Positions 1 to 64,000 of a stretch of DNA of 64,000 bases are shown here, in pieces. Origin of the DNA: Sacculina carcini (Eukaryota > Arthropoda > Thecostraca > Sacculinidae). The position numbers were made by a program, and so were the translations under genes. How positions within the stretch are numbered: the first letter of the stretch is position 1; every line of letters begins with the position of its first letter. Under the pieces are notes generated by a model, which saw only the letters and a list, made by a program, of their open reading frames with translations, was not told the origin of the DNA and searched no databases. Location: contig OU696572.1 in the NCBI GenBank assembly GCA_916048095.2, positions 4,239,362 through 4,303,361 on the forward strand. The letters run 5' to 3'.

Positions 1-618
1 TTCTCTATTTCTGATCGGAAATTATATACTTTGTTTCTCTGTTGGTCATACCATGTGAGGAAGTTGGCTTTATCATTGGGCGACATCCTGTTACATTCAA
101 ACATTTCAATATCAGGTATTGCACCACTATACTTTTCGTTGGCTGATGTATTAAACTTGTGTGGAAAATAGCCCTTTCGTACGGGTATTTCAAATGTGGT
201 ACTCAGTCTGGTAAGTGCCATAGGTAGAAAAGAGAATGAGTCTAGTAATCTGATATTAAGTGTTGGGTAATACGCTGATAGAACTTTTGTCCCTTTGACA
301 ATTATTTCTGGGACAAGATATTTTGAGAGACTGTACTTTATCAGAAAGTTTGTGTCGTATCCTTGACCGTAATGGGTAAATACTTTACAATTCTTCTGTT
401 GAAATAACCAATCACCGGTTTCTGTCATTGTGTGTTGACCGTGAAACACATACTCGTACTTTGTGGTTTTACATGCATGACAATTGCCAGGTGTTTCGTA
501 ACATACTGCACAACACATCTGTGCTATACAAAAATTAGGGATATGCGTACCGTCAGATTCATCTAATCTACATTCAAAATCTAGGAATATGTATAATGTT
601 TTATTGATATAACCTTCC
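1..618 (-). CDS. Polinton/Maverick-type protein-primed DNA polymerase B, partial
   Basis: The minus strand is open for about 205 codons from position 618 to the window edge with no stop; no ATG is seen, so both ends are incomplete. An ExoI-like motif YIFLDFE lies at 593-573, a cysteine-rich insert (several CxxC-like pairs) at about 530-470, an ExoII-like HYGQGYDTNFL at 374-342, and further family-like blocks DSFSFLPMA (242-216) and KGYFPHKF (176-153). This order matches the exonuclease half of the viral/organellar-type family B polymerases that Polintons use for protein-primed self-replication. The right end abuts a LINE fragment and is probably truncated there. The polymerase palm motifs would lie left of the window. 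The lack of stops suggests a fairly young insertion. Confidence 0.72.
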
Positions 619-619
619 T

Positions 620-745
620 TTGTTCTGTCCTCGCGCCATAAATGAATCCCCTTGGTCAGCTAAATCTTTCTCGTTCTATGCCCCCTCGACTATACAACTC
701 ACTTCCTGTCTCTATCACTTCCTCTCCTTCCTTCAGTTCAGTTCA
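620..745 (+). mobile_element. LINE fragment, extreme C-terminus of RT ORF
   Basis: The plus-strand frame contains CPRAINESPWSAKSFSFYAP, nearly the same peptide as in the LINE fragment at 52290-52928, where it lies near the ORF2 end. It is a short 5'-truncated piece with no motifs of its own, lying directly against the polymerase fragment on its left. Confidence 0.6.
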
Positions 746-2180
746 GTTCAGTGTATTTGTTATAGCGCCTGTCATACACGGGTGCGCATCAGTTACACAG
801 TACAAACAAGCGGAGCTAAAACAGTTTTTACAGAGACAATAATAATAAGAGTGAATAACACATGAATGAGTAAATATTACACAATTAAGTAAGACAATGA
901 ACAAATATGAACAAAATGGTGAGTGAGTGCAATATACTATAAGTGACACAATACAATAAACATAATTAGACATAATCAAAGATGAACACACACACAAACA
1001 TGCGTTCGCACCCACCCACACACACACACACACATCAGAGAGAGGCAAAACGTTTCAATGAATGAGTCACGGGATCAAAGGAAATTTCAAAAAAAAATAT
1101 TTTCGTAGAGAAGAGGTAAAATATTGATACGTAAGCGAGGATGTGATATGATAATTTTCTACTTCTTTTCTCACATCTTGTAATCGTGTACTGTTGTTTC
1201 TCATTGTTGTCTCTTTCGCGCTTGTTTCTATGTGAGCGCTATACAAATACATTGTTTTTGAGAAAGGAGCGAGTTATATAATCGAGGACCGTAAAACAAG
1301 AACGATTCAGAAGACTAGGCAGATTCATTGAGGGCACGAGGATAGCATAGAGGAGCAGAATGACGGGAAGTGGGTTTAGAAGGGGGAGAAAACAGATCAG
1401 AAAGATATAAAGGTTCATTAGGATCATGCAAGAGTTTGAAGATGATGCAGCGATTTTGTAGTGAATGCGCGATTCAACAGGAAGCCAACGGAAATCAAAC
1501 AGAAAAGGAGAAGTATGGGGGCAGAAGATAGGATGCAAAACAAAACGATAGGACTGATTAATGACGCACTGAAGAATTTTTAATGAATAATTAGGACAGC
1601 TGGAATGGAGTGAGCTGCAGTAATCGAGTCTGGAGAATATAAGATAATGGACAAGTTTGATTGCAGAGGGCTGATCAAGGCAGGGACGGATGGGATAAAG
1701 CGAACGAAGAATCAAGCGACAAGTGCGAGCAGTGGACAGGATATTGGTTGGCAAGGAAAGGAAGGCGTCAAAGATAACACCATGATTTGTAACTGTGACT
1801 GACAGAGACAAGAGGAGGAAAGGGGAGCAATACGAGGAGGATGAAGAGCGACCAATCCAGATTTATAAGTGTTCAAGAGGAGGCGACGAGAGGAGGTCCA
1901 GGTTGAGATAGCAGAAAGTACGTCAGACAAGATATTAGGATGCGAGAAAGGACAAGGAAGATATAATTGGATATCGTCTGCGTAGGATGGGACAAAGAGA
2001 AGACATGTAGACATTGAAAAAGAGAGGGTCGTGTAAACAAATTCTTGTCCGGTTCCAGAATATGTATTCAAAGACAGGCGCGCGTGGGACATCGCTGACC
2101 CAAGCGCGCCTACAAGACCAAACCACTCGTAGACACGCCTCAAGACCGACTCCACATTTTCCCTAGTTACAGTCACCAAC
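736..2180 (-). mobile_element. Mosaic of degenerate L2/CR1-like LINE fragments
   Basis: A (GTTCA)n run at about 736-755 adjoins a 3'-end-like block reading GGCGCTATAACAAATACA on the minus strand. At 1239-1811 the minus frame encodes RT thumb/connection sequence (LDQPSAIKLVHYLIFSRLDY, then a FRWLPVESRIHYK block). At about 2030-1950 another frame gives a VYMSSL...SYADDIQLYL palm block. Frames change several times and stops are present, so it is a pseudogene. About 1150-1252 is a LINE 3' end in the opposite orientation, since GCGCTATACAAATAC matches the tail seen at 52108-52125. This marks at least two joined fragments. Confidence 0.6.
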
Positions 2181-2254
2181 CAAGTTCAGCACACACGCAC
2201 ACCAACACACGCACACATACACAATCACACGCATACACATACACACACGTGCAT

Positions 2255-3137
2255 ACTTTTTCTAATTTTTATAAATGACATAGTCCAATCTAGCAGCATA
2301 GCCAAGTTCACCATATATGCAGATGACACCAGTTTATTGTTCAATGACAGTAATCTTGGAAATCTGCATCTCAATGTCCAGAACGAGCTCCAACGTGTTG
2401 TTAACTGGATTGAGTGTAATCAATTGAAACAGAACTTCAACAAAACGAATTGCATATTTTTCCAAAATAGGTCCAGAAATCTCACTTTTCCTACAATTTC
2501 TACCGATGGTCAACAGATTCGGAGAGTTCAAAATACCAGATTTCTGGGGCTCATTTTAGATGAAAATATATATTGGGGTGAACACATAGATTATGTTTGC
2601 AACAACATTTAAAAATCTTGTGGAATTATGTACAAAATTAGACCTCAATTAACCAATTAAGTCATGCGCAACATTTACTTCACGTTGATTTACCCTCAAT
2701 TGACGTACTGTGTGTCGATCTGGTCATGTACGTGGCCATCATTCTTATTAAAGTTATCGATTGCACAAAATAAAATCATCAGGTGCATAATGAACTTGAG
2801 GAAGTATGACTCAGTTGATCATATTTATTCTTCCATGAAAATAATGAAATTTGAAATAATTTGCAAATTCTTCATTATCATGCTCATGTTCAAACATGTG
2901 AAACTCAACGAGACAAGTCGCATTTTTCTTCATACAAGAAACGAGGATAAGACCATGAGAAGTCAGTATGATGTGCAATGCCCAAAATTCCGAACAACGT
3001 TATTTATGCACTGCATATTATGTAATGGCCCTAGAACATGGAACAGTTTGCCGATGGAAATGAAACACTTGAAAACCGTCCAAAAAACAAAAACTTGTTT
3101 TAAGAGTAAACTCAAAATATATTTCGATGGATTCTGA
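2255..3137 (+). pseudogene. LINE reverse transcriptase, 3' part, degenerate
   Basis: The plus strand encodes the RT palm box in the form IYADDTSLLF (about 2311-2340), followed by the template-grip/thumb block RFLGLILDENIYW and a C-terminal domain ending GPRTWNSLP...FKSKLKIYF. One frame carries it throughout, interrupted by two in-frame TAA codons near 2610 and 2658. The ADDTS form and the C-terminal TWNSLP motif resemble LINE1 of this window more than the L2-like copies. The 5' end is truncated in CA-rich DNA at about 2184-2250. Confidence 0.6.
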
Positions 3138-3659
3138 TTTCACAATTGTAATATTAAATCAACTGCTGTACTGTTTGTGTACTGTTGCTGTGCTGCACTG
3201 TTTGTGCTGTACTGTCGCTGTAGTGTACGTTTTTTTCGAAGATCGTGTCGATGTACTGTAAGTTTTGTCGAATATTTGTTCAATATTGTGATTGTTCTTT
3301 GTGCATATATTATTGCAAATATCACGTGTCGTATAACAATGTGATATTATACATGTTCGTTCAAGAGCCGCGGCTCAACGAACATTGCCACTGTTTATTG
3401 TTTATGTTGTTACTGTGTGTGTGTGTGATTATTCCGTGGCAATACATTATAAATTACAAATTACCATCTGCCTGTACAACCAGTGTTGCGCATACAGACA
3501 CACACGCATTCACAAACAAACATATCTACCGCTCGCGCAAGGACCACAGCCACACAAACACACGCACACTTTCACTCGCACTAACATACACACTTGCATA
3601 CGCATACATCATAGCCCAAACAAACACACACACACACACACACTAATGGCTCAGCAATA
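3138..3659. repeat. Low-complexity and CA/TG-rich stretch
   Basis: No gene is seen. About 3160-3240 is a degenerate GTACTGTTTGTGCT-type repeat, and about 3480-3650 is CA-rich. Open frames here are products of the dinucleotide repeats. Confidence 0.6.
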
Positions 3660-3930
3660 TACCACAGGCCGAGAATAGAACCTTGAGGGACACCAGACTT
3701 AAGAGGACACCAGAACAGAAAAAGTGCGACCATTCAAGTGAGAGCGAAATAGTGAGAGAGCGGAATTCGACACACCGAGATGAAGGAGGTCATGGATAAG
3801 AATAGAGTGATCAACCAAGTCAAAGGCAGAACTCAAATCAAGTAGTACTAGAAGAACAGCATGACAATAAGAGAAGGAGGAAAGACTTTCCTTTCGCCAA
3901 TTTTCTTCTTCCCTCCGCAAATACATATTC
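3660..3930 (-). mobile_element. LINE RT fragment (L2/CR1-like)
   Basis: The minus strand encodes LLVLLDLSSAFDLVDHSIL (RT motif A with its aspartate, about 3850-3790) and, after a frame change, SGVPQGSILG (about 3700-3670). This is the usual order for a LINE palm domain. It is a short remnant, closely related in wording to the fragment at 58074-58340. Confidence 0.6.
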
Positions 3931-4088
3931 TCTATTTATTTTGATACTGTCCCCCACTCTCTCACTCCTATGCATCGGTCTGACTCTACATCTCTGTGGT
4001 GCTATATTGTTTTCTGTAGAAAACAATAAGTTAAAACTGTATTTATAGATAGGCGCGCGTTGGCATCAGTGCCCCACACATCTCTGTC

Positions 4089-4608
4089 GGGATGACAAGA
4101 TGTACAATGCGTGTCAATACAGAGGGAAGTGTGTCCACACACACACACACACACATACATACACACACATACATCCACACATACACACACACACACACAC
4201 AAACACTATGTCAGGATGACCAGGTGTACAATGCGTGTCAATACGGATGGAAGGGTGTCCGCACACATTGTGTCACCCTAGAGTGTTTTATGCGTCTGAA
4301 AAAGAAAAAAACGTATTGAAACGTATTGAAACAGACTAAAAAAACTGACAGAGATGTGTGTGTGTGTGTGTGTATGTGTGTCTGTGTATGTGTGTGTGGG
4401 TGTGTATGTATGTGTGTGTGTATAGGTGTGTGCGGGTGTGTGCAATTAACAAACATCACATGGCAAAATGGGTCAAACTGCTGCAATAGTTCGGTATTTG
4501 GTGGTGTTTGCATGGGACACACACACACATACATTTGTGTGTGTGTGCGTGTGGACACCCTTCCCTCTGTATTGACACGCATTGTACACCTGGTCATCCT
4601 GACATAGC
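4089..4608. repeat. Inverted-repeat unit with TG/CA arms
   Basis: A block containing GTACAATGCGTGTCAATAC followed by a GGAAG(G)TGTCC end occurs at about 4089-4137 and 4207-4261 in one orientation and at about 4551-4606 in the other. The 4207 and 4551 copies form terminal inverted repeats of about 55 bp around about 290 bp of TG-rich DNA. This could be a small non-autonomous DNA transposon with an extra half copy on the left, or a rearranged microsatellite. No clear target duplication is visible. Confidence 0.45.
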
Positions 4609-4972
4609 GTGCGTGTGCGTGCGTGAAAATAAATTGTTTAGAGATGTGTTACGATTCCATTCACTACACGAACGTATTGAAACATCAAATTAGTATTTCA
4701 AACACGCACAGACATACAAAGTTTGACATACGTGCACATATGTGTAGCAGTAGGTGGATGTCGGAAGAGATGAGAAAAAAAGTGTTCGATAAATTGTATC
4801 CGCATCGCTATCGATACACATGTGTATTGTGCAATGAGTGTGGCATTTATTTGATCTTACGGTAGACCGGTTGGCCGTATGCGGTGACTGCCAATAAAAA
4901 TCAGTTTTACTCATTTGGAATTCTTCGTAGCGTTTTGTAGGTACACGAAAATGTTTTCTTTCAGTGTGTTAA

Positions 4973-5308
4973 ATTGTAATTGTAAATACGCAGCCACAAT
5001 GGCAGTCAGGTTTACATTGGGTGGTGTTTGCATGGGACACACACATGTTGAGCTATTTTGACTCGAGCGGTTTCACACCTGACTGGCACCCCTTGTTTCA
5101 ACGATTTATAGATCGTCACGGGGGCGCACGACAATGTGTGGTCAACGTGAAAACCATTCAACACCCAGGCACAGACACATGTGGACATTATTGTGCTCTA
5201 TTTGTTAAACTATTCGATCAAGGTGAAACTTTGGCACAGTTTGTGTCGCGATTTGTCTGGGGCAACACCGAACGTAACGAGCAAATATTACGTGTATTAT
5301 GGTACTGA
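4973..5308 (+). CDS. Adenain-type cysteine protease, Polinton-like, partial
   Basis: Family knowledge: Polintons and adenoviruses encode a maturation cysteine protease with a His-Asp/Glu-Cys triad. The frame shows LHWVVFAWD (candidate His at 5015-5017), then FDSSGF (candidate Asp at 5060-5062), then a Gln-rich loop and DTCGHYCALF (candidate nucleophile Cys at 5180-5182), in the family order and spacing. About 110 codons are open to the TGA at 5306. A TAA lies in frame at 4970-4972, and no ATG precedes the catalytic His, so the N-terminal part is missing or joined by splicing (a TTTTCTTTCAG acceptor-like run ends at about 4964). It overlaps the next ORF by 10 bases. The plus strand is opposite to the polymerase fragment at 1-618, so rearrangement is likely. 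Confidence 0.6.
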   Translation: MVIVNTQPQWQSGLHWVVFAWDTHMLSYFDSSGFTPDWHPLFQRFIDRHGGARQCVVNVKTIQHPGTDTCGHYCALFVKLFDQGETLAQFVSRFVWGNTERNEQILRVLWY

Positions 5309-5832
5309 TTCTACAGTGTGAGTGTTTTCAGTACAAAGAGAGCACTCTGATCGTAAAAGAGTTGTGTGTACATGACACCGTGAGCGGTGTGTTTTGGTGC
5401 ACCGTGTTTCCACCACCCGATGATCTACGCATAGACGAACCACTGCGGAAACATTTCGACTTTCTCAAACGCAACATACACGGACTCGACTATGCTTACA
5501 ACCCCTACAACAATGCATGCTACAGAACAAAATTGAAAAGTGTCGGTGATATGCTGCGGCAACTGTCCGATGGCACGATATACACCGTCGGACAAGATAT
5601 GGCCAAACGCCTATCAAGTATATTGGCGCTGAACATATCGAACATTGAAACTGTCCTGCCGCCACACACCAAGTATATTTACAAGTGTTCAAGTGTTAAA
5701 CATGAATTGTGCAAACATTATCATAGTTATAGAAACGAGCGTAGTTGTGCCGTTGCCAAGTGTCAATTGTGGGCGAAAATATTCAAACTGTACAATTGTG
5801 ACCGGCCATGTAAAATGATGTATTTTTCATAA
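5299..5832 (+). CDS. Unrecognised 177-aa ORF linked to the protease
   Basis: The ORF runs from ATG 5299 to TAA 5830 and overlaps the end of the protease frame. No domain is recognised. Visible traits are an N-terminal block with LCVHD and VFWCTVFPPP, a central NIHGL...YNNACYRTK segment, a GTIYTVG block, and a C-terminal histidine/cysteine-rich end (CKHYHSYRNERSCAVAKC). Codon use is ordinary and there are no repeats, so this looks like a real protein and not a microsatellite shadow. Its position suggests a Polinton accessory or virion gene, but that is inference. A poly(A) signal follows 12 bases after the stop. Confidence 0.45.
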   Translation: MVLILQCECFQYKESTLIVKELCVHDTVSGVFWCTVFPPPDDLRIDEPLRKHFDFLKRNIHGLDYAYNPYNNACYRTKLKSVGDMLRQLSDGTIYTVGQDMAKRLSSILALNISNIETVLPPHTKYIYKCSSVKHELCKHYHSYRNERSCAVAKCQLWAKIFKLYNCDRPCKMMYFS

Positions 5833-6160
5833 ATCTGTATGCAAATAAACTTTTTCAACAATACCGTGATTAATATGTGTGACATACACTAATTGTACCA
5901 CACACGTATTGATCGATAGTCGAGGCCACGTTTCTAATCTGGTAATAGAGGAGTTATCGTATACCTAAATATACCTAAATATTCAAACTGTGCAATTGTG
6001 ACCGACCATGTAAAATGACGTGTTTTTCATAAACCTGTATGCAAATAAACTTTTTCAACAATACCGTGATCAATATGTTTCATAGTCAATTAGGATATTA
6101 ATTGTACCATGCGTGACATACACTAATTGCACCACACACGTATTGATCGGTAGTAAAGGG
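5791..6160 (+). repeat. Tandem duplication of an ORF 3' end
   Basis: The segment from ATTCAAACTGTACAATTGTG (about 5791) to ATTGATCGATAGT (about 5931) recurs at about 5980-6156 with scattered substitutions and an insertion of roughly 30 bases. The copy includes the last codons, stop and poly(A) signal of the preceding ORF. Confidence 0.7.
5844..5849 (+). promoter_or_regulatory. AATAAA poly(A) signal
   Basis: AATAAA lies 11 bases past the stop of the 5299-5832 ORF. The same sequence recurs in the duplicated 3' segment at about 6046-6051. Confidence 0.4.
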
Positions 6161-6301
6161 GGGTGGGGGGGAAATCAATAAACACCTGACCGGTCGCGAG
6201 GGGGGGAAAATCAATACACACCTGACCCGTCGCGAGGGGGAAAAATCAATAGTTCACTTACACACCTGACCGGTAGGTGGCGCTGGGGTAAAAATCAATA
6301 G
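6155..6301. repeat. Minisatellite, AAATCAATA...CACCTGACC unit
   Basis: Three imperfect units of roughly 45-65 bp, each with a G-rich run, AAAATCAATA and CACACCTGACC(G/C)GT, lie just downstream (in gene direction) of the last recognised SLC35B2 exon. Confidence 0.6.
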
Positions 6302-6369
6302 ATTTCTGCCCTATACACTACTATGTGTATGTACGTGTGTGTGTGTGTGTGTATGTCCCGCGCTCTTAC

Positions 6370-6587
6370 TTGCAGCATGAACGAGATACCGCGCGCAAAG
6401 CCGCCCTGCTGACTGAGTGACACGCTGGTCAACAGGCATGAGAACATGTTGACGGCGCACATCATGTGTGCGTTGGACACGGCCGGGTGGCGGCCATATA
6501 GAGCCGCCTGCCAATTGCTCGTGAAAGAGTCGAACATCATATAGCCGAGCAGCAACAAAATGCCACTCAGCGTTGTCACACCGCCGC
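6370..6587 (-). CDS. SLC35B2: SLC35B2 exon, last one found
   Basis: Acceptor CAG precedes 6587 and donor GTAAGA follows 6370; 218 nt, beginning with the two bases that complete the split serine codon and ending in phase 0. Encodes [20 protein letters not shown]. The donor shows that at least one more exon should follow. Confidence 0.85.
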
Positions 6588-9500
6588 CTGACACGTGGCG
6601 CGACATCAATAAAATACACGTGGAAAATCACCAACTATGGTTCATTGACAAACATTGAATCGGGTGAATTACATATGAAAGTTTTATTGTAAACAACAGT
6701 TATAATACGCCCAAGTTGAAATCCAGTGGAAATAGGTAGCATTGCAAATGATAATGCGGTAAATCAAATTCACCGATTTAAATTGAATAGAAATCAATCG
6801 ATTTGCAGTTGGTAAATAGAAACTACGCCACGGCTGATGAATAAATCAAGAACAGGTCAAGTTTAGTCGAGCAAACTGTCAAAATAGCATGTAATTTATT
6901 AGAATTCAGCTACAAATTCAACACGGGAATCATTATGTACTGATAAATTACCGATGAATCAATTTTATATGATCGCTGTATTGTAATTCAACACAAGAAC
7001 AAAGCTAACAAAAACAAGGTAGCGTTATAGCGGAAATATTACGCGGAAAAAAACTAGTCCCTTTTCAGAAAGAATGATATACCGTGATGCGATTGCCTGG
7101 AGTTAAACATCGCTAGAGTGTGATTGGTTGATAGTCTACAGTGCTGATCTGTGATTAGTGGCCTTTGAAACGTACTGCAAAGGGATTGGTTGGAGTCAAA
7201 CATGACTAGCGTGTGATTGGATAACACATTATGCTTTATTTGTAGCTGATATTTGATTTGTGGCCGGCGAAAAGTAATGGAACGTGATTGGCTGATATAG
7301 TAAGGAGCTGATTTGATTGGTTGCTGGTGAAACGTACTTGAATCTGATTTGCTAGAGCCGGCCGCTCCAAACAGAAACAAAGACATGCCGAGCGATATGA
7401 GCACGGCCACCAAGTACTCATAGCACTCATATTTGTTACCACTGACCAGCTTGCCCATCAACATTACGGGGATCACCTTGGACGCTTTGGCCAATACCTA
7501 CACATGCATACACACAGACCCAAAATGTTAGTACATCGCAAACACGAGAAACGAATTACCGATTTCAAGTATCGAAAATAGAACAAAGAAACGATCCTTA
7601 ATATATATTACAACGACTTGCAAAAGTCACACAGAATGGTATTCGATAATCGAAATCACACTTGCAAATTACAATGTGTTAGCACATGAATGGGCTCGAC
7701 AACAAAACGGCGCAAATATTTGCACAAACAATACTCAGACAAAAAATGCATCCTAATTGAGCTTGAAGGATAGGAACTTACTAAACATGTAAAAGAAACA
7801 GGTTATATTTTCATACAATTTCTAAATTCTATTTTAAAGAAGCAAATTAAAATAAAAAATATATTATTCAGTGAATCATATCAAGCCACAACACGCAATC
7901 ACACATTATCTTGAGATGCCACCTTGTTAGGAAACGATATCTTGATATACTTGAAGCACATAAAAAAATCCTCAGTTCGTGCACAGCCAAATTACTGCAT
8001 GCTATCATGTACCCTTTCAAATGACAGATTCAAATATCTCGCCCGCAAACGGCAATTCAATGGCAGATATTGAAATGAGCACTGGCCGGCCGCTGGGCCC
8101 ATTGTGTGTGACCGTCAGCCGATGAGAAGCGCGTGTTTTCACTGCGAAGCTTCACTCACCTGCGTCGGAAAGCTGACAAATTTGAGTGCCTCGTACTGAC
8201 ACCACGACGACATGATGTTCGAGAAGCTGCTGTAGGAGAACTGGTAGAGCGGTGGCGACGCCGACTGATGCGGCCCGTGTGGCGTTGTGGTGCGCGCCGC
8301 GTCGTTTCTGCCGCACACCGCCAAATACAGCGCCGACAGTGTGAAGGCGAACACGCGGTTGATAAACACCAGAAACTGGGAGTCGGTGAAGCGCGCTGTC
8401 GAGCCAGACCTGTCACTGTATTTCTGCATGAGCGGCGATGCACACACACAGACACATGTAAGTGAAACCACACCCATAAAGGGCAGACGCGTGCACACGG
8501 ACACAAATCCACACAGGTACAGACACATACACGTAAGAAAAATATATATATCTCTCATACACATACGTGCAGGCACACACACACACACACACTAACATAC
8601 ATTTACCCGGATCAAAATAAACTTCGCGTTTCTCAATAGATTTCTCACGAGGAAAAAAATACCCAATAAGAACCAATCCGGCACACACCGAAGAAAAACG
8701 GCGCGCCAATAAATCGCTATATAGGAAACAGCTGAGACGGCAGGTGCGAACGAAGACAGTTGGATAGCGAGCAAAAAGAGCGCCGGTCAGTGTGAGAATG
8801 GCTCACTGTGGTCATCACTTTCTCCTGCACCACGCCCCACAGCAGATAGGACACCATCAGTCCCAGCACGCACAGGCACAGCCGCACGGCCGTCGACAAC
8901 GACGAAGCGGCGCGACTCGGCGTCGGCACCGGCGCGTCGCTGCCGTCACTCGGCAGTGCCGTGTAAGCGGCGGCCGTGGCATTGTGATGGGGCGTGTCGC
9001 GACCACCCAACACGCACCGGTACAACAATAAGTCGGCAAGCCCACATCCAACTAAACACACACACACACACACACACACACATATGCACACCAAGCTAGT
9101 ACCGGTACTACGTACGCTTCCCTATGAGAAGAGGTTGGATGCGATTAAATATATATAAGATTAGATACAAGAAAAGAATACTAAATAACGGGAAAATTGA
9201 ATTAGTTTAACAGAAATAAGCAAGAGGAGGCCACTAAAAATGAATAAGAGAGATGTAGAAATGATAATCAGAAAAATAGTTAATAGAAAATAGAAAAATC
9301 CGTTCCGGTGAGAGGGTACATGGAATAATCTACACCATACGATAACAGAAGCCAATAGCTTACCGCTGTTCAGAAATAAATTAGACAAAGTTTGGAAGAA
9401 GCAGGCCAGTTGGAGCTTAGCTCGCATTCTATACTCCGAATATACGACAATATTAACGCATATTAAAAGGTTGACAAAGCCGCACGACATCATGTCCAGT

Positions 9501-9902
9501 ATGCACACACGCGCGCACATACACACATACGCATCTGGTATAAATAAATGAATGCAAAGACAGAAGCTGTGCGTTATAGCACCCTGCTAAAAAATCACCG
9601 CACACAACGAGAAACGAACACTGGAACGAAGGCTGCGAGTCCGACGCGCTCATCATTAGAATACCATACCGAGTAATGCACCGGTCTATTCAAGCGATTA
9701 GTATCACCACAACACCGCGCCAACGCTTACCACGCGACAGCGCCGAGCTGATGGTGTGTTGGTAGCGCAAGTACACGCGACCGACCACAACACACGGCAA
9801 CGCAATGCTGGCGTAGCCGGTCAGATTCAACAACAGTCGCAGAAGCCAGCCATCGTCGTCGGATAGCGCGCCAGTCATAGATTGCATGTCGGACGGTCGC
9901 AC
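6370..9902 (-). CDS. SLC35B2: Adenosine 3'-phospho 5'-phosphosulfate transporter 1 (five exons, C-terminus missing)
   Basis: SLC35B2 carries the sulfate donor PAPS into the Golgi lumen in exchange for nucleotide. Five exons with GT-AG borders and matching phases can be placed: 9902-9731, 9051-8807, 8423-8160, 7497-7338 and 6587-6370. Diagnostic peptides in order are [76 protein letters not shown] and TTLSG...[16 protein letters not shown]...NMFSCLLTS, all as in animal PAPST1. ATG at 9887 (MQSMTG) could be the start, but an upstream exon is possible because an AG acceptor precedes 9902. The final exon (GQLFIFYT/FTIIMT region) was not found at 1-6369, where Polinton and repeat debris lies. It is either left of the window or lost. 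Confidence 0.87.
7054..7337. repeat. Imperfect intronic tandem repeat
   Basis: Degenerate units containing GTGATTGGTTG(A/G), TGATTTG and GAAACGTACT recur four or five times. The last unit overlaps the splice donor of the neighbouring SLC35B2 exon. The minus frame is open through the array for about 95 codons. Confidence 0.5.
7338..7497 (-). CDS. SLC35B2: SLC35B2 exon
   Basis: Acceptor TAG precedes 7497 and donor GTACGT follows 7338; 160 nt, ending in phase 1. Encodes [19 protein letters not shown] and the following membrane helix. The frame stays open into the intron as far as 7054 only because a tandem repeat there lacks stops. Confidence 0.85.
8160..8423 (-). CDS. SLC35B2: SLC35B2 exon
   Basis: Acceptor CAG precedes 8423 and donor GTGAGTG follows 8160; 264 nt, phase 0 at both ends. 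Contains [16 protein letters not shown] and [17 protein letters not shown], the most conserved PAPST1 block. Confidence 0.88.
8807..9051 (-). CDS. SLC35B2: SLC35B2 exon
   Basis: Acceptor TTTAG precedes 9051 and donor GTGAGC follows 8807; 245 nt, phase 1 to 0. Carries [16 protein letters not shown] and the [15 protein letters not shown] segment. The Ala/Pro/Ser-rich stretch between them is a variable loop. Confidence 0.82.
9731..9902 (-). CDS. SLC35B2: SLC35B2 exon, N-terminal
   Basis: Encodes the first membrane segment ([20 protein letters not shown]). Donor GTAAGC follows 9731, and the exon ends in phase 1. The 5' border is either an acceptor ending at 9903 or an initiator ATG at 9887. Confidence 0.75.
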
Positions 9903-10715
9903 CTACCCTCGCCAACGACGGCAACGACATACAAGCATACACACACATGCAAATACACAGACACACCTATATGCACACATTATACGCATATTCCGATAAT
10001 TATGACAGCTGGAAGACGGAACACATGAGCCCTCAACATTAAGCCCTGCAAAGTAAAATTCTTTTTTTCATCAACATTTATTATCACATATAAACATAGA
10101 CATGGACACTATCATACTTGGATATCGAGATACTGTGTGGGACCCGGAAGACGTAAGGACAAAGCGTCCTGTCTCAATCTCCCGAGTTCCCGCGCAGCAC
10201 AAAAACATAGGACATAATCAATTAACAGTTTAATCACACAAGCATTCGATCAAATAACTAACAATGGTACACCGCATTATTTAGTAATGTGCTTCCTCAA
10301 CATATGATTCGCAATTTAATGAAAATAAGACTGTTTTGCATTCCCATTCTATCACATGTGCGCTATTGTGTAGCTGCTCCGCGCCCATGTATAACAGGCG
10401 TTATAACAATTACCAGCACGAAATTAAACAACAGAGCAGAAAAATGAAACAGCAAGCAACAACAGCTGACGATACAAAATAACGCGTAAACGTGCGTTTG
10501 ACGCGTTAGCGCAATAATTGATTATGGTTTTGACAATCAATATGAATTATAAACATCAGAATCTGAGCAAATAGCGATGACAAATTTAATTTTCCATTAT
10601 TGAAATGCATTTTGCATGCCATGGATACTCATGCATATGCTTCTGTTGACTATTGATAGAGCAGAGTGCCGCCTGGCGGTACCTGTCAGAAGCGCAGTGT
10701 CCTGTGCAGGTATGT
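9903..10715. other. Unassigned region upstream of SLC35B2
   Basis: No gene is recognised. There is CA-rich sequence at about 9930-9980, a run of seven T followed by TCATCAACATTTATTATCAC at about 10060-10088 that could be the 3' end of a minus-strand retroelement, and otherwise unique-looking AT-rich DNA. A first, non-coding SLC35B2 exon could lie here. Confidence 0.35.
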
Positions 10716-11562
10716 GTTCAGTTCAGTTCAGTTCAGTTCGTTTATTGCCAACATATACATGTACATAACAACATTGAGATTACACAATTTCGAGAGGCTC
10801 AGTCTATCGAGTGAAACACTTTTTGACAGACTTAACTATACATAAAATATAAACAGTTGTGGTAATGCAAACACAAGAAATTACTAGAAACATATACACA
10901 TCACATACAAACACACGGAGCTAGAGCACACTTTCAAATACAATCACCTGCGGACAAATGAATTCGCCAAGCATACAAACACATGTTTCCTTTTGGACAC
11001 GCACGTATAACAATAAGGCATAACGAGTGACAAATTTTCATTACTAATTCAACACTTCTTAACTCGCATATAGAGTTATATACATTAACTGATATAACAT
11101 AATTTGTGGCAAATGAAATACATCAAATACTGAATATATATATTTTCCTCACGAGCAGGAAATTGAAATAAATTTTCTGAGTCAGTTTGTGAGTTAAATA
11201 TGTGAGTTTTCAGTTTTTTCTTGAATTGGACTAAGGATTCAAATATTCCTGATTCCTTAAGCTGAGCAGGTAAAGAGTTCCATATCGTGGGTGCGGAGTA
11301 TAGAAAGGAGTTTCTGTAGAGTGTTGTCCTGAATGCAGGCAGCAGCAAATTCAATTGATTGCATCTAGTATTAAATCCATGTGCTTGAAGTTGGAAGAGC
11401 TTATCATCTGTTTGATTGGATTTTAGGCAATCAGAAATGCCGAGTACAGAGAAATATTTCACCACATTAGGGAATTTGAGACATTTTAATTTATTAAAAA
11501 TTTCATCTGTTGGTTCCAATTTTTTCCTATAATCAATAATTCTAACAACTGCTTTTTGTACT
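10716..11562 (-). pseudogene. LINE1 3' part: RT C-terminus and 3' UTR
   Basis: The minus frame from the E1 border to the stop at 11085 encodes the C-terminal domain (KAVVRIIDYRKKLEPTDEIF ... APTIWNSLPAQLKES ... FKKKLKTHIF), typical of LINE ORF2 ends. About 350 bp of 3' UTR and four GTTCA repeats follow. It is continuous with 15936 once E1 and one GTACT are removed. Confidence 0.72.
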
Positions 11563-11938
11563 TGTATTATGTTTATTGTGTATTGCATGGTATTGTATCT
11601 TGTACTATATATAATTGTGTGTGCGTGCATGTGTATTTGTGTGCGTACGTGGGAGTGTGATTTTGTGTACGGTGTTGTGTGCGCGCGCGGAGGTAGCTGC
11701 GTCACACAAGCGCGAGCGATGAGTGCATGCATGCGCGGGTGGTATCCGCCCTGAGTCAACGGTCGCTCGTGCATGCTGGGCAGTGCGTTACTGGTGAAGT
11801 GAGAGTGTGGTGTTTGTGCAGTAGTTTAGAGTGTTGTTCGGTGGAGAGAGTAGTATTTAGTGCATTGTGTTGCGGTGTGATCGTGTGGAATTGTGCTTTC
11901 TTGTTCTTTTTTATTTTTCGTGCTTACATTCAAATACA
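11563..11938 (+). repeat. E1 5' LTR
   Basis: Starts TGTATTATG and ends AAATACA. 376 bp, with no difference noticed from the 3' copy. Confidence 0.92.
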
Positions 11939-11950
11939 AGCTAACCGGCC
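11939..11950 (+). promoter_or_regulatory. E1 putative primer site, complementary to tRNA-Ile 5' end
   Basis: AGCTAACCGGCC follows the LTR directly. Its complement GGCCGGTTAGCT equals nucleotides 1-12 of metazoan tRNA-Ile(AAT) as I recall it (human form). No TGG match to a tRNA 3' end is present. See the findings. Confidence 0.6.
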
Positions 11951-11959
11951 CTTCGAAAA

Positions 11960-12661
11960 ATGGAGTCTTCACGTGGTTTCGACGCTCGCGTGATACCAGA
12001 ATTTGATGGTCAGAGTGACATTGTGGAATGGTGGACTCGCACGGAGATGATGTGTCAGCTCAAAGGCGTCGATGTGATGAGCGTAGTGCCACTACGTCTC
12101 TCAAAAGGTGCGTTTGTTGTGTGGTCCCAACTGCCGGATGAAATTCGCCGTTGCGCGAAAGGAACTCGCAGCGCTTTGTTCTCGGCGTTTGGAGTGGACA
12201 GATTCCGTGCATACGCCCTGTTCACCAGTCGTCGTCTGCAAGAAGGTGAGTCGCCTGACGTATATTTGGCAGACTTAAAAAAGCTTGCAGTTTCATTCGG
12301 TGGCGTATCCGATAATCTGCTGATATGTGCATTTGTAAATGGCCTACCCGATCACGTGGCGACCAGTATTCGTGCAAGCACAGTGTCAGAGTCTCTGTCG
12401 TTGAGTGATATTACGAGCAGAACTCGCATGGTGTTACAAACGACAAAAAGCCCGCCGAACTGTCTAGCCGCCAATGCCGGGTCGCTTTCACCCCGAAAAT
12501 GCTATATTTGCAATCAGACTGGTCACTTGAGTAGAGAGTGCCCCAAAAGGAAATATCGGATGCGATGTTACAATTGTTCCAAGTTGGGTCACATGGCGAA
12601 GGACTGTCAGGGAAACGAGGAAGGAGAGGGTTCGTCAGCGCCAGCACCCTCTCCTCAGTGA
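11960..12661 (+). CDS. gag: E1 Gag, 233 aa with two zinc knuckles
   Basis: Gag builds the virus-like particle and binds element RNA. ATG 11960 is the first start after the primer site. An N-terminal IPEFDG...VEWW block and a helical capsid-like region (residues 1-170) precede two CCHC knuckles, CYICNQTGHLSREC and CYNCSKLGHMAKDC (CX2CX4HX4C, about residues 178-214). The C-terminus is Ser/Pro-rich. The final part overlaps pol, entered by -1 frameshifting at 12610-12616. Confidence 0.88.
   Translation: MESSRGFDARVIPEFDGQSDIVEWWTRTEMMCQLKGVDVMSVVPLRLSKGAFVVWSQLPDEIRRCAKGTRSALFSAFGVDRFRAYALFTSRRLQEGESPDVYLADLKKLAVSFGGVSDNLLICAFVNGLPDHVATSIRASTVSESLSLSDITSRTRMVLQTTKSPPNCLAANAGSLSPRKCYICNQTGHLSRECPKRKYRMRCYNCSKLGHMAKDCQGNEEGEGSSAPAPSPQ
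12610..12616 (+). promoter_or_regulatory. E1 -1 ribosomal slippery site GGGAAAC
   Basis: In the gag frame the codons are CAG GGA AAC, giving G GGA AAC in the X XXY YYZ register. The -1 frame continues as GKRGRRGF into protease. Gag stops 45 bases downstream. Confidence 0.85.
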
Positions 12662-15531
12662 GCAATGAGGCGCTTCCTTCAGTCTCTGTGTTTATTGATC
12701 AACGTGAGTCTTGTGTGCTTGTTGATACCGGTTGTTCTCGCTGTATTGTGTGGAGCGGTGTTTGTAAAACATGGACACCAGTAACGACTCATGTGAATAC
12801 TTTGGGTGGCATGAGCTTTGACTGTTCGGGTGTTGGTGAATGTTGTGTGAGTGTCGAGAAACAGTCAGTTGTTGTAAAAGCACTTGTTGTGCAGCACAAG
12901 CCGATGGGATATGATGCGATTCTGGGAATGAACGCCATATCAGCGCTGGGGGGTGTTTGCGTACGTGCTGACGGTGGGGTGCATTTTCAAGTGAGTACCA
13001 AGGCTGCATACTGTGCTGCGGCTGGTGATATTCTTGAGTCGAAACCTGGACATGAGGCACGGTTCGATGCAGCTAAAAACATGTGGACTTGCAAGTGGAA
13101 GTGGCTTGACGACCACGAGCCGCAGCGTTTGACAAACGAAACTGCACAATATCATGTGAGGCAACACGCCAAGGAGGCATTCGACAGAGAGATCAATGAG
13201 TGGATCAGCAACAAATGGTTGATTCCCTATGATGAAAGTGTACATGGGCCTGCCCGCTGTTTGATTCCACTGATGGCAGTAACCCAAAAGAACAAGAACA
13301 AAGTGAGACCGGTCCTCGATTTCCGAGAATTAAATAAACACATTGACACTCGTTCTGCAGATGCTGACGTATGCAATGAGAAGCTGAGGGAATGGCGGAT
13401 GAAGGGAGACAATGTGTTTATCATGGACCTCAAGAAAGCCTACCTGCAGATATCAGTTGACAGTTCATTGTGGCCTTTCCAGACGGTGAAGTTCAATGGT
13501 GTGTTGTACTGCTTGACCAGGCTTGGATTCGGGTTGAGTGAGGCGCCCATGATCATGCATACGGTGGTCGACTCGGTGATGGCACAGAACGACCAGATAA
13601 GACGTGGGACATCGGCATATGTTGACGATGTTCTCATTGACGGAAACATTGTGTCACCCGAAGCGGTGAAGGAGCACTTTGCCAAGTACGGCCTTGAATC
13701 GAAAGAGATTGAAAAGCTCTCTGACGGAACCCGAGTGCTCGGCTTACACGTGTTTTCGTCAGAGTCTGGCAAGCTGATGTGGAAAAGGGACAATGCCGTG
13801 GGTGAGTGTCCGGAACAGCTCACGAGACGAGTCGTGTTTTCACTATGCAGCACTGTAGTGTCGCATTATCCTGTCGGTGGCTGGCTGCGAGTTGCCGCTT
13901 CGTACATCAAGCGACTTGCATCCGAAGCGACAAACAGCTGGGACGAACCGATTTGTGACTCAGCACTCCAGAGTCATGTGAACGAAGTGATGTCGAGACT
14001 ACAGCATAGCGATCCCGTGAGAGGCGTGTGGAAGATCGATGGTGATTCGGCGAATGTATGGGTGGACGCCAGCAACATAGCCATTGGTGCGTTGGTTGAG
14101 GTAAACGGCGAGACAGTGGAGGATGCTTGCTGGTTGAGAAGGGACAGCCACCACATAAACCTTAGTGAGCTAGAGGCCGTGATAAAGGGGCTTGGACTGG
14201 CGATCAAGCTAAAATTTCGAAAAATTCGGCTTTTCACAGATTCATCCACGGTGCATGTATGGCTCAGGGGACTCCTAACGGCAAAGGAGCGTGTCAGGAC
14301 CACTGCCTGTAGTGAGTTGCTGATCAGGCGCCGACTAGAGATCATCGGTGGATTGTTGGACGAGTACGACCTGACGGTTGAAGTAATGAAGGTGGCGTCT
14401 GAGAAGAATAAAGCAGATTGCCTGACTCGTGTGCCTGGTCACTGGTTGAAACAGGACAAATCAGTGTGTGCCGCAGGTGCTGAACCGACTGACGTGCGTT
14501 CTCGCATCAGGCAGATTCACCACGACGCCGGACATCCGGGCATCCACCGAACGCGGTACTTTTGCCGGAGGAAAAAGCTTTACGTGAGCAAGCGGGAAGT
14601 CGCAGATGTTGTGAGGTCGTGTGACATCTGCAATTCGATTTGCCCGGCGTCAGTGAAATGGAGACACGGGAAACTGAGCGTGAATCAAAACTGGCACCGA
14701 CTGGCAGCAGATTTTGTGCATGTGCGTAATTTATTGTATGTGTCTGTCATCGATTGTGGTCCTTCGAGGTTTTCTCTCTGGCGCAAGGTTCGCAGTCGCA
14801 GCAGCGATGAAGTGGCGGACATTTTCGATGATATTTTTAGTGAGCGTGGACCCCCAAATGAGATACTTCTGGACAACGACACGTCTTTTCGTGGACAGTC
14901 TTTTGTGCGGGCGATGGAACGTTGGGGTGTGAGCATTCGCTATCGGTGTGCTTTTCGCCCAGAAGGAAACGGCATAGCAGAGAGGTCGCATCGGACTGTC
15001 AAGACCATTGTGGCGAGGAAACAGTGCAGCGTGAGAGAGGCTGTGATGCTGCACAATTTGACGCCAATGGATGACGCCGGTCGCAGACCTGTTGATGGTG
15101 TGTATCGATACAGAGTACGAATGCGTGATGAACTCCCGCGACAGCGCAGCACATCTGTTCGTGGCTGCGATTATGAGGTCGGCGATCCTGTCTGGGTGAG
15201 GCAGCGCGGAGACCGGTGTGATGCTGTCGGTCGCAGGGGTACCGTCACAAGTGTCATGTCAGACCTTGTTGTCGCCGTCGATGGCATCAACAGGCACGTG
15301 GGTGATGTCAGACCACGGGCGGAGACGGAGAACGGTGGCGGCACGAACGGATTGGACGAGGCGAGCGGTGACATGGCGGACGATGGCGAGCCTGCCGTCA
15401 TGGTGTACGGTGAGAGGACTGCCGGGACTGATCCGGCGAGTAGCGGTCAGCAGCAGACGCGACCACAGCGACAGAGTCAGCGTCCGGCGCGGTTCAATGA
15501 TTATGTTGTGTATAATTCTAATCGGACATAG
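12610..15531 (+). CDS. pol: E1 Pol: protease, RT, RNase H, integrase
   Basis: This is the -1 frame relative to gag. In order: protease with LVDTGCS (about 12719-12740) and a second ILGMNAISALGG loop; RT with VRPVLDFRELN, DLKKAYLQI, LTRLGFGLSEAP and the catalytic YVDD at about 13620; RNase H with WVDAS, ELEAV, FTDSS and NKADCLTRVP (D-E-D-D); integrase with a HH...CDIC zinc module and catalytic AADF, LLDNDTSF and GNGIAERSHRT (D-D-E). The C-terminal tail contains a WVRQRGDRC...GRRGTVTSV beta-barrel-like segment, and no chromodomain is seen. The frame is open for 973 codons, so the enzyme set looks complete. Confidence 0.9.
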   Translation, partial: GKRGRRGFVSASTLSSVSNEALPSVSVFIDQRESCVLVDTGCSRCIVWSGVCKTWTPVTTHVNTLGGMSFDCSGVGECCVSVEKQSVVVKALVVQHKPMGYDAILGMNAISALGGVCVRADGGVHFQVSTKAAYCAAAGDILESKPGHEARFDAAKNMWTCKWKWLDDHEPQRLTNETAQYHVRQHAKEAFDREINEWISNKWLIPYDESVHGPARCLIPLMAVTQKNKNKVRPVLDFRELNKHIDTRSADADVCNEKLREWRMKGDNVFIMDLKKAYLQISVDSSLWPFQTVKFNGVLYCLTRLGFGLSEAPMIMHTVVDSVMAQNDQIRRGTSAYVDDVLIDGNIVSPEAVKEHFAKYGLESKEIEKLSDGTRVLGLHVFSSESGKLMWKRDNAVGECPEQLTRRVVFSLCSTVVSHYPVGGWLRVAASYIKRLASEATNSWDEPICDSALQSHVNEVMSRLQHSDPVRGVWKIDGDSANVWVDASNIAIGALVEVNGETVEDACWLRRDSHHINLSELEAVIKGLGLAIKLKFRKIRLFTDSSTVHVWLRGLLTAKERVRTTACSELLIRRRLEIIGGLLDEYDLTVEVMKVASEKNKADCLTRVPGHWLKQDKSVCAAGAEPTDVRSRIRQIHHDAGHPGIHRTRYFCRRKKLYVSKREVADVVRSCDICNSICPASVKWRHGKLSVNQNWHRLAADFVHVRNLLYVSVIDCGPSRFSLWRKVRSRSSDEVADIFDDIFSERGPPNEILLDNDTSFRGQSFVRAMERWGVSIRYRCAFRPEGNGIAERSHRTVKTIVARKQCSVREAVMLHNLTPMDDAGRRPVDGVYRYRVRMRDELPRQRSTSVRGCDYEVGDPVWVRQRGDRCDAVGRRGTVTSVMSDLVVAVDGINRHVGDVRPRAETENGGGTNGLDEASGDMADDGEPAVMVYGERTAGTDPASSGQQQTRPQRQSQRPARFNDYVVYNSNRT

Positions 15532-15554
15532 TGATTCTTAGAATCAGGGGGATA

Positions 15555-15930
15555 TGTATTATGTTTATTGTGTATTGCATGGTATTGTATCTTGTACTAT
15601 ATATAATTGTGTGTGCGTGCATGTGTATTTGTGTGCGTACGTGGGAGTGTGATTTTGTGTACGGTGTTGTGTGCGCGCGCGGAGGTAGCTGCGTCACACA
15701 AGCGCGAGCGATGAGTGCATGCATGCGCGGGTGGTATCCGCCCTGAGTCAACGGTCGCTCGTGCATGCTGGGCAGTGCGTTACTGGTGAAGTGAGAGTGT
15801 GGTGTTTGTGCAGTAGTTTAGAGTGTTGTTCGGTGGAGAGAGTAGTATTTAGTGCATTGTGTTGCGGTGTGATCGTGTGGAATTGTGCTTTCTTGTTCTT
15901 TTTTATTTTTCGTGCTTACATTCAAATACA
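15555..15930 (+). repeat. E1 3' LTR
   Basis: Same 376 bp as the 5' copy, followed by the target duplication GTACT at 15931-15935. Confidence 0.92.
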
Positions 15931-15935
15931 GTACT

Positions 15936-18389
15936 TTAATTAAATTGTCCAAGAAAGATGGCCAAGTAAACGCCCACACTGATATACCATAGATAAGTCT
16001 AGAATAACAAAAGGTGTAATACATATATAACATAACTATAATATATATGTATAACATAACATATGTATATATAACTGTATAACATAACTATGTATAACGG
16101 TGTATAACGGTGTATAACATAACTATGTATAACGGTGTATAACGGTGTATAACATAACTAAAATTTCGGGCAATAATTTATCTCTTATTCTATATATTAT
16201 TCCACAATATTTGGATATGTCTATCCCCAATTTTGTAATGTGCGGTTTCCAATTCAGATTTTCGTCTATAATTACGCCCAAAAATGTGGTAGTTTTGACC
16301 CTTTCGATTATTTCATTACCAAGTTTTACGGTATCAATTTTATGTGTCATTGATCTATTCTGAAATACCAAAATTTTTGACTTTTTTGTGTTCAGTCTTA
16401 ATCTATTTCGATGGATCCAAATCTCGACGTCCTGTAGTGCTTTAGATAATCTTTTATGTAAGTCGATAAGATTTTTTGCCGAAACAGATATGCTTGTGTC
16501 GTCCGCAAATAGGGTGAATTCTGCCATTTCCGTAGATTTAAACATATCGTTTATGTATACCAAAAAAAGTGTGGGACCCAAAATTGATCCCTGTGGGACT
16601 CCACAATTTATTATCCTGGTGCTTGAATCACGTCCATTGCAGGAAACAAATTGCTTGCGATTACTTAGATAGCTTTTGAGGAGTTTATTTGGAATACCTC
16701 TTATACCAATATTCCACAGCTTGTCTAACAAAATTTGATGATTTAAGGAATCAAAGGCTTTGGATATATCTAAAAATGCTCCTGCTTTGTATAGTTTTGC
16801 ATCTAAATTTCTGTAAATATTTTTTGTAAAGTGCATTAGAGCTGAGGTGGTTGATTTGCCCTTCCTAAAGCCGAATTGATGCTTAGATAGTAATTCATTT
16901 TTTTCTAAGAAATTGCACAATTATTCTGATATTACCTTTTCAAAAATTTTGCTGAAAACCGGTTAAATCGAAATTAGCCTGTAGTTTCCAGGATCATTTT
17001 TATTGCCCGCTTTAAAGATCGGAATCGATTTCGCTATCTTAAGTCTGTCCGGGAAAATTCCAGTTCGTAATGAAAGGTTGATTATATGTGCAAGAGGTGC
17101 ACTGATTGATTCTTTTATCAATTTTACTGCATTTTTGGTAATTCCATCGTAGCCTTCTGCTGATGAGTGTATTTGTTCAACATATTTTTTAACCTCAATT
17201 TCATTACATGGTGTCAAATATAAGGAAAAAGTAGGCGAGTCAGTCAAAACTCTTTTTAATTATTATTTGGTGGCTGAGTACTGCTGCTAATTGCTGAAAA
17301 ATATTCTATAAATTTTTCAGCTGCCTGCTCTTTGTCAGTTTCGATGACTACTTCCTCCCTTTCGCCTCGACCCAGCAACGAATTAATAATTTTCCATGTT
17401 TGTTTAGGGCTGCCCTGACCGTCCTTAAATTTCTCCTTATAATAATTATCTTTAGATTGACGGAGTAGATTTGTGAGAGTATTCCTGTATCTTTTGTAGT
17501 AATTCCTGTATGTTAACGGCCATTTTTTGCCAGCCTTGATAAACGGTGTCTATTTCTGATACATTTTTTCATGTTAGCAGTGATATACTGATTTTTTACT
17601 GCTTTTTTAGAATGGGTAATTTTGGCTAACGGGAAATTCCTATTGAATATTTCACTGATGGTTTCATGGAAGATACTATACGCGGAATTTGCACATTGAT
17701 TATTGTATACACTATGCCAATCCACATACGAGACTTCATCTATAAAATTTTGTTGATTCGCTGTTTTGCATGATCTAATCCATCTGGTTTGATATCCTGG
17801 TCCAGTTTCAGTGCATAGCTGGAATTGTGACATCACTGGAAAATGGTCTGATATATCGTTCCATATAATCCAATTACATATATTGTTTTCACTTTCGTTG
17901 CACCATATATGGTCTATTATTGACGCCGTATTGTGAGTTACTCGAGTTGGCTTTGAAATTAATGGGTATAAACTTCTACTCATCATTGTTGAAGTGAATT
18001 CGCTCACATTTATATCGCCTTGTTTCGATAAATCTAGATTGAAATCACCAAAAATAAATATTTTATCGTATGATTTTGATTCAATATAGTTAAAAATTGA
18101 TGTGAACTTTTCTTGAAAGTCCTTGAAGCTACCGTTTGGTGGTCTATACAAAGAAGCCATGAATATTTTTTTCCGACTAATGATGATTTCTACTGCGATA
18201 TTTTCCAGGTAAGGCTCAGTGAAGGATATGTCATTAATGACGTGTGATTCAAACTTCTTTCTTACATACATGACTACACCACCACCATATGTGTTCCTGT
18301 GTTGGCCAAACATGTCATAATCATCTAGTTTATATAAGGAGCTGATACTGCGATCTAAGCGCGTTTCCCTGAGTCCAATTACATCAGGT
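15936..18389 (-). pseudogene. LINE1 ORF2 middle: endonuclease and reverse transcriptase
   Basis: From 18389 leftwards the minus strand encodes the APE-type endonuclease (PDVIGLRETRLD, YGGGVVMYVRKKF, FIFGDFNLDLS, DHIWCN, SDHFPVM) to about 17513. A frameshift near 17525, another near 17255 and in-frame TAA codons near 16974 and 16920 follow. The RT palm then reads QFGFRKGKSTTSALM, GAFLDISKAFDSL, GVPQGSILGPTLFLVYIND and LFADDTSIS at 16870-16470. A minisatellite at 16025-16160 interrupts the thumb. EN and RT together form a normal ORF2 order, now disabled. Confidence 0.8.
16025..16160. repeat. TAACATAACTATGTATAACGG minisatellite inside LINE1 RT
   Basis: Units of ATAACATAACTATGTATAACGGTGT-type sequence repeat several times. 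Flanking LINE codons (LPEILVMLY on one side, YYTFCYSRLIYG on the other) show that the array expanded within coding sequence after the LINE died. Confidence 0.7.
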
Positions 18390-19183
18390 TGTAGGCGCTG
18401 CACGCTTGCATATTTTACTTATTTGTTCACGTGTCATGGTAATTAATGCATTGTGTTATTTTAAAGGTGCACTGTTGTTTATATTTATATGTGTGTTATG
18501 ATGTATTAATGTTTTATTTAATATCACTATATAAACGCACAAGCATACATGTCTATATTTGCGGAACGTATGTTATTGCATGTATATGTTATTGAGTGTG
18601 TTGTGCATTGCTTGATGTGTGCAATTCTTGTCTCGCGTCGCGTTCCCTGTACAACATATCATTCTGCGCATTGCGCAAGTAGACCCATGCAGCGCGGATT
18701 TATGTGAGTATCGGACAACTTCCGGTGAGCGCGCTCATTGTCCGATACTGGCATAAATCCGAAATACACTTAGTCACGCGCAGAGCGCTGTGAAGGACCG
18801 CTCATCGCTCGCTGTTAAGTGCCTCAAGATCTCGCCCTTTTCGACCCGTTCATTTTGCCGTGTGTATCATCATCCTGTGTGTATCGTCGATCTGTGTGTG
18901 TCATCGACGACTATTTGTATTGTTTGCGGACGGCGACAATATAGCGTTCGAGAAAACTCGTGTTTTCTGCTAATCGGCCAGATACATCAAGCTGCTCTTT
19001 TAAGAGCATTTAATTGGCGAATAATTTAACCCCGCCTTTTTGAAGGCGCATTGTCAGTTGCGAATTCAACGCATTGTACAGTCTTTGTAAAGACTAAGCG
19101 AATTTAACGCAATTGGCCGAGCGTTTCCGGTGTCGTTGACACACGCGTGTTTGTCAACCTTGGCGTAGCAATGTCTACCAACA
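18390..19183 (+). repeat. E2 5' LTR
   Basis: 794 bp, TGTAGGCGC to CTACCAACA. Contains a long imperfect hairpin at 18695-18761. The Gag ATG (19171) lies within its last 13 bases. Confidence 0.9.
18695..18761. other. Conserved hairpin in E2-family LTR
   Basis: CGGATTTATG (18695-18704) and TATCGGACAA (18709-18718) pair with TTGTCCGATA (18738-18747) and CATAAATCCG (18752-18761), giving two 10-bp stems with a 4-base internal loop. The same structure occurs at 25211-25277 and 51846-51912. Confidence 0.75.
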
Positions 19184-19184
19184 C

Positions 19185-19196
19185 TGGTGACCCCGA
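19185..19196 (+). promoter_or_regulatory. E2 primer-binding site, tRNA-Trp type
   Basis: TGGTGACCCCGA, one base after the LTR, is complementary to the 3' end of tRNA-Trp including CCA, as used by CsRn1 elements and some retroviruses. Confidence 0.75.
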
Positions 19197-20122
19197 GTTG
19201 AACACAGCCACCGACACGCAGATCGCCAGCGCGCAATCGTCCCAGCCTTGCAGGCCAGCAACGACATTCAGACTGCCTACGTTTTTACCTGAAGAACCCG
19301 AAGTTTGGCTGGTCCAGGTCGAGTGTGCTTTCGATGTCGCCGGCATCAACAACGACGAAACGCGTTTCAAGTTGGTGGTCGCCAACTTGCCAGCACACAT
19401 CGCCACACAGGTCCGTGATGTTTTGCGCGGGCCCAAATCTTTTCCGCTCTCAGCACGGCCCTGCAGGAACGTCTGGCTCAATCACACGCCAGTCGCCTTG
19501 AAGCAATGCTTTCAAAGCAGCAGCTCGGCGACCAAAAACCGACGACTCTTCTGCGGTCTATGCGACACGAGCTTTTGATCGCCGGCAACGTACCTGCAGA
19601 CTCAGGGCTGCTCAGGACACTATTTTTGCAGAGACTCCCACAGGCAGCACGAGCGGCCTTGTCCCTACTGCCTGCGACTACCCCTCTCGACGAGCTGGCC
19701 GGAGCTGCTGATCGATACATGGAAGCCAGCGGCATGAATACGCCACAACTAGCAGCCAATCATGTGCAGTCAGTGCCACACGCTCAGGAGAGAACGGACA
19801 ACGGTCGCAGCGATTTGTGCCAAGCTGTATCTTCGCTGGTGGACACTGTCCAACAGCTCGAATTGACCAACAGACGCCTGGAGTCCGCACTGGCCGCGAG
19901 ATCTGCAGAGCGCGAGCCACGATTCGCCCCAAGGAGTGAGAGCCGCGCAAGATCGACATTACGCCAATCTGTTCGTCAGCAGTCGCCATCTCCACGACGA
20001 GGTCAGTCAGCACGAACACACTCACCTGCACAAACGTACGTCCAGCCACCATCAACTCTCTGCTGGTACCACGAGCAGTTTGGCGCGGCCGCGCGTCGCT
20101 GCAGACCACCTTGCTCTTGGTC

Positions 20123-20129
20123 TTTAAAC
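20123..20129 (+). promoter_or_regulatory. E2 -1 slippery site TTTAAAC
   Basis: Gag codons TCT TTA AAC give T TTA AAC in register. With the DNA element removed, the -1 frame reads on into [10 protein letters not shown] and protease, and the zero frame meets TAG at once. Confidence 0.8.
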
Positions 20130-20131
20130 TA

Positions 20132-21626
20132 TACCTTTTACAATTTCATTTGTCCCAACTGAAATCAAAATTGTCCCAACTGAAATCAAAGTTTTCCCAA
20201 CTGAAATCAAAATTGTCCCAACTGAAATCAAAATTGTCCCAACTGAAATCAAAGTTGTCCCAACTGAAATCAAAGTTGTCCCAACTGAAATCAAAGTTGT
20301 CCCAGCTAGAACAACAATGTATGTTATTGATTTTACATTTAATATCAAACTTAATTGTTATCAGTACATTATATTGTATTTCACATGAAAAATTTAACAT
20401 TAGTCGAAAAACATAGGTATGTACTACTTACTATGTACTATACAATTATGTGCTATGGTATGTACTACAATACTATACAAATACTTTACAATACTGTATG
20501 GTATGTACTACAATTACAATGCAGATATGTACCGTACGTACTTACTTTATGAGGAACTCTATCAGCCAATATATCAATGTCAGCGTATATACCACCAGCG
20601 CGTGTACTTAAATTCTAGCAACAAAGCAAAATATCTCAACTCAACACAATCACGACGCAACATGGCCCACTAAAACACCTTCACTAACAAACACGCACGA
20701 ACGTTTTGCGCTAACAACTGCCCTATGGCGCACACTCTATCAGCCAATATCAGTGTCAGCCTATAGCCACTGTTCTCGGAGAGCACTCGCGAGCAAATCG
20801 TGCATACACACACACACCTCTACAGAAACATCACACTTTCAGAGACGGTACATTCCGTCTTATGGCAAGTGTTTAGGCATCACGTGTGTATAGCGCTTGT
20901 CGTTGCTAGCCATCTGTACTATGTTTAATATTGTACGGTATATATATTTGTGTATGGTGTCTATTTGTGTGTGCGAAGTAGTGTGAGTGTATGTATGTTG
21001 TATGCACGTGCATGTGCATGAGCGAGCAGGGGGATGCAGGGGGTGGGCAGTGCGCGCCATGGGGCATTGCGCGCCATAGGGCAGTTGTTTGCGCAGAACG
21101 TTCGTGCGTGTTTGTTAGTGAAGGTGTTTTAGTGGGCCATGTTGCGTTGTGATTGTGTTGAGTTGTGATATCTTGCTTTTTGCTAGAATTTAAGTACACG
21201 CGCTGGTGGTATATACGCTGACATTGATATAATGGCTGATAGAGTTCCTCATATAGTAAGTACGTACGGCACATATCTGCATTGTAATTGTAGTACATAC
21301 CATAGCACATAATTGTATAGTACATAGTAATTAGTACATATCTATGTTTTACGACTAATGCTAAATTTTTCATGTGAAATACAATATAATGTACTGATAA
21401 CAATTAAGTTTGATATTAAATGTAAAATCAATAACATACATTGTTGTTCTAGCTGGGACAATTTTGATTTCAGCTGGGACAATTTTGATTTCAGTTGGGA
21501 CAACTTTGATTTCAGTTGGGACAACTTTGATTTCAGTTGGGACAATTTTGATTTCAGTTGGGACAATTTTGATTTCAGTTGGGACAACTTTGATTTCAGT
21601 TGGGACAAATGAAATTGTAAAAGGTA
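20132..21626. mobile_element. Fold-back DNA element with TA target site
   Basis: A 1,495-bp unit flanked by TA (20130-20131 and 21627-21628) starts TACCTTTTACAATTTC, and its right end is the reverse complement. The arms are inverted for roughly 600 bp (about 20132-20739 versus 21050-21626) around a loop of about 300 bp. Each arm carries subterminal tandem copies of a 20-21-bp unit (GTCCCAACTGAAATCAAAxTT). No transposase is seen, so it is non-autonomous, perhaps Tc1/mariner-like by its TA site. Confidence 0.8.
20149..20305 (+). repeat. Subterminal 20-21-bp tandem array, left arm
   Basis: About eight near-identical copies of GTCCCAACTGAAATCAAA(A/G)TT. A mirror array is at about 21453-21606. 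These repeats create the artificial open frames in this stretch. Confidence 0.85.
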
Positions 21627-21628
21627 TA

Positions 21629-24600
21629 GACAGCCCCCAGCATGTAGCGCAATGTTTGGGAGGCTGCTCTTCCGACGCGCCGCTGCTCTTCATTTGTGAC
21701 AAGACCAGCGGAACAAAGTATCTTGTGGATACTGGCGCTCAGGTGAGTGTGGTACCACCGACGCCGCACCACAAACAAAACCTGACACCGACGACACAGC
21801 GAGTCACCGCCGCAAACGGATCCGAAATTCGAGTTTACGGCAAGCGCAGCATCACCATCCGCTTTGAAAACGGTGAAAAGATTCAATGGGCTTTCGTAGT
21901 TGCGCAAGTCAACATGGCAATCATCGGAGCTGATTTTCTGCACGCGCACCACATCCTGATCGACTTGCGTAACAAGCGCCTCTTACACAGAGGCAACGTT
22001 TGTACTTCGGCAAGAACCTCGACGATTTCTTCAGTCGGCATTCGTGTTGCGACAGTTTCGCGGTACGAACAAATCATGCAGCGCTTCAAAGCGGTGACAA
22101 CAGCCCCGACGGGTCCTGTAGCGGTGAAACATGACGTGACTCACCACATTATCACGCACGGACCGCCGGTTTTTTGTCGCCCACGTCGCCTAGAGCTCGA
22201 AAAAGCCAGCATCGCAAAGCGTGAAATTGACAAGATGCTGAAACTCGGCATTTTGCGTCCATCAAACAGCGCGTGGGCATCAGCACTTCACTTAGCCCCG
22301 AAATCAAACGGTGATTTCAGACCATGCGGAGATTATCGCGCCTTGAATAACCGCACCGTGCCCGATCAATACCCGCTGCCGTACCTGCGAGATTTTTCCG
22401 CTAAGCTTCACGGCTGCAAGGTGTTCTCCAGTCTCGATCTGGTGAGAGCCTACCACCAGATTCCCGTCGAACCGGCCGATATTCCCAAAACGGCAATCAA
22501 GACACCATTCGGCCTCTACGAGTATGTACGCATGCCGTTTGGCTTGAGGAACGCCGGGCAGACGTTTCAGCGTTTTATGGACGGTGTTCTGCGCGATATC
22601 GACGGCGTATTCTGCTATTTGGACGATTTGCTGCTCGCATCGAATTCTCACGATCAGCACGAACGCCTGCTCACGACTATCATGTCTCGTCTGGAGCAGT
22701 ATGGTCTGGTGGTGAATGTTGACAAGTGCGTCATTGGGGTCCCTTCAATCCGATTCCTGGGACATCAAGTGACTGCCGATGGAGTTCTTCCCCTCGAAGA
22801 CAAAGTGACAGCAATCCAGACCTTTCCAAAACCGACAACGCAATCGCAGCTCCACCGTTTTCTCGGGATGGTAGCGTACTACCAACGTTTCATACACAAC
22901 GCGGCTGCAAAGCTGAAGCCGTTGCACGCCCTGCTTACGCACCGAGCAAATCGTTCGAAGGCACCTGTTGAATGGTGTGCGGACACCAACAGAAATTTCG
23001 ACGACGTCAAGCACGCTCTGACAACCTCCGCCATGCTTTCGCACCAAATACCCAGGGCTGAGCTTAGCCTTCACGTTGACGCATCCGATTCCGGCGTCGG
23101 AGCCGTATTACAGCAGCACGTACATGACGATTGGCAGCCCCTCGGCTACTTCTCAAAAACTCTGTCAAAAACCGAGCAAAAATGTAGCACCTTCGGAAGA
23201 GAACTGCTGGGCGTTTATCTGGCCGTGCGTCACTTCAGGCACACGATCGAAGGACGAAATGTCATCGTCTTTACAGACCATCGTCCACTGGTACACGCAT
23301 TGTCTTCCAACTCCGACAAGTACGCGCCACGAGAGATGAGACATCTAGACTTCGTCAGCCAGTTCGTGTCTGACATTCGTTACATCCCCGGTGCTGAGAA
23401 CCAGGTGGCCGACGCTTTATCACGCACGACAGCAGCAATCATTTCGCCCGTCATCCGCACGGATGATTTTGCCTCACTGGCCGCGGCGCAAGCCGAAGAC
23501 CCGTCGCTTTCTTCACTTCGCGATTCTCCAGGCTCCCTACAGCTCCAGAATGTGCAGTTTGGCCATGACTCGCTCTTGTGCGATGTGTCCACCGGCACAC
23601 CACGACCGGTACTGCCCACAGACTTGCGTCGACTGTACACCAAGAGCCTACACGACCTGTCACATCCCGGAGTAGAAGCAACAGTGAAGCTGGTCGCGAA
23701 GCGTTTCGTATGGCCAAACATGGATCGCGACATACGCCGGTGGACGCGTTGTTGCGTGAGCTGTCAACGTTCGAAGATCACCCGCCATACAAAGAGCGCA
23801 GTGTCACCATTTGGGACACCCAGTGAACGTTTCAGCCACGTTCACGTCGACCTTGTTGGACCGCTACCACCGTCGCAGGGCCAGACATACCTGCTCACCT
23901 GCATCGACCGCTTCACGCGCTGGCCGGAAGCCATGCCTCTGCCCGACATAAAAACCGTGACAATCGCACGTGCGTTCGTCCATCAGTGGGTGTCACGTTT
24001 CGGCGTTCCTGACACGATCACCACCGACCGCGGAGCCCAGTTCGAATCGGCTCTCTGGTCCGAACTGAGTCGAGTTCTGGGCTGTCGGCGCATACGCACG
24101 ACCAGCTATCACCCGGCAAGCAACGGTATGGTGGAAAGATTTCATCGACAGCTGAAATCCAGCCTACGCGCGTCGCAGACGTCATGGATGGACGCATTAC
24201 CCATGGCGCTGCTCGGCATCCGATCGACGCACAAGACCGATCTGCAAGCGTGCACGGCGGAGCTTGTGTATGGCACAACACTGCATCTTCCCGGTGAGCT
24301 AGTCAGCGACACGCGCCTCAGCTCCGGCGATCCAGCGTCGTTTGCAGCAGTTCTCCGCAAGAATATGCGCAGGCTTCGTCCCGTCTTGCCGCGACCCTCC
24401 AACGCACCGTCCTTCGTGCCAAAGGCCCTTCAGTCAGCAACCCACGTTTTCGTGAGGCGCGACAGCCACCGTTACCCGCTCGACTGTCCATACGACGGAC
24501 CATACGCCATTGTACAGCGGTACGATAAACATATGGTGGTTTCGCGTAAGGGACACACGGAGACCATATCGATCGACCGCTGCAAGCCAGCTTTCATCGA

Positions 24601-24910
24601 CGACACCTCGCTGCCGACACACGACTTGAGGGTAACACCGGATCCGTGCGAGGACCCACTGGAGGAGCCGCAAACAACAGAATTGGCGATACAAGGTCCA
24701 GCCACCGAACACGTGAGTCCACACAGACACATCGATACACAATCTTCTCCGACACACAACAGTTCATATTCTAATGCGTCTACAACACAGTCCAGAAACG
24801 ATTTGCCACAATCTGTACTGCGCACACGTAGCGGTCGCACAGTACGGCCTCCTTTGCGTTATCGACGTGTCTCTTTCGTCATCGACACATCTAGGGAGGG
24901 GGCACTGTAG
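21629..24910 (+). CDS. pol: E2 Pol: protease, RT, RNase H, integrase (CsRn1-like)
   Basis: This is an open frame from the right edge of the fold-back element to TAG at 24908. Protease [12 protein letters not shown] and IIGADFL; RT with [48 protein letters not shown] and YLDD at about 22617; RNase [34 protein letters not shown] and NQVADALSR; integrase with HxxxH...CVSCQ zinc module and [19 protein letters not shown] and [13 protein letters not shown]. The catalytic set is complete. Sequence upstream of 21629 in the same frame is transposon-arm repeat and not Pol. It depends on the -1 site at 20123 that the insertion now separates from it. Confidence 0.9.
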
Positions 24911-25694
24911 GCGCTGCACGCTTGCATATTTTACTTATTTGTTCACGTGTCATGGTAATTAGTGCATTGTGTTATTTTTAAGGTGCACTGTTGTTTATAT
25001 TTATATGTGTGTTATGATGTATTAATGTTTTATTTAATATCACTATATAAACGCACAAGCATACATGTCTATATTTGCGGAACGTATGTTATTGCATGTA
25101 TATGTTATTGAGTGTGTTGTGCATTGCTTGATGTGTGCAATTCTTGTCTCGCGTCGCGTTCCCTGTACAACATATCATTCTGCGCATTGCGCAAGTAGAC
25201 CCATGCAGCGCGGATTTATGTGAGTATCGGACAACTTCCGGTGAGCGCGCTCATTGTCCGATACTGGCATAAATCTGAAATACACTTAGTCACGCGCAGA
25301 GCGCTGTGAAGGACCGCTCATCGCTCGCTGTTAAGTGCCTCAAGATCTCGCCCTTTTCGACCCGTTCATTTTGCCGTGTGTATTATCAACCTGTGTGTAT
25401 CGTCGATCTGTGTGTGTCATCGACGACTATTTGTATTGTTTGCGGACGGCGACAATATAGCGTTCGAGAAAACTCGTGTTTTCTGCTAATCGGCCAGATA
25501 CATCAAGCTGCTCTTTTAAGAGCATTTAATTGGCGAATAATTTAACCCCGCCTTTTTAAAGGCGCATTGTCAGTTGCGAATTCAACGCATTGTACAGTCT
25601 TTGTAAAGACTAAGCGAATTTAACGCAATTGGCCGAGCGTTTCCGGTGTCGTTGACACACGCGTGTTTGTCAACCTTGGCGTAGCAATGTCTAC

Positions 25695-26059
25695 TGTAGT
25701 GTACATATATTAACAACAAAACAATTCTATAACGAGTCGACACTCGAATGAATGTGCGACTAACAACAGCTATAACACAACCCAACACTATCAGCAATTA
25801 TCACTAATCGGCACTTGTACAGAGTGCGATTACCACATAACCAGGACGAGCACACAACACTACGCTCACCGTGAATCCACCGACTGACCTCCCCGCGAAA
25901 CACTCAGGTCACTTGTTCACTGAGGAAAGAGAAGACAGAGAGAGGGAGTTCACTATTCACGTGACTACGTACACAGTTAACATCGGTTGCCTGTGTGACG
26001 TCACTCACACACGCACACACACACACACACACACACACTCTACACTACACTACACTACA
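25695..26059 (-). repeat. E3 3' LTR (left)
   Basis: 365 bp; differs from the right copy in CA-repeat number and a few substitutions. Confidence 0.88.
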
Positions 26060-26080
26060 CTCCCCGACTAACAAAAATTT

Positions 26081-28378
26081 TCAATCACACAATTTTGCCG
26101 GCTTCCAGCGACGACGACCACTTGAACTACAAGGCAGTGCTCTGTCGACCGATATACTGCCCGAAGTCCCGATAGCGTCCGCTGCAGTCGCCTCGGAGCC
26201 AGTCGCTCGTGCTGCGGCCTCATCAACTTCGTCTTCCTGATTCCCAGGCGAGACATTTGAAGAACCCGTAGCGGCTTCCTGTTCAGCAGTCGTTTGGGTT
26301 GGTATAGTAAATGGAAGAACGGAATCCCTCGGATCTTGATAGATTGATTCAGACGAGCCCGACGAGTGGGCCAGATGGGCAGCGTTACAAATACTACCGT
26401 CTGAGAGAACATACGATGCTTTGCCGCGGATTCGCACAATCTTCAGCTTCGGACCAAACCGCCGAGAAGTCTTGGACAGCACACCCGGGATACGAGCATG
26501 CACGATGTCCCCGACTTTGAACGCGGGTTGTCTAGTGGACAGTCGTCTATTATAGTCTGTACTATTCCTTTTCTGTTGAGACTGTACTCGACGGCGCACT
26601 TCTTTTGCCGTGTTGGTACCCTGGAACAGAGGTAGCATGAGACGCATTTGTCGTCCGTGCAACAGTTCCGACGGTGTTCTTCCTGTGGTGCAGTTGGGAG
26701 TTGCTCGGTACTGCGCGAGGCGCAGACGAATTAGATCCGCCAACTTCATTCCCCTCATATCCTCATTCAGCCAAGCCTTAACTGTACGATTGAAGCGTTC
26801 AACTGCTCCGTTGCCACGCGGCCAGTATGGTGCAGCGCGAATGTGACGAATTTTGTGACGGTTGAGGTACTCGCTGAATGTTGTGCTCGTGAATTGTCGT
26901 CCGTTATCCGTCACGATTTCGGCCGGCACTCCTTCGCGAGACCAAATACTGCTTAAAAACTCAATTATTTCATTGGTGTCCACGCTCGCCGCCATGCCGA
27001 TTTCCGCCCATTTAGAATGATAATCCACCAGAGTTATCAGATACCGACATTCCGACGATGCTGAGTGAATAGGTCCAACAATGTCTAATCCCAGTTTCGT
27101 CCATGAAGATTCGGGAAATGGGACTGGTGTAAGCGGCGCAGGATGTATCTTGCCCAACAGTACCTTGTCGCTACTGGCACACATAGTACAACTGCGTACC
27201 TTCTCCTTTGAGTCCGCCGAAACAGCGAGAACTTCACCAGAAGCTGGATGCACTGATAAGTTGAGACGTGCCAGTAGATCTAGACCAAGGAGGCCATTGA
27301 ACGAGTCGGTATTGACGATATATACGTTCGTCTCAGCAGATTTTCCATTGACACTGACTGTCACTGGCAGGGTGCCGATGACGTCCAACTGCGATTGTCC
27401 AACCCCGAACAGCTTCACTGATGTTGGGTACACGGTACAGCCCTTGAAGTGTCGACGAGCGGCAGGTAATGCTATGATGGAAACACCTGCCCCAGTATCC
27501 ACCTGTAGTTCCAGCGATGCTGATTTTTTCTCGGCGGCAACATTCACACGACAATATATCTTCGGCGAAGACGATTTGCCACAGGACAAAATTGTGACGC
27601 CCCTCACTTGTTTGTCACTGTGAGTCGTCCTAGACTGACAAAGTTTTGCCCAGTGACCTGTTTTGCCACACTTGTGACATTTTGATGACCTTGCCGGACA
27701 GTGGTCCTTCCTCGGTTGGTCGTGCTGCCGACCACAGTTGCTGCAAGCTGATCTTCGTGGTGGAGCGGCGTGGCGAGCTGGCAGATTCGGTCGTACATGT
27801 TGTACCAAGTCATATGAACCACTGGCCTCCGACCTCATACGACGTGAGTCTTGCCTTGAATTTTCGAAGGTCTGTGCCTGCTGTAGCACCGACTCTAAGG
27901 TCAACTTCGGATCCTGAAGGAATCTTTCGCGAAGAGCTGGATATATAGTAGCCTCAACTACCATATCTCGAATGAACTGGTTCTCCAATGGCCCATACTC
28001 GCAATGTTTAGCCAGCATTCGCAATGCGGCAACATATTCGGCTGTGGTCTCATGTGGCGTCTGGCGCCTTTGACGAAATGTGTATCGCTCGGCTATTACG
28101 TTCACTCGAGGAATATAGAATTCGTCGAGCTGTCTTAACGCGAGCGCATTATCGTCCTCTCCGTCTTGCTTGATCAGTGGTGGTAGCGAGTTGAACACAC
28201 GATGAGCCTCTGTGCCTATGCAGTGCAGTAAGATGGCTCGTTTCCGTGCTGTTGAGAATTATTCTCCGCCGCATGCCAGAAGATAGTTCATGAATATGGA
28301 CTTCCATTCGACCCATGGTATTGCTGGTTTGCCTGGATTCGGAAGAAAAGCTGGTGGAGGCGCTCCATTCAAGCTCAT
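26081..28378 (-). CDS. E3 Gag-protease-integrase fusion, one stop codon
   Basis: ATG 28378 (MSLNGAPPPAFLPNPGKP) starts Gag. An in-frame TAA at 28261-28259 is the only break in about 765 codons. The frame continues with the mag-type capsid block (ARKRAILLHCIGTEAHRVF) and zinc knuckles (CSNCGRQ..., CHKCGKTGHWAKLC). Protease follows with LQVDTGAGVSII and LLGLDLLARL. Then, at about 27200, the second CxxC of the integrase zinc finger (CTMC) appears directly, followed by LGLDIVGPI, VTDNGRQFTS and RGNGAVERFNRT (D-D-E) and a C-terminal KVGDIVHARI barrel. RT and RNase H (normally about 500 residues) are absent, without a frame break. Confidence 0.85.
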
Positions 28379-28401
28379 TGTCCAAGCCAACAAGTTGTTT
28401 T

Positions 28402-28414
28402 ATCCTCGTCGCCA
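28402..28414 (-). promoter_or_regulatory. E3 primer-binding site, tRNA-Ser type
   Basis: On the element strand TGGCGACGAGGAT lies 8 bases after the LTR. It is complementary to the 3' end of tRNA-Ser(GCT) including CCA, from remembered tRNA sequence. Confidence 0.6.
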
Positions 28415-28422
28415 AATATATA

Positions 28423-28781
28423 TGTAGTGTACATATATTAACAACAAAACAATTCTATAACGAGTCGACACTCGAATGAATGTGCGACTAACAACAGCTA
28501 TAACACAACCCAACACTATCAGCAATTATCACTAATCGGCACTTGTACAGAGTGCGATTACCACATAACCAGGACGAGCACACAACACTACGCACACCGT
28601 GAATCCACCGACTGACCTCCCCGCGAAACACTCAGGTCACTTGTTCACTGAGGAAAGAGAAGACAGAGAGAGGGAGTTCACTATTCACGTGACTACGTTC
28701 ACAGTTAACATCGGTTGCCTGTGTGACGTCACTCACACACGCACACACACACACACACACTCTACACTACACTACACTACA
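28423..28781 (-). repeat. E3 5' LTR (right)
   Basis: 359 bp; borders as above. Confidence 0.88.
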
Positions 28782-28795
28782 TCTACCAACAAGGT

Positions 28796-29070
28796 GCTAT
28801 CATGAAATTGAGTAATTCATCTTGCAATTTTTGGAAATTTGAAGTAACACTTGCTATATTCATTGACAGGATTGTGAATGAGGATTCACTATTCTGCAGT
28901 TTACTTAATTGTTCGATAGAATCAATATAATTTGTGTCTGTTGACGAAAAATACTTTTTACTATCAAGTTCAGGTTCATTCTCCGGTTCATTACAAAAAT
29001 TGAATAAGTCTAAATCTAGACATTCGCTTTTACCATCATCATTAAATTCAGATTCTTGCGAATTTGACAT
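28796..29070 (-). CDS. LINE1 ORF2 N-terminus (start of endonuclease)
   Basis: ATG at 29070 begins MSNSQESEFNDDGKSE, an acidic leader of about 65 residues, followed by SSFTILSMNIASVTSNFQKL, the first beta strand of APE endonucleases with the metal-binding Asn. The frame runs into the E2 insertion at 28795 and resumes at 18389. The ORF1 stop lies 59 bases upstream. Confidence 0.75.
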
Positions 29071-29466
29071 ATAGTTTTACCAATAGAAAAAGTGAGAATT
29101 TTGAATGAAAACGCGGGTGTATCACTTATCAATATTTTCGTCGAGCTGATTTTGCTCGCTTCGACGAGGCCTGAACACCGTGTGCTGGCGAGCGCACATG
29201 GGCAGACGGAAATGCTCCCTGTTGTGCCAGCACAATGTCTACCGGAGTACGCGGCTCATGGTCTGGTGTAGTGCGACGCACAATCCTTTGATGAGTGGAT
29301 CGGCCTTTATCCGCAGCCTGATGTGCGTCAGTTTGAGCAGCGTTCACAGTGCTAGTGTGCAGCTTCTCAACATGACCTGCGCTGCTGGATGTGCCATCTT
29401 GAGATGCCCCCGGAACAAGGCTCACGTCGGCAGTCGCATGCTGAGGATCGCGGATACCTCCCGACG
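29021..29466. repeat. 446-bp LINE1 duplication, left of E4
   Basis: Collinear with 33919-34364 at a constant offset of 4898, with one substitution noticed (29041 A versus 33939 T). It spans the ORF2 start and ORF1 end of LINE1. Confidence 0.9.
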
Positions 29467-29469
29467 ACG
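29126..29469 (-). pseudogene. LINE1 ORF1 C-terminus, second copy left of E4
   Basis: This encodes the same C-terminal tail (from the LVPGASQDGTSSSAGHVEKL region to the stop) as the complete ORF1 at 34027-35124. It is part of a collinear 446-bp duplication that flanks E4 (29021-29466 and 33919-34364). Confidence 0.8.
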
Positions 29470-29725
29470 TGTTAGAGTTGATTAAAGAGTCAGCAAACTA
29501 CTGTGTAAAGAGCGCGTGTGCATCGCTGTGCGATACCGCGTTTCAAGTAACGGCGTCCCCATGAGACAACGTTAGGTGCGATGTCCTTGTCAAGGCCAAA
29601 GGCGAGCAGTGTTTGTTCGGTGATCGGCGGTGATCGTGCGTGCGCTGTCTGTGCGTTGTGATTTGTGTGACATAGTCTGTGTGTGTTACTATTTGTGTGT
29701 GTTTATATATACAGTCTGTCTTACA
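29470..29725 (+). repeat. E4 5' LTR
   Basis: 256 bp, TGTTAGAGT to GTCTTACA, the same as the 3' copy. Confidence 0.92.
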
Positions 29726-29737
29726 AGCTATTTCGGC
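29726..29737 (+). promoter_or_regulatory. E4 putative primer site, complementary to tRNA-Phe 5' end
   Basis: AGCTATTTCGGC directly follows the LTR. Its complement GCCGAAATAGCT equals nucleotides 1-12 of cytosolic tRNA-Phe. The same 12-mer is at the same place in E5 and E7, and the sequence diverges right after it. Confidence 0.65.
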
Positions 29738-29745
29738 CCATTACG

Positions 29746-30462
29746 ATGGATGAGCTGAAGTTGACAGATTTTGTTGAGAGATACGACGGTAGTGGAGATC
29801 TCGACACGTGGGTGGAGAAACTCAGGTACGCTTGTTCACTGAAGGGCATACATGACGTGGCTAAAGTCATCCCGATATTTTTGTACGGTCGGGCGTTCAA
29901 TGTGTATAGACAGTTATCTGAGAGTGACAAAAAGAAAGAGTTGATCGTTATTGCCTCCCTGCGTCAGTCTTTTGGGTTGACTCCATGTGTCGCTTTCTCA
30001 ATGTTCAAAGAGCGTCAGTGGAAGATTGCTGAGGAGACCTTGGACGAATATATGTCTGATTTGCGTTCGTTGGCTAAATGTGTGGTGGGTGAGAACAGCG
30101 AAAGCTCCCGCTGGGTTGCTTGTCAATTTCTTTGCGGTTTGCCAACTACAACGGAGAACACGGTGAGAGCCATGCACGGAGCTTCACTTGAGCTTGACAA
30201 TTTACTGAGTTGTGCTAAGCAGGTGGTTGCTGGCAAAGCAGGTGAGACAGATGTTACACACAATGTACATGCCTATTCCGCCTCCAGTTCAAGGAGATTG
30301 ATATGCTTTGAGTGCCAACAAGAGGGTCACATTGCCAGAAATTGCCCAATTCGTAGAAAACGACGGCAAGTGTGCTTCAACTGTGGCGCGTCCGGTCACA
30401 CTGCAAACAACTGTCGCAAGTCGGAAAACTTGCGAGGGGGGCCGGCTCAATCTTCAGCGTAA
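29746..30462 (+). CDS. gag: E4 Gag, 238 aa with two zinc knuckles
   Basis: ATG 29746 (MDELKLTDFVERYDG) is the first start after the primer site. The capsid-like N-terminal region aligns in wording with E1 (LKGIHDVAKVIPIFLYGRAF; DEYMSDLRSLAK; CQFLCGLP). Knuckles CFECQQEGHIARNC and CFNCGASGHTANNC lie at about residues 186-222. A degenerate -1 heptamer, G GAA AAC, is at 30423-30429, the same position as in E7. Gag stops at 30460-30462. Confidence 0.85.
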   Translation: MDELKLTDFVERYDGSGDLDTWVEKLRYACSLKGIHDVAKVIPIFLYGRAFNVYRQLSESDKKKELIVIASLRQSFGLTPCVAFSMFKERQWKIAEETLDEYMSDLRSLAKCVVGENSESSRWVACQFLCGLPTTTENTVRAMHGASLELDNLLSCAKQVVAGKAGETDVTHNVHAYSASSSRRLICFECQQEGHIARNCPIRRKRRQVCFNCGASGHTANNCRKSENLRGGPAQSSA

Positions 30463-33400
30463 GAACCTGTCGACCCCCGATAATTCCAGGTTGTTGATAA
30501 AGGTGTGGTGTGATGATGTGAAACGACCTATGTCCGTTCTCGTCGACACTGGCAGTACGAACTCCATTGTCATGACGAAATCAATGTTACGTATGGTACC
30601 AGAGCAAAAATGTGCATTGAACCTGCAGTTGTTGAGTGGTGTAAGCGTTACCGCCAGTAAGAGCTTTATTCTAAAAAATGTTCGATTTTCTTCTGATGGT
30701 TGTGTTAAAATCAAATCGCTGCGCGTTTGGTTGTGCGATTCTAACTATCGTCCACCGTTTGACATTATTTTCGGTATGGATGCAATATTGGCAGCCGGTG
30801 GAATGAATGTTTCGCCAGATGGCAAAGTGTCGTTTGGTGTGTCAAGTACGGGTGCACCGTGGGGATCTTGTCAGCAAAAGATTCCTTCACTTGATGCTGC
30901 AAAGCCTCAAGCTGCTGTGCTGCAGTCGACGCCAAGCCACACAGGGACCTCCACATTGGAGATAGTGGATTGTGATTTCAAGGCATTTTTTGACGGGAGG
31001 AAGTGGATTGTGAACTGGTTCTGGGAGAATGAAGTACCCAATAGAAAAATCAATTGTGCGAACTATGCTATTAAGCCGACAGAAAAAGCTGCTTTTGAAG
31101 CCGAGGTTAATTCGTGGATCGAGGAAGGTGTACTCATTCCCTACGACGAGAAAATGCACGGTGTCATTGGAGCAAAATTGCCCTTGTTTGCAGTCAAACA
31201 GGAGAAGAAGGACAAAATCAGACCCGTGCTGGATTATAGGCGATTGAACTGTTATATTCGGAGTGCTCCTGGTATGGATTCGGCAGTGTGTGATGAAAAG
31301 CTCCGTAAGTGGAGGCGCATGGGCAGTGATGTGTCGATAATCGATTTGAAAAAAGCTTATCTCCAGATACATATGGCAACCGAACTACAAAGATATCAAG
31401 TGGTGGAATTTATGGGGAAGCAGTATACCATGACCAGGCTGGGTTTTGGACTATCAATCGGTCCCAAAGTCATGACGGAAATACTGAAGAAAGTTTTTCT
31501 CAAAGCCGATTTTGACACCAGTGGAGTTGACTTTTATATCGACGATGTGATAGTGGATAAATCTCGTGTGAGACCAGAACAAGTTGTTCAGCATCTGCAA
31601 AAATATGGTTTGATCACAAAAAGTCCTTGCGATCTGAACGGTGCCCGAGTACTCGGACTCAAAGTGGAAACCAAGCCATCTGGAGTACAGTGGCAACGAG
31701 ATGGTGATGTTCCCGTTATGCCAGATGTTTTGACAAAAAGGTCTCTGTTTTCATTGTGCGGCAAGTGGATCGGCCACTTTCCTATAGCCGGTTGGCTTCG
31801 AGTCGTATGTGGACTAATCAAGCGGCGCGCGTCTGAAGGCTTAGAAAACAAGTCGAATGCGCATTGGGATGCAGAAGTAGATGAACATACTGCAGTAATT
31901 ATTCAATCAATTGCTGACGAAGTGAAACATCGAGATCCGGTACGTGGTTTTTGGTGTGTTGAGGATCGCCGACCCAGGATATGGGTCGATGCCAGTAACA
32001 TCGCCACTGGCGTTGTTCTTACAGTGGATGGAAAACCAGTGGAAGATGGTTGCTGGCTGAGGAAGCCGAACGACTCTTCGCATATTAACGTGGCTGAGTT
32101 AGACGCGGCGGTTAAAGGAATAAATTTGTGCTTGAAGTGGGGATTCCGAAAAGCTGAGTTGATAACCGATTCGTCTGTCGTTCATGGTTGGCTGACCAGC
32201 GCGGTTCATAATACACATCGGATTCGAACACACGGCATGTCCGAAATGCTGATCCGCAGACGACTGGATGTAATCCGTGAATTGCTGGCATCGTTTTCAC
32301 TGGAACTGCATGTGAGACAAGTAGACAGCAAAGAAAACATCGCCGACGCCATGACACGTCCACCCCGTTTCCTGCCGTTACTGTCTTCTGGTTCAACAAG
32401 TGGATGTTACGCTCTAACCAGGGATGAGCGCGAGGTCATACAAGGCATCCACGATAGCAGTGGGCACATGGGTGTACAGCGTACAAAGGAACTCGTTTCA
32501 AATGTGCTTCCATCTGTGAGTTCTATTGAGGTGGACGAGGCGATACGTCATTGCGAATCATGTCGTCGGATAGATCCGGTAAATCGCACAAAGAATCATC
32601 ATGGCTCACTCAGTGTTCCCGCCGTATGGAGAAGACTTGCAATAGATATTACGTACTACAACCATGCCACGTACTTGTCCATCATCGACTGCTGTTCTAG
32701 GTTTACTATCTGGAGAAAATTGAGCAATGAAAATGCTGCGTCGGTGGTTGCCGCTCTGGAGAGTGTATTCGTTGATTTTGGTCCACCCTGTAGCGTTTTA
32801 TCCGATAATGCGCCGGTATTTCTCAGTACTGAGTTCTCCAGCCTTCTGCACGAGTGGGAGGTTTATCATGAAAAGTCGTGTGCATATCGTCATCAAGGAA
32901 ATGGCATATGTGAACGTGTACATCGCACTATCAAACGAATGGCGTCCAGAACAGGATGCACAATCGGTAAAGCAGTTTTTTACTACAACGCGACGACAAG
33001 TCAATCTACCAGTGAGACGCCATTTGCAAGTGTTTTCAGAGCCGCACCGCAACTACCGAGAATACGTCGAAGTCGTGTTCTGACATCTACCAAGTTACGT
33101 CAAACTCGGACGAATTCGTGCCGTCGTGATGGAGTTTCATGCATGTACAAACCTGGTGACATGGTATTTCTACGCCCACCGGATGGTCGCTGCACTACAA
33201 AATGGACAGGACCGCATCGAGTGGAAAGTGCGAATAGATGGACAGTAAATATTGGTGATGGTGTCAACAGACATGTGTCGCATGTTCGTCCAGTGGGACG
33301 TTCGTCAGACGCACGCACGGATCAGCCGTCGGACGCGTCGGACGCACGGATCAGCCGCACGATCGTGTCTTCTGTTCCCGTACAACATTCCAATGGATCC

Positions 33401-33538
33401 AGTGCTGACAGCGAAGATACGGCACGGAATGTAGTTTCACTACAGGACTCAAACGTTCGTGATGAAGTCCCTGCTACTGGGCGGTACAATTTTCGTGAGC
33501 GGGCCAACTTGAGGCGACCTGCTCGTTATCGGTCGTAG
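30463..33538 (+). CDS. pol: E4 Pol: protease, RT, RNase H, integrase
   Basis: Pol is in the +1 frame relative to gag, unlike the -1 of E1, E5 and E7. The -1 frame after the heptamer reads GKLARGAGSIFSV, then stops at 30495. A one-base deletion at about 30455-30475 would explain this. In order: protease VLVDTGSTNS; RT IRPVLDYRRLN, IDLKKAYLQI, LTRLGFGLS-like MTRLGFGLSIGP, YIDD at about 31536; RNase H WVDAS, ELDAA, ITDSS, NIADAMTRP; integrase HHCC-like module, AIDITYY, LSDNAPVF and GNGICERVHRT. The rest of the frame is open to TAG at 33536. The exact start is not defined by the sequence. Confidence 0.85.
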
Positions 33539-33662
33539 TGTACGATTATATTCCTGTGTGTATTGTTCATTTGATCATTTGTTCAGTTGATGTTTATGTT
33601 ACAACGTATTTTTGGGATGTTTTCCAAGTTTGAGGTGATATTCCTTTGCTGACTCGGGGGAG

Positions 33663-33918
33663 TGTTAGAGTTGATTAAAGAGTCAGCAAACTACTGTGTA
33701 AAGAGCGCGTGTGCATCGCTGTGCGATACCGCGTTTCAAGTAACGGCGTCCCCATGAGACAACGTTAGGTGCGATGTCCTTGTCAAGGCCAAAGGCGAGC
33801 AGTGTTTGTTCGGTGATCGGCGGTGATCGTGCGTGCGCTGTCTGTGCGTTGTGATTTGTGTGACATAGTCTGTGTGTGTTACTATTTGTGTGTGTTTATA
33901 TATACAGTCTGTCTTACA
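33663..33918 (+). repeat. E4 3' LTR
   Basis: 256 bp, same as the 5' copy. Confidence 0.92.
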
Positions 33919-34364
33919 CATTCGCTTTTACCATCATCTTTAAATTCAGATTCTTGCGAATTTGACATATAGTTTTACCAATAGAAAAAGTGAGAATTTT
34001 GAATGAAAACGCGGGTGTATCACTTATCAATATTTTCGTCGAGCTGATTTTGCTCGCTTCGACGAGGCCTGAACACCGTGTGCTGGCGAGCGCACATGGG
34101 CAGACGGAAATGCTCCCTGTTGTGCCAGCACAATGTCTACCGGAGTACGCGGCTCATGGTCTGGTGTAGTGCGACGCACAATCCTTTGATGAGTGGATCG
34201 GCCTTTATCCGCAGCCTGATGTGCGTCAGTTTGAGCAGCGTTCACAGTGCTAGTGTGCAGCTTCTCAACATGACCTGCGCTGCTGGATGTGCCATCTTGA
34301 GATGCCCCCGGAACAAGGCTCACGTCGGCAGTCGCATGCTGAGGATCGCGGATACCTCCCGACG
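33919..34364. repeat. 446-bp LINE1 duplication, right of E4
   Basis: Partner of 29021-29466. It begins at the last base of the E4 3' LTR and runs into intact ORF1 sequence on its right. Confidence 0.9.
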
Positions 34365-35124
34365 CGCGCACCCCCGTTACGGCAGAGGAGACCCCAACTC
34401 CAGCCGCTGCGCTGTCTTTCCGACCGGATCCGATGGTCGGGGCAGTCACATGATCACCTGTTTGGCGGTCACGAATAACCAGCCTCGTGTGCCTGAAGTA
34501 GGCAATCTTTCCTTCTGCACGCGCCTCATGTAGGAGCGTCATCTTTTCTCTCCTAGCCTCTCTAGACGCGGCGCACAAATCTTCGTTTATGAATACACCA
34601 GTACCCTTAAGTTTTTTGGCGTTTCTCAGCGCGGCTTCGCGGTCACAGAACTTGTCGAAGCAGACAAGAATACTCCGCGGCTTGCCCGTCGATTTGGCTC
34701 CAACCCGATGGGCGTGCTCGATCGAGGGCGAGGGCAGCTGCATTTTGTCAGCAATTATATCCTTGACAATCGATGTTGTCTGCTCCCATGTTTCATTTCC
34801 CCTCTCTTGAATGCCATTTACTCTCAGATTTTTACGTCTACTGTGATCTTCTGCGCTGTTCGCTCTCACTTCCATCTGAGCAATCTTGCTTTTTTGTTCT
34901 TCTATTATTTTTTTGTCATCCTTCATTTGTTGTTTGGCCTTTCTGCCTTCATTCTGTAGCTCACGGATTTCATCTTGAGAGAATTCCAGGCTTCTACGCA
35001 AATCAGATACCGTTTCTTCCAGCGACGTGATACGTGCGTTGATCTCGGTTCTGATGCAGTCCATAGCTTCTCTATAAGCAGCTTGCTGGGAGTCCAGAAG
35101 CACCTTCATAGTCTCCGGATCCAT
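34027..35124 (-). CDS. LINE1 ORF1 protein (coiled coil, L1-like RNA-binding)
   Basis: ORF1 proteins coat LINE RNA and act as nucleic-acid chaperones. ATG at 35124 (MDPETMKVLLDSQQ) begins 365 residues. Residues about 15-100 are heptad-like and highly charged (SLEETVSDLRRSLEFSQDEI ... KIAQMEVRANSAEDHSRR), fitting a coiled coil. Residues about 105-215 carry RRKNLRVNGIQE, HRVG, RSILVCFDKFCDREAALRNA and a basic C-terminal part, the RRM/CTD arrangement of L1-type ORF1. The last 130 residues are Ser/Ala/Thr-rich and low complexity. The frame is uninterrupted, unlike ORF2. The frame extends upstream to 35253, but MDPE is the natural start after the flanking 5' UTR. Confidence 0.75.
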   Translation of the reverse strand: MDPETMKVLLDSQQAAYREAMDCIRTEINARITSLEETVSDLRRSLEFSQDEIRELQNEGRKAKQQMKDDKKIIEEQKSKIAQMEVRANSAEDHSRRKNLRVNGIQERGNETWEQTTSIVKDIIADKMQLPSPSIEHAHRVGAKSTGKPRSILVCFDKFCDREAALRNAKKLKGTGVFINEDLCAASREARREKMTLLHEARAEGKIAYFRHTRLVIRDRQTGDHVTAPTIGSGRKDSAAAGVGVSSAVTGVRASGGIRDPQHATADVSLVPGASQDGTSSSAGHVEKLHTSTVNAAQTDAHQAADKGRSTHQRIVRRTTPDHEPRTPVDIVLAQQGAFPSAHVRSPAHGVQASSKRAKSARRKY

Positions 35125-35457
35125 ATTTGATGATTGGTTAACAGAATCCGGTGTCCAAACAAGACCACACACTTCAATCACAAGCTCACTTATACTATCA
35201 AACTCAAGGTCACTGCTCACTTGACACAACCTCACACGACCACAACACAACAAAGAATCGTGTATGTCTGTGTGTAATGTGTATGTCTGTGTGTCGTGTT
35301 TTTGCGTGTTTGATCATGTGTGTATGTTTGTCTGTATTTGTCTTGTTCGTCCCTTGTTGTATGCACAAACACAGTCGGTCCAAAGAACTCACATTGTGAG
35401 GTTGTGTCGTTCCGTGACTACCTAAAAGACTGTAGGAACCTTGCAAAACAGGGACAA
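35125..35457. other. LINE1 5' UTR and unassigned DNA up to the hAT element
   Basis: TG-rich sequence upstream of ORF1, probably LINE1 5' UTR. The exact 5' end and a LINE1 target duplication could not be placed. No gene is seen. Confidence 0.4.
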
Positions 35458-36907
35458 GTAATAACTAGGGCTGTCAAAAGTTAATAAAGTTACTTTTTCA
35501 CCTAAAGGTCACTTTTTCATAAGCTACCTATAACTTCATGAAAAAGTGGTGTACGATAATTATTAAAAAAGTTATTAGGTTACCAAAAGTTACTTTTTCA
35601 TCGTTAGGTTACTTTTTTTGCTTTTAGGTTACTTTCTTAGCGTCAGGTTACCTTTTGTTATTTGTCTTGTTATTAGGTAAGTTTACCACGAAGATTGGTG
35701 ACATTTTGCAGATTTGAGGCACAACAACGGTATATATGAGGATATAATAGGAAAATAGATGGAATATTAGGTCTCAAGATCATACAATTTCAAAATTTCT
35801 ACTGTTAGGATTTAGCAATAGATATTCAACTTCATATCTGTGCTACTCAATATTTATACGTTTTTGGGTACGCAGGATAGCGTCATTCTGTTTTAGGAAA
35901 TGCCCACGAACCGGAGGGTGTCGTGAGATGTTTGGAGCGTGGTATAGTACGATGTGTGAGCTCTCTATACCGAATACTGCACTGTAACACTTGACAGTAC
36001 GCATTTACTTGAACAGGAATTAGCACTTGATTTTCAGGGCGTGATATAGCGCCATTTTCCCACGCTTTACTTTGATAAGACTGTGAGCACAGGGTGCTAC
36101 ATATGGGAGGACGGGGGCATTCATACATGCAGTGTTTACGGCAACACTAATATACAAGCTGTAGTACGTGCTATTTGGTAAAAAGGTCCATTGAAACAAT
36201 ATAAAGAACATTATTGCGACCATTACTGAAATATTTACATTTGCAATTAGTGTATTTCACCTTTGTATTAGCTTTCCAATTTTAAATATCATTTTGATGG
36301 TTATGCTCCTTTTTGCGATGTTAGCCAAACAATATTAAGTCACTTTTGGTGGTTTGTTGTAAAAATGGTACCAGATCGGAGAGAGGGTGGAAAAATAGTA
36401 CCAACTCGGAAAGAGGATAGAAAAGAAGGACTGGTGTATTTTCTTCCTTCAGAACTGCAAACGGAAATTGACCTTTTTGAAGGTTATTTTTGCGAAAATT
36501 AGGTTATTTTTAGGTTAACTTTTAATAGGTCATTAGGTTACTTTTTATGTTCACAAACAAACAAACCGTGTATTTCATATAGCGCACTAATCAGCAAAGG
36601 CGTGATACACATGTGATATTGTAGGCGCTGCACGTTTGCATATTTTACTTATTTGTTCACGTGTCATGGTAATTAATGTATTGTGTTGTTTTAAAGGTGC
36701 ACTTTTTGTTTATGTTTATATGTGTGTTAGGATGTTTCAATGTTATATTTATTATCGCTGTATAAACGCAAAAACATGCATGTCTATATTTGCGGCACGT
36801 GTGTTATTGTATGTCTATGTAATTGAGTGTGTTGTGCATTGCTTTATGTGTGCAATTGTTGTCTCGCGTCGCGTGCCCTGTAAAACATCATTCTTCGCAT
36901 TTTTTTT

Positions 36908-37810
36908 ATTTCCGAACGAACCAAAACAGGATGTACAAAACCGGGAGAGGCGCCAACCCTGTTGGATTATCGCACCTCCACCGGTATCCTGCATAACAAC
37001 GAGTACACGAGTATATATATATGGCTAACGAAAATGAAATCTATGCTACAAAGAACACACAAATTACATATATAACATTTCAATTATATAACAGTCATAC
37101 ATATCCCAAAAAACACATCAAGACATACATACCCACTTATAGATACACATACACACTCAATCATACATACACATTCAATAACGCTCATAGGTTCGATGAA
37201 CTAGGCATACGGTGATGTCGTTCATGCAAGTACATCAAGACGGTGTGGTACTGTCGGATAGATACAGACATTGTTTGGACCAGCGTTACAATCATGCGGT
37301 TGACATTCATTCAATTATCCATACATTCCTTGAATCAAATACGCGCTTTGATAAAGGTTTCGAAATTTATACAGTAAAACGAAAGTGTTCACATAAAAAC
37401 CACTCGCGCTTAATGTGTAACTTACAAAACTTTCACTTCTCGCACACGCACGCGCTCACACATTCCGCATGTTCAGCCATTCATGCACTCTTTCAAACGC
37501 CCTCGCAAAAAGATAATTCAAACATAGTATTCACATTAACAATTTTCATCGATCACGCGCTCTCACTCACACATACACTCTCATACACACTCTCACTCGC
37601 TTTCACACATACACTCTCACTCGCTTTCACACATACACTCTCACTCGCTTTCACACATACACTCTCACTCGCTTTCACACATACACTCTCACACATTCAT
37701 GCAAATTTGACAAATTGTTTATTGCGCAATGTGTGAACAGATCATTTGTAGATTGTGTGCACGTTGTAGCCTGGCTTTCATCAGTCAGGAATATCCAGAG
37801 AACTTGCGCA
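36908..37810 (-). other. Probable LINE2 3' UTR with minisatellite
   Basis: Lies between the ORF2 stop and the poly(T) border. It includes a 24-bp tandem repeat (ACTCTCACTCGCTTTCACACATAC, four or more copies) at about 37585-37695. Open frames here come from the repeat. Assignment to the LINE2 3' UTR is by position only. Confidence 0.5.
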
Positions 37811-40318
37811 TCATATTTCGAGATTACATTTTTCAATATAACTCATTACTGCATCAATATTATCGCTGTTGTTGTCAATTACATTGACTAGAGTTAGCGG
37901 CATTTTTCTATTCTTGCAGTGTTCATATAAAAGTTTGCGCTGATTTGCAAACTTTTTGCACGTTACTAATATGTGCTCTACTGTGTTAAGAGTGTTACAC
38001 ACTGAGCAGGTTGGTTTGTGACCAGTGCGGACCAGACTAACATAGACCATGTATGTGTGTCCAGTTCTGAGACGAGCTAATGTGACTCTTTTTTTCTACT
38101 CCTTATGTGATTTGTGGGCCATGCTCTGAAACAACGTTTGATTGTTTTCAAATGATTATTTTCAACTGCATTCCATTTGTTTTCAAGGTATTCGTTAAAT
38201 CTTAAATTGATTAGGTTACCAATGTCAAATACTGTTAGACCTGTTTGCAGAGGCGGCTCGGTCAGGGCGGACTTTGCTAGAGCATCAGCGATTTCGTTGC
38301 CCACAATCCCCATATGTCCTGGAATCCAAACAATTTGTATATGTGTATGGTGTGAGATGCTGTCTGCAAGTCTGTTTATGGCGGAAACGAATATATTGTG
38401 GTTTTGTTGGGTATTGTTAATTGAATGTGTTGCACATTGTGAATCTGTGAATATAATAGCTTGTGATATTCTCATAGATTTTATATAGTGTATAGCATAT
38501 AAAATGGCCAGAAGTTCTTCTGTATATATACTTGTGTGATCCGCCAGTCTGATTTTATCGAAATGAGCCCCAATATGTATGGACGCCGCACTGCTTTTGT
38601 GACCAATTTTAGATCCATCTGTATATATAATGTCCTTCCCCTGGTGTAAATCCATGAATTCTCGAAATGTAGCCTGAACTTCAGCGTTAGTGATGATATT
38701 CTTTTGTGTGTGTGAAAAGATATTTTCTTTCAATTTTGTTCATATTCCAAAAATACAAGTGTCTTGGTCTTAGTTCAATTTCGAGATTTTCCAGTTTAAT
38801 TTCGCCGCTGATTATGTTGCAGGTTTGGGAGAAATTGAGGGGAAGCCGGTTTGGACTTGTGTTATTGTTCAGTATAGCCTTGATTTTAGTATTATCTGAA
38901 CTTTTCATTCTTAGCATGTACCGAAGTGTTATCAATTTTATCCTGTCTTGTATTGGGGGTATGCCAGTATCTGATTGTAGGCTAATGATGGGAGTGCTCT
39001 TACATGCCCCGGTGATAATTTGTAAGCATTTGTTTTGCATTTTTTCAAGTTTTTGTAAATTTGAATGAGTGTTATGTCCTATAAATTGAGTTTGGTATTC
39101 CAAAACCGATCTGATTGTTGATTTGTATAACATAGTGAGAATTTTCCTGTTTGCACCCCAGTCTTTACCCGATATATGCCGTAGGAAATTTATTCTTTTC
39201 GCACACTTGTTAATGGTGTAATTTATATGTTGGTTATAATTTAAACGTGTATCAATGATTACACCCAAATACTTATGTGATTTAACTTGTTCTATAACAA
39301 CGTTATCGATTTTAATAGATCTTGGCAATGACTATGTGCTTGAATTTTCAATAAATAACGATTTGGTTTTTTTCAGCTGAAATTTTGAGACCTTTTGAAT
39401 TTAGAAATATTTTCAGATTGCGTATGCCCCGCTCTAAGGTTTTTAAAATTGGACTCCTCTGCCTCCCGGTGCACCAAATAGCTATATCATCTGCATATAA
39501 TGCATAATTTATACTCGAATTTTTAAAAACCTGATCAATGTCATTTAACGCTAAATTGAATAATAATGGTGATAAAACCGACCCTTGAGGAACACCATGG
39601 TTTGTTTGGTGAATGTCCGAAAGTATATTACCACATCTGATTTGAATTTGCCTACTTTCTAAAAAATTATATATATATTTCTGCATATTACTCTGTATAT
39701 TTAGTTTTGTGAGTTTTTTTTAATTGCATTGTGATGCACATTATTAAACGCGTTACTTAAATCAAGAAAAACTACCAAAAGTCTTTTGCCTATCTTTAAA
39801 GCTTCTTTTGCAGCGTCTGTTATCAGTAATATAGGTTCTGAAACGGATCTATTTTGTCTAAAGCCAAATTGATATGGGTCTAACATGTTGTTGTTTTCTA
39901 AAAATGTTGTTAGTCTGAGTTTAATAATTCTTTCTAATAACTTACTTGTGCAACTATTCGCAATGCTGTGGATTTTTCCCTGGTTTCAAAATGGGGATCA
40001 CTAATGAAGTATTCCAAATTTGGGGATAATTTTGTTGAAGAAAAATATCGTTAAAATACCGTGAAATTATGGTTTTACTGGAGGTGAACATGTGCTTGAA
40101 AAATTCATAAGAAATCTGATCCTGACCTATAGATGTTTTTCCGGAAGTAGAAATAGCAATTTCTAATTCATCAAATGTAATAGGCACGTTGTAAATTTCT
40201 TTATTTGTTGTTAATGTATTGTTGTGTGTGAGAGGAGTGATGCTTAGAGTCGAATATTGTGTGTTTGATGATAATGAACTGTAATATTGACCTAGTGCAT
40301 TTCCTACTTCTTTTGGTT
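37811..40318 (-). pseudogene. LINE2 ORF2: reverse transcriptase, RNase H and C-terminus
   Basis: RT blocks appear in order in changing frames: TSIGQDQISYEFFKHM and LVIPILKPGKNPQH (40187-39954), YQFGFRQNRS and VVFLDLSNAFNNV (39886-39701), GVPQGSVLSPLLFNLALND and YALYADDIAIW (39600-39470), and HKYLGVIIDTRLNY (39280-39230). RNase H follows: IIYTDGSKIGHKSSA, TEELLAILYAI, IFTDSQCATHS and WIPGHMGIVGNEIADALAK (38640-38260), keeping D-E-D-H-D. A CSVCNTLNTVEHILVTC zinc-like tail ends at about 37814. There are several frameshifts. Confidence 0.78.
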
Positions 40319-40323
40319 CACTT

Positions 40324-40451
40324 TGTGGTTAGTGCGTGTATTAATTGTTGTATATTTGTATATGTGTGTAAGAGTTTGTAAGCGTGCGCGGCTTTATTTC
40401 CAGTTTCATATCATCGATATAATTCGCATTAAATACATCGTTCACATTACA
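40324..40451 (+). repeat. E5 5' LTR, internally deleted
   Basis: Equals the first 83 and last 45 or so bases of the 3' LTR. The junction falls at a shared GTGCG. Confidence 0.88.
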
Positions 40452-40463
40452 AGCTATTTCGGC
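40452..40463 (+). promoter_or_regulatory. E5 putative primer site, complementary to tRNA-Phe 5' end
   Basis: AGCTATTTCGGC directly after the LTR, as in E4 and E7. Confidence 0.65.
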
Positions 40464-40471
40464 ACTTAGAT

Positions 40472-41240
40472 ATGGCGAATCTGAAGCTGCATGACATTGT
40501 ACGGCCGTTTGATGGGAGCCAGGATGTCGTACAATGGATCGACAAGTTTGATAGAGTGGCAGAACTACGGAAGATCGACGCCCTCGAGACCTCTGTCCCT
40601 CGATGGCCCGGCGTACGCAGTGTTCTGTGAAATGGATGAGGTCAAAAAGTGTGTGTATTCGGAGATCAAAAGATCACTGCTGGACGCTTTCGCTACAGAC
40701 AGGTTCTCGGCATACGAAATGTTCACCGCGTGCAAATGGAAGGGAGAGCCAGCCGATGTTTACATGGCGAGCCTGAGGCGACTTGCTAAGCTTGCTAATA
40801 TTGAGTGTGACAATGTTCTCAAGAACGCTTTTGTGGTGGGATTGCCGCGTGAGGTCTCACGAGGATTGAGAACCATGCCGAATTTGACAACAATTGCTTT
40901 GGCGTCGGTCGTCGAGCGTGCACGCATCCTTTTGTCAGAGATCGGCGAGGGTAGTACTGCAATGGTGGCACGAAACAGGCAACACTCTCGCAATGAGAAA
41001 ATACAATATTCGACGCAGAGAAGGTGTTTCAATTGTGGTGGCCCTCATCTCGCAAGGTACTGCAATGCGCGGAGCAGCGGTGGTTCATTGCAAAATGTGC
41101 GTCGCCAATTTGAATGTTTCGGATGCGGGGGACCGCATCTAAGGCGAAACTGTCCTCGCGAACAAGAAAGAAGACAACAGACGGGAAACGACGAGGGGAG
41201 ATCTGGTGCGCCAGCAGCTCTCCCACTGACCAGTCAGTAA
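40472..41240 (+). pseudogene. gag: E5 Gag, zinc knuckles, one frameshift
   Basis: ATG 40472 (MANLKLHDIVRPFDGSQDVV) gives the lineage N-terminus. Around 40598-40604 the frame shifts, and the homologous sequence continues as LDGPAYAVFCEMDEV in the frame running to TAA 41238. Two short knuckles, CFNCGGPHLARYC and CFGCGGPHLRRNC, have CX2CX3HX4C spacing, one residue shorter than usual. The C-terminal part overlaps pol through the slippery site at 41183-41189. Confidence 0.82.
41183..41189 (+). promoter_or_regulatory. E5 -1 slippery site GGGAAAC
   Basis: Gag codons ACG GGA AAC place G GGA AAC in register. It is at the same position and sequence as E1. Confidence 0.85.
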
Positions 41241-44083
41241 TGGCGCTTCCGCGTGTACCAGCGGTAGTCAATGGTAGAAATGTGCATGCTGTGATGGACA
41301 CGGGCTGCACAATGTCGATCGTGTCTCGATCGATTGCTGCAAATGCGCGTGGCAGCTGCAGCGTGACTACCGTCGATGGTCGTAGAGTGCCGTGTGCTGG
41401 TACGGACAAGGTGCGAGTGGCTGTAGGTGGCGTGGAACTCTGGTTGCCTGTGATAGTGGCTAACGATCTATTGGGCGAGGTTGAAGTGATTCTTGGCATG
41501 GACGTCGTTGCGAGGCTCGGGAGCGTATACGTGGACGAGCGTGGTGTAGTATTGGGGCCTAGAGAATGTTCGGTGCCTAATGGCAGTCCGGTGTGCAGTG
41601 TGATTGCAGGTACTGTTCCGAGAACAGCGAAAACTGAGGTGTGTCCGTCGGATGAACTGAAGATAGATGACTGTGATTTTGAGGCTAGATTCGATGGTGA
41701 CTCGTGGACAGTGAAGTGGAAATGGTGCGACGGGGCCCCGGTGCTCAGAAACGTTGTCGGTAGTTACAGCAGTGTAAGGAAGCCCGAGTTGAAGGATAGA
41801 TTTGACGAAGAGATTCGGAGATGGATATCACAGGGCTGGTTGATACCTTGTGGAATGACCGGGGGCATACTTCCGTTGATGGCCGTTGATCAACCGAATA
41901 AGAAAAAGGTGAGGCCGGTGATTGACTACCGCGAACTCAATAAGTACGTTGAGAGTCACAGTGGGTTCGACGCTCCGGTGTGTGTAGAGACATTGCGTGG
42001 CTGGCGCAGGTGGCCGGGCCCGCTGAAATTGGTCGACCTGAAGACGTCTTATCTGCAGATCAAAATGGATGAAACTTTATGGCAGTACCAGCAAGTCGAG
42101 TTTAATGGGGACAGGTACTGTCTAACGAGACTGGGATTCGGTCTTAGTTGTGCACCCCGGGTGATGACGAAGATTTTAAGGAAGGTATTGAGCATGAACG
42201 AACGAATCCAGTCAGGAACGAGCTCGTATATAGATGATATTCTGGTAAACGAGAGTGTTGTGAGCGCCGCCGATGTCATCAATCATTTGAAAAAGTACGG
42301 TTTGGAGGCGAAGGTACCTGAGGACATGGAAAATGGTCGAGCGCTTGGACTGAATCTGCGAGTAGACAGAGGTGTTTTGGTTTTCAGCAGAGGGAATGAA
42401 CTTCCGGATGATGTAGAAGATGGCACGACCAAGAGACAACTGTTTTCCTTGTGCGGTAGACTAGTTGGGCACTATCCTGTGGCTGGGTGGTTGAGGGTTG
42501 CCGCTAGTTTTGTGAAAAGATCGACACAAAATATTCATTGGGATGAAAGCGTGAGCTGTGAGACTTTGGTAATGGCACGAGAAATGCTCAAGAAAGTTCT
42601 GTCGAATGATCCAGTGAGTGGCAGATGGCATGTACCTGACAAGCTGAAAGGAACCGTCTGGTGTGATGCTAGCAGTCTTGCTCTAGGAGTCATTCTTGAG
42701 GTGGACGGCGAGGTAGCAGAAGACGCGTCGTGGCTGCGAAAGTCAGGTGATGCACATCACATCAACGTTGTCGAGATGGACGCCGTGTTGAGAGGAGTCA
42801 ACCTAGCGGTGAAATGGGGTATTCAGCAGATCGAGGTGAAAACGGATTCTTCCACGGTGCTTGGATGGCTGAAATCGGTGCTAAACGGCGAGAGCCGGAT
42901 GAAGAGCAGCAGTGCGGCTGAAATGTTGATCAAACGCAGGCTTGGCGTGTTGAGTGATCTGGCTGATGAACTCGGTCTGAGAATATCAGCATCTTACGTT
43001 AGGTCAGAACATAACAAGGCGGATGCACTCACCAGGGTGCCGAGGTCGTGGCTACGGATGTCTGAGGCAAATAATGAGACGGGTCTTATGACGGTGGAAG
43101 AGTTACATGGTCTGCATAATTTTGGTGTCGACAGAACCTTGGCGCTGAGTAGAATGGTAGATCCCAAAGTGACCAAGAAAGAAACGGAGGACTGTGTGAA
43201 AAGATGTTTGCGTTGTCAGTCGGTGGATCCTGCACCAGTAAGACACCCTCCTGGCGAAATTAGTGTTGAAAATAATTGGAGTCGCTTGTCGGTGGACGCT
43301 ACAGAGTACAAGGGCCAGTGCTATGTGACTATTGTGGATTCCGGCCCATGTTGCTTTGCGCTATGGAAAAAGGCGCGCTCCGAGAACGCCGACGACGTTG
43401 TGAGGATCCTGAACGACGTGTTTCTCGAAAGAGGACCTCCGGATGAACTGTTGCTGGACAACAGTGCCGCGTTCCGATCGTCTGTACTGGCAGAGCTGTG
43501 TGACAAGTGGGGTGTCATCAGAAGGTATCGAGCAGCTTATCGACCTACGGGAAACGGGATCGTAGAACGTCATCATCGCACTGTGAAGAGAATGGCGGAA
43601 CGATGTGGCAAAACTCCACCAGAAATGGTGTTTTGGTACAACATGGCACCAAAGAATATCGCCGACCCTGAGACGGCTCCAGCACGCGGGCTGTACCGCT
43701 ATGAGTGGAGACATCCCATGACTCCTGTTGAGGGTTCTCGGAAAGAAGACAGTGGCTGGCGAGTGGGAGATGAGGTGCTGGTGAAACCACCTGGAGCGAG
43801 ATGCACCACACATTGGCGCAGAGGTAGAGTTACTGGTGTGACATCTTCCAGTAATATTGACGTCGACGGCACACCGCGCCACGTCTTAGACGTGCGGCGC
43901 TTGTTTGCGGATGAATCGGACGAAGAGGACGAAAGCGAGGCGCGGCGTTATACTGGTGAAGCGGAGATGCGGAGTTTCGGTGAAGAGCATCAAGGCAGGC
44001 CCGTAAGAGAAAGGCGCAGACCTCGGTGGATGGAAGATTACCACGTTGGAGATGATGAAGACATCACGGGGGCGTGTGGTTAG
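41183..44083 (+). CDS. pol: E5 Pol: protease, RT, RNase H, integrase
   Basis: An open -1 frame of about 966 codons. In order: protease AVMDTGCTMSIV and ILGMDVVARLG; RT VRPVIDYRELN, VDLKTSYLQIKM, LTRLGFGLSCAP, YIDD at about 42230; RNase H WCDASSLALGV, EMDAV, KTDSS, NKADALTRVP; integrase with a CLRCQ zinc half, VDATEY, LLDNSAAF and GNGIVERHHRT; and a VLVKPPGARCTTHWRRGRVT barrel. RT motif A has DLKTSY in place of the DLKKAY of its relatives. Catalytic residues are all present. Confidence 0.88.
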   Translation, partial: GKRRGEIWCASSSPTDQSVMALPRVPAVVNGRNVHAVMDTGCTMSIVSRSIAANARGSCSVTTVDGRRVPCAGTDKVRVAVGGVELWLPVIVANDLLGEVEVILGMDVVARLGSVYVDERGVVLGPRECSVPNGSPVCSVIAGTVPRTAKTEVCPSDELKIDDCDFEARFDGDSWTVKWKWCDGAPVLRNVVGSYSSVRKPELKDRFDEEIRRWISQGWLIPCGMTGGILPLMAVDQPNKKKVRPVIDYRELNKYVESHSGFDAPVCVETLRGWRRWPGPLKLVDLKTSYLQIKMDETLWQYQQVEFNGDRYCLTRLGFGLSCAPRVMTKILRKVLSMNERIQSGTSSYIDDILVNESVVSAADVINHLKKYGLEAKVPEDMENGRALGLNLRVDRGVLVFSRGNELPDDVEDGTTKRQLFSLCGRLVGHYPVAGWLRVAASFVKRSTQNIHWDESVSCETLVMAREMLKKVLSNDPVSGRWHVPDKLKGTVWCDASSLALGVILEVDGEVAEDASWLRKSGDAHHINVVEMDAVLRGVNLAVKWGIQQIEVKTDSSTVLGWLKSVLNGESRMKSSSAAEMLIKRRLGVLSDLADELGLRISASYVRSEHNKADALTRVPRSWLRMSEANNETGLMTVEELHGLHNFGVDRTLALSRMVDPKVTKKETEDCVKRCLRCQSVDPAPVRHPPGEISVENNWSRLSVDATEYKGQCYVTIVDSGPCCFALWKKARSENADDVVRILNDVFLERGPPDELLLDNSAAFRSSVLAELCDKWGVIRRYRAAYRPTGNGIVERHHRTVKRMAERCGKTPPEMVFWYNMAPKNIADPETAPARGLYRYEWRHPMTPVEGSRKEDSGWRVGDEVLVKPPGARCTTHWRRGRVTGVTSSSNIDVDGTPRHVLDVRRLFADESDEEDESEARRYTGEAEMRSFGEEHQGRPVRERRRPRWMEDYHVGDDEDITGACG

Positions 44084-44528
44084 TGCGTGTATTAATTGTT
44101 GTATATTTGTATATGTGTGTAAGAGTTTGTAAGCGTGCGCGTGCACTATTGGACTTGTTATTGGGAAAGTTACTGCAGGTGGCTCGAATGTCATGCGCGT
44201 GCAACTGAACATGTGTGTGTACGCGTGTGCGTGTTTGTATGTTCGTGTGTGCGTGAGTGACAGTTGATTGCGTCAGCGAGAATGTGACGAGTCAGTGGGA
44301 GTCTTGGTGTTGCGTTGGTTTAGTGTGCGGTGTTTTGTGCGGCGATAGTTGTTTCAGTGCTTTTCGCGTGTGCGTGTGTCTAGTGGTTTTACGTGCGAGT
44401 GTGAGAGGATCTTGTGTGCCGTATTCTTCTCCGTGTTCTTTGCTGGCGTCGTCTGAACTATTGTGCGGCTTTATTTCCAGTTTCATATCATCGATATAAT
44501 TCGCATTAAATACATCGTTCACATTACA
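44075..44528 (+). repeat. E5 3' LTR, full length
   Basis: 454 bp, TGTGGTTAG to CACATTACA. Confidence 0.9.
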
Positions 44529-44533
44529 CACTT

Positions 44534-45286
44534 ATTGTGATATTATTTCTTGTAATTTGCGGAATTTTACTTGGAATGTAGCCTTTATTAAACAATTTTT
44601 GCAGTTTTCCAAAGTTGGGAGATACTAGTGTGTGAGTTGAAATTTTGTGTTTGTTCGCTGAATTTACGCCGTTTTTCACGTCTAATTACCTGTCGCAATT
44701 TAGCTGTGGCCCTCCTCATTTCAAATAGATTTTCTTGGGTTCTATGTTTTGTGAAATTCCGTTCTGCCCTAACGCGAATTGCTCGAAATTTGGAACATTC
44801 AGAAGTCCAGAAAGCTACCGTTTTCTTTTTATATTCCTTAACACTAGTCATTGGTATACAAGATTTAGCGGTGTTTATGATTATGTCCTGCATTTGTATT
44901 ATGTTACTGTGTGAATGTGTCTCTAAGTTGGATTGTAATAAATTTGGAAAAAGTGCTCAGTTTGCTTAATCAAAATTCCATTTTCTTGTTTTGAAGGATA
45001 TAAGTGTGCAGTCAAAAGATACATTAATTTCAATAGGGAAGTGGTCCCTAAACTCTCTGGATGGCATAACCTTCCGTCGAGTGTTTAGCTCAAAGGATTT
45101 AGATAATATGGTTAAATCTATGGCTATGAATGTTTGTTGTAAATATGAAAAGAAAGTTGGTTGACCAGAATTAAATATTGCCAAATCATTGTCCTCTACT
45201 ATAGATTGAATTATTGTACCCCTATTATCAGTTCTATTACTCCCCCAAATTGTACTATGTGCGTTGAAATCTCCCATTATTATTAG
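44534..45286 (-). pseudogene. LINE2 ORF2: endonuclease C-terminus and linker
   Basis: LIIMGDFNAHSTIWG (catalytic Asp and Asn) and IDLTILSK, then REFRDHFPIEI (the S/RDH block), lie at 45285-44990. After a frame change at about 44966 there is a linker with CSKFRAIRVRAERNF. It is cut by E5 at 44528, with the CACTT duplication at 44529-44533. Confidence 0.72.
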
Positions 45287-45558
45287 TGTGGCCGGCCTGA
45301 GGTTGAAGACCACTGGCTGCCAGTAATAGCCACTCGTCTGTATGAGTCATGAGTGTGTATGGATGCAGTTGTATGTCTGTGTGTTGTGTGTCTGTGTGTG
45401 GGTGTCAAGTTCACTTGTGTGCATGCATGTAACGGTATGTCTGTGTGTTCAGTGTGTGTCATGTCAGCTTTCATTCAGTTCTATCATTACCACCAGTTAC
45501 ATTGTTACGAGCCACCAATACACATCGTTTTGTACGCGCTGTATTTGGTGCTGCCACA
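45287..45558 (+). repeat. E6 5' LTR
   Basis: 272 bp, TGTGGCCGG to GCTGCCACA. Confidence 0.88.
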
Positions 45559-45571
45559 TTCGTGACCCCGA
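45559..45571 (+). promoter_or_regulatory. E6 primer-binding site, tRNA-Trp-like
   Basis: TTCGTGACCCCGA directly after the LTR matches the tRNA-Trp 3' complement except in the CCA part. Confidence 0.55.
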
Positions 45572-45593
45572 GTTTCAGCCCATCTGAATCAAA

Positions 45594-46375
45594 GATGGAG
45601 AATACATCTGAGGAAGGCAGTGCCACCATGGCAGTTAAAGTAGAGCTGCCAAGTTTCGACCGAAGTGACGTCGACACATGGATAGCCATGTGCGACAATT
45701 TAATGGTTGACGCCGGACTGCGAGCGCAATCAACCAAATTTCGCAAGTTGCTGTCGAAATTACCTCCGGAGCAGTTCAGACTCGTGAAGGACTTGGTGAC
45801 CAGCCCCCTGGGAACGTCATGCTACAACGAGTTGATGAGGCGGTTACGTTCACGGCTTCAGCTCACTGCTTCAGAGCGTTTTCCAGCGTTTTGAGAGCCT
45901 CCCACGCGAGTTGGGCTCACGTAAACCAACTGAGCTGTACGCGGACTTAGCGGCCCTATACCCCAATGATACGGATCATGAAATAGTCCGCGAAGCATTT
46001 TTGAGTCGACTGCCTGTGGCTCTTCAGATGATGTGCAGAGAATGGCTAGCTTCGAATTCACTGAGCGAAGTTGCTCTCCGCGCTGACCAGCATCAGCGAC
46101 CACTACAGGTCAGTAGCACCACATCCGCAAACTCGAGCGACACTTCAGCGCCGACGAGTGGTAGTGCGGGTGTACTGGCAGCAACCAGAGCGTCCAATGC
46201 GCTGCAGCCTCAGTCGACTAGGCCACGATTTCCTCAGCAACCTGCAAGTTCAGCTGACTTTGTAGACCGCTGGTGCCGACTCCACCGACGCTTCGGGCCG
46301 GCAGCACGGAGATGCCTTGGCCGATGCACATTCACCTCAGACATGTCGGGAAACGCCTCGAGCAGCCGGCAGTGA
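45594..46375 (+). pseudogene. gag: E6 Gag, CHCC-type, one frameshift
   Basis: ATG 45594 (MENTSEEG) begins in a frame that is also open upstream. The capsid-like block KVELPSFDRSDVDTWIAMCD and FRKLLSKLPPEQFRLVKDL ends prematurely at 45894. An extra or missing base near 45880-45890 moves it to the frame with LGSRKPTELYADL and VREAFLSRLPVALQ, ending with CRLHRRFGPAARRCLGRC (CX2HX9CX3C). TGA at 46373. Confidence 0.8.
46348..46354 (+). promoter_or_regulatory. E6 -1 slippery site GGGAAAC
   Basis: Gag codons TCG GGA AAC; the -1 frame continues GKRLEQPAV into protease. This is the same heptamer as in the unrelated lineage of E1 and E5. Confidence 0.82.
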
Positions 46376-49300
46376 CGACCGTGTCCGGTTGCAACAGCGA
46401 GTGTCAACTACTGTATGTGGTTGACACCGAAGGTCGTCGTTTCCTAGTCGATAGTGGATCGGAGGTTTCATTGTTGCCTGTGGGTCCTAAGCCTCCTCCA
46501 CCCTTGCAGTCTCCAACTCTTCGAGCCGCTAACGGATCATTCATTCCGGTGTTTGAAGTTCGCCGTGATAATTTGATTGACCTCGGTCTCGGTCGCACAT
46601 ACAAATTTTCGTTTTTGGTCGCTGCAGTGACTACTCCAATACTTGGAGCCGATTTCCTCAGGGAATTTGGATTGGTCATTGACTTCAAGAAGAAGGTATT
46701 GGTGGACAGCACGACGTATCTGTCTACAAATCCAGCTCTTCCGGTGAAGCATGATCATACCGCCGTCGTACACGTCAGCCAAACTCATCCTCCACATCAC
46801 GACGGTCCTGGGTTCACGGGTGTCCGCAATTCTGAAGAATTCAGAGCGCTCTGCGCACCACCCTCAAATTTTCCGGCCGTCACCGTCCCGGGTGTGGAAC
46901 ATCGTATTATAACGAAAGGCAATCCGGTATTTGCCCGGCCAAGACGCCTGATGCCCGCAAAGCTCACAGCTGCTAAGCGTGAGCTTGAGCACATGCTTGA
47001 GCAGGGATTCTCGTACCATCTTCCTCCGCTTGGTCCAGCCCCATACACTTAGTGGAGAAAGATGGAGGCAAGTCTTTGCGAATGGTGGGGTGCTACGAGC
47101 GTCTCAACGCAATTACAGTGCCAGACCGCTACCCTGTGCCTCATTTGCAAACGTTTGCTGACAGACTGAACGGCACCACAATTTTTAGCACAGTGGATCT
47201 CGCTCGAGCTTTTGCTCAAATTCCGGTATTCGGACCTGACCAACAGAAGACCGCCATTACCACACCATTTGGCCTCTTTGAGTATCGTCGCATGCCGTTT
47301 GGATTGTCAAACGCTGCTCAAACCTTCCAGAGGCTTATGGATACGGTACTTCGTCGCATGGACAACGTGTACAGTTATATTGATGACATACTGATTTATT
47401 CTCCAGACGCTACACAACATCACAAAGACCTTCAAGAATTGTTTCGGCGCCTCCGCTCGGCAGGTCTTGTTGTGAAACCAGAAAAGTGTTCCTTCGGGCA
47501 ACCAAGGGTTAAATTTCTGGGATTGGAAGTGTCTGCGTCCGGCATAGAACCGCTTCCTGAGAAGATTGCCGATCTGGTCGCCATGCCACCGCCAACTGAC
47601 GTCACCGGGTGCAAGCGCTACCTCGGCATGGTGAACCATTTTCACCGCTTCGTTCCCAGCTTGGCCAAGCTTCTGCAACCTCTGCACGCTGTGTGCAAGA
47701 ACAAACAGAAAAAATTAGTGTGGGACGGGCCTCAGCAACATGCCTTCGAGTCTACCAAATGTGCACTAGCGAGAGCATCACGTCTTGCTTTTCCTAGCGA
47801 CAAAGCCCCAACTAAAGTTGCAGCGGATGCATCTGACACGGCGGTGGGCGCTGTCATTTTACAGTGGCAACAGGGCACATGGGTTCCCCTCGCGTTTCAT
47901 TCCCGAATGCTTCAGGGTTCTCAATTGCGCTGGAGCACCGGAGACAAAGAGTTGTTTGCACTCTTCAGTGCCGTGAAACGTTTTCGGCATCTCCTAGAGG
48001 GTCGCCCGGGCTTGCAGTTGTGGACGGACCACAAGCCCCTGACGCACGCCTTTACCAGTGTTAGCGAGCGATCACCGCGTGTACATCGACAATTAACATT
48101 TTTGAGCGAGTTTTCTACTGATATTAGACATGTGAGCGGCCTTAATAATGTGGTCCCGGATTGCTTGAGCCGTCCCACATCGGAGCAACCTCACAAAGTC
48201 TCGCATTTGTCGTCATTTGCACTTCACGCCGAACTCCAACAGTGTCTCGACATATCACAACTGGCAATCGAACAGCAGAACTGCGCGGAGGTCGTTGCGC
48301 GGAGGTCGCTGCGCTTGCTTCTTCGCCATCCCTCACCATTGAGCGACGCACATTGGACGGATCGCCAGCAAGCATACTAGTTGACATTTCTACAGGCGTA
48401 GACAGACCGTTGGTGCCGCTAGTGATGCAACGCGACATATTCACACAGCTTCATAACATGAGCCATCCAAGCGTTCGAGCCACTCGTCGCCTCATTTCTG
48501 AACGTTTTGTGTTCGCGCGAGTCGCTGCCAAGGTCTCAACGTGGACAAGAACCTGCATGCGTTGTCAACAGTGCAAAGTTACCCGTCATCAACGGACACC
48601 TCTGAAACGTCCTCCACTACCAACAAGTCGGTTCGAGAGCCTTCACGTCGATATTGTCGGTCCTCTTCCAGAAGTAGACGGGTACCGCTATATTTTCACC
48701 ATAATCGACAGGTTCACTCGTTACCCGGAAGCGGTCCCACTCAACGAGGCTACAGCCGCAACCTGCGCCAAATGCCTGTTGGACTGGGTGTCTCGTTTCG
48801 GCATGTGTTTGTCGATTACTTCGGATCGCGGTCGACAATTTGTGTCCGATATATGGAAAGAGCTTTCTTGGACCCTTCTTGGTATGCAGATTAGAACGAC
48901 GTGCTCCTACATGCCCCAACAAAACGGCCTCATTGAGCGCATTCATCGACAGCTCAAGGCGTCGTTGACAGCCGCCGTCTGTGATAAAGTCAACTGGCCG
49001 TCGGCACTTCCGGTCGTGTTGATGGGCATGCGTTCGTCGCTGAAGCCAGACATCGGTGCATCACCAAGCGAGCTGGCCTTGGGTGAAAAGATGCGGCTGC
49101 CAAGCCAGTTTTTTACAGGCAGTCACGCATTCCCGACAAGTGAAACGGCTCGTCGCTTGGTACAGTCGTTTGCTGATCTGAAGCCTGTACCGACATCGTG
49201 GCACCGTAGCGGAACGGAAAAACCATTCGTGTCTCCTTCCTTGAACAAGGCCTCCCACGTCTTCGTCCGGGTCGACGGTCACAGGACCCCGTTGACATCA

Positions 49301-49615
49301 CCTCACCAGGGTCCCTATGCCGTGATGCAGCGTGACGACAAGGCATTCACGATAGACAATCGTGGTAAACCAGACGTCGTGGCCATCGACAGGCTCAAGC
49401 CGGCACATCTGGAAAGAGCCGACCAAGATCCGCCAGGTGATATTGTCAACTCACCGCCCGATTCTCCCGCGGTTTCAGCGTCCACTCCCACGACTGAGCC
49501 GTCTGATTCAGGTTCGTCTACCGGTGCACAACATCCCGCTCGTATCGTATGGTCTCGGCGCTCCAGACCCGTGCGACCGCCTCGCCGCTTCTTGCAGTCG
49601 GAGCACAGCACCTGA
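46348..49615 (+). pseudogene. pol: E6 Pol: protease, RT, RNase H, integrase, two frameshifts
   Basis: Segment 1 (to 47052): protease FLVDSGSEVSLL and PILGADFLREFG, then ARPRRLMPAKL. A one-base shift near 47000-47010 follows. Segment 2 (to 48380): RT STVDLARAFAQIPV, MPFGLSNAAQTFQRLMD, YIDD at about 47379; RNase H VAADASDTAVGAV, DKELFALFSA, WTDHKPL and NVVPDCLSR. A 14-bp tandem duplication at about 48280-48309 (TGCGCGGAGGTCGT/C twice) breaks the frame. Segment 3 (to 49615): integrase zinc module ending CMRCQQCKVTRH, HVDIVGPLP, TSDRGRQFVSD and QQNGLIERIHRQLK. Catalytic motifs are kept but the frame is not. Confidence 0.85.
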
Positions 49616-49623
49616 GGGGGGGC

Positions 49624-49895
49624 TGTGGCCGGCCTGAGGTTGAAAACTACTGGCTGCCAGTAATAGCCACTCGTCTGTATGAGTCATGAGTGTGTATGGA
49701 TGCAGTTGTATGTCTGTGTGTTGTGTGTCTGTGTGTGGGTGTCAAGTTCACTTGTGTGCATGCATGTAACGGTATGTCTGTGTGTTGAGTGTGTGTCATG
49801 TCAGCTTTCATTCAGTTATATCATTACCACCAGTTACATTGTTACGAGCCACCAATACACATCGTTTTGTACGCGCTGTATTTGGTGCTGCCACA
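49624..49895 (+). repeat. E6 3' LTR
   Basis: 272 bp, a few substitutions relative to the 5' copy. Confidence 0.88.
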
Positions 49896-50227
49896 AGATG
49901 GTCGTCAATCTGGTTAACAATTTTTTGAATTTGGCTAGGCCGAATTTTAATACAGGGAGGCAGGTATAAGGATATAACAGTAAGAGTTTTGTTTCTATTT
50001 ATGAGTTTGATTGCTCTGTAGCTTAAATCTGTTTTAATTGTAAGTTCGGAATGCAAAATTGTATTGTTAACATAAAAATTATAGCCTGAAATATTGTAAA
50101 ACGAAAAATTTCTTTTAATATTTGACTCCTGAAAGGCAATCAGATCTGGGCGATGTGTCCGAATAAATGATTTAAATCCCTGGAAGTTAGCGGATAAATT
50201 GCGCAAGTTCCACTGGATAAACTTCAT
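49896..50227 (-). CDS. LINE2 ORF2 start: endonuclease N-terminus
   Basis: ATG 50227 begins MKFIQWNLRNLSANFQGFKS, the APE endonuclease first strand with metal-binding Asn, then PDLIAFQESN with the catalytic Glu. It is cut by E6 after QIDDHL. The sequence resumes at 45284 with LIIMGDFNAHS. Confidence 0.75.
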
Positions 50228-50228
50228 C

Positions 50229-51811
50229 TTACCTGATGAAAGCCAGGATGATGCGCAGGATGTGAGTGATCGGTGAGTCTGGATGTGCAGTGATATAGCT
50301 GTTGGCCAGATTCACCAGCATTGGCTTCACCATCTCCCAGATGGCGAAGAGGTTGTCGGTTGAACGTTGATTTGCGGTTGTTGGATGCGCAGGCTCAGAG
50401 CGTTCATCCGCAAGCGTCTCTTCTTCAGGCGCAAAAGACTCCCCAACCGGTAAAGCCGACGGGCCAGATGTGGTTTTCGTGCTCAGCGTTCCAGGCAATT
50501 GGGACTCCGGAACTTCTTTTGTTGGCGCTTGTTTGAGCTTGGACGCGTATGTTGGCTGTGGAGTCGTCTGTTTGTTTGCAGTGGTGGTCAATTTTTGGCG
50601 GCGCGCCTTCTGCTTTCGTCTCCGCCACAGTCTCTGTGTCGCCGTCTGCCGCCGCCACTTTATCGAGGCATCGCTCTGCTCGTCTTCAGTCGTTGAGGCA
50701 GCGTCGCTCTCATGCTCACTATCCTCGTTGCAAGGTTGCGGCACAGGCTCGGCACAACTGCCGACACGAGCTGTAGCAGGGGCCGGTGACTGCGGTGTCA
50801 GTGCTCTCCTGTACTCCAGGCACAGGGCTCTAGTTTTTTCCCTGTACTTGAGGCATTTCAGAGTCATGGTCGCATGTCCATTTCTCTTGCAGGATAGGCA
50901 TGCGACTCCTTCAGGTGCGTTGTGATCTTGGGCCTTACACTGGTACGTCTTGTGCTCGTAGCTCCAGCATCTTCGGCACATATGAGCAGCCGTGTTGGGT
51001 GAAATTTCCAGCTCAAAAAATTTGTGCTGGAAACACCGCTTGATCACGGCTTTGCACAGTTGGACCCTGTCCACAAAGTGCAACTGGACCACATTGATCG
51101 GACGCTTCTCGCGATTGCGAACCCTGGTGACATGCGTGACTCTTTCCATCTCACTCCGCGCTGAGGCCAAGATCTCGGATTCGGTGTCCTCAGTACAGAC
51201 ACCATGAACCAGCGCGGTAAGCGTCAAGTTTTGGGGACGCCGTGGTTGTGCTTTGCCAGAGAATTTGCTCTGGTCATCCCAGAAATGTTCATCCAGGAGA
51301 ACTTGGCAGGATTTGACACTCTTGGCCTGCACCAACAGTTTTTTTGTTGTGCGCAATTCGTGCTCGCAAAATATGACGGCGCAAGTCTGGTTGCGACAAC
51401 GTCTTGTTGATATGGGACGGTTTCAGCATTGACGCAGGTATGTTGTCCAGCGCAACGAACAATGAATAGTCGCCGGATGGTGGAGTGGCGGTTCTGTCGT
51501 GGGTGGAGGAACAGTCACTCTCCTCACAACTACGCCGAGCGCGCTGATTGCGCAATTGCTCCTGCGGGGACGTCAAAGGGCGTTTCGTGGCTTCTTGCGC
51601 AACGCCTGGTGGGTTTGGATTCACCCATCCTTGCCCGTGCACGTAATATTTCTGATGGGCTTGCAGGGCAAGTCCACCGAAACAACGCAGAGAACCGAAA
51701 AAATTCAAAAATCTACTTTTCGGTAGCAAAATCAATCTATCTGGTGCTTGAAAGGAGGCGTTCTTCTTGTTGAGCGTCTTCTTCTTCTTGTTGGCGATTG
51801 TTGTTGTTGAA
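50229..51811 (-). pseudogene. LINE2 ORF1 (Gag-like, zinc knuckles), one frameshift
   Basis: The N-terminal part lies in one minus frame to about 51340 (SDCSSTHDRTATPPSG...; LRRHILRARIAHNKK). The rest is in another frame from about 51350 to TAA at 50231-50229. Zinc-binding clusters CRRCWSYEHKTYQC and CLSCKRNGHATMTLKC occur mid-protein, as in I/Jockey ORF1. The C-terminal half is charged and low complexity. ORF2 begins one base after the stop. Confidence 0.7.
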
Positions 51812-52091
51812 TTTCTGCGCATTGCGCAAGTAGACCCATGCAGCGCGGATTTATGTGAGTATCGGACAACTTCCGGTGAGCGCGCTCATTGTCCGATACT
51901 GACATAAATCCGAAAAACACTTAGGCACGCGCATAGCGCTGTGAGGCACCGCTCATCGCTCGCTGTTAAGTGCCTCAAGATCTCGCCCTATTCGACTCGC
52001 TCATTTTTGCTGTTTGTATTCTCAACCCGTGTGTATCGTCGATCTGTGTGTGTCATCGACAACTATTTGTATTGTTTGCGGACAGCGCCAA

Positions 52092-52976
52092 CAACAACAA
52101 CAACAATGTATTTGTATAGCGCTCACACAGAAACAAGCGCGAAAGAGACAACAACAACAACAACAACAGTACACGACATCAAGATGTGAGAAAAGAAGTA
52201 GAAAATTCACAGAAAGGAAATTTTTTTCAATAATAATGGAGATAAATAAAATGAAAATAAGTAAAAACATAAGTAATTGTAAATTAGAGTCATAGGGAAG
52301 CGTAAGGTGTAAGAGTGCGAGAAGTGGGATCAAAAGATTTAGCAAAAAGATATTTACGAAGTGAGGAGGAAAACCTACTAAAGGATGAAGAGGAAGTGAT
52401 TGAGGAGGGAAGATCATTGTAGACCCGAGGCGCATAGAAAGAAAAGGATTTTGCGGACCAAGGTGACTCGTTGATAGCGCGAGGACAGGATAAAGGACGA
52501 TGAACACGAGAATTAAAGTCATTAGAAGAAACTAGAAGATCAGAAATATAGGACGGGGAAGAGCTATTGTGCAGAATTTTATATATGAGACAACACAGCC
52601 GAAAATGAATCCTAGGAATGATGGGAAGCCAGTGGAATTGGAACAAGAATTGAGAGGTATGGCGGCAAGGTGTAGGATGGAGCACAAAACGACAGGATTG
52701 ATTAATAATTTTTTGAAGGATTTTCAGGGATTTGTTGGTAAGAATGTAGTGGAGTGAGCTGCAATAATCAAGACGAGAGAGAACAAGAGACTGTATTAAT
52801 TTAATAGAAGAAGGCTGGTCTAAACAGGATCGAATAGGGTATAGACTGCGTAAAATCAAACGACAGGTGCGCGAAATAGAGACAACATTGTTTGAAAAGG
52901 ACAAGTTGGAATCGAAGATAGCACCCAAGTTTCGAACAGAGGAAGATACAGCGATTGGGAGTAATGGAGGAGAAAT
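52092..52976 (-). mobile_element. 5'-truncated L2-like LINE in the solo LTR
   Basis: The target duplication GCGCCAA is at 52085-52091 and 52977-52983. The minus-strand LINE ends at the left in a (TTG)n tail, after the 3' block GCGCTATACAAATACATT. The frame at 52928-52290 encodes the RT thumb and C-terminal domain (RTCRLILRSLYPIRSCLDQP, LVLSRLDYCSSL, CPRAINESPWSAKSFSFYAP) and is open, so it is a recent, dead-on-arrival insertion. Confidence 0.8.
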
Positions 52977-53328
52977 GCGCCAATATAGCGTTCGAGAAAA
53001 CTCGCGTTTTCTGCTAATCGGCCAAATATATCAAGCTGCTCTTTTAAGAGCATTTAATTAGCGAATAATTTAGCCCCGCCTTTTTAAAGGCGAATTGTCA
53101 GTTGCGAATTCAACGCATTGTACAGTCTTTGTAAAGACTAAGTGAATTTGACGCAATAGAAACAGCGTTTCCGGTGTCGTTGACAATCGCGGTTTGTCAA
53201 CTTTGGCGTAGCAATGTCTACCAACAATATAGCGATGCAAAAGTGATAACATTAGAAACTCATAGGTTATTTTTAGGTTACTTTTTTCTAATTTTTGGGT
53301 TACTTTTTTTGACAGCCCTAGTAATAAC

Positions 53329-53828
53329 TAACGTATCTGCCAGTGATTGTTGTTGATGAACAATAATACTGCATATAGCTCTGGATAGGCTCAAATGCAG
53401 TATCTGCCAGTGAGATTGCTAAAACCCGTGTGTAAATGTATGAAGTGCGCCACGATGAGTGAGTGTTGTGTATGTAAATAAAAAGGTACAGGTGAAAATG
53501 TAGGTTTTGCCCACACGCGACACGACTATACGAATGAGTATGCGTTTATGGATACAGTGTACAGCTGAGCTCTTTCTCGATCGAGCCATTTTTACAATGG
53601 ATGAGACCATTCCATACCGATAAAGAATAATAATTGAAGGTCTCACGACACAGCCGGTCGCATGCAGCTGAGGGGACACTCGCGCAGACAGGTCTATGTT
53701 CAACGCCATGTTCTACCAAACGCGTCTCACGTGTTACACATAGGGTAGACGCGCCCATGGAAAACGTATTTTACAATTCTAACAGACCAGAACACATTTG
53801 AATACCGACTAAAATAACACCGACGTTT
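53329..53828. other. Intergenic, nothing recognised
   Basis: About 500 bp between the hAT element and WDR83. No gene, repeat or clear poly(A) signal for WDR83 was identified. Confidence 0.4.
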
Positions 53829-54992
53829 TCACACTTGTATTTCGCAGCCCCACATGTAGATGGCGCCAGCGGCGGCCGTTAGAAGACACTGCTGGTGCGG
53901 ATGGAATGAAAGCGCATGCACTGTGCCCGTCACGCGCGGGTGCGGCAGTGTCAGCGTGCGTCGCGCTGACACCAGGTTCCAGCCAACCACACGACCATCC
54001 TCAGATCCCGCCAGCACCGTCGCGTCGTCGCTGTCCAAGCAACACGCCAGCGGATACTTGACATTGCGATGCCCGCAGTAGCTGTTCAGCAGCTGCCCAG
54101 TACTTTTATCCAGCAGTCGCACGTTGGCGTCCAGACAGGCGGCCAGTACACACTGACCATCGCGCGTCAGCGTCGCGCACGTGACCGGCTCGCTGCCGAG
54201 CGTGTCGCAGCACAGGCGGCCGTTGCGCAGGTCATAGCGCCTCAGCCGGCCGTCGGCGCTGCCCGTCACTATCTCGTGGTCTGACACGGCCAACGTCTGC
54301 ACGCTGTCGGTGGCATCGGCGAGCGCCTGCAGCGGCTGTTGTCGCTGTCGCTGCCGGCAGTCCCAGACTAGCGCGCGTCCGTCGCCCGAAGCCGACACCA
54401 CCACGCCGGCCGTCTCGTTGAAGCGCACCGCGTGCACGGCGGCGCGATGTTCGCGCCACTTGTTCAGCTGACGCCCGGTGGCCACGTCCCAGACGACGAC
54501 AGCGCGGTCGCCGCCGCCCGAAACCAGCCGACCATTGTCACACGAGCCGTGCACGTCGCGTGCCTCGTCGCCGTGACCCAGGTAGGTGCGCAGCGGCGGC
54601 ACGCGCTCCGGTGCTGCCGCCGTCTCAGTGGAAGCGGCCACTCGGTGCGGGCTCCACAGCTTGATTGTCTTGTCGGCGCCGGCCGTCATACAGAAGCAGC
54701 CATCGGCACTAAAGCACACATTGCGCACGGCCGCCTGTCGACAGTCGATAGTGCAGCGCAGCTGAGACAAAACGGACGTGTCGTCTCCGATGGTGGGCTG
54801 GTCTGGCGACTGAGGATTCGATCGTGGACTGGCAGAGTCGCATTCCACTTTGATTACAGCAACAGGGCCAGCTGAACAAGTAGTCGATATTTCAGCTTTG
54901 TTAGCTGGGTTCTCAGTCGCAGCCAGGGATTTAACAAAGGCGTTCGCACGGCATTCCCTAGATTTATACATCATGACAGCTCCATCAGGCAC
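53829..54992 (-). CDS. WDR83: WD repeat protein, WDR83/MORG1 orthologue, single exon
   Basis: WDR83 (MORG1) is a seven-bladed WD40 scaffold linked to ERK signalling and the spliceosome. The 387-codon ORF has WD repeats from about residue 78 to the end: AGADKTIKLWSPH, then a blade with SGGGDRAVVVWDV, VSASGDGRALVWDCRQ, GSADGRLRRYDLRNG, AACLDANVRLLDKSTG, AGSEDGRVVGWNLV and a last LLTAAAGAIYMW, matching the animal WDR83 order, including the unusual LLDKSTGQLLNSYCGH segment. The first about 75 residues are not conserved. A single exon is unusual if relatives have introns; the high GC of the ORF contrasts with its AT-rich flanks. ATG 54992 is the most upstream start; a later Met could be used. Confidence 0.88.
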   Translation of the reverse strand: MPDGAVMMYKSRECRANAFVKSLAATENPANKAEISTTCSAGPVAVIKVECDSASPRSNPQSPDQPTIGDDTSVLSQLRCTIDCRQAAVRNVCFSADGCFCMTAGADKTIKLWSPHRVAASTETAAAPERVPPLRTYLGHGDEARDVHGSCDNGRLVSGGGDRAVVVWDVATGRQLNKWREHRAAVHAVRFNETAGVVVSASGDGRALVWDCRQRQRQQPLQALADATDSVQTLAVSDHEIVTGSADGRLRRYDLRNGRLCCDTLGSEPVTCATLTRDGQCVLAACLDANVRLLDKSTGQLLNSYCGHRNVKYPLACCLDSDDATVLAGSEDGRVVGWNLVSARRTLTLPHPRVTGTVHALSFHPHQQCLLTAAAGAIYMWGCEIQV

Positions 54993-56537
54993 GTTTGTTG
55001 AAATCGTTGTTCTTAAAAATCATTCCTGAGCAGTTTGAGTGTGTGGGAAAAAGGCGTCAACATACATAGGCGACAACATACATCTAAACATGTAAACAAA
55101 TCACCTTATGGTGCCTCCGTCGTTTCCAGACGCTGATTGATAACCAAGCGCATTGTTAAATATTCGCACACATCAAAGCAACTTCCAGCATCAAGCAACA
55201 CCAAGACAAAACTCCACAATCGTATACAAAACGGTGGAATTGTCCACAAATTCAACATGCTTATTATTTTCATACAGATGAAACACATGCATACCAGAAA
55301 TTGCAATAACATATTAAAATAAGGGTTCGGTTGAGGAATCTTCTCATAAAATTTTTGGCTTGATGTCTGAACAAATTTGTCCTCTTTGATATACCTTCTC
55401 TTTGGCTTTTTTTGCCAACTCATTGGCTTTTTCCCCCGAGTCCAGTTACCAGCCTCATTAATCGCAAGTAAGGGTTTGCTTGTGTCTGAGCTTTATTTTA
55501 ACAGATATTTTTTATGTAAACTGGAGTAAGATCAAAGAGTACATTACTTAATGAGACATAATATTTACTTGTTTACGTATGTTGGTTTTGCTGTCGTCTT
55601 TATCGACAGCTGTTTTTGGCGTTTTAAGGTTCATACGTATTTATAAGCGTGAATATTGTTTTACATCTCAACATTCGGAAGCTGATGCTATGTGGGCCTA
55701 GTTGATCTCATGGGGAATTATTCAGGAATGCATTATAAAATCAATATTGTTGGCAGGTTGAATAATCAACATATATTTGTAGATATCTATATTTGGTTTT
55801 GTCATTGAAATGCGCTATATCAAATATATGTTGTTGTTGTAGAGCGCACATACCAACACACGTGCGAAGTAAAACTAATAGCTAAATAATTGGCAGAGAG
55901 GAGATAAAGACCGCAACAAGAAACATACAAGCGGCAAACAAGTATACATACACGCACACGTACACACATAAACGTGTACACATACATGCATATACACATA
56001 CATACATAGTAAGTGTATGCGCAGTGGAGTGGTCAGGCCTAAAACAGAATTGAAGGATAAATATATCTGAAAACAACGTGCATGTTGAGAATAAATAGCA
56101 GATTCAAGAAGTTTGGACGGTAGGTTCAGAAGAGTAGGACGGTTTTAACAGACTGAAGGATCAAGTGAATACTTTTGAGGATGGAAAGAACAATAGCGTG
56201 TTTGTCAAGAAGAAACAGACCTTGGAGGAAATAACAATTAATCAAGTGGATAAGAATAGTGGAAAGGAATTCCATAGAGTAGGATAAAGCACGAAAACTT
56301 GTGGGGCCAGCAGGAGAAACAGTCGTTTACATATACACGCATGCATAAGCACACACACACATCAAAAAAAAAATACATACACACATACACATCCACAAAT
56401 ATGTACATTCAAACATACAGGCAATATATCAGAAACGTCAACATATCAATATAAACAAATTCAAAACAAAGATTTTATCCACCGGGCTCAGAGCGGAGCA
56501 TAAGGAGCAAGAGTATGTGAAGAACGGTTAAAGGATA
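54993..56537. other. Unassigned region, one minor ORF and a LINE scrap
   Basis: A minus ORF at 55106-55423 begins MSWQKKPKRRYIKEDKFVQ and has a donor-like GTATGC after about 55310. It is not recognised, and host exon status is uncertain. About 56042-56330 is a degenerate LINE fragment similar to 58345-58500 and 58795-58860. CA-rich DNA lies at about 55940-56010 and 56330-56420. Confidence 0.4.
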
Positions 56538-57094
56538 CCGTATATACTCGCATATAAGCCTACCCTCTAAAACTGCTTTAAAATGGCCAGTTTTTGCAAA
56601 AACCCGCATATAAATCGACACTCAACTTATCTAATTTTATTCCATATTTTTGGTTCATAGAAATTTCTCCATCGTCTGACATTGCTTTCTTCTACACCAA
56701 ACTTTCTTCCTGCCTCCAGGTTGCTTGTTTCTTCAGCGACCTTTATCACTTTTAGCTTGAAGTGAGCAGTATAGGACATACGTTTTCTTTTTTCTCCAGA
56801 CATGGTGTATTGTAGAAATAATTTTACAACTAAAATTATCAAACTTGTACCAATGTACCGTGTACCGTGTACCAATGACGTCGGCTTCATCACTAGCTCT
56901 AGCTTGGTTACGGCTCGCCACTGGTGACACACAACCGAATAAAGAGTCAGATAGCGATGAAAACGTGTGGCTGGAAAATTGGCATTAGTATCTGTCCTTG
57001 TGTTCATTTTGTTTTATGCGCATATAAGCCGACCCCCTGATTTCAGCATTGTATTTTATACTTCTAAACTCGGCTTATATGCGAGTATATACGG
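56538..57094 (-). mobile_element. Tigger/pogo-like element, internally deleted
   Basis: 23-bp perfect terminal inverted repeats beginning CCGTATATACTCGCATATAA are flanked by TA (56536-56537, 57095-57096). The minus strand at about 56800-56640 encodes KRKRMSYTAHFKLKVIKVAE, then GRKFGVEESNVRRWRN, the first helix-turn-helix of pogo/Tigger/Jerky transposases. The catalytic DDE domain is absent, so the 557-bp unit is non-autonomous. Confidence 0.85.
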
Positions 57095-57119
57095 TATGTC
57101 AAAAAGATTATTGCGGAGA

Positions 57120-59210
57120 TATATTGAAATAGCAGCTAGGGGTTTCGAGGAAGTCACGCTACGAGGAAGGGTGTTATACAGACGGGGAGCATGAAAGAAG
57201 AACGATTTACCAGACCAAGAAGATTCATTGCAGACACGATGCCAGGAAAAGTGTGAAGGATGACGAGACGAGGTCGCTAGGTGTGACGAGATTGGTTAGG
57301 TAGATCGGTTGCCGAGGGTTATGTAGGATTTTGTAAATATGGCTGTATATTCTAAATTGTATGCGAGGAAAAATTGGAAGCCATCAGCATTTGTATAGAA
57401 ATGAGGGAATATGAAGACAAGGGATAGGAGATAACAAATCGACCTGAGTTTTTGTATGGTAGACTGCAGGGTTTTCAAAGAAGAGCGAGGAACATAAGGA
57501 TATCCAGAGTTTCAATTGCCGATTGTAGGGAAGACAAAAGAATGAATGAGTTTAATGGCAGAAGACTGATCGATAAATGGTCGGATATGTTGCAACGAAC
57601 GAATAATATGATGATACTTACGCGCGAGAGCAGGGATATTAGCGGAAAATGAAATGGACTAGTCCAGAATAATTCCGATATTTCGAACAGACGTGGACAG
57701 AGGATAAGGAAGTTAAGGAGGCGTTAAGCACGGAGGGTGAAGAACAGATAATTTAAACTTAGAAGTATTCTAAGTTTCGCGGATATCGCGAGACGCACAC
57801 CAAGAGGTGTCGGATAATCAGAAACAAAGTTAGAATAAGGAAGAGGAAGAATGAATTGGATGTCTTCCGCACAGATATGAAACGATGGAGAGAAGCAAAG
57901 GGTAGAGAGAAGCGTGTTAGGATAGAGCAAAGCCAGGACATATAAAAATTATATATGAGAGGTCCAAGAACAAAGCCTTGGAAGACGCCATTTACTCGAC
58001 GCTAAATGAATTAGACAAGATTGAGAGGAATCCAAATGTACAGAGAAAGAACTATCGGAAATTTAGGAGTTAATCAGAGCAAGGATTGTACAAGACACGC
58101 CCAAGGAAGAGAGTTATTCATTAGAATGTTGTGGTTAACCAGGTCATAGGCAGATGACAGATCAAGAAGGACATGAATGACAGACTTGTACGAGAAATGG
58201 GAGACAACAGTAGAAGAAATCGAAATATTAACCGACTCAGTGGAGTGGGCACGCCTAAACCCGTATTGAAAAGGACATATGAAACCCGTATTGAAAAGGA
58301 TATATGAAAACAAAAGGCGCAAGTTGGGAAAAATAGTCATTCAAGAAGTTTGGACGGTAGGTTCAGAAGAGATACAGTACAGTAGTTTTTACAGACTGAA
58401 GGATCAAGTGAATACTTTTTGAGGATGGGAAGAACAATATCGTGTTTGCCAGGAAGAAACAGACCTTGGAGGAAACAATAAGTAATCAAGTGTCCGCCTC
58501 GTAGCCGAGTGGCTAAGATGCACGCTCTGTGCACGAGAGATCCCGGGTTCGATTTCCTGGCGAGGGGAAACGGGTGGGCTCGTTTCTTAAAGTGATAACC
58601 CAATTGCCGCAGGGCGGCTTTCGTGTGCGCGCAGTCGTGCGGTTTCTGTGCTGGCCGTGACTGCGATACCCCGTGGCGGTCGGACCTGCGGGGTGCCAGC
58701 CGGGGCCGTGAGGCTTTGCCCATGCAAAATTCACGCGAACGTTTGCCTTTCCACCGCTGTGTTCAAATGCGTAATTATTTTATCTAATCAAGTGGACAAG
58801 AAAAGGGCAAGGAGTACAATACATTTGGATAAATCACGAAAATTAATGGATCAGTAGGAGAAATAGTCGTAGCGGTAGAGGTGATCAATTTGACAAGTAC
58901 AGGGAGCTCTATATGAGGAAAACTAGTGAAATGGTGTGAATATGAGGTATGAATGGGTATAGAAGGCGAATAAGGGATATCAGATTGGACAGCGCGAGTT
59001 TTATTCACAAATAAGTCAGCCAGATCGGAGGCAGATAGAGGTGAGGATGCAGAGGATTTGCGGACACCGGTGAGAGAATTAAGATTCAGTGAGTGGTAGA
59101 TTGGTAGAGTGGACCAAATAGCTTTAGGAGAACGAGAGAGCGTGGACTTGTAGTAGGATTGTTTTGATATACTAAGAGCAGATAGGTAATATGAATTGTA
59201 ATACATTTTC
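57120..59210 (-). mobile_element. Degenerate L2/CR1-like LINE, split by a SINE
   Basis: Minus-strand RT blocks in several frames: QYGFRRAHSTESVNISIS and VLLDLSSAYDLVNHNIL (58270-58110), and a palm box read as AEDIQFILPL at about 57880-57850, where AEDI replaces the catalytic ADDI. It is a pseudogene with many stops. Confidence 0.6.
58493..58784 (+). mobile_element. tRNA-derived SINE
   Basis: A 292-bp unit has the target duplication TAATCAAGTG at 58483-58492 and 58785-58794. The head shows an A-box-like TAGCCGAGTGGCTAAG (58503-58518) and B-box-like GGTTCGATTTCC (58547-58558), as in Leu/Ser-type tRNAs. A GC-rich body and a short AT-rich tail (GTAATTATTTTATC) follow. Confidence 0.8.
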
Positions 59211-59343
59211 ACACATTAATAAAAAAGTTATTATTTTTATCAATTATGAGCAAGTCCAGGAGCATGAGACGGGTGCATGTACCGGAAGCGCCCAAAATAA
59301 AAGCGCTTACGATTATAATATCACCTGGAGCGTGAAAATTTAT

Positions 59344-60011
<668 letters not shown>

Positions 60012-60025
60012 CTCCCACCTGATTC

Positions 60026-62989
60026 CTAAGAATCACAAAAGTGGCACCGCCTTTGCTGTCGAATTCTTTCGCTCCTGCGCAACTCAGGTACTGGGAGCTC
60101 CGCTTCTGGTTCCGCATCCGGCTGTGGAGGATCTGGTTCCAAACATACAGGTTCCCTCAATCGTACAGTCACTGGTGGCTCATCGTAGCCGCTGATGTCA
60201 TTTCGATCCGCGACATCGGTTGATCCGTTTTGAACTGTTGACACCTGCGGCGTCCCCGTCTCGTTCCTCGGTCGCACATCTTTGACGTGATAAGGTAATC
60301 TGTCCACCCCTACAGCTTGACTTGAAATAACGCTAGTGACATTACCCCTGGAGGACACTTGGTCACAGCGTGTTCCTGGCCGCCTCACCCACACACTCTG
60401 TCCAATCCGATAGCTGTTGCCTCTAGACCTAGCTCTCGTAGGAGTTTCATCTACATCTCTTTTTTTTGGTGAGTACCGATATAACCGATCCATCGGAGAA
60501 GATTCAGCACTATCCTCCGACGGCAACAAATTGTAGCGATATACTGCTTCTTCTATCGAACAATGAGATCTGGCCGCGATCACCTTGACTGTGCGATGAC
60601 ATCTTTCCACTATTCCGTTTCCATGTGGCTCATAAGCACATCGGAAAATCGGCATTGCTCCCCAACGTGACAAAAACGCGCGGAACTCTGAGCTGGTGAA
60701 AGCTGTTCCATTATCGGTCAGTACTTCTCGAGGTGCCCCTCTTTCAAGGAATATTTGTTCGAGATTCGTCACTACGCTCTTGCTGCCCTCCCGCGTCAGT
60801 TTCCTCCAAAGGGCCAATCGAGATGGCCCACAATCGACTACCGATAGGTACGGAATTCCTCGTACATGTGTCACATCCATCGCAAGTCGATCCCAAGGGC
60901 ATTTGACAGAAAGTATGCCGTGGTTCCATTTGACCGGTGCCGGATCAATCGAACGACAAACTTCGCAGTTCATGACTACTTCGCGGGCCATCCTCTTGGT
61001 CACTCGAGAGTCCCGCCGTTTGGCAAAAGACCACGTTCTTCTTACCCCTGGATGCCCAGCAACATGGTGCAATCTCATAATCTCATCCTGCTGCACCTCC
61101 GGCGATGGATGACCGGCGCAGCACGTTTGAACTGTTGAAGTCATCCACCTGGCGGGCACCCGAGTTAGGACATCCGCAAGATTTTCTGCAGAGCGTACTA
61201 ACACTACTTCAATATTTAGTCCAAGCTCTTCTTGAATTCCTTTCACCGTGCCCAGTCTTCTTCTTATCAGAAGCTCTCCAGCTGCCTTGGTTTTCACCCT
61301 GGCTTTCCCTGTAAGGGCATCTCGTAGCCAGTGGAGCACGGTGAGCGAGTCTGTTTTGACTCGAATTTTGTTCATTCTCCACGAAACCGCTAAATTGATC
61401 CCTCTCAGTACGGCATCAAGCTCAGCCATATTGATATGGTAATCATCTTTGCGTAACCAGCACGCGTCTTCTATCACATGTCCATTCACCTCCAACACGA
61501 CACCCAAAGCTAACCGACTCGCATCTACCCATATATCAGCAAGATCACCGCTCACACACCAGTGCCCTCTTGCCATGTCTTCCGATTTCACACTTTCCCT
61601 GAACAGATTGATTACTCGTATAAAATGAGAGTCCAAAATTTCATCATCCCACCCAGATGATGCTTCATTTGCCAAACGTTTCACAAATGACGAAGCTGCT
61701 CTCATCCATCCACACACAGGCAGGTTTCCAACGACCTTTCCGCAAAATGAGAAGACATTACGTCTTGTAACTGGTCCACACAAGTCCCCAACTTCATTGT
61801 CCCTTGCCCAAGTGAGTGGTCCATCTTGTTGGTGCACACGCAGACCAAGAACACGAAACGATGGTTCAGCTCTACTCGCGGGTTTGCACACCAAGCCGTA
61901 TCTACTGAAATGGCTGCTCACTTTATCGGCGCTCACCACACGCTCGTCGACTAGAATATCATCTAAATACGCTGATGACGATTTGTTCACATCTGCATCC
62001 TGCATCAGCACGTGGTCGACAATCGATTTCATTATCAGAGGTGCCGCACTGAGACCGAATCCCAAACGGGTAAGGCAATAAAGCTTCCCTTGAATCATGA
62101 CTGTCTGGTATCTCCAGAGCTGTGGTTCGACCCGCACCTGTAGGTAAGCTTTTTTGAGATCCAGCAGCGCTATGCTCTCACCCATTCTCCTCCAGTCGCG
62201 CATCTTTTGTTGGCACATATCCGCATCCGCTGTATGGAGTTCAATGAATTGGTTCAGTTGCCGGAAGTCAATGACCGGCCTCACCTTTCGTTTGTTTTCT
62301 TGATTGACTGCCATCAGTGGTATCAAGTCTTTCACCGACCCATGCTTCTTCTCATCATGCTCTACCAGCCAGCCCTCATCAATCCACATCTGCAGTTCCG
62401 CGTCGTACTCTTCACGATCCCGTGGTGATATTTTATACTCCGGAATACTGTTCGTCAGAACAGCGGGATGTTCTGACCACTTCCACCTCACACTCCAGGC
62501 ATTATCAGCAGGGTTGAAGGTTGCGGCAAAATCCTTCTCTTCAATATTTGGTTTGTCCACAACTGCTGCTGCCACATCATCTTGGCCCATTTTCCCTTGA
62601 CTTGGATCCCCGAAAGCCAGCCTCCTGTCTTTATCTATTGATACGCCTCCCAGAGCCATAATGCCATCAAGTCCCAACACGAAATCCACTCCAACCGGCC
62701 GATGCTCTACCACAATAGCGTTCACAGAAAACCGCCGATCCTCAACACAGACCAGGACTAAGCTGGTACCGTCACAGAACATTCTGTCCCCACTAATTGT
62801 CTCAAGAGGTAATTTCTTCCAATTTATTCCACGGCTGCAAAGTCTCTGGTTCACCAACCTCCTGGAGCATCCAGTGTCCACCAGCGCTCGACAGGTCTCG
62901 CCATTGACACGCACATCGATAATTAATGGCGCCGATATGGTCGAGGAGAAGAGACTGGCACCGAAGCCCCCTCTCATTGCTCGTTTTCC
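60026..62989 (-). CDS. pol: E7 Pol: protease, RT, RNase H, integrase
   Basis: The -1 frame relative to gag, about 987 codons open. In order: protease ALVDTGCSRRLV and VLGLDGIMALGG; RT VRPVIDFRQLN, LDLKKAYLQVRV, LTRLGFGLSAAP, YLDD at about 61960; RNase H WVDASRLALGV, ELDAV, KTDSL, NLADVLTRVP; integrase HHVAGHPG...CEVC, AMDVTHV, LTDNGTAF and GNGIVERCHRT; barrel VWVRRPGTRCDQVSSRGNVT. The RNase H third motif has TDSL where relatives have TDSS. The enzyme set appears complete. The C-terminus is acidic and proline-rich before RRSERIRQQRR. Confidence 0.88.
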   Translation of the reverse strand, partial: GKRAMRGGFGASLFSSTISAPLIIDVRVNGETCRALVDTGCSRRLVNQRLCSRGINWKKLPLETISGDRMFCDGTSLVLVCVEDRRFSVNAIVVEHRPVGVDFVLGLDGIMALGGVSIDKDRRLAFGDPSQGKMGQDDVAAAVVDKPNIEEKDFAATFNPADNAWSVRWKWSEHPAVLTNSIPEYKISPRDREEYDAELQMWIDEGWLVEHDEKKHGSVKDLIPLMAVNQENKRKVRPVIDFRQLNQFIELHTADADMCQQKMRDWRRMGESIALLDLKKAYLQVRVEPQLWRYQTVMIQGKLYCLTRLGFGLSAAPLIMKSIVDHVLMQDADVNKSSSAYLDDILVDERVVSADKVSSHFSRYGLVCKPASRAEPSFRVLGLRVHQQDGPLTWARDNEVGDLCGPVTRRNVFSFCGKVVGNLPVCGWMRAASSFVKRLANEASSGWDDEILDSHFIRVINLFRESVKSEDMARGHWCVSGDLADIWVDASRLALGVVLEVNGHVIEDACWLRKDDYHINMAELDAVLRGINLAVSWRMNKIRVKTDSLTVLHWLRDALTGKARVKTKAAGELLIRRRLGTVKGIQEELGLNIEVVLVRSAENLADVLTRVPARWMTSTVQTCCAGHPSPEVQQDEIMRLHHVAGHPGVRRTWSFAKRRDSRVTKRMAREVVMNCEVCRSIDPAPVKWNHGILSVKCPWDRLAMDVTHVRGIPYLSVVDCGPSRLALWRKLTREGSKSVVTNLEQIFLERGAPREVLTDNGTAFTSSEFRAFLSRWGAMPIFRCAYEPHGNGIVERCHRTVKVIAARSHCSIEEAVYRYNLLPSEDSAESSPMDRLYRYSPKKRDVDETPTRARSRGNSYRIGQSVWVRRPGTRCDQVSSRGNVTSVISSQAVGVDRLPYHVKDVRPRNETGTPQVSTVQNGSTDVADRNDISGYDEPPVTVRLREPVCLEPDPPQPDAEPEAELPVPELRRSERIRQQRRCHFCDS

Positions 62990-63765
62990 GGACAGACTGA
63001 ACTGATGTGACCAATCTGACCGCACTTAAAACAAGTCAATTGACGACCCCTGTCAACACCATCACGTCTGACACGCTGGGAGCATGTGCGAGCAATATGA
63101 CCACGCTTACCGCACACGTAGCACCTTACAAAACGATCCACGTATGAATTGCTCAAGGTAGGTGCAGAAACAGCCATGCCAGTAGTTTTGTTAGCGTCAT
63201 TTCTCTCCAAACAGTCCAAGTGGCTTGTTGTGGCCACGCTACTCTCTGCCAAGACAACCCTCGCTCTACTAACGACATCTGGTGTTGACATGTCGTCCAG
63301 CTTGGCATTTGCTCGTAGAGTATGTCTCACATGCTGTGGCAGTGCTCTCACAAATGCGCATTTAATTGCCACCGCCTCGGTTATCTTGCACCTTGCTCCC
63401 AATCTCTGAAGATCTGCCAATAATACGGCCACACATTCACCATCCGACAGCTTCCGAGTCGCAAGCTTGTCGTAGGCTGCAAAAGCGTCAGTTCCGAATG
63501 CAGTTTGTAGAGCCTCCTCGACTTTGCCCATATTCAGCTGATCTGTGTCTGAGAGTCCATCAACCACTGAGTAGGCGTCTCCTGCGAGGCGCATCCCGGC
63601 CACTTGCGCCACATTGCTGACTCCATGCAGACGGCACATTTTCTTGACTCTGCTTAGCCACTTGGAAGGATCTTTTGTACCGTCATACTCTGGCACCAGG
63701 CGCACATCAAGGACTGCAGTTGCCGAAATAGCTTGTGGTTTTTCTTCTACTGCACGGCCCTCCAT
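62974..63765 (-). CDS. gag: E7 Gag, 263 aa, starting inside the LTR
   Basis: ATG 63765 (MEGRAVEEKPQAISATAVLD) is the only suitable start, since no ATG follows the primer site before the conserved VRLVPEYDGTKDPSKW block. The capsid-like region matches relatives (KCAFVRALPQHVRHTLR). Knuckles CYVCGKRGHIARTC and CFKCGQIGHISSVC are near the C-terminus. A degenerate heptamer G GAA AAC at 62989-62983 precedes the stop at 62976-62974. Confidence 0.85.
   Translation of the reverse strand: MEGRAVEEKPQAISATAVLDVRLVPEYDGTKDPSKWLSRVKKMCRLHGVSNVAQVAGMRLAGDAYSVVDGLSDTDQLNMGKVEEALQTAFGTDAFAAYDKLATRKLSDGECVAVLLADLQRLGARCKITEAVAIKCAFVRALPQHVRHTLRANAKLDDMSTPDVVSRARVVLAESSVATTSHLDCLERNDANKTTGMAVSAPTLSNSYVDRFVRCYVCGKRGHIARTCSQRVRRDGVDRGRQLTCFKCGQIGHISSVCPENEQ
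63722..63733 (-). promoter_or_regulatory. E7 putative primer site, complementary to tRNA-Phe 5' end
   Basis: On the element strand AGCTATTTCGGC directly follows the LTR, as in E4 and E5. Here it also lies inside the Gag reading frame, coding AISA. Confidence 0.65.
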
Positions 63766-64000
63766 GAGGCGAATTAGAAAAGACGATGTATTAAATGACA
63801 CACAAAATAATGATGTGGAAAAATCAGCAAAGAAGAAAAAGACCAAATAATCCAGAACACAACGCACGCGAAAACCTCTGTCGAAAGCCGACACGCCAAA
63901 ACACCAAAATATCCCACAGAAACTCTCCACGTGCGAGCCACGACAAACCGCCACACACACTGCCTCCAAAGTTCATTCACCCCACGAACAATCACTCGCA
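63734..64000 (-). repeat. E7 5' LTR, partial
   Basis: Matches 59344-59610 with a few substitutions and continues beyond the window. The Gag ATG is at 63765, inside the LTR. Confidence 0.88.

Follow-up and report, generated by a model that had tools for sequence, protein, structure and literature searches.

A Ty3-like retrotransposon lineage of Sacculina carcini with a probable primer site for the first twelve nucleotides of tRNA-Phe or tRNA-Ile

The LTR retrotransposons E4, E5 and E7, located in a 64,000-nt stretch of the Sacculina carcini genome (the window), carry the same 12-nt sequence immediately after the 5′ LTR. We take its complement to be nt 1–12 of metazoan tRNA-Phe. We consider it probable that this sequence is the minus-strand primer site of a Ty3-like lineage, at which the 5′ end of tRNA-Phe or, in a second version of the site, of tRNA-Ile would anneal, be cut after U12 and prime DNA synthesis as a dodecamer. 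The corresponding reading of a first-pass annotation of the window, which had considered tRNA-Phe, is supported overall and is strengthened by the co-variation of the site with a second tRNA. The features of the three elements are:

29469–29725, forward strand: E4 5′ LTR, 257 bp, 100% identical to 33662–33918
29726–29737, forward strand: E4 putative primer site AGCTATTTCGGC, complement of what we take to be nt 1–12 of tRNA-Phe
29746–33538, forward strand: E4 gag and pol; gag ATG at 29746 (our reading), pol at 30308–33538 with RT, PF23088, RNase H (RVT_3) and integrase
33662–33918, forward strand: E4 3′ LTR
40324–40451, forward strand: E5 5′ LTR, shorter than its partner at 44075–44528
40452–40463, forward strand: E5 putative primer site AGCTATTTCGGC
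41114–44083, forward strand: E5 pol with protease, RT, PF23088, RNase H and integrase
44075–44528, forward strand: E5 3′ LTR
60026–63025, reverse strand: E7 pol
63722–63733, reverse strand: E7 putative primer site AGCTATTTCGGC
63734–64000, reverse strand: E7 5′ LTR, cut by the window end, matching 59344–59610 at 98.5%

Exact matches, together with LTR pairs that end one base before the 12-mer, confirmed the earlier observation that it directly follows the 5′ LTR in three elements. The spacer between LTR and AGCTATTTCGGC is zero in E4, E5 and E7, and the LTRs end in ACA. In E5, the LTR pair agrees at 99% over its last 67 bp (40385–40451 and 44462–44528), up to base 40451. Comparison of the three elements also bore out the claim that their likeness stops after 12 bases, as the sequences diverge beyond base 12 of AGCTATTTCGGC. 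Within the window, CAAGCTANNNNGGC occurs three times against 0.06 expected from shuffles, and ARAGORN detected no tRNA genes.

Additional features of the same region were recorded. About 320 bp of the E5 3′ LTR (44142–44461) are absent from the E5 5′ LTR. In E7, an open gag frame runs from an ATG within the LTR through the primer site (63722–63765, reverse strand), such that the site is translated. The flanks of E4 (29021–29466 and 33919–34364) form a direct duplication of approximately 446 bp (99.6%) that resembles a target-site duplication of giant size; recombination of two insertions lying close together would account for it as well. An occurrence of ACAAGCTA at 38457–38464 on the reverse strand was discarded, as it lies in a stretch that we read as LINE-like and looks like chance.

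Across the host genome assembly (264,436,087 bases), AGCTATTTCGGC gave 1005 + 1016 = 2021 matches, compared with 2 + 3 = 5 for the reversed control. In 39 matches, GCCGAAATAGCT is followed by a base other than T; the corrected number is approximately 52 of 2021, because the last letter of the pattern loses about one-quarter of the non-T matches. Hence about 97% of the AGCTATTTCGGC copies are preceded by A, the usual LTR terminus. We sampled 20 AGCTATTTCGGC loci (L001–L020) from 100 matches listed, all on contig C1. CA precedes the site in 19 of them, the exception being L001 with CT. Long flanks were obtained for 17 loci (L001–L017, the flank of L001 coming from the wrong side; L018–L020 were too short and were excluded). 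In nine of these, the last 40 LTR bases are repeated downstream at 37–40 of 40 positions without the 12-mer behind them, and no such downstream copy was seen in the other eight.

Adding the four sites of the window, three of Phe and one of Ile type, and two more in locus L022 to the 20 sampled loci gave 26 sites for analysis. Their LTR ends fell into 19 clusters at 60% identity, an upper figure, as the ungapped comparison splits relatives (L009/L015 and L005/L013) and the true families are fewer. The cluster representatives carry A at −1 (18/19), C at −2 (19/19), A at −3 (17/19) and T at −4 (15/19), and are variable farther upstream. G at −1, which pairing with C13 would require, is found in none of the 19, so that pairing to C13 is excluded in these representatives. 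Separately, base 13 past the LTR is G in 0 of 19 representatives, which may be chance, and a second LTR lies about 0.4–1.9 kb downstream of the site in L006, L003 and L022, such that short relatives retain the Phe site too.

As judged from sequence, the strongest evidence that the site may read a tRNA 5′ end is its co-variation with tRNA-Ile. The first-pass annotation had described the 12-mer as shared by E4, E5 and E7, which holds; a fourth member of the lineage, E2, has a different 12-mer at 11939–11950. Tabulation of the bases past the LTR in more lineage members, as suggested there, gave the Phe 12-mer or, in E2, the Ile-type 12-mer. The features of E2 are:

11563–11938, forward strand: E2 5′ LTR, 376 bp, 100% identical to 15555–15930
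11939–11950, forward strand: E2 putative primer site AGCTAACCGGCC, complement of nt 1–12 of a host tRNA-Ile-type gene
11960–15531, forward strand: E2 gag (11960–12661) and pol (12538–15531)
15555–15930, forward strand: E2 3′ LTR, with GGGGGATA, a likely polypurine tract, just before it

The E2 LTR ends in ...AAATACA, followed by AGCTAACCGGCC. Its complement, GGCCGGTTAGCT, opens host tRNA genes at C1:664070 and C1:835998, of which 35 bases agree, save one difference, with what we take to be metazoan tRNA-Ile(AAU), the anticodon being only partly covered. Genome-wide, the AGCTAACCGGCC pattern produced 172 + 174 = 346 matches, tRNA genes counted in, versus 6 + 5 = 11 for the control. The first 31 of 100 matches listed comprised 28 of LTR type (AGCT then TG), two tRNA genes and one with AG, and about ten distinct LTR ends were distinguished by eye among the 28. 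The Phe and Ile sites have AGCTA in common because both tRNAs share U8–U12, and the acceptor-stem part differs exactly as the two tRNAs do. Lys and Thr-CGU, chosen as host tRNAs with the same U8–U12 core, were the sole other versions counted genome-wide; neither the Lys-type site (0 versus 0 in the control) nor the Thr-CGU-type site (2 versus 1) was enriched. For ten further host tRNA dodecamers, the exact matches in the fetched loci were tRNA genes only.

All four elements (E2, E4, E5 and E7) encode RT, PF23088, an RVT_3-type RNase H and integrase in Ty3 order. The RVT_3 match is close to the threshold in E2 and E4, and just two of the four, E5 and E7, have a protease match at E ≤ 0.001. Their LTRs and the pol order protease–RT–RNase H–integrase are those of Ty3/gypsy-like elements (Metaviridae). 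The E5 pol retrieved 398 protein matches, the best 120 of which bear PF23088, and the PF23088 RT relatives among proteins include a cephalopod record (Argonauta hians). Residues D518, E554, D578 and D637, presumably the RNase H catalytic residues, are invariant in 24 aligned sequences that include the four elements. We found the lineage RT at 10 of 25 Phe sites; at the others, the element was short or non-autonomous, or the fetched flank was devoid of RT. Across those Phe-site elements, RT identity to E5 ranges from 43 to 52%, yet the ten Phe elements cluster with the Ile element in a single RT group (100/100) whose inner branches are mostly unresolved; one site has therefore persisted over deep divergence. 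In this tree, which is confined to the present genome, two window elements whose sites contain GTGACCCCGA fall outside the group. Matches of the RTs to solved RT structures were weak. Elements with ordinary tRNA 3′-end sites coexist in the same window:

19185–19196, forward strand: contrast site TGGTGACCCCGA, an ordinary tRNA 3′-end site, 6 nt past the repeat 18390–19178
45562–45571, forward strand: contrast site GTGACCCCGA, in element E6 of another RT lineage

We take TGGTGACCCCGA to be the site for the 3′ end of tRNA-Trp, and the repeat 18390–19178 as the LTR of an element from another RT lineage. Between this repeat and that at 24906–25694 lie inverted repeats with 21-nt tandem arrays (20129–20734 and 21068–21629; 89%). 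A search for DNA-level relatives in viral and prokaryote contigs found none, and a search for gag homologues returned one protein whose match begins past the primer site and is uninformative on it.

In the mechanism that we propose, the site would pair with the 5′ dodecamer of a host tRNA, not with its 3′ CCA end. The dodecamer would consist of seven bases of the acceptor stem, followed by U8, A9 and three bases of the D stem. The commoner version of the site fits tRNA-Phe and the other tRNA-Ile, and the predicted duplex would be bounded by the tRNA 5′ end on one side and the LTR terminus on the other. Copying of the template beyond the primer begins with the final base of the LTR. Since the spacer is zero and the A at the LTR end cannot pair with C13, the primer 3′-OH should lie at U12, and since an intact tRNA has no 3′-OH at U12, the tRNA would have to be cut. 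A packaged tRNA would anneal by its 5′ end and be severed between nt 12 and nt 13. The nuclease would most likely be the RNase H that the element itself encodes, by analogy with Tf1, which processes the 5′ end of its mRNA in this manner. The dodecamer would then prime strong-stop DNA, which is predicted to open with GCCGAAAUAGCU (or GGCCGGUUAGCU) and to continue into the complement of ...ACA. We infer the cut, the 3′-OH at U12, the nuclease and the priming itself from the anatomy of the site. The computed energy of the 12-bp duplex is −18.7 kcal/mol for Phe and −23.1 kcal/mol for Ile. A 12-nt tRNA 5′ fragment is unusually short, which we count against this best reading.

We assign the commoner site to tRNA-Phe on the basis of the metazoan sequence and of two chimaeras described below. 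The first-pass claim that the 12-mer complements tRNA-Phe nt 1–12 stood as regards its geometry, which is found genome-wide and recurs with tRNA-Ile; the Phe gene itself was not found in the assembly searched by pattern, BLAST and family search. Neither GCCGAAATAGCTC...TTCGGC nor the tRNA-Phe 5′ half with one mismatch had a match in the assembly, and no match to the anticodon-arm pattern at three mismatches was tRNA-Phe. None of the 39 non-T matches after GCCGAAATAGCT is a tRNA, and a single GCCGAAATAGCTNAG match, likewise not a tRNA, was ruled out as tRNA-Phe. The Rfam search scored 63 of 15013 candidates and the assembly has N stretches, so these negatives do not imply that the organism lacks the gene.

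BLAST with the metazoan tRNA-Phe sequence identified two places, L021 and L022, both of which are retroelement–tRNA-Phe chimaeras, carrying tRNA-Phe nt 38–72 and nt 38–67, respectively. In L021, nt 38–65 are followed by the TTTCGGC of the primer site and then by element internal sequence, which matches elements in L005, L006, L013 and L016 at 73–76% and at a near-equal distance (42 nt versus 40 in L005). Because TTTCGGC is present both in the primer site and in the 3′ acceptor strand of tRNA-Phe, a growing minus strand could have switched templates to the tRNA once it had copied the site. In L022, nt 38–67 open the 5′ LTR of a small Phe-site element, apparently in place of the first bases of that LTR. 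Both chimaeric copies begin at nt 38; position 37 of eukaryotic tRNA-Phe is a bulky or methylated G that blocks reverse transcriptases. The tRNA piece of L021 has two mismatches, one at position 58, the usual m1A site in tRNA. The chimaeras, two cases only, place tRNA-Phe with the RNA of this kind of element during DNA synthesis; what they show is tRNA-Phe 3′ sequence as template, not the dodecamer as primer. Both loci also contain inverted copies. That of L022 is 93 bp long and perfect (551–643 and 1682–1774): part of the upstream flank recurs, in inverted form, immediately behind the 3′ LTR of the small element, which looks like aberrant integration. In L021, the element interior recurs in inverted form (93%) in the flank that lies upstream of the tRNA-Phe piece (1214–1387 and 1562–1735), as after fold-back of a cDNA end.

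The main alternative retains the same site and dodecamer, with a host nuclease cutting the tRNA before annealing and the free 5′ fragment being captured. The enzyme would cut internally in the manner of RNase P, as in Ty5, or be some other tRNA endonuclease. For Ty5, host RNase P is reported to make such an internal cut (PMC5371799), and tRNA fragments are common. However, a host cut would have to fall exactly at the LTR start in two tRNAs, which a cut at the duplex end explains for free, and the presence of tRNA-Phe nt 38–72 near element RNA in the chimaeras suggests that more than a 12-mer was present. We regard this alternative as unlikely, though deserving of serious consideration.

A clearly less probable arrangement is one in which the tRNA 5′ end merely anchors the molecule and the 3′ CCA end primes elsewhere, in a bipartite manner as in Ty3. 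Bipartite sites are used by both Ty3 and Ty1 (PMC5371799). At 25 sites, however, we found no shared second stretch complementary to tRNA-Phe within ±350 nt, the longest complementarities being 0 or 7–10 nt in differing places. Moreover, the site has no TGG, and the LTR ends coincide with the 12-mer, fixing the start of synthesis there. In one family only, represented by E7 (site at 63722–63733, reverse strand) and L011, a 10-nt complement of tRNA-Phe nt 32–41 occurs about 306 nt downstream of the site.

It seems very improbable that the tRNA match is incidental and that the 12-mer was conserved for regulation or packaging, or was left over from a shared ancestor: its location beside gag could suit a leader motif, but the Ile version, despite several base differences, agrees with a host tRNA 5′ end at all 12 positions, the two other tRNA versions (Lys and Thr-CGU) are without enrichment, and the shared sequence ends at the tRNA 5′ end. 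The Tf1 primer is 11 nt long. Tf1-type self-priming, in which the RNA of the element itself would pair with the site through its 5′ end, shares the position and nearly the length seen in Tf1/Tj1 (PMC4600332), but is the least credible explanation and was rejected for the sites analysed, as none of the 26 sites has a complementary 12-mer in the 267–1200 nt upstream (best 7–10 of 12), the upstream stretches of E4, E5 and E7 hold no exact complementary match, and AGCTATTTCGGC is common to differing LTRs.

LTR retrotransposons are known to prime from the 3′ end of a tRNA, from half a tRNA or from RNA of their own. If the proposed mechanism is correct, a primer made of the first 12 nt of a tRNA would link half-tRNA priming and self-priming, and both ends of the primer site would gain a physical definition. 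The mechanism would predict a 5′ tRNA fragment that is very short and bears a 3′ hydroxyl, and would offer a route for 5′ tRNA fragments to act on retroelements. TGG-based primer-site searches would miss these elements. A primer consisting of tRNA nt 1–12 is not described in the literature searched, which was mainly open-access, did not extend to bioRxiv preprints and was in part available as partial text.

Several known systems share individual traits with the present site. The hemiviruses (copia, Ty5, 1731 and Osser) likewise use a 5′ tRNA fragment with an internal 3′-OH as primer (PMC1181622), the 3′-OH here being a predicted one. There, the 3′-OH lies at nt 40 in the anticodon stem-loop, whereas here the match covers the very 5′ end, nt 1–12, and ends at the LTR, away from the nt 40 region; furthermore, hemiviruses are Pseudoviridae, whereas the pol order here is Ty3-like. 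In the fungal Copia element FunCo1, the site is likewise complementary to a tRNA, tRNA-Lys (PMC5445492), but to an internal region of it, not to the 5′ end, and the superfamily is another. In bivalve TRIMs, similarity to tRNA-Tyr directly follows the terminal repeat and is likewise not to the 3′ end, but involves the central part of the tRNA, and its authors were unable to identify a canonical site (PMC6934838). Most Skipper elements of dictyostelids also have no recognizable primer site (PMC5006619). Canonical Ty3/gypsy elements, exemplified in the window at 19185 and 45562, have the same layout of LTR, site, gag, pol, PPT and LTR, but their site begins with TGG and pairs with the tRNA 3′ end, whereas here TGG is absent and the other tRNA end is matched. 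The RNase H also differs, as it matches RVT_3 (weakly), whereas the window's other elements match RT_RNaseH. As in Tf1/sushi, the site would form a short duplex with the free 5′ end of an RNA, and the cut would fall at the duplex end. Tf1-type elements use their mRNA 5′ end as primer and need the RNase H domain for cutting it (PMC4600332). Unlike in Tf1/sushi, the primer here would be a tRNA instead of the element's own mRNA, complementarity of the Tf1 type being absent from the 267–1200 nt upstream of the 26 sites. On balance, we lean towards a fourth mode of LTR-retrotransposon priming, in which nt 1–12 of tRNA-Phe or tRNA-Ile would replace a Tf1-like self-primer, the element's RNase H would cut at the duplex end, and a deep PF23088 lineage would have moved from one tRNA to another through replacement of the seven letters that match the acceptor stem.
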